Part shown: positions 1 through 64,000 of the stretch, piece after piece
Layout of the letters: each line of letters begins with the position of its first letter
Numbering within the stretch: position 1 is the first letter of the stretch
NCBI GenBank assembly: GCA_949152475.1
Contig: OX424569.1
Span: forward strand, 19,753,170-19,817,169
Length of the DNA stretch: 64,000 nucleotides
Source of the DNA: Terebella lapidaria
Lineage: Eukaryota > Annelida > Polychaeta > Terebellida > Terebellidae
Direction of reading: 5' to 3'
Program-made: the position numbers and the translations under genes
The notes under the pieces: generated by a model
Database searches by the model: none
Seen by the model: only the letters and a program-made list of their open reading frames with translations
Told to the model about the DNA's origin: nothing

Positions 1-744
1 AAAAAAAAATATGAACAATATGAATTATCTGAACAAAAACTGCTTTACCAAAATTCATATGAAATAAGTCAAATTTTGAAGTGGAATGAATGTTGTCTCT
101 GAGCAATGTTAATGCACCCAGTTTAAATTGGGGATGTTGAGTCTGGATTTGAGGATAAAGATGGTGTCTGAGTGCAAGAACAGACCTATTAAAGCCAATG
201 TCAAGTCCTGATAGTGATGGTCTTCCACTGCTCTGATACAAACATCCTGGCCTGCTGTAAAAGATATACTAGCTGCTAGCTTAAATGAGTCCTGACACAA
301 TCATAACCTTCCTGCAAGAAGGTTTCTACCTGTTCAAAATTCAACTATTTGGTGCCCAGTGATTCAACTGATAGGGTTTACAAAATTCTGGCCAAGCGTT
401 ATGTAACAGAATCAAGAAAGTCTCACTTCATATAGTTATAGAGGATCAATGCAGATATCTGAAATGCAGACATATATGTAAATTAGTGAACACCTCCGGT
501 CAATGAACACCTCCAGTTAGTGAACACTTTTCCTCGGTCCCAAATGAACGCCTATCTGTTAACATTGAGCTGCTCTTCCGATAGTGAACACCTCTCTATA
601 GTGAACAACTCTCCACTGTGAACACTGTTTTGTTGTCCCAAATATCAATTTGCAATACAAATGAACCTCTGATTAGAGAACATAGGCATATGCATTGTAA
701 TCACACAGGGCAGAGAATTCTGATTTCTGGGCAACAAGGTAATT
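1..744. other. Low-copy AT-rich flank with a MITE-like remnant
   Basis: I see no gene here. The stretch 485-640 has several spaced copies of a phrase like TAGTGAACACCTC followed by GGTCCCAAA. A shorter version recurs at 9478-9535, so this is probably a remnant of a dispersed DNA-transposon or MITE family. The rest is AT-rich sequence that I do not find elsewhere in the window. The small open frames lack recognisable domains. Confidence 0.4.
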
Positions 745-1405
745 GTATCCCCCGAACAAAGTTCGGCGGATAATATGGATTTGCGATCGTCGCGCCGCGT
801 CCGCAGACACTTTCTTGTGAACGCGCTACAGCTTGCAAATCTGAACCGATTTTGATAATATTTTATAGGGACATGTCTTATGGTAAGATCCCGACACCAA
901 TCGATTTTGGTTGCCATAGCAACCAAATTGGTCGATTGGTGACACATTTTGTGCTCAAATTACCCTGTTTAACACACATGGCTTGTGAACGCTCTACAGG
1001 TGGGAGATTTCGATGAATGATGATGAAATCGCACAGGCTCGATGAGAAAGACCGTCACATAAAACCTATTCTTTTTCAGAATGATCAAGTAAATATTAAT
1101 TAGTTAGCAGGCTAACTTATTACGACCATTGAAATACCCACTTTGACGTCTGTGATCACTCCAATACCCGGATTCTTGTGGATTTTACTGGATTCTTGTT
1201 CAGAATAGACAACTGATGCTTTTGGTGAAAACAAAACAATATTACCAAATAAGTTAACATCAGTTTTACTAGTTAAGTCTATTATTGACCAAAATAAAAA
1301 TAGTTAAGACAAGAAACATTTATTATTGAGCTCAACAGGTGAAGGTCTTGTCCAGTAGAGATTTCATGGCTGTAACTGAATAAGTTAACATCAGTTGTAC
1401 TAGTT

Positions 1406-3227
1406 AAGGCATTTCAGCAGAAATGCCTTTATGGTTTTGTCAAAATTTTTTTTTTTCTTTTTTTTTTTTTTTTTCTTTTTTTTTCACTTTTTGGTTTCCG
1501 CACGATAACTTCAGTTTGCCTCGATGTATCTTCGCCAAATTTTCACTGCTGGTCAGAAATGTTGTGTGGAAGAGGCCTATTGTTTTTGAGCCGGCTCCGG
1601 GGTCCGTGAGGTCCGTGAGGATGAAATCAATGTTTCTGGTTTCCGCACGATAACTCAAAAAGTGTTATGGCAATGACTGTGGAACTTTGCATGGAGGTTC
1701 ATATATCACCAGGGAAGAAGCCTATTGATTTTGAGGCCGATTCGTCAAACGACCTTTGACCTAGGGCTCGAAATAATTTTAGCTGAGTCATCCTTGAGGC
1801 TCTCATGCATATCTCGGAAACGGTGCGTCGTAGAGCGAAACAGACGTTATTTTCAGACTCGTCATCCTAGACAAACATGTCTAAGGGGTATTATGGATGA
1901 CCTTTGACCTTGACCTTAAATTTTTTCGCTGAGTCGGCATTTTTCGTTTATGTCGATATCTCGGAAACGGTGCGTCGTAGAGCGAAACGGACATTATTTT
2001 CGGACTCGTCGCCCTAGACAAACATGTCTTAGGGGTATTATGGATGACCTTTGACCTTGACCTTAATTTTTTTTGCTGAGTCGGCATTTTCCGTATTCGT
2101 CGATATCTCGGAAACGGTGCGTCGTAGAGCGAAACGGACGTTATTTTCGGACTCGTCGCCCAAGACAAACATGTCTTAAGGGTATTATGGAGGACCTTTG
2201 ACTTTGACCTTAAATTTTTTCGCTGAGTCGGCATTTTTCGTTTTCGTCGATATCTCGGAAACAGTGCGTCATAGAGCGAAACGGACATTATTTTCGGACT
2301 CGTCGCCCTAGACAAACATGTCTTAAGGGTATTATTGATGACCATTGACCTTGACCTTAAATTTTTTCGCTGAGTCGGCATTTTTCGTTTTCGTCGATAT
2401 CTCGGAAACGGTGCGTCATAGAGCGAAACGGACGTTATTTTCGGACTCGTCGCCCTAGACAAACATGTCTTAAGGGTATCATGAATGACCTTTGACCTTG
2501 ACCTTAAATTTTTTCCCTGAGTCGGCATTTTTCGTTTTCGTCGATATCTCGGAAATGGTACGTCGTACAGCGAAACGGATGTTATTTTTGGACTCGTCGC
2601 CCCAGACAAACATGTATATAGGGTATTATGGATGACCTTTGACCTTCAATTTTTTTCGCTGAGTCGGCATTTTTCGTTTTCGTCGATATCTCGGAAACGG
2701 TGCGTCGTAGAGCGAAACGAGGTTATTTTCAGACTCGTCGCCCTAGACAAACATGTCTTAGGGGTATTATGGATGACCTTTGACCTTGACCTTAAATTTT
2801 TTCGCTGAGTCGGCATTTTTCGTTTTCGTCGATATCTCGGAAACGGTGCGTCGTAGAGCGAAACAGACGTTATTTTCGGACTCGTCGCCCTAGACAAACA
2901 TGTCTTAGGGGTATTATGGATGACCTTTGACCTTGACTTTAAATTTTTTCGCTGAGTCGGCATTTTTCGTTTTCGTCGATATCTCGGAAATGGTGTGTCG
3001 TAGAGCGAAACGGATGTTATTTTCGGACTCGTCGCCCTAGACAAACATGTACATAGGGTATGATGGATGACCTTTGACCTTGACCTTAAATTTTTTCGCT
3101 GAGTCGGCATTTTTCGTTTCCGTCGATATCTCGGAAACGGTCTCATTGGGAACTTATCATGTCAGCATTTTGTTTTTTTCATGCTTCACCCTGAAATGCC
3201 TCCAAGGCCTTTAGGCCTTGACGTCTA
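1406..3227 (+). mobile_element. Family C element C1 (HINE/Helitron-like), complete
   Basis: It begins AAGGCATTTCAGCAG and ends with the inverted match GAAATGCCT, a hairpin AAGGCC-TTTA-GGCCTT, then GACGT and CTAG before TT. A long T tract lies near 1447-1483. The core, about 1890-3110, is a tandem array of about ten units of roughly 126 bp with the phrases TGACCTTTGACCTTGACCT and ATATCTCGGAAACGG. It sits inside an A-family unit: the sequence before it and after it rejoins as continuous A sequence. Because 126 is divisible by three, the minus strand stays open for long stretches, but this is a repeat effect and not a recognised protein. Confidence 0.7.
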
Positions 3228-3395
3228 GTTAAGTCTATTATTGACCACAATAAAAATAGTTAAGACAAAAAACATTTATTATTGAGCTTAACAAGGTGGA
3301 GGTCTTGTCCAGTAGAGATTTCATGGCTGTAACTGAATAAGTTAACATCAGTTGTACTAGTTAAGTCTATTATTGACCACAATAAAAATAGTTAA

Positions 3396-4113
3396 AGACC
3401 TAGTAGCATGCCGATGAAAGTGCTTTTCATTTAGTCCATTATGAATATTTATCAATGAATTCGAAAGAATTTTACAAATACAATCACTGGGTTTCGAGAT
3501 ATTGAATCAAATAGGCACTCCTTCCGTAAATTGCCGAAGATTTTGATCACGATTTTAGTATGGGTCACGTGGTTGGTGACGTCAGTTGAGGCAGAACTGA
3601 AAGTACATGTAGCCAGCAAGGTAAAAACTGCATGTCGCACATTCATTCCCGTTGTGTATGTTTGACAATTCAAGTGAACGGGTGAGATGGTGGGAATACG
3701 GCATTTCTTGTCTTGATATTCAGAATGAGTACTATTCATTCTCTCAGAAGGGAGGTTTGTTGAACTGCAAGATGTCCAGTATTTGCTGGTTTTCGCGTGT
3801 TTTCTTTCGTATCTCATGCCTTTTGGAGTGGTTTTCTATCTTTCAGCTGACCGCCCAAATTACGCATTTTACGTTTTTGGCCAGCCATCAAAGCACATTT
3901 TGCCTCAACTGACGTCATGATTACGGAAACTGCCGAAGCTATTTTGTTCATCGGCATGAGAAGGCGATTGTAATACTGGCTCAATATACTCGATTACATG
4001 TCGCTGTTATTAATTACCAATTAACGCGAACATCTTTTTTTATCACCAAACATCCACAATGCCTTCATCTGAACAGGAATGAAACCATATATTGGTACCT
4101 TGCTACTATGACT
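3396..4113. mobile_element. TTAA-flanked DNA transposon remnant or MITE, first of a pair
   Basis: It is bounded by TTAA at 3392-3395 and TTAA at 4114-4117. The ends are imperfect inverted repeats: AGACCTAGTAGCA on the left and, read on the other strand, AGTCATAGTAGCA on the right (11 of 13 match). A second inverted pair, CATGCCGATGAA and TTCATCGGCATG, lies inside. TTAA duplication is typical of piggyBac-type elements, though other superfamilies also use it. No transposase is recognisable, and the small open frames look like chance. Confidence 0.55.
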
Positions 4114-4117
4114 TTAA

Positions 4118-5207
4118 CCCTTTGACGGCGAACGATGCATAAATGCATCGCCTACGTTTGGGCGGACGATGCATAAATGCATCACCTACGTTTGGGCGGA
4201 CGTTGCTAAAATGCATCGTGAAACTAATATCGGCTTGCGGCCATGTTTTGGAATCTTTTTCTCTGGAATTTCCCCATGGAATTGAAAGTGAGGCAGCCTA
4301 GATACTATATATAGGCATGGACATGACGTCACGCGTTTTTGAGAGAATGAGCGAACGCGAAAGGAGTGCATGACACAGTTTGCTCGGGCTGGCGTGACCT
4401 GACCTGACCCACAAAATACACGTGTGTGGCAACAATGGCGCCGGCCCGCGCAGATTTTACCGGCAATGCGATCTATTTCAGAGGGCTTATTGCAATAAAA
4501 ATTCGACAGACTGAAGTCAGAGTGGCTTATTTAGATTCAAGAAAGTTATCAAATGAATTTGAGGACGATATAGCAGTCTTTACTGCCACGAATCTTTTGA
4601 GAAACGGTGGAATGGGCGTTGACAAGAGCAATATTAGGGTGCCGGTATTTTGACAGCTGCCTGTCAAAGTGTCATTCGGCATATCCAAACATTTTTCTTT
4701 CGTGTAAAGACGATGTGTGGGTAAATCTAAACGCATATTGTGATAGAAAAATTATCAATGAAATGAACGAAATAGCTTGAATTGATCAAATTTCCGTGTG
4801 GTTTCTATGACAACCTAATGCGAGTGGGTGGGTAGGGCCAGTGTTTATACTGGTAGTTGGACATTCAACTAATGGGTCTCATGGAAATAACTACTACAGG
4901 TTATGTGGCTGTTCAAGTCAGTGACACTGAAATGAATGACACATTACCTTATCATGTGCTGTTGATATATGCACAATATACCTGAAGTTGAGTACATTAT
5001 GGTTGCCATGGCAACCATATATGGGTGGGTGGACTTTTTGTCTGTATGTTCGGACACTCTGGGGTCTCATGGTCATAACTAATATAGGTTATGTGGGTGT
5101 TCAAACAAGTAGTTTAAAAATAAGTGCACTAGTAGTTTAAAAATAAGACACTAAAATTTGGGAAGGCCGTATGAGCATGGTGTGGGGAAAACTCTGCCAT
5201 CAAAGGG
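4118..5207. mobile_element. piggyBac-like non-autonomous element, second of a pair
   Basis: It lies between TTAA at 4114-4117 and TTAA at 5208-5211. The termini are inverted: CCCTTTGACGGC on the left and CCCTTTGATGGC read on the opposite strand on the right. The left subterminal region has two tandem copies (about 31 bp) holding the palindrome GATGCATAAATGCATC. CCC-starting ends with TTAA duplications fit piggyBac. A 75-codon frame at 4426-4653 has no recognised similarity. The element shares its left TTAA with the right end of the neighbouring element. Confidence 0.6.
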
Positions 5208-5332
5208 TTAAGACAAAAAACATTTATTATTGAGCTTAACAAGGTGGAGGTCTTTTCCAGTAGAGATTTCATGGCTGTAACTGAATAAGTTAACATCAGT
5301 TTTACTAGTTAAGTCTATTATTGTATCCCCCG

Positions 5333-6981
5333 AACAAAGTTCGGAGGATACTATGGATTTACGATCGACACCCATGGCTTGTGAACGCTCTAGAAGTTGT
5401 CATTTTACAGGAATCACTACAATATTGAACAGGCTCGTTGAGCAATGCTCAGGCACGAAACCTATCGTTTTTCGGAAAGACTGAATAAATATTAATAAGT
5501 TCATGAGATAACTTATTACAACAATGTGAAATATCCAGTTTGAGATCTCTGATCATTCCAGTTGATTGATATCTGCAAACAAATCACACTGGACATGTGT
5601 ACAAATTTACAGTTGATGGTTTTGTGTGAAGAGATTACTTTTACTGAATAAGTTAACATAAATTTGAATAGTTTAACATTAGTTTTACTAGTTAAGTTTA
5701 TTACTGGCCACAATAAGAATAGTTAGGCAAAGAAACATTTATTATTGAGCTCAACGAGGTAAAGGTTGTGTCCAGTACTGACTTTATGGCTGCAGTACCA
5801 TTGATATTCGTGAATTAGTTAACATTAGTATTGCTAGTTAACATGGTTAGGTCTATTATTGAGCACAATAAAAATAGTTAAGGTAAGGGACATTTATTAT
5901 TGGGATCAATGAAGAAAAGGTTGTGTCCAGTAGTGATTTTATGGTGTAGTATCATTGATATTAATGAATAATTTAACATTAATTTGGCTAGTCAAATCTA
6001 TTATTGAGCACAATAAAAGTAGTTAAGGTGAGGAACATTTATTACTGGGCACATATTATGAGTTAAATTATAACTTGCGGAGAAAGTTTGATCTGGCTAC
6101 AATTTCGTCATCTTGAGATACAGTTTTGGCCAAATTTTACTTTGAATTTCAACTTGAAACCAAGTTTGACACAAATTATGAGTTAAAATATAACTTATGG
6201 TGAAAAGTTAGATCTGGCTCCAATTTCATCATCTTGAAATTCATTTTTGGTCAACTTTTACTTTGAATTTCAGTTTGAAACCAAGTTTGGCACATAATAT
6301 GAGTTAAAATCCAACTTATGGTGAAAAAGTTTGATCTGGCTCCAATTTCGTCATCTTGAAATGCAGTTTCGGTCAACTTTTACTTTGAATTTCAACTCGA
6401 AACCAAGTTTGGCACATATTATGAGTTAAAATAACGCATGGTGAAAAGTTTGATCTGGCTTCAATTTCGTCATCTTGAAATGCAGTTTTGGTCAACTTTC
6501 ACTTTGAATTTCAACTTGATACCAAGTTTTACACATATTATGAGTTAGAATATAACTTACGGTGAAAAGTTTGATTTGGCTCCAATTTTGTCATCTTGAA
6601 ATGCAGTTTCAACTTTTGCTTTGATTTTCAACTTGAAACCAAATTTGTCAAATATTCTGAGTTGAAATATAACTTTTGATGAAAACTTTTATCTGGCTGT
6701 AATTTCGTTATCTTATCGAACATGTTGAAATGGAAATTCATATGCACTGATTTCAGTGGTGACCTTGAATTTGACCTTCACTGACTTTGAAAGGTCAATG
6801 CAACAATTTTTGTGGGAAAAAAACAGTTTTGGCTTGAGCATGTTAGGATTTTACATTTCTCTGGTAATCATTTTAGCCCTTGCTCTAGTTTTTCACGCTT
6901 ATCAGTAGTATTTGGGGCGACAGGGATGATGGGGCCACGGGGGATACACCCAAGCGGTCGTAGGCGACCGGAAGCATCTAG
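5333..6981 (+). mobile_element. Family A element A2, complete and nested in A1
   Basis: It starts GTATCCCCCGAACAAAG and ends ...GGGGGATACACCC, then the hairpin CGGTCG/CGACCG, then CTAG. The core has two kinds of tandem unit. The first (about 5640-6050) is the GTTAAC-containing unit of A1. The second (about 6050-6720) is a unit of about 120 bp with the phrases AACTTTTACTTTGAATTTC and ATCTGGCTCCAATTTCGTC, repeated about five times. It is inserted at TATTATT|GACC of an A1 core unit, and A1 resumes with GACC after the CTAGTT. Confidence 0.65.
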
Positions 6982-7499
6982 TTGACCAGTATGAAATTAG
7001 TTAAGACAGGAAACATTTATTATTGGGTTCAACAAGGTACAGATTCTACCCAGTAGAGATTTCATGACTATAACTGAATAAGTTAATATTAGTTTTACTA
7101 ATTAAGTCTATTATTGATCACAATAAAAAAAAGTTGAAACATGAAGCATTTATTATTGGGCTCAACAAGGTAAAGGTTTTGTTCAGTAGAGATTTCATCG
7201 CTGTACCCGTAATGTTGGGGGATTGAGCAAGGTTTCGCAATCCATTCCTGTGACCAGCTTCTGGAGAGTATTTGGTAAAAAAAAAAAGTTAATGAATATT
7301 TTAGTTGTTATGAGTGTTACTGCATGGAATAGAAATCGTTAAGGTCCTGAATACTGTTTAGATCCGCAATACTGATATCGATGAAACACACTGCTCTGAC
7401 AGTATGATATTTTGTTTGAATTAACATATTTTGGGCAACAGGGATGATAGGGCCACAGGGGGATACACCCACGCGGTCGTTGGCGACCGAATCGTCTAG

Positions 7500-7892
7500 T
7501 TAACAAATCTCACACACTGTTATGCCTGATTGCATCTTGCCCAGATTCTTCCTAACTCTAGTTTCCACAACCTAGATCATACAATGGGAAGCCACAAGTA
7601 TTTACTACAGGGTAAGGTGACATTATGTGGCGATTTTGCCCAAAGATCACGGCAGGAGATTCTTTCTAAACACGTTCTTGTTTCTGGCCGCTTCGTGTTC
7701 GAAGCACGTGCGCTGCTTAGCAACGCCCTCTAACTCTCTCGCCCATTATACTGTAACAATGGTCTTACGTCATTTCCCTCGTATCTCGTGCTGCAGGGTC
7801 ATAAATACTCTGGAGCCGTGTTGTTCAGTGGAGTTGTCTCAGAGCTGAGCAAGGCGAGAGAACGACGGAGGGATCAACCATGAGTCCAACGT
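7500..7892. other. Low-copy region with a possible promoter-like or LTR-like stretch
   Basis: I find no supported gene. Around 7790-7890 the sequence has CATAAATACTC followed by a GC-richer tract and an ATG at 7880. When the TIR element at 7893-8818 is removed, that ATG is followed by a stop after only nine codons. A TATA-like motif and a short leader could belong to a solo LTR or a decayed retroelement promoter, but I could not find a matching second LTR. Confidence 0.25.
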
Positions 7893-8818
7893 CAGGGCCA
7901 TATTTTCGTGCGATTTTGCGAGAATCACGATTGATTCTCGCAAATATATTTTGCGAGAATCAAGTGAACGTTGCTAGAACTTATCCATAAATTTATCCAT
8001 GTTGAACTCTAAACTAATATACAATGACAAGCTTACAATTCTGGTGGTGGTTGGGGGGGGGGGGGGGGGGGGGTGTAACCTAGGTGATAATTACAGATAG
8101 AACAGTAATCTACATGTAGATGACAGGTCTATTCCAAAAAAGGAGTTGATATGTTATTGTTTTGTTTGTGAAACTAACTAAATACAGCAGAACTAATAAA
8201 TTTATTTCAAAATCTGGACAATGAACGCGTGCACCACGATGTCTGATATCCGACTAGGTCTGCTGTCATCACGTTATGATAACTGCCTCAGACCTGTGTA
8301 GTGCATTTAGCGTATATGGTGCGTTATGATGACATGATTTCACTTCGTGATGCTTTGAGCAAACTTTACTCGTTGCTTTGACAGCTTTGTCATCGTCATT
8401 ATAGCTGAATTCATAGGTGTTTTTGAGAAAGTCGTTCCAGTCTGCCTCAAGTGTCCTTTTCAGCACAGCCCTTTTTTGGCCTACAACATCAGTATTAGAT
8501 TTTTTGGTCGACATGATCGGCTGCTCGAATCTGCAGACTATGTCTTCTGTAGAGAAACTAGGTCGTAACCTGGCAACAAAGGTTCATGGTTCACGACGCA
8601 TGCGCAGACGAAAATAAACAAACATGACGGCAGGATGATGAAAAAAACACAATTGAAAATATGACCCGCCGGTTTAGATTCTCCCATGAAAATATTGCGA
8701 AAACTTTACCGGATTTCAAGATTCAATTGCGCGAATCAACGATGATTCTCGTGTGTGGAATTTAAGGCGAATCACGGCGCGAATCGATTCGCGGATTCGC
8801 GTTGAAAATATGGCCCTG
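7893..8818. mobile_element. 926-bp TIR element, hAT-like ends, 5-bp target duplication
   Basis: The left end reads CAGGGCCATATTTTC and the right end is its exact reverse complement. Both sides carry the same five bases, AACGT (7888-7892 and 8819-8823). CAGGG-type ends suggest the hAT group, although the commonest hAT duplication is 8 bp. Both subterminal regions are rich in inverted GCGAATC/GATTCGC and GATTCTCGC words. An 81-codon minus-strand frame (8269-8514) is lysine-rich and could be an N-terminal transposase remnant, but I recognise no domain. A 21-G run lies inside at 8053-8073. Confidence 0.6.
8053..8073 (+). repeat. Uninterrupted run of 21 G
   Basis: This is a pure G homopolymer, preceded by GGTGGTGGTT. 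It can form G-quadruplex structures in principle and is a likely site of length error in sequencing or assembly. Confidence 0.85.
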
Positions 8819-8823
8819 AACGT

Positions 8824-9702
8824 CCTCACTCTTCGGCTAAGGTCCGCGAGGGCCCTGGGGACAATTCTCATAGGGGGGCCAGGTGGGGGAACCGTTGCTG
8901 ACTCGGGGGCTCACGTCCTGTGGATCACCGGTCTCCCGTCTGGGATGGTGCGACGCAGGCAGACCGTCGGACTGTCCAGGGTTCTATCCCCGAGGCAGTG
9001 CCATAGGCGAGGCCGGCCAGCAACATGCCCATGTGCGCGAATTCTGTGGTGCCGCTCCCATGGCATCTCAGGCTCCGCATACGGCTACATTATCATAACT
9101 AATGTATATGTTGTATGATGATGATGATGTTGGTGATGAGGATGATGATGTGTTATGATGTGATGTATGACGGCCGGACTTGTCCGGACGGACTGTTACC
9201 TGGTTGTAGTTCTAGTAATTACGAAGCCCGCCCGAACGTTACAATTATTTAATTAAGCAGATTTTCATCAGCTTGACTCAGCATTGTTTTTGTGGAGCCT
9301 GTACTTGAGCAAATTTCTAGGATAATACCAGGTGTATTTCAAACTTCCATCAATATTTCCTTCTCACAACATATTTATTTATGTGCTTGATTGTTTGATA
9401 TTACAGTACGTGACTGAGTGATATTAAGTTTGTGATATGACATTACTGGTTCAAATTTTTATCTTGGTGGTTCTTCCTCCGATTAGTGAACACCTCCATA
9501 TAGTGAACGTTTTCTGCTGGGTCCCAAAGGCAATCTCTATTGAGATGTGTCTTGTGTAATGGTCGGTTCTTTGAAAATTTTATTTTACTTCAGGACGTGG
9601 TGGGAAGTGCAGCTTCTGTCTTCTGGCCAGCTCCAGTCTTGAAGAATATCAACAAGAAACAGCAGCTCATAACCTACCAGGTCTGGTGAAATTCTTTGAT
9701 TA
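8824..9702. other. Low-copy region with GAT microsatellite and MITE remnant
   Basis: This stretch between the TIR element and C2 has no supported gene. The first 250 bp are GC-rich, unlike the surroundings. A degenerate ATG/GAT microsatellite occupies about 9110-9170. A remnant of the TAGTGAACACCTCC family also seen at 485-640 lies at 9478-9535. The open frames at 8753-9118 have no recognisable domain. Confidence 0.35.
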
Positions 9703-9753
9703 AGGCATTTCGGCAGAAATGCCTTTATGGTTTCAGCAGAATTATTTTTTTTT

Positions 9754-12700
9754 AGGTTACCGGACCTATGGTCCGATAACCTATTGGCATGGTGTTGCGT
9801 CCGTCGTCGTCGTCGTCGTCGTCCACATTTTTATCTTTTTTGTTTACAGGCGAATTTTTCTGAAATTTTGCACAAAAATACTTAAAAATAATTCAAGAAG
9901 GAGGTATTTTTTAGTTTTTTTATTTTCGCATTTTTTTCAAAATGGCGGCTGTTTTCGACGAAAAATGCCTGATTTTGGACTTTGGCGGCCATTTTCTCAA
10001 AATCTGTTCAGTAACTTTTTTTCTTTTTGATAAATAACACTCCTCATATGTACTCCTATGATGTCTATAAATTTCGTTGCGCTTGAATCGCTCGAAGTGG
10101 GCCATTTTGGCCCAAACTCTGCTCAAATGGGACTTTCCCATGTTAAATTCTCCTATGCTTTATAATGGGACACATTATGCCTAATATCTCACTTGATATT
10201 GAGATTAGAGACTAGGAATCAATTGTGGACCTATAGGAAATGATATATGCTGAATATTCTCGTGACCTTGAATTTGACCTCTGACCTCACTTTCAAGGTC
10301 AGAGCACAAAATGGCTTATATCTCGCTTATTATCGACTCTACAGCTTAGGAATCAATTGTGGACATATAGGAAATGATATATTCTGAATATTCTCGTGAC
10401 CTTGAATTTGACCTCTGACCTCACTTTCAAGGTCAGAGCACAAAATGGCTTATATCTCGCTTATTATCGACTCTACAGCTTAGGAATCAATTGTGGACAT
10501 ATAGGAAATGATATATTCTGAATATTCTCGTGACCTTGAATTTGACCTCTGACCTCAGTTTCAAGGTCAGAGCACAAAATGGCTTATATCTCACTTATTA
10601 TCGACTCTACAGCTTAGGAATCAATTGTGGACATATAGGAAATGATATATGCTGAATATTCTGATGACCTTGAATTTGACCTTCGACCTCATTTTCAAGG
10701 TCACAGGACAAAATGGCTAATATCTCGCTTGTTATCGACTTTACAGCTTAGCAATCAATTATGAACATATAGGAAATGATATATGCAGATTTTTGTCATG
10801 ACCTTGAATTTGACCTTTGACCTCATTTTCAAGGTCACAGGACAAAATGGCTAATATCTCACTTATTATCGACTTTACAGTTTAGGAATCACTTGTGAAC
10901 ATATAGGAAATGATATATGCTGAATATTTTCATGACCTTGAATTTGACCCTGACCTCATTTCCAAGGTCACAGGACAAAATTGCTGATATCTCGCTTATT
11001 ATCGACTTTACAGCTTAGGAATCAATTGTGAACATATAGGAAATGATATATGCTGAATATTCTCATGACCTTGAATTTGACCTTTGACCTCATTTTCAAG
11101 GTTACAGGACAAATTGGCCAATATCTTGCTTATTAGCGACTTTACAGCTTAGGAATCAATTGTGAACATATAGGAAATGATATATGCTGAAAATTCTCGT
11201 GACCTTGAATTTGACCTTTGACCTCATTTTCAAGGTCACAGGACAAAATGGCCAATATCTTGCTTATCAGCGACTTAACAGCTTAGAAATCAATTGTGAA
11301 CATATAGGAAATGATATATGCTGAAAATTCTCATGACCTTGAATTTGACCTTTGACCTCATTTTGAAGGTCACATGACAAAATGGCTAAGATCTCGCTTA
11401 TTATCGACTTTACAGCTTAGGAATCAATTGTGAACATATAGGAAATGATATACGCAGAATATTCTCATGATCTTGAATTTGACCTTTGACCTCATTTCCA
11501 AGGTCACAGGACAAAATTGCTGATATCTCGCTTATTATCGACTTTACAGCTTAGGAATCAATTGTGAACATATGGGAAATCATATATGCTGAATATTCTC
11601 GTGACCTTGAATTTGACCTTTGACCTCATTTTCAAGGTCACAGGACAAAATGGCCAATATCTTGCTTATTAGCGACTTTACAGCTTAGGAATCAATTGTG
11701 AACATATAGGAAATGATATATGCTGAAAATGCTCATGACCTTGAATTTGACCTTTGACCTATTTTCAAGGTCACAGGACAAAATGGCCAATATCTTGCTT
11801 ATTAGCGACTTTACAGCTTAGGAATCAATTGTGAACATTTAGGAAATGATATATGCTGAAAATGCTCATGACCTTGAATTTGACCTTTGACCTATTTTCA
11901 AGGTCACAGGACAAAATGGCCAATATCTTGCTTATTAGCAACTTTACAGCTTAGGAATCAATTGTGAACATATAGGAAATGATATATGCTGAAAATGCTC
12001 GTGACCTTGAATTTGACCTTTGACCTATTTTCAAGGTCACAGGACAAAATGGCCAATATCTTGCTTATTAGCGACTTTACAGCTTAGGAATTAATTGTGA
12101 ACATATAGGAAATGATATATGCTGAAAATTCTCATGACCTTGAATTTGACCTTTGACCTCATTTTCAAGGTCAACAGGACAAAATGGCTAATATCTTGCT
12201 TATTATCGGCTTTACAGCTTAGGAATCAATTGTGAACATATAGGAAATGATATATTCTGAATATTTTAATGATATTGAATTTGACCTTTGACCTAAATTT
12301 CAAGGTCAGTCATTTTATTTTCAAAGTCAGATTACAAAATGGCTTATATCTCGCTTATTATCAAATTACAGCTTAGGGGTCCATAGTGAACATATAGGAA
12401 ATGATGTATGCTGAATAGTTTGGTGATCTAGAATTTAACCTTTGATCCCATTTTCACGGTTAGAGATATGGCGATTTCAGTGGTCACCTTGAATTTGACT
12501 TTCAACTTTCTCGGCTTAACTCTGTATATTTCTCCGGTAACCTTACTAGCCCATTGGGCTAATTTTTTAGTTTTTTTATTTTCGCATTTTTCTCAAAATG
12601 GCGGCCATTTTTGACGAAAAATTGTCAATTTTGGACTTTGGCGGCTATTTTCTCAAAAACTGTCTGATCAGTTTGAGATTTTTGTTTCAAAAGATTCCCC

Positions 12701-14021
12701 TTATGTACCTTTATGATGTGTATAAGTTTTGTTGCCCTTGAATCGCCGGTCTTCGTGTGGCGGCCATTTTGAATTTTTGACGGGTCGGCGAAAAAAAAAT
12801 TTTTTGTCCCAAATCGCGTTACTATCCATTTTGGGTCATTTCTAGACAAAAAAAAATTTTCACCCTTTGAAAAAAATTTTGGACTTAAAAAATTTTCGGC
12901 ACTTTTTCCTCTCATAATGAGAGCTGCTGGGACTGTACTCATATTACGCTTGAAGATAGACCTTAGATATTGGCACATTCAAATGGAAAGTCAACTATGG
13001 CGACTTGTGTGGTAACCTTGAATTTGACCTCGGATGACCTTCAAAGGTCAAAACAGCCATTTTTGGGTCGAGAAATGCTCAAATTTGCACCTGGCCTGTC
13101 TTTTCTCGAAAACTGTCTGATCAGTTTTGAGATTATTGTTTCAAAATATTCCCCTTATGTACCTTTATGATGTGTATAAGTTTCGTTGCCCTTGAATCGC
13201 CGGTCTCTGTGTGGCGGCCATTTCGAATTTTTGACGGGTCGGCGAAAAAAATTTTGTTTGCCCCAAATCGCGTTACTATTCATTTTGGGTCATTTCTAGA
13301 CAAAAAAAAAATTTTCACCCTTTGAAAAAAATTTTGGACTTAGAATATTTTCGGCACTTTTTTCCTTCATAATGGGAGCTGCCAGGACTGTACTCATAGT
13401 ACGCTTGAAGATAAAGCTTAGATATTGGCACTTTCAAATAGGAAGTCATATATAGCGAGTTGGGAGGTGACCTTGAATTCGACCTTTGATGACCTTGAAA
13501 GGTCAAAACAGCCATTTTTGGGTGAAAAAATGCCCAAATTTGCCTCTACAGATGAAATGCATGTATATAGAGCTTCAGTTTGCATAATGAACATATAGGA
13601 AGTCATATATGGAACAACTAATGATGACCTTGATTTTGACCTTGGATGACCTTGAGTGCTAAATGTCTGACATGAAATCTTGAAAGTGGCCTCTGAAGCA
13701 TAAACTTTTGCACATACAGGTAAGGATTGTGTATAAGCCTGTGAAAAAAGTCATGTATAAATGGCACATTTTTTGGTGACCTTGAACTTGACCTTAAAGA
13801 CCTTGAAGGGCGATTCTCAAAATCTGAAATTGGCCTCTACACACGAAATACTTGTTGATAAAACTTATATGTTTGTATTATGAACATACGAAGTCATATG
13901 CAGCATACCTTACGGTGACATTGAGATTCACAAAGATGACCTTGACTGGTAAATCTCAAAATCATATGTCACCTACAATGGACCAAAATGGTCCGGTAAC
14001 CTATCTTAGCCCTTGGGCTAA
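9754..14021 (+). mobile_element. Family B composite (two 3' ends) inserted in C2
   Basis: It starts AGGTTACCGGACC and folds back on GGTCCGATAACC. A CGTCGTC microsatellite lies at about 9800-9820. One 3' end (subterminal GGTAACC, hairpin AGCCCATTGGGCT, CTAA) is at 12562. The B body resumes in mid-sequence just after it, and a second 3' end (GTCCGGTAACCT, hairpin TTAGCCC-TT-GGGCTAA) lies at 14021. So this is one B element interrupted by, or recombined with, another. Rejoining is not unique because the insertion point is a T tract. Confidence 0.55.
10140..12480 (+). repeat. Family B core array, about 17 units of 134 bp
   Basis: The spacing of the word GGAAATGATATA is 134 bp at successive sites (10236, 10370, 10504). 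Each unit contains TGACCTTGAATTTGACCT, then CTGACCTCA or TTTGACCTCA, then TCAAGGTCA, followed by AGCTTAGGAATCAATTG. There are four AGGTCA-type half-sites per unit. In the later units the middle part is TGACCTTTGACCT, a perfect direct repeat with one-base spacing. The array shows local subfamilies, for example CTCTGACCTC first and CTTTGACCTC later. Confidence 0.85.
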
Positions 14022-14026
14022 TTTTT

Positions 14027-15263
14027 AGCTTACCGGCCCTTTGGGCCGATAAGCTATTGTCGTGGTATTTCGTCCGTCGTCCGTCCGTCGTCCGTCCAGG
14101 TCTGTAACTTTTTTTTGACATGATGAATTTCCCCATAAATTTGTCAGAACATACCTTGGGCCAGTATCTAAAGAGGTTTTTTTAATTTTTTTGATTGAAT
14201 CGTTTTTGCCTATTTGGCGGCCATTTTTGACGAAAAGTTGCCAATTTTGGACTTTGGAGGCCATTTTCTCAAAAACTGTCTGGTCAGTTTTGAGATTTTT
14301 GTTTCAAAACACTCCTCTCATGTACCTTTATGACGTGTATAAGTTTCGTTGCCCTTGAATCGCCGGTCTGCTTGTGGCGGCCATTTTGATTTTTTGACGG
14401 GTCGGCGAAAAAAAATTTTTTTGTCCCAAATCAAGTCACTATTCGTTTTGAGCCATTTCCAGCAAAAAAAAAAAAAAAATTTTTTTGGACCATTGAAAAA
14501 TTTTTTGGACTTAGAAAATTTCACCCAATTTTCCTTCATAATGGGAGCTGTGCAGAGTAAACTCATAGAACACTTGAAGATAGAGCCTAAGTATTGGCAC
14601 ATTCAAATGGGAAATCATATATTGCGGTTTGAGTGATGACCTTGAATTTGACCTTCAATGACCTTTGAAGGTCAAAACGACGTTTTTTGTCGAAAAATGG
14701 CTAATTTTGGATTTTTTATGGCCATTTTCTCAAAAACTGTGTGATCAGTTTTGAGATTTTTGTTTCAAAACATTCCACTCATGTACCTTTATGACGTGTA
14801 TAAGTTTTGTTGCCCTTGAATCGCCGGTCTGCTTGTGGCCCCCAATTTTTCCTTCATAATGGGAGCTGTGCGGAGTAAACTCATAGAAGACTTCAAAATA
14901 GAGCCTCAGTATTGGCACATTCAAATGGGAAATCATATATTGCAGTTTGAGTGATGACCTTGAATTTGACCTTCAATGACCTTGAAAGGTCAAAAACGAT
15001 GAATTTTGTCTTTGGTGGCCATTTTGTCAAAGTCTATTCAGACAGTTTTTCTCAAAATAATGTATATGATTCTCTTTATCTACCTTTGTGATGTGTTATT
15101 TGATTTCGTATTATAGTCCATGCAGAAAATGTGTTTCCAGCAACATTTACGAACATGTTTTGACATTTAGAGTTCAAGATCAGTGTAACAATTTATATGT
15201 TGGAAAATCAATACCCTGCGTTTCTCATGATTGCCGGTAAGCTACAGCACCCTTGGTGCTATG
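14027..15263 (+). mobile_element. Family D element D1 (HINE/Helitron-like)
   Basis: It starts AGCTTACCGGCCC, folding on GGGCCGATAAGCT, and has a CGTCCGTCGTCCGTCC tract. The 3' end carries the inverted match GCCGGTAAGCT, then the hairpin AGCACC-CTT-GGTGCT and ATG before a T run. The body has the phrase CCCATAAATTTGTCAGAAC. The core is short and holds TGACCTTGAATTTGACCTTC and TGAAAGGTCA motifs. It abuts the B composite in the same T tract of C2. Confidence 0.6.
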
Positions 15264-17853
15264 TTTTCTTTTTTTTTCACTTTTTGGTTTCCGCACGATA
15301 ACTTCAGTTTGCCTCGATGTATCTTCGCCAAATTTTCACTGCTGGTCAGAAATGTTGTGTGGAAGAAGCCTATTGTTTTTGAGCCGGCTCCGAGGTCCGT
15401 GAGGATGAAATCAATGTTTCTGGTTTCCGCACGATAACTCAAAAAGTGTTATGGCAATGACTGTGGAACTTTGCATGGAGGTTCATATATCACCAGGGAA
15501 GAAGCCTATTGATTTTGAGGCCGATTCGTCAAACGACCTTTGACCTAGGGCTCGAAATAATTTTAGCTGAGTCATCCTTGAGGCTCTCATGCATATCTCG
15601 GAAACGGTGCGTCGTAGAGCGAAACAGACGTTATTTTCAGACTCGTCATCCTAGACAAACATGTCTAAGGGGTATTATGGATGAACTTTCACCTTGACAC
15701 GAAATTTTTTTGCCGAGTCGGCATTTTTCGTTTTCGTCGATATCTCGGAAACGGTGCGTCGTAGAGCGAAACGGACGTTATTTTCGGACTCGTCGCGCTA
15801 GTCAAACATGTCTAAGGGGTATTATGGATGAACTTTGACCTTGACCCCAAATTTTTTTGCCGAGTCGGCATTTTTCGTTTTCGTCGATATCTCGGGAACG
15901 GTGCGTCGTAGAGCGAAACGGACGTTATTTTCGGACTCGTCGCCCTAGACAAACATGTCTAAGGGGTATTATTGATGAACTTTGACCTTGACCCGAATTT
16001 TTTTTGCCGAGTCGGCATTTTTCGTTTTCGTCGATATCTCGGAAACGGTGCTTCGTAGAGCGAAACGGACGTTATTTTCGGACTCGTCGCCCTAGACAAA
16101 CATGTCTGAGGGGTATTATGGATGAACTTTGACCTTGACCCGAAATTTTTTTGCCGAGTCGGCATTTTTCGTTTTCGTCGATATCTCGGGAACGGTGTGT
16201 CGTAGAGCGAAACGGACGTTATTTTCGGACTCGTCGCCCTAGACAAACATGTCTAAGGGGTATTATGGATGAACTTTGACCTTGACCCGAAATTTTTTTG
16301 CCGAGTCGGCATTTTTCGTTTTCGTCGATATCTCGGGAACGGTGCGTCGTAGAGCGAAACGGACGTTATTTTCGGACTCGTCGCTCTAGACAAACATGTC
16401 TAAGGGGTATTATTAATGAACTTTGACCTTGACCCAAATTTTTTTTGCCGAGTCGGCATTTTTCGTTTTCGTCGATATCTCGGAAACGGTGCTTCGTAGA
16501 GCGAAACGGACGTTATTTTCGGACTCGTCGCCCTAGACAAACATGTCTGAGGGGTATTATGGATGAACTTTCACCTTGACACGAAATTTTTTTGCCGAGT
16601 CGGCATTTTTCGTTTTCGTCGATATCTCGGAAACGGTGCGTTGTAGAGCGAAACGGACGTTATTTTCGGACTCGTCGCCCTAGTCAAACATGTCTAAGGG
16701 GTATTATGGATGAACTTTGACCTTGACCCCAAATTTTTTTGCCGAGTCGGCATTTTTCGTTTTCGTCGATATCTCGGGAACGGTGCGTCGTAGAGCGAAA
16801 CGGACGTTATTTTCGGACTCGTCGCCCTAGACAAACATGTCTAAGGGGTATTATTGATGAACTTTGACCTTGACCCGAATTTTTTTTGCCGAGTCGGCAT
16901 TTTTCGTTTTCGTCGATATCTCGGAAACGGTGCTTCGTAGAGCGAAACGGACGTTATTTTCGGACTCGTCGCCCTAGACAAACATGTCTGAGGGGTATTA
17001 TGGATGAACTTTGACCTTGACCCGAAATTTTTTTGCCGAGTCGGCATTTTTCGTTTTCGTCGATATCTCGGGAACGGTGCGTCGTAGAGCGAAACGGACG
17101 TTATTTTCGGACTCGTCGCCCTAGACAAACATGTCTAAGGGGTATTATGGATGAACTTTGACCTTGACCCGAAATTTTTTTGCCGAGTCGGCATTTTTCG
17201 TTTTCGTCGATATCTCGGAAACGGTGCGTCGTAGAGCGAAACGGACGTTATTTCCGGACTCGTCGTCCTAGACAAACATGTCTAAGGGGTATTATTGATG
17301 AACTTTGACCTTGCCCAAAATTTTTTTGCCGAGTCAGCATTTTTCGTTTTCGTCGATATCTCGGGAACGGTGTGTCGTAGAGCGAAACGGACGTTATTTT
17401 CGGACTCGTCGCCCTAGACAAACATGTCTTAAGGGTATTATGGATGAACTTTGACCTTGACCCGAAATTTTTTTGCCGAGTCGGCATTTCTCGTTTTCGT
17501 CGATATCTCGGGAACGGTGTGTCGTAGAGCGAAACGGACGTTATTTTCGGACTTGTCGCTGTAGACAACATTTATCTTATATGTATTATGGATGAACTTT
17601 GACCTTGACTAAAAAATTTTTTGCCGAGTTGGCATTTTTCGTTTTCGTCGATATCTCGGAAACACTGAGTCGTAGAGCGAAACAGACTTTTTTTTCGGAC
17701 TCGTCGCCCTAGACAAACATGTCTAAGGGGTATTATTTTAACGGTAAATTTTTTTGCGGAGTCGACATTTTTCATTTTCGTCGATATCTAGTATATATAA
17801 ATTAATCATCACACCGAAATGCCTCCAAGGCATCTTTAGGCCTTGACGTCTAG

Positions 17854-20800
17854 TTTCATCCGTCGTTCGTAAACATAAAAATGAAAAACAAATCACCTTA
17901 AGGGGTTGTTACCCTCGCCATATTTTAGTCAGTGATGCGCACTGAATATTTTTGAAAATGGTTTTTCTTGAAGAAATGACCACATATTTCACATAAATGT
18001 TATATTATCATGTTAATAACTAATTTAAAGCATTTTATGCGCAGTTATTATGCATCTTATGTTAAAATTGGTGAAATTGACTACCTAAATTTCGGGACAT
18101 CCGTTCTTGTGGAAAAAGTCGATTACGAATGTTCCAAGTATTTTTCTGAGCATTACTACATATGCTAGTTTATGAGCCGAGAAATATTTTTTTGAAATTC
18201 AAATCCATTGCATCACAAATGATTTTTGAAGTTCAGACATTTATTGACAACTAAAAATTTTTCCAAAGTGGGCAGCACAGGCACTATTTTTTAACCCCCC
18301 AAGACACTGCCACAGTGAGAGGGAGACTTCAATATCATATGCTCCACTGTGAACACTTCACACTGGCTTTTACATGTAGACTGCTACATGCGAGGGCTTC
18401 TGTGTGCATTGGGCCATGACACTACTCTATTCACCTGATCAATGCAAATAATAACCCGTATTTCCAAAGTGACAGTTATAAGTTTCAAACTTCTGGGGAA
18501 GTAACATCTTCTTGCATTTGTCATAATTCATAACACTCTGTGTTCATCAAATAACTAACAGTACATGTATGTATTCACTGACCCTATTGTGCATAATGCT
18601 TGTGTCTATGAATACAAAGAACACAACCCCCAAGCTAGATACAGGATACATCCTGATCCCAATAACATGTAAATGTAAATATCACCAGGCTTTTGATTCA
18701 TTGTCATCATGATTACATGTGACATTAAAGTATCATTATTGCACATGGGTTGTGTCAACATAATTGATGTGAAATTCACACAGTGGTAGCATTTTATTTG
18801 TACAATTCATGAGTTATGAATTGAAGCACTTCATCTTTTGACATACATGGATCACAGGTATGATATCAAACATACCAGACAAGAAATGTCATGGATAAAT
18901 AGTGTATTTGGTAGTATACTCCTTATCCATATGTTTATCTTACAAAGTTTGTACATGGAAGGTAAACAAGAACAAAATAAATCGAATATAATACCAATCA
19001 AAAAGATTATGAATTTATCATAATTGGCAAACAATATTGCACATGGCCACTTGATACACTGCCATTCTAATCTTCATAATGTATTTCTGACCTACACATT
19101 TGTATCAATAACAAATTTTTGATACAGTACATACAATGTGTTGGCCACTTTATCCATTAAAATATAAAATATGAAAATATTATCAATTGGCCATTGAATC
19201 CCCAAATTGCTGTTGTATAAGATATCCAATTGTCTTATAGTGACATTACAATACCCAAAATGGTGGTATGCAATTCTGTACAGGTGTGTCAGAATTACAG
19301 ATCCAACATGCACTTAATTTGAATTTATATATATATTGTTTTAATATACATGTATATATTGGTGCAAACTTTAAAACACAAGTTGTTGTTATGCTTTGAC
19401 ATCCATATTGTTGGCCAACATAATGATTGTTCCTGGGTGCCTGTCATTGGGGAATCAGTCAAGTGGTGTGGAGCTGCTATTGCCTGTCTTCTGATTGAGA
19501 ATTGAACCAGGATTTATGGAGCTTCTGGTTGTGTTGTCTTCTGGCTGAGCTGTCAGGAAAGTGGTGTGGAGTTGTCAGCAACATCTGGAGTCATCTGGAG
19601 TCAGAAAAATATGAGATGATGGATTTGTCAGATGGCACTCTATTCTGTTGCTGATACCAATCACATTGCCTTGAATTGATCATTGGAATATTACAATCAA
19701 GTAAACTTCTTGATTTAGAGAAATATATATATGTTGGTGATATGAATAACTCATATAGCTGCTTATCAGGGCACCTAATTTAAATTTCTTGACATACATA
19801 TAGATATACATCTACATACAGTTTCATTTTGTTATCGAAATGTATTTAACCACGAACTTATGGAATAGGTACTCATAGATACTTGATCCGTGTTGATAGA
19901 GACGGGGCTCCAATATACAGAATGCTTAAATACGTGTAAGTACCTGAACAAATATAATATTATATTACCTATTTGTGAAAATGAACTCCCAATGTGCAAG
20001 AAGGGTCGAAAGAGGGTTGATAATCCGCCCCAGGACATGTGCTCGACGATTTTCCGTGTGGTTCCATGCGATCACTGACCGAGACTGGACTTGAGCAGCT
20101 GGTGAGTATTGCTCTTCACATTGAACTCAAAACCCTGTGCACGGATTTCAACGGCTTTTTCACCGGAGCGAATACAAACTCACGTGGTGAGCGATATGTC
20201 AGTTATCGTCTGGAAACATGGTTTTCAGTGTTTGTCATTCCCCGATCTACAAGAATTCTTTGTCTATGAACTAATATGTCTTCGATTATGTACATGTTTC
20301 TGGGATTACCTCCGTCATATGCCGATATACATGCATAACACATTGGACTGTTGGTGCCTCGCGGGAAAACATTTGGAGACGAAGCTACCGAATCTCATAG
20401 TCGCAAAATATGGTCTTCACAACCGAAGGAAATATTCCGAGGATGACCGCTACCAATTGATATCACAAAACACATGTAATGTGTCGTACTGCGAACATTT
20501 TCTGCCGTAGTCCCGTTCAGTATTCAGAAAGTGGATTATTTGGTGTGATCAATGGATTTTACCGATTACCAGAATTGACATGACCAAAGATAAGTCTCGC
20601 GTAAGGATACATCAAACTTTGACCTGGGAAATATGTAAACACGATTTCGTGGCACCTGACGTTGAAAGTAGCCGATGTTCAGACTCAATTTTACGGGGGA
20701 AAACGCATTGTCACATGGCTGTGGATAGCTCGTTATGGAGTCTATGATGTACCAATCCCAAGTAAGTCAGCTATTCTTTGAAAATCATCAAAATAATAGA

Positions 20801-21852
20801 TGATATTTCAAGTCTGTGTGTTGTCCATATCCACGTGATATTTTGAAAATGGCGCATTTCGTAAATGTGTCAAAGACAGTCGGGCATTTTGGGACAAATG
20901 TAGGCGGTAAATTCAAAAAGTAATTCTCGGCTCATAGACACTGACTGCTCCACTATGTAAAAAGTCGATGTATTCTAAAGATTACGTGGTTGATATTGAG
21001 AACGGATGTACCAACTTTATCGTTATGATCCGGAATGATCCAGACGTTTCAGGTCGAAGATTGTATTTTTCTAAAACAAGAAAATGACTCCTCTATTCAC
21101 TCCAACTGCAAAAACTCACTTCGGACTACCAGAAGTTTTATGACAAATGCTCATATTTTGTATGCGGTACTAAAGTCGTGAAATTTACTGCCAACAATCG
21201 GCAGGGTTTCACCATCTTAAGAGCTCAAGCAGACCACTCAATTGTTATTAATTACGAGGGCATGCTGACCCATGGAAGAAATATGCATAACGAATTATTG
21301 TTTCTGTAATAAGTTAATAGCGATAATACCCCGAGGATGTGTTGGTTCTGTTCCAAGCCCACGTCGCCATACAAACTGTATTTTGATTTCTGAGAATGTG
21401 TGACCATTCCTTATGGAATGGACCATCACAATATTACCACGGTAGAGCTGTTGTGAGGGTTTAAACTCATGTGCAGGTGTGACTACCAGTAATCTAAAAC
21501 ATTTGCAACTTGCAGCATACCACACAGTTTCCAAAGATTTTGTATGTGACCTAAATTACACAAGTGTCTGCTTACCATAAAGATAAAGCTTTGATCTAAA
21601 ATACTCAAAGCTTTGATGTCTACTTTTGCTACCGGCATCAGTCTGTTTGTAAGGCTCAGTTTTGGCGGACATCCTAACAATATATGGGTGCGAATCCCTG
21701 GAATGTGTTTCCTTTATGTTTACTGTATACATGGATGAGATGGTTTATTCCAGTGTCAGATCGTTACATACAGTCCCTAGGCTATCAAATCATGCTAATG
21801 ATGACCTCGCACCTGAGTATCACAACATTATCTGTATTGATTTGGATTGCAG
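17854..21852. other. Low-copy region, no supported gene
   Basis: This is about 4 kb with few recognisable repeats, upstream of the first visible CTC1 exon. It may hold further upstream exons that I cannot prove. A candidate with a good splice donor (GCAGCTG|GTGAGT) ends at 20101, and another open stretch ends before GTAAGT at about 20760, but neither has a recognisable protein. Part of it (about 21300-21680) belongs to a low-copy repeat. Confidence 0.35.
21300..21680. repeat. Low-copy repeat, copy 1 (partner at 42897)
   Basis: It starts with GTAATAAGTTAATAGCGATA and ends near TTGGCGGACATCC. A diverged partner at 42897-43265 starts GTAATAAGTTATTAGCGATA and ends near TTGGCGGACACACCC. The inner parts have diverged strongly, so only the two ends align by eye. 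The nature of the element is unknown. Confidence 0.35.
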
Positions 21853-21908
21853 GGTGTGCTGACCTGTCAAGATTCAAAGTACAGCTGGATCTTAGATGCA
21901 AAAACTGG
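21853..21908 (+). CDS. CTC1: CTC1-like exon 1 (first visible)
   Basis: The acceptor is GATTTGGATTGCAG and the donor is ACTGG|GTAAAA. The 56 bp read GVLTCQDSKYSWILDAKT plus two bases in the only frame that suits the next exon. The hydrophobic start followed by a polar hairpin-like stretch fits the first strands of an OB fold. Its own start phase cannot be fixed because the exon before it is not seen. Confidence 0.5.
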
Positions 21909-22028
21909 GTAAAATCAAACACTTTAATTTCATATCACAATGTCCGGTATTTTGTAGGGAGCATATTTTAACCGAGTTTGTAGAATAATAATTATTGAAA
22001 GATTATTTTATGATTTGCTTTCTTTCAG

Positions 22029-22128
22029 ATTGTATTTAACATTCCCACTGCATAGAACTAAGGCTGCAGGTTTACAAGTGGGTGCTCTAATTCGAGTCTG
22101 CAATGCTCACCACAAAACGTCCTTAAAG
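22029..22128 (+). CDS. CTC1: CTC1-like exon 2
   Basis: A strong pyrimidine tract and TTTCAG precede it, and CTTAAAG|GTATTG follows it. One base completes the codon left by the previous exon; 33 codons follow and the exon ends in phase 0. The segment GLQVGALIRVCNAHHK is the typical turn and strand 4 of an OB fold (glycine, then alternating hydrophobics). The only other open reading of this exon meets a stop. A 14.5-kb intron follows, which contains the DIRS-like retrotransposon. Confidence 0.6.
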
Positions 22129-22811
22129 GTATTGCATCTCGCATCAGCAAATTTGGAAATTATTGCTGTGTTTTGGTCATATGTTTTCAGGTTACTGTTG
22201 GGTAATCTTCTGGCATGTTGTTGTCCGGCATCTGTTCGTTAGCGTCAAAATCTGAGTGATTTTGAGGCGTCAAACTGAAGGTTTTGGCTACTAAACATCT
22301 AGCTACATGTATATATATTGACTATCGAAGACAAATTGCTTGAAGATGAAGCTCATGTTTGTATTTTGAACATACATATATAGTGGTACATATGTGGTCA
22401 TCTTTTGGTGACCTGGTGCCAGTTACGTCTATCTTCAGAAATGCTAATCGAAAGCCTTGAAGTCTACTATTGTCCACTTCCTTGACGTATAGTGACCTCT
22501 TGGAACTTCCAGGTGTTTTGTACACTCGGTAATAAATCTTTCTAGAAATCATACTCATACTTGAGATATTGAAGAACAACCTTAAAGCCTGTGAGCAGTT
22601 TTCCCTTGGGGCCACCCGGATTGCTATTTTTAGGTTACCGGACCTATGGTCCGATAACCTATTGCCATGGCGTTGCGTCCGTCGTCCGTCCGTCCGTAAA
22701 CAATTTTATCTTTAAAGTTTATGATCGGATTTTTCTGAAATTTTGCACAAAAATGCCTAAAAATATTTCGAGAGGGAGGTATTTTTTGGTTTTTTGATTT
22801 TTGCATTTTTT

Positions 22812-24425
22812 AGGTTACCGGACCTATGGTCCGATAACCTATTGGCATGGCGTTGCGTCCGTCGTCGTCTTCGTCGTCCACATTTTTATCTTTTTTGTTT
22901 ACGGGCGAATTTTTCTGAAATTTTGCACAAAAATACTTAAAAATAATTCAAGAAGGAGGTACTTTCTAGTTTTTAGATTTTCGCATTTTTTTCAAAATGG
23001 CGGCCGTTTTTGACGAAAAATGCCTGATTTTGGATGGTCCGATAACCTATTGGCATGGCGTTGCGTCCGTCGTCGTCTTCGTCGTCCACATTTTTATCTT
23101 TTTTGTTTACGGGCGAATTTTTCTGAAATTTTGCACAAAAATACTTAAAAATAATTCAAGAAGGAGGTACTTTCTAGTTTTTAGATTTTCGCATTTTTTT
23201 CAAAATGGCGGCCGTTTTTGACGAAAAATGCCTGATTTTGGACTTTGGCGGACATTTTCTCAAAATCTGTTCAGTAACTTTTTTTCTTTTTGATACATAA
23301 GATTCCTCATATGTACTCCTATGATGTCTATAAATTTTGTTACGCTTGAATCGCTCGAAGTGCGCCATTTTGGCGCAAACTCGGCCCAAATGGGACTTTC
23401 CCATGTTAAATTCTCCTATGCTTTATAATGGGACACATTATGCCTAATATCTCACTTGATATTGAGATTAGAGACTAGGAATCAATTGTGGACATATAGG
23501 AAATGATATATGCTGAATATTCTCGTGACCTTGAATTTGACCTCTGACCTCAGTTTCAAGGTCAGAGCACAATATGGCTTATATCTCGCTCATTATCGAC
23601 TCTACAGCTTAGGAATCAATTGTGGACATATAGGAAATAATATATGCTAAATATTCTCGTGACCTTAAACTTGACCTCTGACCTCAGTTTCAATGTCAGA
23701 GCACAAAATGGCTTATATCTCGCTTATTATCGACTCTACAGCTTAGGAATCAATTGTGGACATATAGGAAATGATATATGCTGAATATTATGATGACCTT
23801 GAATTTGACCTTCGACCTCATTTTCAAGGTCACAGGACATAATGGCTAATATCTTGCTTGTTATCGACTTTACAGCTTAGCAATCAATTATGAACATATA
23901 GGAAATGATATATGCAGATTATTGTCATGACCTTGAATTTGACCTTTGACCTCATTTTCAAGGTCACAGGACAAACAGGCTAATATCTGACTTATTATCG
24001 ATTTTACAGCTTAGGAATCAATTGTGGACATATAAGAAATGATATATGCTGAATAGTCTCGGGACCTTGAATTTGACCTCTGACCTCATTTTCAAGGTCC
24101 AAGGACAAACTGGCTCATATCTTGCTCCTCTATTGACTGTATGGCTTAATAATCAATTGTGGACATGATATAGAAAATGATATACATTGAATATTTTGAT
24201 GACCTTGAATTTGACCTTTGCCCCTTTATTTTCAAGGCCACAGCACAAAATTGCTAATATCTCTCTGATTATTGAATTTACAGCTTAGCAATCAACTGTG
24301 GACATGATATATGCTTAATGTTATATATGCTGAATATTCTCTTGACCTTGAATTCAACCAGTGACCTGGCTAACATCTAAAATATTAAACATTGTCCGGT
24401 AACCTATCTTCGGCCCTTGGCCTAA
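22812..24425 (+). mobile_element. Family B element B3 with a 208-bp tandem duplication
   Basis: It runs from AGGTTACCGGACC to the 3' end GTCCGGTAACCTATC with hairpin GGCCCTTGGCC and CTAA. The 5' block is duplicated: the sequence starting at 22827 recurs from 23035 nearly unchanged, so two identical 60-residue frames appear there by chance. About seven core units follow at 23450-24350. Confidence 0.6.
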
Positions 24426-24854
24426 TTTTTAGGTTACCGGACCTTCGGTCCGATAACCTATTGCCGTGGCGTTGCGTCCGTCGTCGTCATCCGGCGTCCG
24501 TCAACATTCATATCTTTTAAAGCTTATGATCGAATCTTCCTGAAATTTTGCACAAAAATGCTTAAAAATATTTCGAGAGGGAGGTATTTTTTAGTTTTTT
24601 GATTTTCGAATTATTGACGAAAAACAGCTAATTTTGGACTTTGACGGTCATTTTCTTGAAAACTGTCTGATCAGATTTGAGATTTTTGTTTCAAAAGATT
24701 CTCCTTATGTACCTCTGTGATGTGTATAAGTTTGGTTGCCCTTGAATCGCCGGTCTGCGTATGGCGGCCATTTTGAATTTTCGACGGGTCGACAAAAAAT
24801 TTTTTTTCCAGCCCAAATCGCATTACTATCCAGTTTATTTTATACATCACCAAT

Positions 24855-25022
24855 CTAAACTACTACATGCTCCTTTTCGATCCTTTGGATCGTTCTGGAT
24901 AGAAATTCGCGTACTGAAAGCAAGGCACGATCGTCTGCCTGCATGACTCGAGCGCTCCTTTTGCCGCCAAAACCGCCGCGCATATGCGCACGCAGCTGCG
25001 CAGAAGCTTCACTTTTCTGTCC
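24855..25022 (+). repeat. DIRS left inverted terminal repeat
   Basis: The 168 bp starting CTAAACTACTACATGCTCC match the reverse complement of 31009-31176 almost perfectly. The visible differences lie in the palindromic GCGCATATGCGC stretch. The 22 bp outside it (24833-24854) are not in the right repeat but do occur in the internal complementary region. Confidence 0.9.
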
Positions 25023-25433
25023 ACCGCCATTTTTGCTTGGCAGCTTTGGATTTTGGTTCCCGGTGAATTCGTAGAATTTAGTCTGCAAACTAGACTTTTG
25101 CGATATATTCTTGCGGAATTTCACTTGCCACGTTCATAGACATCGTTTTGTGTCTATTTGGATAAGTATTGGTCGATAGTTTGTTACTTGCTAGATCGTC
25201 AGCGATTTGTATAGCCAGTTCACCCTATTATCGTCCATCCGTCGTACTTGATAGTGTACTTGTTGTTTACATCTATCAATAGTTCTACGTTATTTTTCTA
25301 CTGTATATATTGTGTATACGTATACTGTAGTTTATATATTCGTAGTCCTCTTAGGGTTCTTTTTCAGCGTGGTCTCAGGTTTGCGTATTTTGCCCGCCCT
25401 GTTACTGTGTGTGGTTAGTTCCCTTTCGTGATC
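25023..25433 (+). promoter_or_regulatory. DIRS 5' leader before ORF1
   Basis: This 411-bp region between the left ITR and the ORF1 ATG has no long open frame. It should contain the promoter or leader of the element, by position. I see TATATATTGTGTATACGTATAC at about 25302 but cannot say that it is a TATA box. Confidence 0.35.
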
Positions 25434-27538
25434 ATGGCTTCACAATCCTCCCTTGGTACCGGTGCCATGGACGAACGTCCATGCCCGAAGTGTCTGGTCA
25501 ATACCCTCCGAGGAGGGGAGAAACACAGTGTGTGTTTCGACTGTTTAGACCATGGCCCGGTATCTATGGAGGATTTGAGGTGTGATCTGTGCCGTTTCTG
25601 GCGTCCCTCTTCCTTCGTGCAGGCGACTGCAAAGTATTCCGAAGCCTCGTTGGCTCGTCGGGATGCTTTGAGGCTTGCGGAAGCTTCGGCTCCGCAAGTC
25701 CGCCAGTCGCCCATGGAGGTGGAGACTCCGCCTGTGACGGCACAGATTGCGTCCGGTGTTAGCCAGCCCCTGGGGCTAACACAGGACATGGTCAACGCGG
25801 CTGTGCAATCCTTCTTTGCACAGTCGTTATCGTCCCTTCAGGGTACCCTCCTGCCGGGTCTCTCTTCCCTGCTTGGACAGGGAGTCCCGGCCGGTTCTTC
25901 GGCTGCCCCTTCGTCGCAGGGAGAGCTTGCTCCCCCTGCTGGCAAGAAGTCGAAATCTTCTAAGAAGAAGGTTTCAGTTCTTGCCAAGGCGAAAGCAGCC
26001 AAGGAACCGCACTCCACCTTCGTCGTCCCTCAGTCGGGGCCGATCGAGGTGGAGGGGTCCGTCGTCTCTTCCCCTGGGCCTTCCAAGAAGAGGAAGCGTG
26101 CTTCCTCTAAGCGCCGTGGTGCTGAGACCACATCGATTTTCGATGTGGCTCAGGCTTCGTCCGACCTCTCGGTGGGCGACGATCAGGCTTCGGGCTTCGA
26201 TCGGCGGAGCATCTTGGATGGCTCATTCGGGTCCTCGGTCTCGAGGTTCGAGGGGGAAGAGTTCCCTTTGTTTCGGGGTGAGGCTCTCGATCGTTCGTGC
26301 GATCGGGAGTCTTCACTTGGCGGTCGTGCTCCTGGTCCTCGATCAGGGCACGATCGGGCGGGTGGTGCTGGGGCCGTTCCTCAGGACCACTCAAGTCCTG
26401 TGTACGCGGATGTAAGTCGCCGGACGGGCGCGATCGCTGAGCAGGCATTCCCTCGCCCGTCCTTTGATGTACCCTTGGGGTCATCGAGGTCTTCGATCGG
26501 ACCTGTGAGGTCCAACGATCGGGGGGGGTCGAGTGGAAGCTGATCAGGAGTCGTCCTCCTCGGAGGATGAGACTTCCGATCAGGCCGGGGGTTCTAACTT
26601 CCGGTGGGCTTTGGAGTCGGTCGCAAGGCGAATGGACTTGCCGATCGATGCTCCAGGGCCCTCACGGGGAACCGGTAGGTTCGCGTCGGCGCCAGTTCGT
26701 CGGCCGATCCGGCTCCCTGTGGCTCCCGCGTTAGTCAAGTCCTTCGACAAGATCAACAAGGGAGTTACGGCTAAGAAGGATGTGGCTCGTACGGAGTCGA
26801 CATTCCCGACTAGCCGTGTTCGACCTGAGTCGATCGACACCTATCGGACTGTAGAGTCCGAGGGTGGACATCAGACTTCCGTCCCGGTCGAAGACCCTAA
26901 CCTTCACCTGCTTTCCCGGAAGCAGGGTACGGTCTGGTCAGCTTATGTGAAAAAGGCTCGCCTTTCTCACTGGCAGACGCTGTCTCATCAATTGATGGGG
27001 CAGCTCTCGTTGACGGATCACCTGACCACTTTGGTTTTTTGTGGAGTTTGTGGACGAGGCGGATCTGGAGGAGGGGAGTCGCGCCAACATTCATGCAGCA
27101 CTCGGCGTCTTGGCCGGAGTGGTCCATGCTGCTGAGCGTGACAGTGCGCACCTGGGCGCACAATTGGATCTCACCATGCGTGATGCCGATCTCCGTCTGC
27201 TCGACGTGTCCGCTACGGACGTCGCTGAGCTACGTGGGAGGCCGCTTTTCTCAGGCTATACCTACGCCAACCTCTCTCGATCGGATATTTCTGTCATGCG
27301 GGAACATCTCCGGGATGAGGCTATGGCCAAGGCTTTGCTTGGGAAGTCGGCGGGGTCTGGGACAGGCAAGAAGACCAAGGGTCAGAAGCCTGCCCAACCT
27401 CAGGCACCACATGCACCCGCTTCTACGCAGCCGCCCTTTCGGGGGGCGCTGCCTCCCCCTCCCCAGGGGGATGGCAAGCGTGGAGGCAAAGGGGGTGGAC
27501 GCTTCAAGGGCAAAGGGAAAGCTTCTGGTAAGAAGTGA
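25434..27538 (+). pseudogene. DIRS ORF1 (gag-like), broken by two homopolymer frameshifts
   Basis: ORF1 of DIRS elements is thought to be a gag-like nucleic-acid-binding protein. The ATG at 25434 opens a frame with a cysteine cluster near residues 14-50 (CPKC, CFDC, CDLC), which may bind zinc, then Ser/Lys-rich low-complexity sequence. That frame stops at 26543. The next frame (to 27135) continues an acidic, Ser-rich part; the switch point is a run of 8 G at 26521-26528. A second switch lies at a run of 6 T at 27035-27040, after which a third frame runs to the stop at 27536-27538 and ends in a Gly/Lys-rich tail. Both breaks look like one extra base in a homopolymer. They may be real inactivating mutations or sequence errors. 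The whole would be about 700 residues. Confidence 0.7.
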
Positions 27539-29645
27539 CTCGTTGCGGGAAAGCGTAGGCTCTGTGGAAGGTTCAGTTCTGTCGGAATTCGATCTTCCAC
27601 AACCTGGTCCAGTCGGGGGACGCCTGGCTCAGTTCGTCCGGAACTGGAGCGATCTGGCGTCGTCAGACAATTCAGTCGTGGCATGGGTGAAGTGCGGTCT
27701 CACCTTCAGATGGGAGGCTGGAAAACCACCGATCAGACCCAAAGCATGGTTCTTCCCTGTGCCCGGCGATCGGGAAAAGTTTCAGCTTCTGCAGCACGAG
27801 GTGCAGCAGTTGCTAGAGAAACGTGCGATCGAGGTGGTCAAGGACGAGAGAGGATTCTATTCTCTCATCTTCCTAGTGCCGAAAAAGACAGGCTGGTGGC
27901 GTCCCGTTTTCGATCTGTCAAACCTCAACAAATTCCTGATCATACCCAGGTTCAAGATGGAGTCGGCGCTTTCCGTCCAGAAAGCTCTGTCCAAGGGGAA
28001 GTGGGCAGTCAGTATCGACGTCAAGGACGCGTACTTACATGTGCCAATACACCCAGCCGATCGGCGATACCTCAAGTTCGCCTTCGAGGGTTCGGTGTAT
28101 CAGTTCAGGGTACTTCCTTTTGGAGTAGCCACCGCCCCTTACGTGTTCACCCGTATCGTAAGGACGATGGCAGCCAGGTTTCGATCGGTTGGAATTCAAT
28201 TCCACCATTATATCGACGATTGGTTAATCATAGCCGACTCCCCGTCTCAGGCTATAGAGCAATCCGGGTTCGTCCTCAGGTTGGCGACCAGCCTTGGCTG
28301 GATCCCCAATTGGGCGAAGTCTCATCTGTCCCCGACACAGAGGTTCGAGTATGTCGGGGTAGATTACGATCTAGAGCGAGGAGTAGCTCTTCCTCCGCGG
28401 AAGAGAGTTCTCAAGGCGATTGCGGCGATGGAGGTCGCGCTGACGCAGTCGTCGATCACAGCTCGACAGTTTCTGTCCATCATCGGTCTGTTGGCGTCGA
28501 TGGAGAAACAGGTGCCGTTCGGCAGGTGCTTCCTCAGACCCATTCAATGGTGTCTAGCGTTGCAATGGCGGATCCTCACCGATCGACTAGACCAAGTCGT
28601 ATCGGTGGACGATCGTGCTCGGGAAGCAATGCATTGGTGGCGGGACCATCGGAATCTTTTCCGAGGGATGCCACTGGCGGAGTATCTGCCCGATCGGACC
28701 TTCTTCACCGATGCGTCAGAATTGGCTTGGGGAGCTCATATGGACGAGCACGAACTCTCTGCTGTGTGGAACACGAGCGAGAGGGCGTTGCACATCAATG
28801 TCCTAGAGCTGCGAGCGGTGAGACGTGCGTTCGAGATCTGGGGGCCTCAGAGTCCCCCAGGGACGAAGTGGTTGGTCTTCACAGACAACAGCACAGTAGT
28901 GGCGCACATAAACAAACAAGGTGGAACTCGCTCGAGTCAGCTTTGTTTGGAGGCCGAGTGTCTGATCAGGTTTGCCTTCAAGTACCGTCTGTTTATCAGG
29001 ACGAGGCACCTGCCGGGTCACAGGAATGTCCTAGCGGACACTCTGTCGAGACCGGACAAGATCATAGGCACGGAGTGGAGTCTGCATCCGGGGGTGTTTC
29101 GGCGCGTTTGTCAGGCGTTCGGGACACCGAACATAGATCTGTTCGCAACCTCTCGGAATCACAAGCTCCCGGTCTACTTCTCACCTCTGCCAGAGAGCGA
29201 GGCACTGGCTGTGGACGCGATGTCTCAGTCGTGGGACGGGATGTTCGGGTATGCGTACCCGCCAACTCGGTTCCTAACAGAAGTGCTGCACAAAGTAGCC
29301 AGGTCTCAGTGCGAGATTCTGTTGGTGGCGCCATGCTGGCCGATGCAGGCGTGGTTCCCCCTGCTACTGTCCCTCCTGATCGATGTACCACGGGTTCTCC
29401 CGATCGAGGACAGGTTGCTGAAGCAACCGGGGCGGGATATATTTCACGATTCCGTCCACGTGCTCAAATTACACGTGTGGAGGCTATCGAGCGATCCTTC
29501 CAGGAGGCAGGATTTTCTCAGCAGGTGTCCGTACATCTCGCGAGAAAGAATAGGAGATCCTCCTCTAAAACGTATGAGGCTAAATGGAGAGTATTCGTAC
29601 GTTGGTGTAACGGAAGGCGCATTGATCCGCTCTCTGCCCCTCTGA
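27471..29645 (+). CDS. DIRS reverse transcriptase / RNase H with Dam-like C-terminal region
   Basis: The protein copies the element RNA into DNA. The reverse transcriptase has RPVFDLSNLN, SIDVKDAYLHVPI (first catalytic Asp), LPFGVATAPYVF and the YIDD box at 28209-28220. RNase H follows with TFFTDAS, the Glu of VLELRAV, the Asp of FTDNSTV and the late Asp of LADTLSR, so the D-E-D-D set is present. After it, about 29125-29400, comes IDLFATSRNHKLP ... YAYPPTRF ... LLVAPCWPMQAW, which resembles the Dam-type methyltransferase region of DIRS elements; its YPPT replaces the canonical (D/N)PP(Y/F), so activity is doubtful. The ATG at 27471 is chosen because it overlaps the ORF1 end by 68 bp; the frame is open further upstream, but that part lies over ORF1. 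No stop or frameshift interrupts the catalytic domains. Confidence 0.88.
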   Translation: MASVEAKGVDASRAKGKLLVRSDSLRESVGSVEGSVLSEFDLPQPGPVGGRLAQFVRNWSDLASSDNSVVAWVKCGLTFRWEAGKPPIRPKAWFFPVPGDREKFQLLQHEVQQLLEKRAIEVVKDERGFYSLIFLVPKKTGWWRPVFDLSNLNKFLIIPRFKMESALSVQKALSKGKWAVSIDVKDAYLHVPIHPADRRYLKFAFEGSVYQFRVLPFGVATAPYVFTRIVRTMAARFRSVGIQFHHYIDDWLIIADSPSQAIEQSGFVLRLATSLGWIPNWAKSHLSPTQRFEYVGVDYDLERGVALPPRKRVLKAIAAMEVALTQSSITARQFLSIIGLLASMEKQVPFGRCFLRPIQWCLALQWRILTDRLDQVVSVDDRAREAMHWWRDHRNLFRGMPLAEYLPDRTFFTDASELAWGAHMDEHELSAVWNTSERALHINVLELRAVRRAFEIWGPQSPPGTKWLVFTDNSTVVAHINKQGGTRSSQLCLEAECLIRFAFKYRLFIRTRHLPGHRNVLADTLSRPDKIIGTEWSLHPGVFRRVCQAFGTPNIDLFATSRNHKLPVYFSPLPESEALAVDAMSQSWDGMFGYAYPPTRFLTEVLHKVARSQCEILLVAPCWPMQAWFPLLLSLLIDVPRVLPIEDRLLKQPGRDIFHDSVHVLKLHVWRLSSDPSRRQDFLSRCPYISRERIGDPPLKRMRLNGEYSYVGVTEGALIRSLPL

Positions 29646-30544
29646 ATGCAGTGCTAGACTTTCTCTGCTATCTCTTTGATAGGCTTAATTTGAAGCCTAC
29701 TACGATCGAGGGATACAGGTCCATGCTGGGCCCTGTATTCCGTGCTAGGGGGATCGATTTAACTAATAATCGTATCCTTGCTGATCTCTTGGCGTCCTTT
29801 AGGACGCAAAGGCCACGCGGAGTTCCTACTCTACCGGATTGGGACATGGCTTTTGTGCTATATTGTCTTACTAAAGCACCTTGGGAGCCTCTCAAGGAAG
29901 TTTCCTTGCAGAGGTTAACTCTTAAGACTTTCTTGCTAGTTATGCTAGCAAGTGGTCGAAGACGCTCGGATGTCGCGGCGATCGACGTATCGCGAGTCGC
30001 ATTTGGCGCGGATGGGTCCGTTTCCTTATACCCAGTACGTGATTTTATGCCTAAAACACGTGCTGCAGTTGAGGGCGGGAAAGCGTTCTCCCCTATCGTA
30101 ATTCCGTCACTGGGCGGTTACGTAGGACGGAATGAGCCGGACGCTCTATTGTGCCCGGTAAGAGCGCTGAAAATCTACATCGATCGTACCAGATCGATCA
30201 GGAAAGATCGCAAGCGATTATTTATTTCCTATCAGCCTAATAGGGCTACGGATATCTCCACAGCTACACTATCCCGATGGGTGAAGGTTGTAGTGAGGAC
30301 TGTCTATGCGGAATCAGGTGCTGACGATCGAGTCACTTACAAAATATCGTCCCACCAAATCCGACACATCTCGATGTCTTTGGCGGCCAGGTCGAATATT
30401 CCGTTGGAATATATCGTGAGGGCTGGAATGTGGACTAATTCTACGACATTCATCGGGTTCTATCTGTCCAATGCTGCCGAACTTCAGGACCAGTCGTCCA
30501 GATTTAGACTGGGTCCGCTGGTCGTAGCGCAAGCTGTTGTTTGA
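27683..30544 (+). CDS. DIRS tyrosine recombinase (C-terminal domain real; long overlap with RT)
   Basis: The product should integrate the circular DNA form without target duplication. The recognisable recombinase lies at about 29460-30540. It has SGRRRSDV with the first catalytic Arg at about 29960, the HxxR box (HQIR) at 30353-30364, the Trp of AGMW and the nucleophile Tyr in GFYLSN at 30461-30463. All key residues are present. The frame is open from 27683, so it overlaps RT by about 1.96 kb. The upstream half is Ser/Arg/Gly-rich with no domain and may be a shadow of RT. The true start is therefore uncertain: it may lie near 29400 or be reached by another route. Extensive RT/recombinase overlap is known from DIRS-1. 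Confidence 0.85.
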   Translation: MGEVRSHLQMGGWKTTDQTQSMVLPCARRSGKVSASAARGAAVARETCDRGGQGRERILFSHLPSAEKDRLVASRFRSVKPQQIPDHTQVQDGVGAFRPESSVQGEVGSQYRRQGRVLTCANTPSRSAIPQVRLRGFGVSVQGTSFWSSHRPLRVHPYRKDDGSQVSIGWNSIPPLYRRLVNHSRLPVSGYRAIRVRPQVGDQPWLDPQLGEVSSVPDTEVRVCRGRLRSRARSSSSSAEESSQGDCGDGGRADAVVDHSSTVSVHHRSVGVDGETGAVRQVLPQTHSMVSSVAMADPHRSTRPSRIGGRSCSGSNALVAGPSESFPRDATGGVSARSDLLHRCVRIGLGSSYGRARTLCCVEHEREGVAHQCPRAASGETCVRDLGASESPRDEVVGLHRQQHSSGAHKQTRWNSLESALFGGRVSDQVCLQVPSVYQDEAPAGSQECPSGHSVETGQDHRHGVESASGGVSARLSGVRDTEHRSVRNLSESQAPGLLLTSARERGTGCGRDVSVVGRDVRVCVPANSVPNRSAAQSSQVSVRDSVGGAMLADAGVVPPATVPPDRCTTGSPDRGQVAEATGAGYISRFRPRAQITRVEAIERSFQEAGFSQQVSVHLARKNRRSSSKTYEAKWRVFVRWCNGRRIDPLSAPLNAVLDFLCYLFDRLNLKPTTIEGYRSMLGPVFRARGIDLTNNRILADLLASFRTQRPRGVPTLPDWDMAFVLYCLTKAPWEPLKEVSLQRLTLKTFLLVMLASGRRRSDVAAIDVSRVAFGADGSVSLYPVRDFMPKTRAAVEGGKAFSPIVIPSLGGYVGRNEPDALLCPVRALKIYIDRTRSIRKDRKRLFISYQPNRATDISTATLSRWVKVVVRTVYAESGADDRVTYKISSHQIRHISMSLAARSNIPLEYIVRAGMWTNSTTFIGFYLSNAAELQDQSSRFRLGPLVVAQAVV

Positions 30545-30841
30545 ACCAGCTGGACAGAAAAGTCTTGGTTTTAACGTGCACGTGTATATAAGCAACACTT
30601 TGTGTTTGTGTGTGAATTCTTTATGTTACGGTCTCAAGTAGAGTTCCGTTTTCCACCGATGGGTGAAGAAGAAATTCGTGCATGTCGGAGGCAAGCGATC
30701 GCACCGCTAGGTGAGTATCTTTATTATTTTACTAAAGATATATCGAAAATGTAGCATTTTAGCGATTCGCTTGAAATCAAGACTATCGTCTGTTTTCATG
30801 ACTCTCTAGCACTACTGCTCCACCGCCTATCCTTTGATTCT
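30545..30841 (+). other. DIRS 3' noncoding region
   Basis: This stretch between the recombinase stop and the internal complementary region has no gene. It ends just before AAGGAGCATGTAGTAG, where complementarity to the left end begins. Confidence 0.5.
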
Positions 30842-30944
30842 AAGGAGCATGTAGTAGTTTAGATTGGTGATGTATAAAATAAACTTCCCAAATTTTAATT
30901 GTAAATTTGCCGTTTATTGTTATTACTCACCTCTAAACTACTAC
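30842..30944 (+). repeat. DIRS internal complementary region
   Basis: Bases 30842 to about 30885 are the reverse complement of the left end (24833-24876). Bases about 30886-30944 are the reverse complement of the right end (to 31223). The junction CCCAA/AAAC corresponds to the two element tips joined head to tail. This is the template for completing circular DNA in the DIRS replication model. Confidence 0.9.
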
Positions 30945-31008
30945 AGTAAAGGCCCTCCCATCCATCCCCGCCAGTTGTGTGCTAGGGGCTTCCTTTTGTC
31001 GTTTTTTT

Positions 31009-31176
31009 GGACAGAAAAGTGAAGCTTCTGCGCAGCTGCGCGCACATATGCGCGGCGGTTTTGGCGGCAAAAGGAGCGCTCGAGTCATGCAGGCAGACGA
31101 TCGTGCCTTGCTTTCAGTACGCGAATTTCTATCCAGAACGATCCAAAGGATCGAAAAGGAGCATGTAGTAGTTTAG
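31009..31176 (+). repeat. DIRS right inverted terminal repeat
   Basis: This is the reverse complement of 24855-25022. The 47 bp outside it (31177-31223, starting AGGTGAGTAATAAC) are unique to this end and are found again, inverted, in the internal complementary region. A 65-codon frame through it is not a gene. Confidence 0.9.
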
Positions 31177-32721
31177 AGGTGAGTAATAACAATAAACGGC
31201 AAATTTACAATTAAAATTTGGGAATTTTGGGCCATTTCTAGACAAAAAATTGTTTTTCACCCTTTGAAAAAAATTTTGAATTTTGCCAGGACTGTACTCC
31301 TAGAACGCCTGAAGATAGAGCTTAGAAATTGGCACTTTCAAATGGAAAGTCATATATGGCGACTGGTGTGGTGACCTTGAATTTGACCTTGGATGACCTT
31401 GAAAGGTCAAAACAGCCATTTTTGGGTCGAAAAATGCCCAAATTTGCACTTTGTCTTATCTCGAAAACTGTCTGATCAGTTTTGAGATTTTTGTTTCAAA
31501 AGATTCCCCTTATGTACCTTTATGATGTGTGTAAGTTTTGTTGCCCTTGAATTGCCGATCTCCGTGTGGCGGCCATTTTGAATTTTTGACGAGTCGGCGA
31601 AAAAAATTGTTTTCGTCCCAAATCGCATTAATATCCATTTTGGGCCATTTCTAGGCCAAAAAAATTTTCACCCTTTGAAAAAAAAATTTGGACTTAGAAA
31701 TTTTTCGGCACTTTTTTTCTTCATAATGGGAGCTGTCCGGACTGTTCTCATAGAACACTAATGAAGATACAGCTTAGAAATTGGTACTTTCAAATGGGAA
31801 GTCATATATGGCGATTTGTGTGTTGACCTTGAATTTGACCTTCCATGACCTTGAAAGGTCGGAACAGCCATTCTGGGGTCAAAAAATGCCCAGATTTGCC
31901 TCTATAGATGAAATGCTTGCATATAGAACTCATGTTTGCATTATGAACATATAGCAAGACATATATGGCACAACTAATGATGACCTTGATCTTGACGTCA
32001 GATGACCTTGAGTGCCAAATGTCTGACTCGTAATGTGTAAATTGACCTGAGCGGCCTAAACGATTCCACCCAGATATATCTTTGTATTATGAACATATAG
32101 AATATCAAATGCCGCACACATACATGTAATGGTGACATCGAAGTTCACACGGATGACCTTGATTGGTAAATCTCAAGGTCATTTGTTCACACTGCGAACC
32201 TCGATTGGTAAATCTCAAGGTCTGTTACCTGCCAATGCTGCAATGGCCAAACCAAAATTGTCCGGTAACCTGTCTTAGCCTTTGGGCTAATTTTTTCAAA
32301 ATGACAGCCGTTTTCGTCGAAAAATGGCCAATTTTGGACTTTGACAGTTATTTTCTCAAAATCTGTTCAGTAACTTTTTTTCTTATTGATGCATAACACT
32401 CCTCATATGTACCCCTGTGACATGTATAAATTTCGTTGCCCTTGAATCGCTCGAAGTGGGCCATTTTGGGCCCAAACTCGGCCCAAATGGGACTTTCCCA
32501 TGTTAAATTCTCCTATGCTTTATAATGGGACACATAAAGCCTAATATCTCACTTAATATTGAGATTAGAGACTGGGAATCAATTGTGGACATACATGAAA
32601 TGATATATGCTGAATATTCTCGTGACCTTGAATTTGACCTCTGACCTCAGTTTCAAGGTCAGAGAACAAAATGGCTAATATCTCGCTTCTTATCGACTTT
32701 ACAGCGTAGGAATCAATTATT

Positions 32722-34317
32722 GTATCCCCCGAACAAAGTTCGGCGGATACTATGGATTTACGATCGTCGCGCCGCCGCCGCCGCGTCCGCAGACACTTTC
32801 TTGTGAACGCGCTACAGCTCACAAATCTGAACCGATTTTGATAATATTTTGTATGGACATGACTTATGGTGAGATCTCAACACCTATCGATTTTGGTTGC
32901 CATAGCAACCAAAATAGCCGATTGGCGTAACATTTTGTGCTCAAATTAGCCTGTTTAACACACATGGGTTGTGAACGCTCTACGGGTGTTAGTTTTCGAT
33001 GAATGATGATGAAATCGCACAGGCTCAATGAGAAAGACCATCACACGAAACCTATTGTTTTTCAGAATGATCGAATAAATATTAATAAGTTTGAGAGGTT
33101 AACTTATTACAACAATTAAAATGCCTACTTTGACATGTGTGATCACTCCAATAACCTGTACTATGAAAGCAAATTGCACTGGATTCTTGTTCAGAATACA
33201 GAACTGATGTTGGTGAAAACAGAACAATATTACTGAATAAGTTAACATTGGTTTTACTAGTTAAGTCTATTATTGACCACAATAAAAATAGTTAAGATGA
33301 GAAACATTTATTATTGAGGTCAACAAGGTAAAGGTTTTGTCCAGTAGAGATTTCACAGGTGTAACCGAATAAGTTAACATTATTTTCACTAGTTAAGTTT
33401 ATTATTGACCACAATAAAAATAGTTTTAAAAGACAAGAAACTTTTATTATTGGGCTCAACAAGGTAAAGCTTCTATGCAGTAGAGATTTCATGGCTGTAG
33501 CCGAATAAGTTAACATCATTTTTACTAGTTAAGTCTATTATTGACCTCAAGAAAAATAGTTAAGACAAGAAACATTTATTATTGAGCTCAACAATTTAAA
33601 AGTTTTGTCCAGTAGAGATTTCATGGGTGTAACCGGATAAGTTAACATTATTTTTACCATTAAAGTCAATTTTTACTTTGAATTTCAACTTGAAACCAAG
33701 TTTGGCACATATTATGAATTAAAATATAATTTATGGTGAAAAAATCGATCTGGCTCCAATTTCGTCATCGTGAAAAACAGTTTTGGTAAACTTTTACTTG
33801 AATTTCAGCTTGAAACCAAGTTTGGCACATAATTATTATGAATTAAAACTTAAATTATGGTGAAAAGTTTGATCTGGCTCCTATTTCGTCATCTTGAAAT
33901 GTAGTTTTGGTCAACTTTTACTTTGAATTTCAACTTGGAACAAGTTTGGCATATAGTATGAGTTGAAATATAACTTATGGTGAAAAGTTCGATCTGGCTC
34001 CAATTTAGTCATCTTGAAATGCAGTTTTTGTCAACTTTTGCTTGAATTTCAACTTGGAACCAAGTTTGTCAAATATTCTGAGTTGAAGTACAACTTCAGG
34101 TGAAAACTTTTATCTGGCTGTAATTTCGTTATTTTATCTAACATGTCGAAATGGAAATTCGTATGCAGTGATTTTAGTGGTGATCTTGAATTTGACCTTC
34201 AATAAGCTTGAAAGGTTTCACACTCACAATGTACATCAGTGATATATTTGGGGCAACAGGGATGATAGGGCTACGGGGGATACACCCAAGCGGTCGTAGG
34301 CGACCGGAAGCGTCTAG
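32722..34317 (+). mobile_element. Family A element A3, complete
   Basis: It starts GTATCCCCCGAACAAAG, has a CGCCGCCGCCGCG tract in place of the CGTC microsatellite, GTTAAC core units (33230-33660), the AACTTTTACTTTGAATTTC core (33660-34150), then CGGGGGATAC, hairpin CGGTCG/CGACCG and CTAG. It sits inside a B2 core unit: GGAATCAATTA-TT before it, TGAACATATAGG after it. Confidence 0.7.
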
Positions 34318-34583
34318 TGAACATATAGGAAATGATATATTCAGATTATTGTCATGACCTTGAATTTGACCTTTGACCTCATTTTCAAGGTCACAGGACA
34401 AAATGGCTAATATGTCACTTATTATGGATTTTACAGCTTAGGGATCATTTGTGGACATGTAGGAAATGATATATGCTGAAGATTCTCGTGACTTTGAATT
34501 TGACCTCCGACCTCATTTTCGAGGTCAAGAACACAAAATGGCTAATATCTCACTTATTATCGACTTTACAGCTTAGGAATCAG

Positions 34584-35221
34584 TTTTCAAAACATAAAAA
34601 TCAGTAAACCCGAATCAGAGAATGGGCAGATGCGAAAGTTGACAGATGCTGCCATGATCCATGATGGTTTGAACTAGGGCCCTGCAGGATTATTAGGTTA
34701 ACCGCAGACTGTTATCATGTTTTACATAACTAATAATCTTCTGCTAAATTGCCAGCTGAGTGTCATTTATAACCTGACATTGATACTAGATTTTTATATT
34801 ACACACACATTCGAGTCACTTTCGTCGGAAAACTTTAGCCGCTTACCATTCCATGCATTCAGGTCCCAATCTTTTCTTCCGCACATAATCGCAAACACTG
34901 CCACCTGGCGAGTGATATCACTGATACTGTACTGCTGCCACCTGGTGAGATGTGGCAGTGTAGAAGTTGATTTCGTTCACTGTTCCAATCGAAAATTCAT
35001 TAGAAAATTTGCCTGTTTGTATAAACAAGTCAATTTGAAAATTATTGTCTTGAATAATTTTTGGTGTTCAAATTATTCGAGTGTTCGAACTAACTGACTA
35101 ATTAGGGTAAGCCTTGATAATTTTGTCAAAAAAAGAGAAAAAAAATTCTCCAACTTTGTTTGTTTTCCAAATGATATCTTCAGTTTGCCTTCATCTATCT
35201 TTGCCAACTTTTCACCAGTGG
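34584..35221. other. Low-copy intron sequence
   Basis: I see no gene or strong repeat here. A 126-codon frame at 34717-35097 has no recognisable domain. From 35120 the sequence resembles the T-rich 5' part of family C (TTCCAAATGATATCTTCAG), so a very old C fragment may precede the minisatellite. Confidence 0.3.
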
Positions 35222-36535
35222 TCAAATATACATAAAACACATTACCAATATTTGTATACGATGGTGAAATAAAACACTTGACTGGTATTTGTATATGATG
35301 GTGAAATAAAATACGTGACTGGTATTTGTGTACGATGGTGAAATAAAACACCTGACTGGTATTTGTATACGATGGTAAAATAAAACACCAGACTGATATT
35401 TGTATACAATGGTGAAATAAAACACCTAACTGGTATTTGTATACGATGGTGAAATAAAACACCAGACTGGTATTTGTATACGATGGTAAAATAAAACACC
35501 AGACTGGTATTTGTATATGATGGTAAAATAAAACACCAGACTGATATTTGTATACAATGGTGAAATAAAACACCTAACTGGTATTTGTATACAATGGTGA
35601 AATAAAACACCTAACTGGTATTTGTATACGATGGTGAAATAAAACACCTGACTGGTATTTGTATACGATGGCGAAATAAAACACCTGACTATTATTTGTA
35701 TACGATATACGGATAATTGTATACGATAGCAAAATAAAACACCTGACTGATATTTGTATACGATGGTGAAATAAAACACCTGACTGGTATTTGTATATGA
35801 TGGTGAAATAAACACCTGACTGGTATTTGTATACAATGTGAAATAAAACACCTGACTGGTATTTGTATACGATGGTGAAATAAAACACCTGACTGATATT
35901 TGTATACGATGGTGAAATAAAACACCTGACTGGTATTTGTATATGATGGTGAAATAAACACCTGACTGGTATTTGTATACAGTGTGAAATAAAACACCTG
36001 ACTGGTATTTGTATACGATGGTGAAATAAAACACCTGACTGGTATTTGTATATGATGGTGAAATAAACACCTGACTGGTATTTGTATACAATGTGAAATA
36101 AAACACCTGACTGGTATTTGTATACGATGGTGAAATAAACACCTGACTGGTATTTGTATACGATGGTGAAATAAAACACCTGAATGATATTTGTATACGA
36201 TGGTGAAATAAACACATGACTGGTGTTTGCATAAGATAGTGAAATAAAACACCTGACTGGTATTTGTATACGATGGTGAAATAAACACCTGACTGGTATT
36301 TGTATACGATGGTGAAATAAAACACCTGAATGATATTTGTATACGATGGTGAAATAAACACATGACTGGTGTTTGCATAAGATAGTGAAATAAAACACCT
36401 GACTGGTATTTGAATACAATGGTAAAATAAAACACCTGACTGATATTTGTATACGACGTGAAATAAAACACTTGACTGATGTTTGTATATGATGGTGAAA
36501 TAAAACACCTGACTGGCTATTTGTATATGATGTGG
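35222..36535 (+). repeat. Minisatellite, 37-bp unit, about 35 copies
   Basis: The unit reads GGTGAAATAAAACACC then TGACTGGTATTTGTATACGAT. Some units lose one or two bases (AAATAAACACC) or carry ACAATG in place of ACGATG. Higher-order blocks repeat, for example 36180-36245 and 36320-36385. Because 37 is not a multiple of three, all three minus-strand frames pass through the same units and stay open for up to 381 codons; these are artefacts. Confidence 0.9.
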
Positions 36536-36668
36536 AAATGTGATTCTTTCTTGAAACTTGTGTTCTATCAATAGTTATTTCCTGGGCTCATGAAAATGTG
36601 ATTCATACATATTCCACTGTATCTCTACATGTAGATTTTAATGTTTTCCTTTATATATTTTTTTGTAG

Positions 36669-36740
36669 TGGCCTAAATCCAGACTTTATTGCTGCCATTT
36701 GACGTCAGTGGAAGTCCTTTCATTTCCCAGGGATATCACT
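36669..36740 (+). CDS. CTC1: CTC1-like exon 3
   Basis: The acceptor is TTTTTTTGTAG and the donor is ATCACT|GTGAGT. The 72 bp are 24 codons in phase 0 at both ends, ending LTSVEVLSFPRDIT. The alternating hydrophobic strand fits the last strand of the OB fold begun in exon 2. Confidence 0.55.
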
Positions 36741-36959
36741 GTGAGTTTGTGCTTAGTACCTTGGCAAATGAATATACAAGGTAAACATTTCCGTTGCCTG
36801 CAAGAAAGAAATTTTGTTGAGTCATTGTGTATTCAACGTTTGGCTCTGTCCTTGAGATTAACACTGGTATGGTTGATGCGAAACAGATCTCTGATAACAT
36901 TTCTCAAAAGTGTGAAAAATTTTTCATCATTACGATGACAACCCAGTTGCACATTTCAG

Positions 36960-37093
36960 GCTGACGAGAATGAAGTTCCTGCTTCAGTCCTGCCATCTCC
37001 AGCTCCAGGTTTTCTGACGATTACTGAGCTTCACGATCACATTCAGGCTGAAAAAACCCTTGCCATAAAGTTTGGCTCGAAGTTGTGTCAGAG
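36960..37093 (+). CDS. CTC1: CTC1-like exon 4
   Basis: The acceptor is GCACATTTCAG and the donor is CAGAG|GTATGT. It starts in phase 0 and ends in phase 2. The peptide begins ADENEVPASVLPSPAPG, a linker, followed by an amphipathic segment LTELHDHIQAEKTL-like in character (visible as ITELHDHIQAEKTLA). An 8.65-kb intron follows. Confidence 0.6.
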
Positions 37094-37155
37094 GTATGTG
37101 TGTAAGTCTGCATCAAGTTGAATGCATCACTGGCTTGTGCATTGAAGATGTTTTT

Positions 37156-38707
37156 AGGTTACCGGACTTTTGGTCCGATAACCTATTGCCGTGGCGTTGC
37201 GTCCGTCGTCGTCGTCGTCCGTCGTCGTCCGTCTACATTTTTATCTTTAAAGTTTACGATCGAATCTTTCTCAAATTTTGCACAAAAATGCCTAAAAATA
37301 TTTCGAGAGGGAGGTATTTTTTAGTTTTTTGATTTTGGCAATTATTTCAAAATGGCGGCCGTTTTCGTCTAAAAATGGCCAATTTTGGACTTTGGCTGTC
37401 GTTTTCTCAAAATCTGTTCAGTAACTTTTTTTCTTATTCATGCATAACACTCCTCATATGTACCTCTGTGACATGTATAAATTTCGTTGCCCTTGAATCG
37501 CTCGAAGTGGGCCATTTTGGGCCCAAACTCGGCCCAAATGGGACTTTCCCATGTTAAATTCTCCTATGCTTTATAATGGGACACATTAAGCCTAATATCT
37601 CACTTAATATTGAGATTAGAGACTAGGAATCAATTGTGGACATATAGGAAATGATATATGCTGAATATTGTCGTGACCTTGAATTTGACCTTTGACCTCA
37701 TTTTCAAGGTCACAGGACAAAATGGCTAATATCTCGCTTATTATCGACTTTACAGCTTAGGATTCAATTGTGAACATATAGGAAATGATATATGCTGAAT
37801 TTTCTCGTGACCTCGAATTTGACCTTGACCTCATTTTCAAGGTCACATGACAAAATGGCTAATATCTCGCTTATTATCGACTTTACAGCTTAGGAATCAA
37901 TTGTGAACATATAGGAAATGATATATGCTGAATATTTTTGTGACCTTGAATTTGACCTTTGACCTCATTTTCAAAGTCACAGGACAAAATGGCCAATATC
38001 TTGCTTATTAGTGACTTTACGCCTTATGAATCAATTGTGAACATATAGGAAATGATATATGCTGAATATTCTAGTGACCTTGAATTTGACCTTTGACCTC
38101 ATTTTCAAGGTCAACAGTACAAAATGGCTAATATCTTGCTTATTATCAACTTTACAGCTTAGGAATCAATTGTGAACATATAGGAAATGATATATTTTGA
38201 ATATTCTCATGAACTTGAATTTGACCTTTGACCTAAATTTCAAGGCCAGTCATTTTATTTTCAAGGTCAGAATACAAAATGGTTTATATCTCTCTTATTA
38301 TCAAATTCACAGCTTAGGGGTCTATAGTGAACATATAGGAAATGATGTATGCTGAATATTTTGGTGATCTAGAATTTGACCTTTGATCCAATTTTCTAGG
38401 TCAGAGAACAAAATGGCTAATATGTCGCTTATTATCATCTTTACAGCTTCGGAATCAATTGCGAATATAGAGGAATGATATATACTGAATCTTTTCATGA
38501 ACTTGAACTTTGACCTCATTTTCTAGGTCACATCACCGATCACAGAATGGCTAATATCTCACTTATTATCGACTTTACAGCTTAGGAATTTATTGTGGAC
38601 ATACTAGAAGTGATATATTTGTTGCAAAATTATTTTCAAGGTCACTGCCAAAAGGCTAATATCTAAAATGTATATTGTCCGGTAACCTTTCTTAGCCCTT
38701 GGGCTAA
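37156..38707 (+). mobile_element. Family B element B5, complete
   Basis: It starts AGGTTACCGGAC, has a CGTCGTCGTC tract, about eight core units (37620-38640) with TGACCTTTGACCTCA, then GTCCGGTAACC, hairpin AGCCCTTGGGCT and CTAA. It begins only about 60 bp after the donor of CTC1-like exon 4. Confidence 0.7.
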
Positions 38708-41700
38708 TTTTTATCTTTAAAGTTTACGGTCAAATCTTTCTGAAATTTTGCACAAAAATAGCTAAAAATATTCCCAAGAATGTTTTTTTTTTTCATTTTT
38801 AGGTTACCGGAACTTTGGTCCGATAACCTAATGGCATGGCGTTGCGTCCGTCGTCCGTTCGTCGTCCGTAAACAATTTTATCTTGAAAGTTTACTGTTGA
38901 ATCTTTCTGAAATTTTGCATAAAAATGCCTAAAAATGTTAAAAGAAGGAAGTATTTTTTAGTTTTTTGATTTTCGCAATCATTTCAAAATGGCGGCCATT
39001 TTTGACGAAAAATGGCTAATTTTGGACTTTGACGGTTGTTTTCTCAAAATCTGTTCAGTAACTTTTTTTCCTATTGACGCATAACACTCCTCATATGTAC
39101 CCCTGTGACGTGTATAAGTTTCGTTGCCCTTGAATCGCTCGAAGCCCTTGAATACCCCATTGTGAACATGTAGGAAATGATATATGCTGAATATTCTCGT
39201 GACCGTGCAATTATTTCAAAATGGCGGCCATTTTCGTTGAAAAATGCCCAATTTTGCCCAATTTTGGACGGCCATTTTCTAAATAACGGTTCAGATAGTT
39301 TCAAGATTTTTGTTTCAAAGGTTCTCCTCATATAGCTCTGTGATGTGAATAAGTTTCGTTGGCCTTTAATCGACTGTCTGCGTGTTGCGGACATTTTGAT
39401 TTTTTCAACGGGTCCTAAATGGCACTTTCCAATGTTAAATTCTCCTATGCTTTATTATGGGACACATTATGCCTAATATATTGCTTAATATTGAGATTAG
39501 AGACTAGGAATCAATTGTGGACATATAGGAAATGATATATGCTGAATATTCTGATGACCTTGAATTTGACCTTTGACCTCATTTTCAAGGTCACAGGACA
39601 AAATGGCTAATATCTTGCTTATTATCAACTTTACAGCTTAGCAATCAATTGTGAACATATAGGATATGATATATTCTGAATATTGTCATGACCTTGAACT
39701 TGACCTTTGACCTCATTTTCAAGGTCACACGACAAAATGGCTAATATCTCGCTTATAATCGACTTTACAGCTTAGGAATCAATTGTGGACATATAGGAAA
39801 CGATATATGCCGAATATTCTGATGACCTTGAATTAAGGCATTTATGGTTTTAGCAGAATTTTTTTTTTTTTCTTTTCTTCTTCCGCCGTTTTGGTTTCCA
39901 GACGATAACTTTAGATTGCCTTGATGGATCCTTATCAAATTTTCACCACTAGTCAGAAATGATATGTGGAAGAACCCTATTCTTTTTGAGCCGGCTCCGA
40001 GGTCCGTGAGGATGAAATCAAGGTTTTTGGTTTCCGGACGATAACTCGAAAAATATTCAGGCAATAGATGCAGAACTCTGCATGGAGGTTCATATACCAC
40101 CAGGGAAGAACCCTATTGATTTTGGGATCAATCCGTCAAAGGACCTTTGACCTAGAGGTCAAAATAATTTTTTGCTGATTCATCCTTGAGGCTTCCTGCA
40201 TATCTCAGAAACGGTGCGTCATAGAGCGAAACGGACGTTATTTTCGGACTCGTCGCCCTAGACAAACATGTCTATGGGGTATTTTTTTTTTCGATTCGAC
40301 TCCGAGGTCCGTGAGGTCCGTGATTATGAGACTTGGTTTCCGGATATATTCAGGCAATAGTTGCAGAACTTTGCATGGAGGTTTATATACCACCAGGGAA
40401 GAACCCTATCGATTTTGGGATTGATCCGTCAAACGACCTTTGATCTAGAGGTCGAAATAACTTTTTGCTGACTCATCCTTGAGGCTTCCTGCATGTCTCG
40501 GAAACGGTACGTCGTAGAGCGAAACGGACGTTATTTTCGGACTCGTCGCCCTAGACAAACCTGTCTAAGGGGTATTATGGATGAACTTTGACCTTGACCC
40601 GAAATTTTTTTGCCGAGTTGGCATTTTTCGTTTTCGTCGATATCTCGGAAACGGTGCATCGTAGAGCGAAACGGACGTTATTTTCGGACTCGTCGCCCTA
40701 GACAAACATGTCTAAGGGGTATGATGGATGAACTTTGACCTTGACCCAAAAATTTTTGGCCGAGTCGGCATTATTTTTGTTTCGTCGATATCTCGGAAAC
40801 GGTGAGTCGTAGAGCAAAACGGACGTTATTTTCAACTCGTTGTCCTAGACAAACATGTCTAAGGAGTATTATGGATGAACTTTGGCCTTGACCCGAAAAT
40901 TTGTTTGCCGAGTCGGTATTTTTCGTTTTCGTCGATATCTCGGAAACGGTGCATCGTAGAGCGAAACGGACGATATTTTCGGACTCATCGCCCTAGACAA
41001 ACATGTCTAAGGGGTATTATGGATGAACTTTGACCTTGACCCGAAATTTCTCTGCCAAGTCGGCATTTTTCGTTTTCATCGATATCTCGCAAACGGTGCG
41101 TCGTAGAGCGAAACGGACGTTATTTTCGGACTTTCGGACCTAGACAAACATGTCTAAGGGATATGATGGATGAACTTTGACCTTGACCCGAAATTTTTTT
41201 GCCGAGTCGGCGTTTTTTTGTTTGTCGATATCTCGGAAACGGTGAGTCGTAGAGCGAAACGGACGTTATTTTCGGACTCGTTGTCTTAGATAAATGGGGT
41301 ATTATGGATGAACTTTGACCGTGACCCGAAATTTTTTTGCCGAGTCGGCATTTTTCGTTTTTGTCGATATCTCGGAAACGATGCGCCGTAGAGCGAAACG
41401 TCAATATCTAGCAAACGGTGTGTCAAACGGTGCCGAGTAGAACGAAACGGACGTTATTTTCGGACTTTCGGACCTAGACAAACATGTCTAAGGGGTATGA
41501 TGGATGAACTTTGACCTTGACCCGAAATTTTTTTTGCTGAGTCGACATTTTTCATTTTGGTCAACATCTAGCAAATGATGTGTCATAGAGCCCGTGGCAA
41601 ACATGTTTTAAATATTACGAATTAGTCCTAACACCGAAATGCCTCCAAGGCATCTTTAGGCCTTGACGTCTAGTTGACATTTGACCTCATTTTCAAGGTC

Positions 41701-41945
41701 AGAGCACAAAATGGTTTAATATCTCGCTCATTATTACTTCACAGCTTGGGAATCAATTGTGGACATATAAGAAATGATATATACTGAATATTCTCGTGAC
41801 CTTGAATATGACCTTTGATCTCATTTTCAAGGTCAGAGCACAAAATGGCGCATATCTCACTTGTTGCCATATTTACAACTTAAGAATCAATTGTGGACAT
41901 ATAGGAAATGATTATGCTGAATATACTTGTGGCCTTGTAGTAACC
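38708..41945 (+). mobile_element. Family B elements B6 (fragment) and B7, with C3 inside
   Basis: A B5'-block fragment (38708-38810) lacks its tip and stops at a T tract, CATTTTT. There B7 starts at 38811 with AGGTTACCGG. B7 has a disturbed body with a second partial body block at about 39205-39400. Its core is split by C3 between GACCTTGAATT and TGACATTTGACC. It continues from 41674 and stops near 41908, where the 809-bp duplicated segment begins. Confidence 0.5.
39835..41673 (+). mobile_element. Family C element C3, nested in B7
   Basis: It starts AAGGCATTTATGG, lacking part of the usual 5' palindrome, with a T tract and two repeats of the block around GATTTTGGGAT. About seven core units with TTTGACCTTGACCCGAAA follow. 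It ends CCGAAATGCCT, hairpin AAGGCATCTTTAGGCCTT and CTAG. The B core sequence is continuous across it. Confidence 0.65.
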
Positions 41946-42716
41946 TAACGATCTGTCCGATCACCTATTGGCTAGCCGGTAAGCTACAGGTCCCTTGGGC
42001 CTATGTTCTACAAATTAGGCATATTTCATTGAATGAATTTACAATGTATATAAACATGACCAGTAATTTGATTGCGGGACTGCACAACTTATATCTCAAC
42101 TGGACACCTTATACATGTATTTATATTATAACAGAAATATATCATATATATGTGTTTGGCAATGTGGATAAGATACATATAATGTAAGATTTTATAACAC
42201 ACTTGACGCCTTCAACAATAGGCCAGACTGTGGTGTATTCCACGTAGACACACCGGTGGTACAAGTACAATAGACAACTCACAGCCTAGGGTATGACTTT
42301 ACACTCGTCGATCCTCTCACTAAAGCTCGAGGATTGACCCCTGTATTCATCATACCCTACAGCTGTTCGTCGTCTGTTCTATACGTATTACAGCAATTGA
42401 TCATTACAAATCATGAGAATTACATTGATAATCAAGAATTTCAATTGACAAGATATTTTAATAATTCGTATGTGTCGGTAAGCTGCAGGACCCTTGGTGC
42501 TATTCATTAAAACAATTCATGGATATTTCTTCAAAAAGCCCAGAGCTACGCTACTTCTTGTACCAAGCGTGGAAGCAGAAACGCGTATCAGACTATGAAA
42601 ACTCAGGGAGAACTGTTGTCATGGAGTTCATACACCACAACTTGCGAGGATGTGTGGTATCTAGGCAACAGGTCAGCCAGTCATCGTGAAATAGCACATT
42701 ATGATCAACACTTTTT
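41908..42716 (+). repeat. Segmental duplication, copy 1 (809 bp)
   Basis: It is almost identical to 44903-45711, offset by 2995 bp, with only a handful of substitutions visible. It contains two D-like 3' ends (GCCGGTAAGCTACAGGTCCC and GTCGGTAAGCTGCAGGACCC). No gene is recognised in it. Confidence 0.85.
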
Positions 42717-44902
42717 AGGAAGAGCAGGGCTCTTCCTCTATGATGTTGGTTTTTTTTGGATTTTTGAATTTTTTCTTTTGTTTACATTCTTGAAAGTGCC
42801 ACTTGGAACCACAACAGGCTATTCAACTGTGGCTAATTGGGAGGGCCCGGGGCCCGTTGGGAGGAAAATGACGCCCGTGTACCTAATCATGGTTAATGTA
42901 ATAAGTTATTAGCGATAATAATCCCAGGAGACGTGTGTTCCGACCGTTTTTTTTTTTGTATGTCACCGTTTCATACCCATCACCACTCCCGTTTTGATCT
43001 CCACTGGAACAGTGCTTTCTTGCAATCATATGCACTCAAAGTTTTGGATATACATTCCGCACAATATATAGATACAGTATGGTATTGCAACAATGAAAGA
43101 CAAGTTGATACGGCAACATAATAATTATGTGTTAGTGGTGGTATTCCATATTCCAGTGGGCAAATTCAATTCTCGTGTGGCCCCGATAAGCAGTCACGGC
43201 AGTCGGCCCGCCAGCCAGAGAGTCACTGAATTGTCCAATCGGGAAGCTGTCTTGGCGGACACACCCACATGTTTATGAAATACACGTGGATATAATGATA
43301 TGCAAATGATCACGTGAGCGAATCCCGCCAATTAGCGTACTGCCCCAAAAAATTGCTGCAGGGTCAAGGTCAAAATGCCAGCCGCCAAGAGATCGTCCAA
43401 CCATAGAACTCCCAACTGAGTGCGGTATTTGTGGAAATACTTGTTACGACCCAAATAAATGGTCTTTTCTATGACTCTTTCCTACTTCACTGGTAATACT
43501 TCATAAAAATATCACCACCGAAAGCTTGTTTATGGGGGAATTTAATTAAAAATGCCATTGAAGTCAAGCGAGATTTCAACGAGATTTGACTAAAAGGAAC
43601 AGAGTCGGAAACAAACAAACAAAACTTGGCAGATTTGCAGATTTGCGGAGCTTTTACACGGGAAAAAACTTAGTTTCCTCCTAAAATAAGCAGAAACAAA
43701 TGGATACTAGATCTAGCACTTTTATCATGTTTATGATAGTTTCATATTGCCGACGAGAATTGTCAGTGCTGATTTTGATAGCAGTCACACGAGCGGCGAT
43801 TCGGGGTGGGGGGTGTGCCTGGGCTACTTCAGTATTTGGCAGCTGACACTACACACTGCACACTGACACAACATGTACGCTGATCTTCAAACCAACATTT
43901 GGGCAAGGAGAAACATGATCGCATTGATGAAAAAAGCTTTCATACATGTCATGAATTATTGGAAATGCAGACAAGTTACTGAAATGTCTCTGCAGTACAA
44001 ATCAAAACACTGAAAAAAATCCATAAAGAAATTTAAATCTAAGACTAAAGCTCAAAAAACATTGTGCCTCCTAAATCAGAAAAACATAATCAGAACCTTG
44101 AAAATATTACACATTGGTCCCAAAAATAGTCGGGTGATTTTTAAACGTGTTCAATAAGGTAAAGCTTCTGACTTGTAGAGATTTCATGGCTGTAACGGAA
44201 TAAGTAACATTAGTTTTATTGATTAAGTCTTATTGGCCACAATAAAAATAATTATTACAAGAAACATTTATTATCGGGTTCAACAATGTAAAGGTTCTGG
44301 GGCCCAGACGAGTCGACAGGTACCCAAATTCGGGGCGGGTCATACAATTACCTGGATCGGAATTTTGTTACTCGTATTTGAGAACAAATAAAGATATAGT
44401 TTTGAATATTTGTGATAAACACTAGTAAAATCACAAGAATGACAAGGAAATCATCAGGAAAAAAAACGATAGTTTTATGAGGTCATGACATTGTGATCTT
44501 TCTCAAACTTGAAAATACTGGTAATTACTGACGAAACAAATAATATGTGTCAAAGATCAATGTCTGGCGTTTACGTGTTACAAATTGCTTCAGTGAGTAT
44601 CATTCAAATTTTGCTATATATTTGGTTCGGAAATTTCCGACTCACTCGGGCCCTAAAAAGTTCTATCCAGTCATGACTAACCGAATAAAAATAGTTACAT
44701 GACAAGAAAATAGTTACATGACAAATTTATTGGCCCAACAAGGTATAGATTCTGCCCAGTAGAGTTACAATATGGCCACAACATATATGTACCAAATCAA
44801 ATACAATATTCAAGGGTTTTTAAATAGTTCTGTGCAAACATTTTCGAAGCTCTTCCTTTGAGGCCAGTGGCCCTTGTTTTAAAAAGTGTCTCGATTATGC
44901 TG
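42717..44902. other. Intron spacer between duplicated segments
   Basis: I find no supported gene. A diverged repeat (42897-43265) partners 21300-21680. Remnants of the family A GTTAAC-type core lie at about 44145-44305 and 44640-44790. The sequence between 43270 and 44140 looks low-copy. Confidence 0.35.
42897..43265. repeat. Low-copy repeat, copy 2 (partner at 21300)
   Basis: The start GTAATAAGTTATTAGCGATA and the end near CTTGGCGGACACACCC match the partner. The middle is too diverged to align by eye. Confidence 0.35.
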
Positions 44903-45711
44903 ATGATTATGCTGAATATACTTGTGGCCTTGTAGTAACCGGACAATCTGTCCGATCACCTATTGGCTAGCCGGTAAGCTACAGGTCTCTTGGGCCTATG
45001 TTCTACAAATTAGGCATATTTCATTAAATGAATTTACAATGTATATAAACATGACCAGTAATTTGATTGCGGGACTGCACAACTTATATCTCAACTGGAC
45101 ACCTTATACATGTATTTATATTATAACAGAAATATATCATATATATGTGTTTGGCAATGTGGATAAGATACATGTAATGTAAGATTTTATAACACACTTG
45201 ACGCCTTCAACAATAGGCCAGACTGTGGTGTATTCCACGTAGACACACCGGTGGTACAAGTACAATAGACAACTCACAGCCTAGGGTATGACTTTACACT
45301 CGTCGATCCTCTCACTAAAGCTCGAGGATTGACCCCTGTATTCATCATACCCTACAGCTGTTCGTCGTCTGTTCTATACGTATTACAGCAATTGATCATT
45401 ACAAATCATGAGAATTACATTGATAATCAAGAATTTCAATTGACAAGATATTTTAATAATTCGTATGTGTCGGTAAGCTGCAGGAACCTTGGTGCTATTC
45501 ATTAAAACAATTCATGGATATTTCTTCAAAAAGCCCAGAGCTACGCTACTTCTTGTACCAAGCGTGGAAGCAGAAACGCGTATCAGACTATGAAAACTCA
45601 GGGAGAACTGTTGTCATGGAGTTCATACACCACAACTTGCGAGGATGTGTGGTATCTAGGCAACAGGTCAGCCAGTCATCGTGAAATAGCACATTATGAT
45701 CAACACTTTTT
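44903..45711 (+). repeat. Segmental duplication, copy 2, ending at a splice acceptor
   Basis: This is the second copy of 41908-42716. It ends in a T run about 34 bp before the acceptor AG of CTC1-like exon 5, so the branch and pyrimidine region of that exon lies next to the duplication edge. Confidence 0.85.
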
Positions 45712-45745
45712 TTAAAAGTTTCTGTTATAATGTTGTATTTATCAG

Positions 45746-45947
45746 TTTTGATAAATTTGTCGCCATGCAGAAGGAAGGTGACCCCTCAATGTTTGTAACG
45801 GTTGCCAACGTTCTCTGCCATGCTGAGACCAGGGCTCGAGACAGCGACTGTACAGGGGAGGATGTCAGTCTGCCTGGCATGACAACCGACCAGCAGTTCT
45901 GGAGCTATGTCGCCATGGATACAAAGGAAATACCCTTTGCAAATTGG
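45746..45947 (+). CDS. CTC1: CTC1-like exon 5
   Basis: The acceptor is TATTTATCAG and the donor is AATTGG|GTGAGA. One base completes the codon from exon 4 to Ser; 67 codons follow and end in phase 0. The peptide includes FDKFVAMQKEGDPSMFVTVA and ends IPFANW. A rival acceptor (GCCATGCAG at 45770) would break the phase with exon 4, so the earlier one is preferred. Confidence 0.65.
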
Positions 45948-46064
45948 GTGAGAGTGGCTCCAATCATTTTTGATGTATGGTGAAATATCTGCCATAATGA
46001 TTGATTTGAAACAACTTAATAATGGAATTCCTGGTATTATATTCCACGCACCATCGTATTGCAG

Positions 46065-47045
46065 ATACTGTGTGGGCTGCTGAGTGTTGACAAGGACACA
46101 GCAAACATTTGCTTGACTGATGAGACTGGAATGATCGAGTGTGTGGTATCAGCCAAACAAACAAACCACACCAGTGACAATCAAGCTACTCAACAACTAG
46201 ACAACATGGAAACCACTACCAAAATCCCCAAGAGGTTGTCAACTTTCCCTCATGACAACATTTGTACAGAAGTGTTGGGACAGGTTGTGCTGCTGAGAGA
46301 GTTTCAGTTGGTTGTAGAGTCTGTTGTTTATAACGATCCGCTATCTGTTGACGGTGAGATGTTCACTGCAAGAAGACCGTACCTGCAATTCTCACTGGCA
46401 GATGCTCTGACATTCCAAGCATGCACACATGACCAAGTCAAGGAAGAGACAAATCCTGTGAACTTACCAAATTACTTGCGGCAGTCCAGTGAAAGCAAGG
46501 CACCAGATCTGAATGTTTTGAATTTTCACGAACAGACTTTAGACTCCATGAATGTGAAACCATCAACTTCATATTATGGAATGCCACCAGCTAAGTCATT
46601 GTCGATGGCTACCTGTTGTCAACAATTTCGTCTGATACACAAGGACAGTTTACATGTGCACAAGCAATTGTTTCCTGGAGCAAGACTTGCATTTTACGCA
46701 ACTGTCAAACCGATAGGTCGGCCATTTCTTGAAAATAAGAAGCGGACTGACTCAAGTACAGCTCCAAATCCCAAGAGAGCGAGGTTTTCACAATCAGAGG
46801 TTGAAGAGGCAGAAATACCTTCATGTGTCCTGTACTTCTGTGGAGATACAGCAAAATGGTTTCATGTCTTGCTCCCAGGGTCAACTTATTTCCTGAAGAA
46901 ACCAATTCATCACTCGAGGGAATCCATAGAGCTATTTCAGAACAGTTCTGCTGGGGAGGACGTTGAAAAAGCTGTTGAGAAAACTAATGCTCCTGCATTC
47001 ATCGTTGTCGAAAAATCCATGGAAATTGTGTTAGAAAAACTTCAG
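46065..47045 (+). CDS. CTC1: CTC1-like exon 6, the largest (327 codons)
   Basis: The acceptor is CGTATTGCAG and the donor is CTTCAG|GTAGGT, phase 0 at both ends. The peptide starts ILCGLLSVDKDTANICLTDE and continues with ETGMIECVV, a textbook OB-fold start (strand, turn, 'D-x-T-G-x-hydrophobic'). GQVVLLREFQLVVESVVYN then closes it. Near residue 215 a basic stretch (PNPKRARF) could be a nuclear localisation signal. The segment CVLYFCGDTAKWFHVLLPG starts a further OB-like unit. An uninterrupted frame of 981 bp in this repeat-rich DNA is itself good evidence of a gene. Confidence 0.75.
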
Positions 47046-47798
47046 GTAGGTTTTATTGATGTTTTTATTGATGTGTTTTGTTGCCCTTGAATCGCCGGTC
47101 TCCATGTGGCAGCCATTTTGAATTTTTGACGGGTCGGCGTAAAAAATTTTTTTTTGCCTCAAATCGCATTACTATCCATTTTAGGCCATTTCTAGGCAAA
47201 AAAAATTTTCACCTTTTGGAAAAAAAATTGAACTTAGAAATTTTCGGCACTTTTTTCCTTCATAATGGGAGCTGCCGGGGACTGTACCCATAGAACGCTT
47301 GAAGATAGAGCTTAGAAATTGGCACTTTCAAATGGGAAGTCATATATGGCGATTTGTTTGGTGACCTTGAATTTCACCTTTGATGACCTTGAAAGGTCAA
47401 AACAGCCATTTTGGGGTAAAAAAAATTGCCTAGATTTGCCTGAACAGATTATATATGCTTGTAGATAGAGATTGAGTTTGCATTATGAGCATATAGGAAG
47501 TCATATATGGAACAACTGATGATGATCTTGACCTTGACCTCAGATGACCTTGAGTGCTAAATGTCCGATGTGAAATGTGTAAATTAGTCACAGAGGCTTA
47601 AAGACTTGCACATACACGTTAGGATTGTGTATAAGCTTACAAGAAGTCATGTATTTATAGCACATCTCCTGGAGACCTTGAATTTGACGTTATGTATGAC
47701 CTTGAAACCAAATCTCACAACCTTGCCTGACCTGACATGTGTAAATTGGCCTCTACAGACAAAATACTTGTTGATAGAGCTTATATGTTTGTATTATT

Positions 47799-50597
47799 GT
47801 ATCCCCCGAACAAAGTTCGGCGGATACTATGGATTTGGCCTCGTCGTCCGCGTCCGTGTCCGCGTCCGCAGAGATTTTCTTGTGAACGCGCTACAGGCCG
47901 CAATTCTCACCCGATCACCATTATTTTTTGCAGGCACATATATAATGGTAAGATCCCGACACCAATCGATTTTGGTTGCCATGGCAACTGAATTGGTCGT
48001 TTGGGGACACATTTTGCATTGAAAACAGCCTGTTTGAGACACATGGCTTGTGAACGCGCTACAGGCCGCAATTCTCACCCGATCACCATTATTTTTTGCA
48101 GGCACATATATTATGGTAAGATCCCGACACCAATCGATTTTGGTTGCCGTGGCAACTGAATTGGTCGTTTGGGGACACATTTTGCATTGAAAACAGCCTG
48201 TTTGAGACACATGGCTTGTGAACGCTCTACAGATGGCAATTTTTGACGAATCTCGATAATATTTGGAAGTGTTGTTGGGAAGGGCTGTCACACGAAACCA
48301 ATCGTTTTTTAGAATGATCATATAAATATTAATATGTTAACAGCCTAACTTATTACAGAATTTTGAAATATCCATTTTGACATGTACGAGCATTCCAATA
48401 GCCTGTACAATGGAAGGTAATGACACTGGTTTCTTGTTCAGAATGGAGAACTGAAGTTTTCAGTGAAAACAGGACAATATTACTGAATAAGTTAACATTA
48501 GTTTTACTAGTTAAGTCTATTATTGTCCACAATAAAAATAGTTAAGACGAGAAACGTTTATTATTAAGCTCAACGAGGTAAAGGTTTTGTCCAGTACAGA
48601 TTTCATGGGTGTAACTGAATAAGTTAACATTATTTTTAATAGTTAAGTCTATTATTGACCACAATAAAAATAGTTAAGACAAGTAATATTTATTATTAAC
48701 CTCAACAAGGTAAATGTTTTTTCCAGTACAAATTTCAGTGGTGTAACCGAATAAGTTAACATTATTTTCACTAGTTAAGTCTATTATTGACCACAATAAA
48801 AATAGTTAAGTCTAATATTGACCACAATAAAAATAGTTAAGATGAGAAATATTTATTATTAAGCTCAACAAGGTGAAAGTATGTCCAGTACGAATTTCAT
48901 GGGTGTACTGAATAAGTTAACATTATTTTTACTAGTTTAGTCTATTATTGACCACAATAAAAATAGTTGAGACAAGAAATATTTATTATTGGGCTCAACA
49001 AGGTAAAGATTCTGTCCAGTAGACATTTTATGTCTGTAACCAAATAAGTTAACATTTTTTTTGCTAGTTAAGTCTATTATTGACCTCAATAAAAATAGTT
49101 AAGATGAGAAACAATTATTATTGAGCACAACAAGATCAAGATTTTGTCCGGTATAAATTTCTGGGTGTAACCGAATAAGTTAACTTTATTTTTACATGTT
49201 AAGTCTATTATTGACCACAATGAAAATAGTTAAGACAAGAAATATTTATTATTGGGCTCAACAAGGTGAAGGCTTTGTCCAGTAGAGATTTTATGGCTGT
49301 GACCAAATAAGTTAACATTATTTTTTTGCTAGTTAAGTCTATTATTGATCACAATAGCTTTTTATGAAAACATTGATCAACTTTTACTTTGAATTTCAAC
49401 TTGAGATCATGTTTGGCACAAATTATGAGTTAAAATATAACTTATGGTGAAAAATTCGATCTGGCTCCAATTTCGTCATCTTGAAATGCAGTTTTGGTCA
49501 ACTTTTACTTTGAATTTCAACTTGAAAGCATGTTTGGCACATATTATAAGTCGAAATATAACTTATGGTGAAAAGTTCGATCTGGCTCCATTTTCGTCAT
49601 CTTGAAATGCAGTTTTGGTCAATTTTTAGTTTGAATTTCAACTTGAAACCAAGTTTGGCACATATTATGAGTTAAACTATAACTTATGATGAAAAGTTCG
49701 ATCTGGCTCCAATTTCTTCATCTTGAAATGCAGTTTTGGTAATCTTTTAGCTTGAATTTCAACTTGAAACCAAGTTTGGCACTTATTATGAGTTAAAATA
49801 TAACTTATGACGAAAAGTTCTATCTGGCTCCAATTTCGTCATCTTGAAATGCAGTTTTGGTCAACTTTTACATTGAATTTCAACTTAATACCAAGTTTGG
49901 CACATATTATGAGTTGAAATATAACTGATGGCGAAAAGTTTGATCTGGCTCCAATTTCGTCATCTTGAAATGCAGTTTTGGTCAACTTTTAGTTTGAATT
50001 CCAACTTGAAATCAAGTTGGGCAGGTATTATGAGTTAAAATATGACTCGTGACGAAAAGTTTGATCTAGCTCCAATTTTGTCATCTTGAAATGCAGTTTT
50101 GATTAACTTTTATTTTGAATTTCAATTGAAACCATGTTTGGCACATACATGTATTATGAGTCGAAATATAACTTATGGTGAGAAGTTCAATCTGGCTCCA
50201 ATTTTGTCATCTTGAAATGCATTTTTGGTCAAATTTTACTTTGAATTTCAACTTGGAACCAAGTTTGTAAAAAATATTCTGAGATGAAAAATATATAGGT
50301 GAAAAGATTGATCTATCTGTATTTTCGTTATTTTATCAAACATGTCGAATGGAAATTCATGTAAAGAGATTTCAGTGGTGATTTTGAATTCGACCTTCAA
50401 TAACCTCGGAAAATCAGTGCAGCAATTTTGGTGGGGAAAAGAAAACAGTTGTGACTTGAGATTTAACATTTCTCTGGTAATCTTTTTTAGCCCTTGCTCT
50501 GGTTTTTCACACTTGACAGTGATATATTTGGGGCAACAGAGATGACAGGGCTACGGGGGATACACCCAAGCGGTCGTAGGCGACCGGAAGCGTCTAG
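47799..50597 (+). mobile_element. Family A element A4, longest copy
   Basis: It starts GTATCCCCCGAACAAAG. Its 5' block is tandemly duplicated with a 168-bp offset (from 47881 and from 48049). About eight GTTAAC units (48480-49360) precede about eight units of the AACTTTTACTTTGAATTTC core (49380-50340). The 3' end has CGGGGGATAC, hairpin CGGTCG/CGACCG and CTAG at 50594-50597. Confidence 0.7.
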
Positions 50598-50957
50598 TTA
50601 TATACCTGCGATGTTATTCGTCCGCATAACGCTGTTTGTGCCCTGTGCAATAACAATGGTGAGCGGGCAGATACGAGGGCAAATATCAGGGCAAATAGTG
50701 ACCGGTATCCTGCCCGCTGTCAACGATCGCTCACGCGCATCGAATGACGTTGCCATAACACATACACGTGTCCTATTGTTCATTACGCTTTTGTTCTCAC
50801 GGTATATAATAAACACAACATCACCTGGGTTTTCCAGCATGTGCCTCAACATTTGCCCTTGATCCCGGCATTTACCCTCGGCCTTCGGCCTCAGGCTGAT
50901 ACTTGGGATCGCGGGCAAATATCAGGTCACATACTGGAAAAACCAGGTAATATTGTC
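50598..50957. mobile_element. Palindromic insertion, possible MITE or foldback element
   Basis: This segment lies between the A4 end and the resumption of B11 (ATGAACGTATATGAAG). It contains inverted repeats such as CACCTGGGTTTTCCAGCATG (50823-50842) against CATACTGGAAAAACCAGGT (50931-50949), and repeats of GGGCAAATATCAGG. The borders are approximate and the class is unknown. Confidence 0.35.
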
Positions 50958-51111
50958 TATTTATGAACGTATATGAAGTCATATGCAGCATACCTAATGG
51001 TGATATTGCAGTTCACAAAGATGACCTTGATTGGTAAATCTCAAAGTCATATGTCACTTGCAATGCTTAAAGCCAAAATTGTCCGGTAACCTATCTTAGC
51101 CCTTGGGCTAA

Positions 51112-51532
51112 TTTTGTATCAAGCCATGCAAATTTGATGTTTAGTCCTGGGTATTTCAAATCCTATCAGTAACTGAGAACAGAGAACACGGAGAAGCAAA
51201 TACCGGGTATGGCTTGCAGTGTACATAGTCATGTATACATGTTGAACATGTATTCATGATAAAGATCTAACTGCAGTCCATATTTGATAATAATAAAACA
51301 TTTACATTAGATTATGGCGAATAAAGGAAGTCTGTTGAAAATCCTCAAAATTAGGGAGAACAATATTTGATTGAGGCTCGTAAAGCATGTGTTTGTCTTC
51401 TGAAAGAATCATCGTGAAAACTGCGAGCATGCTGATTCAAAGCAGAATCAAATTTACAAACATTGAATACTGTTTAATTCAGTAGTGCATAATGGGCATC
51501 AGTGTAGTGCATTTCTTCATTGAACTTGACAG
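51112..51532. other. Low-copy intron tail before exon 7
   Basis: I see no repeat or gene in these 420 bp apart from ordinary AT-rich intron sequence leading to the acceptor TTGAACTTGACAG. Confidence 0.4.
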
Positions 51533-51630
51533 ATTCCGCACTTGCCAAGAGATTTTGAGGACTACCCAGTCTGCCCAAGCTCTGACCCAGATCAACCATT
51601 CTACTCTGTCTCATCTGTGCTCAGAGAAAG
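51533..51630 (+). CDS. CTC1: CTC1-like exon 7
   Basis: The acceptor is GAACTTGACAG and the donor is GAGAAAG|GTATTT. It starts in phase 0 and leaves two bases. The peptide starts IPHLPRDFEDYPVCPSSD and continues to YSVSSVLRE. The other two frames need a stop or the wrong phase. It follows exon 6 naturally. Confidence 0.6.
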
Positions 51631-51917
51631 GTATTTATACTTTGTTACTTCACGCTGAAACAAGTTTGGGTGCTGCAATATAATGTGTTCAATTTAAATA
51701 TATTATTGCAGGAAATAATGCATGATGATAGCTAACATTCTGTATGTATTATGACCATCATGATAACCGTCTCTCACCATAGGGTATATAGAACTTAGAT
51801 AAGAAATTCACTCCATCTTGATTAGTGAAGGCTGTCGTGGTAAGCTAACAGGGTGCTTTGTCCTATTTTCTGTTAATTTTATCACCTTCTCTGCTGCACC
51901 CTCCTACCCACAAACAG

Positions 51918-52045
51918 TATCGATCTAGACCCCTCAAACGTGAACATCATAGGAGCTGTGCTACAGAGGACAACGGAGGGTAGCAAGAAGAGCGAACTTG
52001 TTGGTGTACCACGCAGCAGGCTTAATGAGGAAAACCTCAGACTTG
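51918..52045 (+). CDS. CTC1: CTC1-like exon 8
   Basis: The acceptor is CACAAACAG and the donor is GACTTG|GTACGT. One base completes the Ser codon from exon 7 and one base is left. The peptide SNVNIIGAVLQR is a typical first OB strand, followed by a polar loop with TTEGSKKSELVGVP. Confidence 0.65.
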
Positions 52046-52263
52046 GTACGTACAGTGGAGTTATATGATACACGTACAAGATTAATATGTATTGACTGGT
52101 AGGTGTGAAGATGTGAACATCCTTGGATAGGTTGTATATGTTGACGTTTTTACAGTTTTAAAACCAATGAAAATGGGGAAAGAACTTTCAATGTCTAAAT
52201 GTCATTGACATCTTTAGCACTTGCGACCAGTATAGTATCATGTTGCCATTTTCTCTTGTGTAG

Positions 52264-52537
52264 GGGTCTCCCTGCCAGAGTCACGAAGGATAATGTTGCG
52301 TTTGGGAGATGTTGTGAACCGCGGCACCTTCGTCAACATCTATTTCGCTTCCGACAAGATATCATATGCACTGGGACTACTCCCTGGGAACATTGTCCGC
52401 TTCTTCCGACTTGAGCGACAGGTGCCACGATCTGGCTGGCCATATTTCAACTTTAACATGGCGTCTAGCTGCTGGGTGACGCACCAGGCTCCTCCAGTAC
52501 AACACAGAGAGCCGGCACACAGGAAAACCTTCATGCC
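52264..52537 (+). CDS. CTC1: CTC1-like exon 9 (last visible)
   Basis: The acceptor is CTTGTGTAG and the donor is CATGCC|GTGAGT. It completes a Gly codon with two bases and ends in phase 2. The peptide includes RLGDVVNRGTFVNIYF and LGLLPGNIVRFFRLERQV. The LGLLPG-hydrophobic strand followed by a basic/aromatic stretch is the feature that most suggests the C-terminal OB fold of CTC1. No next exon is visible before 64000; everything after 53140 is repeat, so the gene probably continues beyond the window. Confidence 0.7.
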
Positions 52538-52830
52538 GTGAGTTTGATAGCAGTTGGTGGAAGAATGGGGGCAGAGAGAGAGATGTCAAGTAGAGAAAAT
52601 GAGGCTCACTTCCTGTAACACACAAAACATAAATCAATGAAAAACACGTGGCTCTGCTTGGTCATGTCGGGGTGACGTTATACCAATATTCGTGAGAGAG
52701 ATACAATATGTGTATGAATGGTTGATGTAAAAATGCAATGTTAGTGATAGTCTCAATCTGGTCCATTGGGACGGAAATATGGTACAGCCCAGAGTTCTGG
52801 CACAGGTCAGTTCTCTGGCATGAAAGTCAG
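52538..52830. other. Low-copy intron sequence
   Basis: Ordinary intron-like sequence after the donor of exon 9, without a recognised feature. Confidence 0.4.
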
Positions 52831-53137
52831 CATGGGTGTAGAGGGTCTCACCTTACAGGTCAGACATCAGTCATAGCGTAGGTGTGGAGGGTCTCACCTT
52901 ACAGGTCAGACATCAGAGTCATAGCATAGGTGTGGAGGGTCTCACCTTACAGGTCAGACATCAGAGTCATAGCGTAGGTGTGGAGGGTCTCACCTTACAG
53001 GTCAGACATCAGAGTCATAGCATAGGTGTGGAGGGTCTCGCCTTACAGGTCAGACATCAGAGTCATAGCATAGGTGTGGAGGGTCTCACCTTACAGGTCA
53101 GACATCAGAGTCATAGCATAGGTGTGGAGGATGTATA
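52831..53137 (+). repeat. Minisatellite, 48-bp unit, about 6 copies
   Basis: The unit contains GTGTGGAGGGTCTCACC, TTACAGGTCAGACATC and AGAGTCATAGCATAG. Units are nearly identical (CATAG/CGTAG and CTCACC/CTCGCC variants), and the first two are shorter. The length is a multiple of three, so the plus strand is open as a 16-residue repeat, which I do not regard as a protein. Each unit has one AGGTCA. Confidence 0.9.
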
Positions 53138-56100
53138 GGTGCCTCGATGTATCTTCGCCAAATTTTCACCGCTGGTCAGAAATGTTGTGTGGAAGAAGCC
53201 TATTGTTTTTGAGCCGGCTCCAGGGTCCGTGAGGATGAAAATCAAGTTTTTGGTTTCCGCACGATAACTCAAAAAGTATTATGGCATTGACTGTAAAACT
53301 TTGCACGGAGGTTCATATATCACCAGGGAAGAAGCCTATTGATTTTGAGGCTGATCCGTCAAACGACCTTTGACCTAGGGCTCGAAATAATTTTAGCTGA
53401 GTCATCCTTGAGGCTCTCATGCATATCTCGGAAACGGTGCGTCGTAGGGCGAAACGGACGTGATTTTCGGACTCGTCGCCTTAGACAAACATGTCTTAAG
53501 GGTATTATGGATGACCTTTGACCTTAAATTTTTTCGCTGAGTCAGCATTTTTCGTTTTCGTCGATATCTCGGAAACGGTGTGTCTTAGAGCGAAACGGAC
53601 ATTATTTTCAGACTCGTCACCCTAGACAAACATGTCTAAAGGGTATTATGGATGACCTTTGACCTTGACCTAAATTTTTTCACTGAGTCGGCATTTTTCG
53701 TTTTCGTCGATATCTCGGAAACGGTGCGTCGTAGGGCGAAACGGACGTGATTTTCGGACTCGTCACCTTAGACAAACATGTCTTAAGGGTATTATGGATG
53801 ACCTTTGACCTTGACCTTAAATTTTTTCGCTGCGTCGTAGAGCGAAACGGACGTTATTTTCAGACTCGTTGCCTTAGACAAACATGTCTTAAGGGTATTA
53901 TGGATGACCTTTGACCTTGACCTTAAATTTTTTCGCTGAGTCGGCATTTTTCGTTTTGACGCCGATATCTCGGAAACGGTGCGTGGAACAGTGAAACGGA
54001 CGTTATTTTCGGACTTTTCGCTCTAGACAAACATTTCTTGAGGGTTTTAGGGATGAGTCGGCATTTTTCGTTTTCGTCGATATCTCGGAAACGGTGCGTC
54101 GTAGAGCGAAACGGACTTTATTTTCGGACTCATCACCCTAGACAAACATGTCCAAAGGGTACGACGTTTGACCTTGACCTTAAATTGTTTCGCTGAGTCG
54201 GCATTTTTCGTTTTCGTCGATATCTCGGAAACGGTGCATCGTAGAGCGAAACGGACATTACTTTCGACTCGTCGCCTTAGTCAAACATGTCTTAAGGGTA
54301 TTATGAATGACCTTTGACCTTGACCTTAAATTTTTTCGCTGAGTTAGCATTTTTCGTTTTCGTCGATATCTCGGAAACGGTGCGTCGTAGCGCGAAACGG
54401 ACGTTATTTCGGACTCGTCGCCTTAGACAAACATGTCTTAAGGGTATTATGGATGACCTTGGCCTTGAATTTTTTGCTGAGTCGACATTTTTCGGTGCGT
54501 CGTACAGCGAAACGGACGTTATTTTCGAACTTTTCGCCCTAGACAAACATGTCTTAAGGGTATTAGGAATGACCTTTGACCTTGACCTTAAATTTGTTCG
54601 CTGAGCGGGCATTTCTTGTTTTCGTCGATATCTCGGAAAAGGTGCGTCGTAGAGCGAAACGGACGTTATTTTCGGACTCGTCGCCCTAGACAAACATGTC
54701 TTAAGGGTATTATGGATGACCTTTGACATGACCTTAAATTTTTTCGCTGAGTCGGCATTTTCTTGTTTCCGTCGATATCTCGGAAACGGTGCGTCGTAGA
54801 GCGAAACGGACATTGTTTTCAGACTTTTCTCCCTAGACTAACATGTGTTAAGGGTATTAGGGATGACCTTCGACCTTGACCTTAAATTTTTTCGCTGAGT
54901 CGACATTTTTCGTTTTTGTCGATATCTCGGAAACGGTGCGTCGTAGAGCGAAACAGACGTTATTTTCGGACTTGTCACCCTAGACAAACATGTTTAAGGG
55001 GTATTATGGGTGACCTTTGACCTTCACCTTAAATTTTTTCACTGAGTCTGCAATTTTCGTTTTCGTCGATATCTCGGAAACGGTGCGTCGTAGAGCGAAA
55101 CGGACGTTGTTTTCGGACTCGTCGCCTTAGACAAACATGTTTAAGGGGTATTTTCAATGACCTTTGACCTTGACCGTAATTTTTTTTTGCTGAGTCGACA
55201 TTTTTCGTTTTCGTCGATATCTCGGAAACGGTGTGTCGTAGAGCGAAACGGACGTTGTTTTCGGACTCATCGATTCCTCGGAAACGGTGCGACTTAGAAC
55301 AAAACAGACATTACACAGATAGTCTTAATGGTATGAAGTTTGTCCTTCACATACATGTAATTGCACAAATGTCTTATAGGTCTCATTGGGAGCTTATCAT
55401 GTTTTTGCTGAATCTGCATTTTGTTTTTTTCATGCTTCACCCTGAAATGCCTCCAAGGACTTACAACAAAACAGACATTACACAGATAGTCTTAATGGTA
55501 TGAAGTTTGTCCTTCACATACATGTAATTGCACAAATGTCTTATAGGTCTCATTGGGAGCTTATCATGTTTTTGCTGAATCAGCATTTTGTTTTTTTCAT
55601 GCTTCACCCTGAAATACCTTTGACCTTGACCTTAAATTTTTTCGCTGAGTCGACATTTTTAGGTTACCGGACCTATGGTCCGATAACCTATTGGCATGGC
55701 GTTGCGTCCGTCGTCGTCCACATTTTTATCTTTTTTGTTTACAGGCGAATTTTTCTGAAATTTTGCACAAAAATACTTAAAAATAATTCAAGAAGGATGT
55801 ATTTTTTAGTTTTTTGATTTTCGCATTTTTAGGTTACCGGACCTATGGTCCGATAACCTATTGCCGTCACGTTGCGTCCGTCCGGCGTCCGTCGTCCGGC
55901 GTCCGTCCACAGCTGTATCTTTAAAGTTTACAGGCGGATTTTTCTGAAATTTTGCACAAAAATGCCTAAAAATATTTCAATAGGGGTTTTTTTTTTAGTT
56001 TTTTGATTTTCGCATTTTTCTCAAAATGGCGGCCATTTTTGACGAAAAATGGCCAATTTTGGACTTTGGCGGCCATTTTCTCAAAAACTGTCTGATCAGT

Positions 56101-57750
56101 TTTGAGATTTTTGTTTCAAAAGATTCCCCTTATGTACCTTTATGATGTGTATAAGTTTTGTTGCCCTTGAATCGCCGGTCTCCGTGTGGCGGCCATTTTG
56201 AATTTTTGACGGGTCGGCGAAAAAAAATTTTTTTGCCCCAAATCGCGTTACTATCCATTTTGGGCCATTTCTAGGCAAAAAAAATGTTTTCACCCTTTGA
56301 AAAAAATTTTGGACTTCGAAAATTTTCGGCACTTTTTGCCTTCATAATGGGAGCTGCCCGGACTGTACTCATAGAACGCTTGAAGATAGAGCTTAGATAT
56401 TGGCACTTTCAAATGGGAAGTCATATATGGCGACTTGTGTGGTGACCTTGAATTTGACCTTGGATGACCTTGAAAGGTCAAAATAGCCATTTTTGGGTCG
56501 AAAAATGCCCAAATTTGCAGCTTTTCTGTCTTTTCTCGAAAACTGTCTGATCAGTTTTGAGATTTTCATTTCAGAAGATTCCCTCTATGTACCTTTATGA
56601 TGTGTATAAGTTTTGTTGCCCTTGAATCACTGGTCTCCGTGTGGCAGCCATTTTGAATTTTTGACGCAAATTGCGTTACTATCCATTTTGGGCCATTTCT
56701 AGGCAAAGAAAATTTTTTCACCCTTTGAAAAAAATTTGGGAGTTTGAAAATTTTCGGCACTTTTCTCCTTCATAATGGGAGCTGCCTAGACTGTACTCAT
56801 AGAATGCTTGAAGATAGAGCTTAGAAATTAGCACTTTCAAATGGGAAGTCATATATGAAGACTTGTGTGGTGACCTTGAATTTGACCTTGGATGACCTTG
56901 AAATGTCAAAACAGCCATTTTTGAGTCGAAAAATGCCCAAATTTGCACCTTGTTTGTCTTTAATCGAAAACTGTCTGATCACTTTTGAGATTTTTATTTC
57001 AAAACATAGTAATTGGGGTTTTTGACATGATGTGTATAAATATGTATATAGTGTATAAAGTGCCTTGAATTGCTCAAAAGGCTAGAAATTTAGGCTGAAT
57101 AGGCCCCAAATTTAATTTTTAGCTTACCGGCCCTTTGGGCCGATAAGCTATTGTCGTGGTATTTCGTCCGTCGTCCGTCGTCCGTCCGGGTCTGTAACTT
57201 TTTTTTGACGTGATGAATTTCCCCATAAATTTGTCAGAACATACCTTGGGCCAGTATCTAGAGACGTTTTTTTAATTTTTTTGATTGAATCGTTTTTGCC
57301 GATTTGGCGGCCATTTTTGACGAAAAATGACCAATTTTGGACTTGATGGCCATTTTCTCAAAAACTGTCTGATCAGTTTTGAGATTTTTGTTTTAAAACA
57401 TTCCCCTCATGTACCTCTATGATGTGTATAAGTTTCGTTGCCCTTGAATTGCCGGTCTGCGTGTGGCGGCCATTTTGATTTTTTGACGGGTCGGCGAAAA
57501 AAATTTTTTTTGTCCCAAATCAAGTCACTATTCGTTTTGAGCCATTTCCAGCAAAAAAAAAAAAATTTTTTTTTGGCCATTGAAAAATTTTTTGGACTTA
57601 GAAAATTTCACCCAATTTTTCCTTCATAATGGGAGCTGTGCGGAGTAAACTCATAGAAGACTTCAAAATAGAGCCTAAGTATTGGCACATTCAAATGGGA
57701 AATCATATAATGCGGTTTGAGTGATGACCTTGAATTTGACCTTCAATGAC

Positions 57751-58810
57751 GGCCTTGTAGCGCATGACACACCGGTACCCGTAAGATCACCGAAGTTAAG
57801 GATTGATTGCATGTGGTCGTCATGAACCTGGCATTGACCAGTTGTCCATTCACTTATAATGTAAATATAAAGGTAACAAATTCATGAATTTACACACTTC
57901 CAATCAACGTGAAACTTTGCCTTTCTGATTGTTAGCCATCAAGGATTACTAACCGAGACTCTGTTTCTTACTAAGCGATGTTAAATTTGTTAAATTAATC
58001 ATTTTCATATGTCATTTTCCGACCTATTTCTCAGTCAACAAAATACACTCACAACAGGGCGAGTGAGAGGATTATGCTGTGCAGCAAATAGCTAGTGAGG
58101 CCAGTAAAACTCACAGGTGATATGTACTCGGGTGCACCGAGGTGTTTGGGATTATGAATGTTCAGCTCATTGTATTCATCTCGCAGAAAGCATAGCCCTA
58201 GATATTCTCATTATTTTGACGACAACTATGAATAAATATATGCAACAGCCAGTGTTTGTCAAGTAGAACACTCGAATCTTCGTTTTGGTGAAACGTATAA
58301 AATGATTTATCTAATCATCAAATTGCACAGCTTCCGTGATATCATTTATGAAACCATGCCTCGGTTCATCATCCATGAGTATATCTGTGTGTGCTAGCCA
58401 AGTTTTAGGTCAAGGGATTGTATTGTTTTGGTGATTTTGTTACCTTTACTTTCACATTATAAGTCAATGGAAAAGTGCCTCAATGCAGTCACCGGTAAGT
58501 TACGTGCAATCACACCTTAAGCAACGCTAGGCGTGGGTAATACATGGATGGGTGACCCTGTTTGTGCATTCACCTGCGCTGCTGTATGCTGTTCACCCAA
58601 ACAGTATAATTGGGCACCTGGCAATAGACAGAGATGGCAATTGTGTATGCACAGTTTCCCTGCGCCAAATAATGGCTGCACATAGAGCTGTATGCCTCCC
58701 AGGAGGTTGAGTATGTGTCGGAGTGAACAGGTCTGCCGGGGATAATAATTGTGCAGTCAGAGAGACCGGCTTGAGTTGGTGATCCTAGACTATAAAATGC
58801 TCATTATTAT
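57751..58810 (+). mobile_element. 5S rRNA-derived SINE (SINE3-like), split by a TTAA element
   Basis: It is flanked by the 6-bp duplication AATGAC (57745-57750 and 58811-58816) inside D2. The head is 5S rRNA-like: ACACCGGTACCCG, GATCACCGAAGTTAA (57781-57799), then, after the insertion, GCAACGCTAGGCGTGGG and TACATGGATGGGTGACC (58521-58557). These cover the internal promoter A box, intermediate element and C box. The 5' and 3' parts are shortened and diverged, so this is not a working 5S gene. About 215 bp of non-5S tail follow. Without the insert it is about 340 bp. SINEs with 5S heads are known as SINE3; the tail family is unidentified. A processed 5S pseudogene fused to other DNA is the alternative. 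Confidence 0.6.
57800..58516. mobile_element. 717-bp TTAA-flanked MITE inside the 5S-like head
   Basis: TTAA occurs on both sides (57796-57799 and 58517-58520), and one copy restores the 5S phrase GAAGTTAAGCAACG. The ends are inverted (GGATTGATTGCATGT left; GGTGTGATTGCACGT right, other strand). The inverted similarity continues inward: CACTTATAATGTAAATATAA with GGTAACAAA on the left recurs inverted at about 58436-58470. No protein is encoded. It fits a piggyBac-type or other TTAA-targeting MITE. Confidence 0.65.
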
Positions 58811-58886
58811 AATGACCTTGGAAGGTCAAAAACGATGAAATTTGTCTTTGGTGGCCATTTTGTCTAAATCTATTCAGACAGTTTTT

Positions 58887-61242
58887 AGGTTACCGGACCT
58901 ATGGTCCGATAACCTATTGGCATGGCGTTGCGTCCGTCGTCCGTCGTCCGTCGTCGTCGTCGTCGTCGTCGTCCGTCGTCGTCGTCGTCGTCCACATTTT
59001 TATCTTTTTTGTTTACGGGCGAATTTTTCTGAAATTTTGCACAAAAATACTTAAAAATAATTCAAGAAGGAGGTATTTTTTAGTTTTTTGATTTTCGCAT
59101 TTTTTTCAAAATGGCGGCCGTTTTCGACAAAAAATGCCTGATTTTGGACTTTGGCGGCCATTTTCTCAAAATCTGTTCAGTAACTTTTTTTCTTTTTGAT
59201 ACATAAGACTCCTCATATGTACTCCTATGATGTCTATAAATTTCGTTGCGCTTGAATCGCTCGAAGTGGGCCATTTTGGCCCAAACTCGGCCCAAATGGG
59301 ACTTTCCCATGTTAAATTCTCCTATGCTTTATAATGGGACACATTATGCCTAATATCTCACTTGATATTGAGATTAGAGACTAATAATCAATTGTGGACA
59401 TATAGGAAATGATATATGCTGAATATTCTCGTGACCTTGAATTTGACCTCTGACCTCAGTTTCAAGGTCAGAGCACAAAATGGCTTATATCTCGCTTATT
59501 ATCGACTCTACAGCTTAGGAATCAATTGTGGACATATAGGAAATAATATATGCTGAATATTCTCGTGACCTTGAATTTGACCTCTGATCTCAGTTTCAAG
59601 GTCAGAGCACAAAATGGCTTATATCTCGCTTATTATCGACTCTACAGCTTAGGAATCAATTGTGGACATGTAGGAAATGATATATGCTGAATATTCTGAT
59701 GACCTTGAATTTGACCTTCGACCTCATTTTCAAGGTCACAGGACAAAATGGCTAATATCTCGCTTGTTATTGACTTTACAGCTTAGCAATCAATTATGAA
59801 CATATAGGAAATGATATATGCAGATTATTGTCATGACCTTGAATTTGACCTTTGACCTCATTTTCAAGGTCACAGGACAAAATGGCTAAAAGCTCACTTA
59901 TTATCGATTTTACAGCTTTGGAATCAATGCCTGATTTTGGACTATGGTGGCCAATTTCTCAAAATCTGTTCAGTAACTTTTTTTCTTTTTGATACATAAC
60001 ACTCCTGATATGTACTCCTATGATGACTATAAATTTCGTTGCGCTTGAATCGCTCGAAGTGGACCATTTTGGCCCAAACTCGGCCCAAATGGGACTTTTC
60101 CTATGCTTTATAATGGGACACATTATGCCTAATATCTCACTTAATATTGAGATTAGAGACTAGGAATCAATTGTGGACATATAGGAAATGATATATGCTG
60201 AATATCCTCGTGACTTCGAATTTGACCTCTGACCTCAATTCAAGGTCAGAGCTTAAAATGGCTGATATCTCGCTTATTATCGACTCTACAGCTTAGGAAT
60301 CAATTGTGGACATATAGGAAATGATATATGCTGAATATTCTGATGACCTTGAATTTTACCTTTGACCCCATTTTCAAGGTCATAGGACAAAATGGCTAAT
60401 ATCTCGCTTGTTATCGACTTTACAGCTTAGGAATCAGTTATGAACATTTAGGAAATGATATATGCAGATTATTGTCATGACCTTGAATTTGACCTTTGAC
60501 CTCATTTTCAAGGTCACAGGACAAAATGGCTAATATCTCACTTATTATCGACTCTACAGCTTAGGAATTAATTGTGGACATATAGGAAATGATATATGCT
60601 GAATATTCTGATGACCTTGAATTTGATCTTTGACCGCATTTTCAAGGTCATAGGACAAAATGGCTAATATCTCGCTTGTTATCGACTTTACAGCTTAGGG
60701 ATCAGTTATGAACATATAGGAAATGATATATGCAGATTATTGTCATGACCTTGAATTTGACCTTTGACCTCATTTTCAAGGTCACATGACAAAATGTCTA
60801 ATATCTCACTTATTATCGATTTTACAGCTTAGGAATCAATTGTGGACATGTTGGAAATGATATATGCTGAATATTCTCGGACCTTGAATTTGACCTCTGA
60901 CCTCATTTTCAAGGTCCAAGGACAAACTGGCTCATATCTTGCTCCTCTATTGACTGTATGGCTTGGAAATCAATTGTGGACATGATATAGAAAATGATAT
61001 ACACTGAATATTTTGATGACTTTGAATTTGACCTTTGCCCCTTCATTTTCAAGGCCACAGCGCAAAATTGCTAATATCTCGCTGATTATTGAATTCACAG
61101 CTTAGCAATCAACTGTGGACATGATATATGCTTAATGTTATATATGCTGAATATTCTCTTGACCTTGAATTCAACCAGTGACCTGGTTAACATCTAAAAT
61201 ATTAAACATTGTCCGGTAACCTATCTTCGGCCCTTGGCCTAA
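58887..61242 (+). mobile_element. Family B element B10 with two core arrays
   Basis: It starts AGGTTACCGGACC with the longest CGTC microsatellite of the window (58935-58993). A first core array (59340-59935) is followed by a second copy of the body block (59936-60110) and a second array (60120-61190). The end is GTCCGGTAACC, hairpin GGCCCTTGGCC and CTAA. The repeated body suggests internal duplication or recombination between two B copies. Confidence 0.65.
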
Positions 61243-64000
61243 TTTTCTCAAAATCATGTATAAGATTCTCTTTATGTACCTTTGTGATGTGTAATTTGAT
61301 TTCGTACTATAGTCCATACAGAAAATGTGTTTCCAGCAACATTTACGAACATTTTTTGACAATTAGAGTTCAAGATCAGTGTAACAATGTATATGTTGGA
61401 AAATCAATACTCTGCGTTTCTCATGATTGCCGGTAAGCTACAGCACCCTTGGTGCTATGTTTGGTCGTTTTCCTTCAAATTTATCTGATCAGTTTTGAGA
61501 TTTTTGTTATAAAACATGCTAATTGGGGTCCCTGACATTGTGTATAAAGATGGAGTGCTTTGAATTGCTTAAAAGGCCCCTTGAGTGTGTAAATTGGCCT
61601 CTACAGCCAAAAAATGTTTGTAGGTATAGCTGGAATTGGAAGTCATATACATGTATACCACATATACATGATATATATGTGGCTTTTTTGGGTGACGTTG
61701 AACTTGACGTCAGATGACATTGAGTGCTATATCTCAGTGTCACGTCCAACAAGAAATGTGTAAATTTCGTTTATAAGACAAAAGACTTGTAGATAGACCT
61801 TGTATTTGTATTTTGAACATACATGAATACAAGAATATATGCTGCACACTTAATGATGACATTGAAGTTCACGAAGATGATTGGTTTATCTTAACGTCAT
61901 ATCTCACCTGTCCTGTTTCAACTAAAGTTGTCCGGTAACCTATCTTAGCCCTTGGGCTAATTTTTTCAAAATGGCGGCCGTTTTCGACGAAAAATGCCTG
62001 ATTTTGGACTTTGGCGGCCATTTTCTCAAAATCTGTTCAGTAACTTTTTTTCTTTTTGATACATAAGACTCCTTGTATGTACTCCTATGATGTCTATAAA
62101 TTTCGTTGCGCTTGAATCGCTCGAAGTGGGCCATTTTGGCCCAAATGCGGCCCAAATGGGACTTTCCCATGTTAAATTCTCCTATGCTTTATAATGGGAC
62201 ACATTATGCCTAATATCTCACTTGATATTGAGATTAGAGACTAGGAATCAATTGTGGACATATAGGAAATGATATATGCTGAATATTTTCGTGACCTTGA
62301 ATTTGACCCCTGACCTCAGTTTCAAGGTCAGAGCACAAAATGGCTTATATCACGCTTATTATCGACTCTACAGCTTAGGAATTAATTGTGGACATATAGG
62401 AAATAATATATGCTGAATATTCTCGTGACCTTGAATTTGACCTCTGACCTCAGTTTCAAGGTCAGAGCACAAAATGGCTTATATCTCGCTTATTATCGAC
62501 TTTACAGCTTAGGAATCAATTGTGAACATATAGGAAATGATATATGCTGAATATTCTCGTGACCTTGAATTTGACCTTTGACCTCATTTTCAAGGTCACA
62601 GGACAAAATGGCCAATATCTTGCTTATTAGCGACTTTACAGCTTAGGAATCAATTGTGAACATATAGGAAATGATATATGCTGAAAATTTTCATGACCCT
62701 GAATTTGACCTTTGATTTCATTTTCAAGGTCACATGACAAAATGGCTAATATCTTGCTTATTATCGACTTTACAGCTTAGGAATCAATTGTGAACATATA
62801 GGAAATGATATATGCTGAAAATTCTCATGAGCCTGAATTTGACCTTTGACCTCATTTTCAAGGTCACATGACAAAATGGCTAATATCTTGCTTATTATCG
62901 ACTTGACAGCTTAGGAATCAATTGTGAACATATAGGAAATGATATATGCTGAATATTCTCATGACCTTGAATTTGACCTTTGACCTCATTTCCAAGGTCA
63001 CAGGACAAAATTGCTAATATCTCGCTTAGTATTGACTTTACAGCTTAGGAATCAATTGTGAACATATAGGAAATGATATATCCTGAATATTCTCGTGACC
63101 TTGAATTTGACCTTTGACCTCATTTTCAAGGTCACAGGACAAAATGGCGAATATCTTGCTTGTTAGCGACTTTACAGCTTAGGAATCAATTGTGAACATA
63201 TTGGAAATGATATATGCTGAATATTCTAGTGACCTTGAATTTGACTTTTGACCTCATTTTCAAGGTCAACAGGACAAAATGGCTAATATCTTGCTTATTA
63301 TCGACTTTACAGCTTAGGAATCAATTGTGAACATATAGGAAATGATATATGCTGAATATTCTAGTGACCTTGAATTTGACTTTTGACCTCATTTTCAAAG
63401 TCAGATTACAAAATGGCTAATATCTTGCTTATTATCGACTTTACAGCTTAGGAATCAATTGTGAACATATAGGAAATGATATATTCTGAATATTTTAATG
63501 ATATTGAATTTGACCTTTGACCTAAATTTCAAGGTCAGTCATTTTATTTTCAAAGTCAGATTACAAAATGGCTTATATCTCGCTTATTATCAAATTTACA
63601 GCTTAGGGGTCCATAGTGAACATATAGGAAATGATGTATGCTGAATAGTTTGGTGATCTAGAATTTAACCTTTGATTCCATTTTCACGGTCAGAGATATG
63701 GCGATTTCAGTGGTCACCTTGAATTTGACCTTCAACTTTCTCGGCTTAACTCTGTATATTTCTCCGGTAACCTTTCTAGCCCATTGGGCTAATTTTCGTT
63801 TTTGTCGATATCTCGGAAATGGTGCGTCGTAGAGCGAAACGGACGTTATTTTCGGCCTCGTTGCCTTAGACAAACATGTCTTAAGGGTATTATGGATGAC
63901 CTTTGACCTTGACCTTAAATTTTTTCGCTGAGTCGGCATTTTTCGTTTCGACCCCGATATCTCGGAAACGGTGCGTGGAACAGCGAAACGGACGTTATTT

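Follow-up and report, generated by a model that had tools for sequence, protein, structure and literature searches.

The window considered here, i.e. the whole stretch of 64,000 nt (contig OX424569.1, 19,753,170-19,817,169) that was analysed out of the 761.6-Mb, 438-contig genome of Terebella lapidaria, contains many arrays of tandemly repeated units, designated B, C and D. One of the B arrays forms the core of an element whose parts follow each other in the order 5' subTIR and inverted copy, CGTC microsatellite, left flank, core array, terminal motif, 3' subTIR and palindrome. The parts located for the element starting at 9754 are reported below; the last of them is its probable end.

9754-9782, forward strand: 5' subTIR AGGTTACCGGACC, then its inverted copy GGTCCGATAACCT (window matches, shuffles)
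9800-9824, forward strand: left-flank CGTCGTC microsatellite (read from the sequence)
9996-10110, forward strand: part of the left flank, showing homology with the beginning of the D unit (alignment, D query)
10177-12308, forward strand: B array, 134-bp unit repeated 15.9 times, 93% matches, hexamer cluster TGACCTTGAATTTGACCTTTGACCTCATTTTCAAGGTCA
12343-12463, forward strand: last B-like module, degenerate, without intact hexamer
12475-12502, forward strand: 3'-terminal motif copy TTTCAGTGGTCACCTTGAATTTGACTTT, 30 bases ahead of the 3' subTIR
12533-12562, forward strand: 3' subTIR TCCGGTAACCT and palindrome TAGCCCATTGGGCTA

The 5' subTIR with its inverted repeat was matched nine times in the window at up to three mismatches, the copy at 9754-9782 included, and never in shuffled sequences. 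CGTC runs follow 11 of 12 tip-like matches, the twelfth (11099) being a chance match within the B array. The 3' subTIR followed by a short palindrome was found nine times in the window, and 15 times when the window was combined with a random 250-kb sample, made up of 25 stretches of 10 kb (out of 60 drawn) located within 12 contigs with partly estimated lengths. T runs flank both tips outside the ends, as read at the insertions themselves; HINE-type elements are expected to insert between T residues, without target-site duplication. A genome search with the first 361 bp of the element returned at least 40 matches (40 scored of 745 candidates, own copy included), 99-100% identical and distributed over many contigs, which points to recent spread; two of the copies (L002 and L007) have different flanks and six units. 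At another site of the window, a perfect 208-bp tandem duplication (22826-23242) takes in part of the 5' tip and the microsatellite.

A previous sequence-only reading had described the interval 10140-12480 as a dense array of nuclear-receptor-type half-sites. Counting bears this out, as 59 hexamers (44 TGACCT and 15 AGGTCA) were found in the interval, compared to a mean of 1.14 and a maximum of 6 in 500 dinucleotide shuffles. The several hundred hexamers estimated by eye for the window turned out to be 351 (276 TGACCT and 75 AGGTCA; mean 27.8 and maximum 40 in 100 shuffles), so that the excess over the shuffled control is overwhelming at both scales. No hexamer of the window is more over-represented than AGGTCA (12.4-fold by first-order Markov ratio), and the extended half-site TGACCTTGA/TCAAGGTCA, also pointed out in that reading, occurs 150 times. 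Within the B array, the perfect DR1 TGACCTNTGACCT was correctly described as present in many units, being found in 14 of 17 anchored stretches (11 as TGACCTTTGACCT, 3 as TGACCTCTGACCT). The figure of about four hexamers per unit applies to 11 of the 17 stretches; five contain three, and the last one (12391) contains none. In the window, TGACCTTTGACCTTGACCT, TGACCTTGAATTTGACCT and TGAAAGGTCA are present 11, 41 and 6 times, respectively.

The remaining B, C and D units of the window, together with two motif modules associated with different cores, are the following.

1809-3141, forward strand: C array, 147-bp unit, TGACCTTTGACCTTGACCT type
6721-6821, forward strand: motif module close to the 3' end in an element whose core is a different one (121/155 bp), E = 6.5e-10
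12652-13546, forward strand: two D units of ~455 bp each, motif type TGACCTTGAATTTGACC..TGACCTT.AAAGGTCA
15593-17736, forward strand: C array, 147-bp unit, TRF consensus TGAACTTTGACCTTGACCC, one intact hexamer
23440-24354, forward strand: B array
37592-38618, forward strand: B array
39469-39832, forward strand: short B array
40496-41400, forward strand: C array, one-hexamer subfamily (TGAACTTTGACCTTGACCC type)
50343-50440, forward strand: motif module after a 121-bp array similar to that of the element with the 6721-6821 module, E = 2.1e-6
53423-55272, forward strand: C array, TGACCTTTGACCTTGACCT type
56080-56960, forward strand: two more D units (D query)
59386-61171, forward strand: B arrays
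62242-63675, forward strand: B array with a 155-bp terminal unit

Of the 351 hexamers of the window, 322 fall within regions recovered with the B, C and D unit queries; B arrays are picked up by the D query as well, so that this assignment does not distinguish B from D. The C cores had been described as carrying the hexamer motif, which is the case for the TGACCTTTGACCTTGACCT-type arrays but not for a subfamily which reads TGAACTTTGACCTTGACCC and has a single hexamer left. A C-type array from elsewhere in the genome (L010, 9297-10000; 147 bp, 4.8 units, 91%) has a TRF consensus without any hexamer. The related statement, that different families keep the motif while neighboring bases vary, is therefore true of the D spacers, but does not extend to the C subfamilies, which lose the motif. 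Spacings between hexamers are not confined to the DR0-DR5 range for which a check had been proposed: in the window, DR1 is found 54 times, DR6 48, ER15 36, DR13 35, ER8 34 and DR0 16. A preference for DR1-type spacing was rejected, since DR6, DR13, ER8 and ER15 are of the same order; the spacings follow the architecture of the units.

Exact motif counts were extended to the whole genome, on both strands, by using each pattern read backwards as a control. The 9-mers TGACCTTGA/TCAAGGTCA occur 364,916 times (control 5,590), the perfect DR1 TGACCTNTGACCT 79,598 times (control 228) and TGACCTTGAATTTGACCT 72,919 times (control 0). ACAGCTTAG, a 9-mer of the B unit located outside the motif, is also in excess, with 82,439 occurrences against 3,301, so that much of the motif excess is explained by the abundance of the elements. 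In the random sample, matches to the B, C and D queries cover 13,920 of 250,000 bases, and this fraction holds 61 of 64 TGACCTTGA sites, all 13 DR1 and 142 of 253 hexamers. Outside DNA of these classes the hexamer rate is 0.54/kb (200-kb sample), compared to a Markov expectation of ~0.48/kb. The genome thus carries ~365,000 exact extended half-sites of the ERR/NR5 type, and nearly all those sampled lie within these elements: motif density should not be taken for selection.

The sequence-only reading had left two possibilities, namely that the motif is selected because a host factor binds it, or that the core is simply of common descent, and this interpretation is supported in part. Our results show descent in the case of B and D and suggest it for C and D. 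B and D units align beyond the motif, with a local score of 46 (shuffle maximum 32) and an upstream global p of 0.002, the D query finds B units with E down to 1.9e-6, and the left flank of the B element aligns with the start of the D unit. By these alignments, B and D units share descent beyond the motif, and an independent origin of the motif in the two is rejected by the homology of their flanks. For C and D, common descent is suggested by a downstream alignment (p = 0.0025, one of two passes among the seven pairs subjected to unit homology tests). Between B and C, nothing detectable is shared outside a 13-bp motif (p = 0.43 and 0.74). A module of ~100 bp containing TGACCTTGAATTTGACCT is also found after arrays whose 121-bp cores are different, and TGACCTTGA, allowing one mismatch, lies less than 150 bp away from 13 of 15 3' ends, compared to 5% of random windows; the 15 ends are related and do not represent independent events. 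Hexamers would therefore be shared between families largely through descent from one ~100-bp module, placed just inside the 3' end of the elements, likely including that of an autonomous partner. The homology and the position of the module are shown, and it would have been amplified in tandem and then dispersed by transposition; the amplification step is the inferred part of this sequence of events. Receptor-like spacings such as DR1 may be by-products of the 18-bp block TGACCTTGAATTTGACCT and of local duplication of TGACCTT.

Substitutions were counted on whole units, leaving out identical rows and units below 85% coverage. Equal rates inside and outside the hexamers, together with no excess over shuffles, had been indicated as evidence against the idea of a functional motif; the two parts of this test diverge, because rates are alike over whole units but the excess is overwhelming. 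For 116 distinct B units, changes per column are 4.0 in the hexamers and 4.84 in the rest (p = 0.21, circular shift 0.17), or 4.69 and 4.26 outside CpG/TpG/CpA columns; for 50 distinct C units they are 2.39 and 2.34. A first, unweighted count had suggested selection in B (0.045 vs 0.093, circular shift 0.04) and not in C (0.105 vs 0.073), but the B signal faded in the tree-based count without identical rows. Further sets of B units, filtered at 80% coverage (12 of 19 kept in a hold-out set, 15 of 20, 27 of 39 and 56 of 63 in the others), gave hexamer ratios between 0.70 and 0.82, which did not reach significance at the 0.05 level (lowest p 0.0535). The 12 hold-out units show no extra conservation (ratio 0.82, p = 0.35), the 18-mer ranking 55 of 115, and the slowest block over whole B units, ACATATAGGAAATGATATAT, lies elsewhere. 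Hexamer-specific selection inside the arrays was thus not found over whole units, while a modest effect remains in the module, represented by 101 alignment columns.

The module set includes B, D and older types; after removal of rows below 80% coverage, 106 of 134 were kept, 104 of them distinct. Rates are 0.051 in the hexamers vs 0.071 for all distinct copies (p = 0.03, shift 0.01), 0.043 vs 0.062 for the B-like copies (p = 0.04, shift 0.02) and 0.071 vs 0.131 for the D-like and older copies, a set of 24 related rows (p = 0.0014, circular shift 0.03). The 18-bp block ranks first among 84 windows of the pooled module (4.78 vs 7.16 upstream), first in the D-like/older set and third in the B-like set. 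Conservation is not limited to the hexamers, as the TGAATT linker is as conserved as they are (p = 0.41), and two slow blocks are recognizable in the module, one in the AGTCATATATG area and the other corresponding to the 18-mer.

Copies were also ordered by using a profile built on the upstream part only, 3 of 110 matches being left out; the profile is not fully blind to the motif, because its rows had originally been found with the whole module. In 28 copies with upstream identity below 0.75 the motif is 0.85-0.86 identical, in 29 middle copies it is 0.877 identical against 0.837 upstream, and in 50 recent ones 0.937 against 0.943; these are fixed-offset values, and a best-offset variant favours the motif more. 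The low upstream identity of old copies partly reflects one single split, between B and D. This rate pattern fits constraint on the source elements and neutral decay of the inserted copies, which after insertion would change much like ordinary DNA. On the time scale of families, no part of the module changes more slowly than the 18-bp block, which therefore probably has a cis function for the transposon; it would most likely act in 3'-end recognition, replication or element expression.

A candidate source for the module is a family encoding a Rep protein. On this side, where PF14214 was the only protein domain searched for, Helitron_like_N has at least 150 matches in the genome (150 scored of 234 candidates), many of them in frames of ~2,300 aa. 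One Rep-bearing locus, L056, has a 3' end TCCGGTAACCTTTCTAGCCCTTGGGCTAA, with GGACCTTGAATTTGACCTTCAAT ahead of it. B-like DNA comes after this end, and the Rep-bearing element thus seems to be inserted into a B element. Between the end of the Rep frame and this 3' end no 5' tip was found at up to one mismatch; the 5' tips of the present elements are of the AGGTTACCGG type. A second Rep-bearing flank (L055) has no such 3' end within its 6 kb. A 281-bp query made from the L056 end gave at least 40 matches (40 scored of 332 candidates), 31 at full length and 89-100% identical. Placed against 30 of the 150 Helitron_like_N rows, 26 of the 40 lie less than 25 kb downstream of a same-strand domain, 19 of them at 6.2-7.3 kb, and 14 have no domain upstream among the rows compared; the letters of the end were read in one copy. 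From this arrangement we infer that the Rep-bearing family is the likely autonomous partner of the HINE-like elements, on the 3'-end side, and that the core module may stem from its 3'-subterminal region. The satellite core of HINE-like elements could then be traced back to a module situated close to the 3' end in a Rep-encoding family, a connection that the available text of the oyster work (PMC7492417) does not make.

The explanation that we favour, and consider probable with some reservation, is that very abundant HINE-like, non-autonomous Helentrons have the B and D satellites as their tandem cores, that the C-core elements, which have other tips and were examined by eye only, are also non-autonomous rolling-circle elements, and that the module has spread by descent, with a cis role for its 18-bp block. 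The motif-bearing segment would likely be a conserved cis-module of the transposon. A module devoid of function, over-represented only through element abundance, would account for the whole-unit rates, alike inside and outside the hexamers, for the large excess of the non-motif 9-mer, and for hexamer rates near the Markov expectation outside B, C and D DNA. We consider descent alone rather unlikely, because no window changes more slowly than the motif block in either the pooled or the D-like module, because this block keeps 85% identity in copies whose upstream DNA matches the pooled consensus at 55-63%, and because it recurs near the 3' ends of elements with different cores. That a hairpin or cruciform structure preserves the inverted arms TGACCTTGAA...TTCAAGGTCA could be imagined from the perfect 10-bp arms of the B consensus and from the 7+2+7 palindrome TGACCTTGAAAGGTCA of D; it is very improbable, as out of 1154 cells in the 116 distinct B units 4 are compensatory, compared to 74 which are broken and 24 which are G-T. 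Selection for a hairpin was rejected in these units for lack of covariation.

Binding of the arrays by host receptors, either ERR/NR5 monomers on TCAAGGTCA or HNF4/RXR on DR1, with the motif kept through chromatin opening or expression in the germ line or early embryo, appears doubtful, somewhat more so than descent alone. It draws on the genome-wide number of perfect extended half-sites and on 65 zf-C4 matches in the genome, nuclear receptors being animal proteins; among the DNA-binding domains encoded are some nearest to solved ERR, NR5A2/SF-1, HNF4-alpha and RXR structures. The TGA extension which follows the first hexamer has rates of 0, 0 and 0.04 in the 24 D-like/older copies, compared to 0.23-0.29 in the next spacer, and in the pooled module the mean rate of columns T1, G2, A3 and T6 is 0.024 in one hexamer and 0.032 in the other, compared to 0.065 in A/T columns outside. 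The C4/C5 columns of the first hexamer correspond to the GG of AGGTCA, which has a part in receptor contact. These columns, however, evolve at 0.087 in the pooled module, against 0.086 in C columns outside (second hexamer 0.068), and at 0.109-0.114 in D-like copies, against 0.157. Moreover, the hexamers are not slower than the linker, DR6, DR13 and ER8 are comparable in number to DR1, the C subfamilies lose hexamers, and the 3' copy beside the L056 Rep frame has GGACCT at the first hexamer site. Constraint on TTGAATTTGA would favour a transposon signal, while constraint on the GG and TCA of AGGTCA would favour receptors. Receptor use of the motifs is thus possible but unproven. A narrower version, in which TCAAGGTCA sites close to the 3' end of a Helentron lineage would let it use a host ERR/NR5-type orphan receptor as its activator in germ line or early embryo, the platform being then multiplied into arrays, is improbable. 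If true, the ~365,000 TCAAGGTCA sites in the 762-Mb genome would be enough for a receptor sink, and genes near insertions may be wired to an ERR/NR5-type receptor. Whether a host receptor uses transposon-borne sites becomes a directly testable question.

The favoured rolling-circle reading has a close parallel in the Pacific oyster, where the Cg_HINE elements are non-autonomous Helentrons with satellite-like central repeats, having a consensus of 138-181 bp (PMC7492417). As far as the available text of that paper describes them, they have in common with the present elements the 5' subTIR with complementary inverted repeat, the left-flank microsatellite, central tandem repeats, 3' subTIR and palindrome, as well as related flanks with different cores and short conserved segments common to otherwise different monomers. 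The comparison with B, C and D units is by described layout, and the main text of the paper does not contain the letters TGACC. In that text the oyster elements could not be linked to autonomous ones, whereas here a Rep-bearing family has the same 3' end and module.

Caenorhabditis Helitrons containing heat-shock elements (PMC6927752) are alike in being rolling-circle elements, with dense clusters which hold a large share of the genomic copies of one transcription factor-like motif; according to the portion of the paper available, HSF-1 binding was shown there, whereas here the motif is known from its sequence alone. Repeats multiplying AGGTCA-type half-sites are also described, in the accessible parts of the reports, for Alu with HNF4 (PMC3252374) and with DR2 (PMC1785376), and for mouse SINE B1 with NR5A2 (PMC11102866). 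These are SINEs and not rolling-circle elements, and receptor binding is reported for HNF4/Alu (PMC3252374) and NR5A2/B1 (PMC11102866); the two cases and that of HSF-1 on Helitrons (PMC6927752) are the parallels favouring receptor binding. The bivalve satellites BIV160/Cg170 have two conserved monomer motifs; the layout with two slow blocks seen here is at most a lead towards them. A literature search covering few subscription papers found none joining a Helentron with a nuclear receptor; the combination of Helitron and half-site returned an unrelated viroid paper alone, and no title among those listed concerned receptor sites in mollusc satellites.

Viral relatives were considered and rejected. 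A 19-mer was found in five viral contigs with one shared context and a 20-mer in one, with 0.47-1.36 hexamers/kb, and a 26-mer query found no match in viral contigs; by eye, the matched contigs look like phage coding sequence. The D profile gave one weak match on them, in L031 (E = 0.00047), which does not extend beyond ~31 bases at the position of the 19-mer.

Other features were noticed in the window. A GC-rich retroelement at 25428-30544 resembles a DIRS-type element: one of its frames encodes a reverse transcriptase (PF00078, 1.5e-22), and another, overlapping it, weakly matches a phage-type integrase (PF00589) at 3.3e-4, which is below cut-off. A 37-bp minisatellite of ~35 copies (35249-36539) has minus-strand open frames of up to 381 aa. 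Direct repeats of 809 bp, 99.1% identical and ~2.2 kb apart (41908-42716 and 44903-45711), are perhaps the terminal repeats of a 3.8-kb element. A frame of 343 aa (46059-47090) has a borderline match to the telomere-maintenance protein CTC1 (9.4e-7, just under cut-off). A 5S rRNA-like piece at 57745-57825, which scores 32.9 bits with RF00001 (gathering score 38, not reached), directly follows a broken D unit, and a second 5S-like stretch, recognized by eye, is located ~750 bases beyond it, at ~58510-58560.
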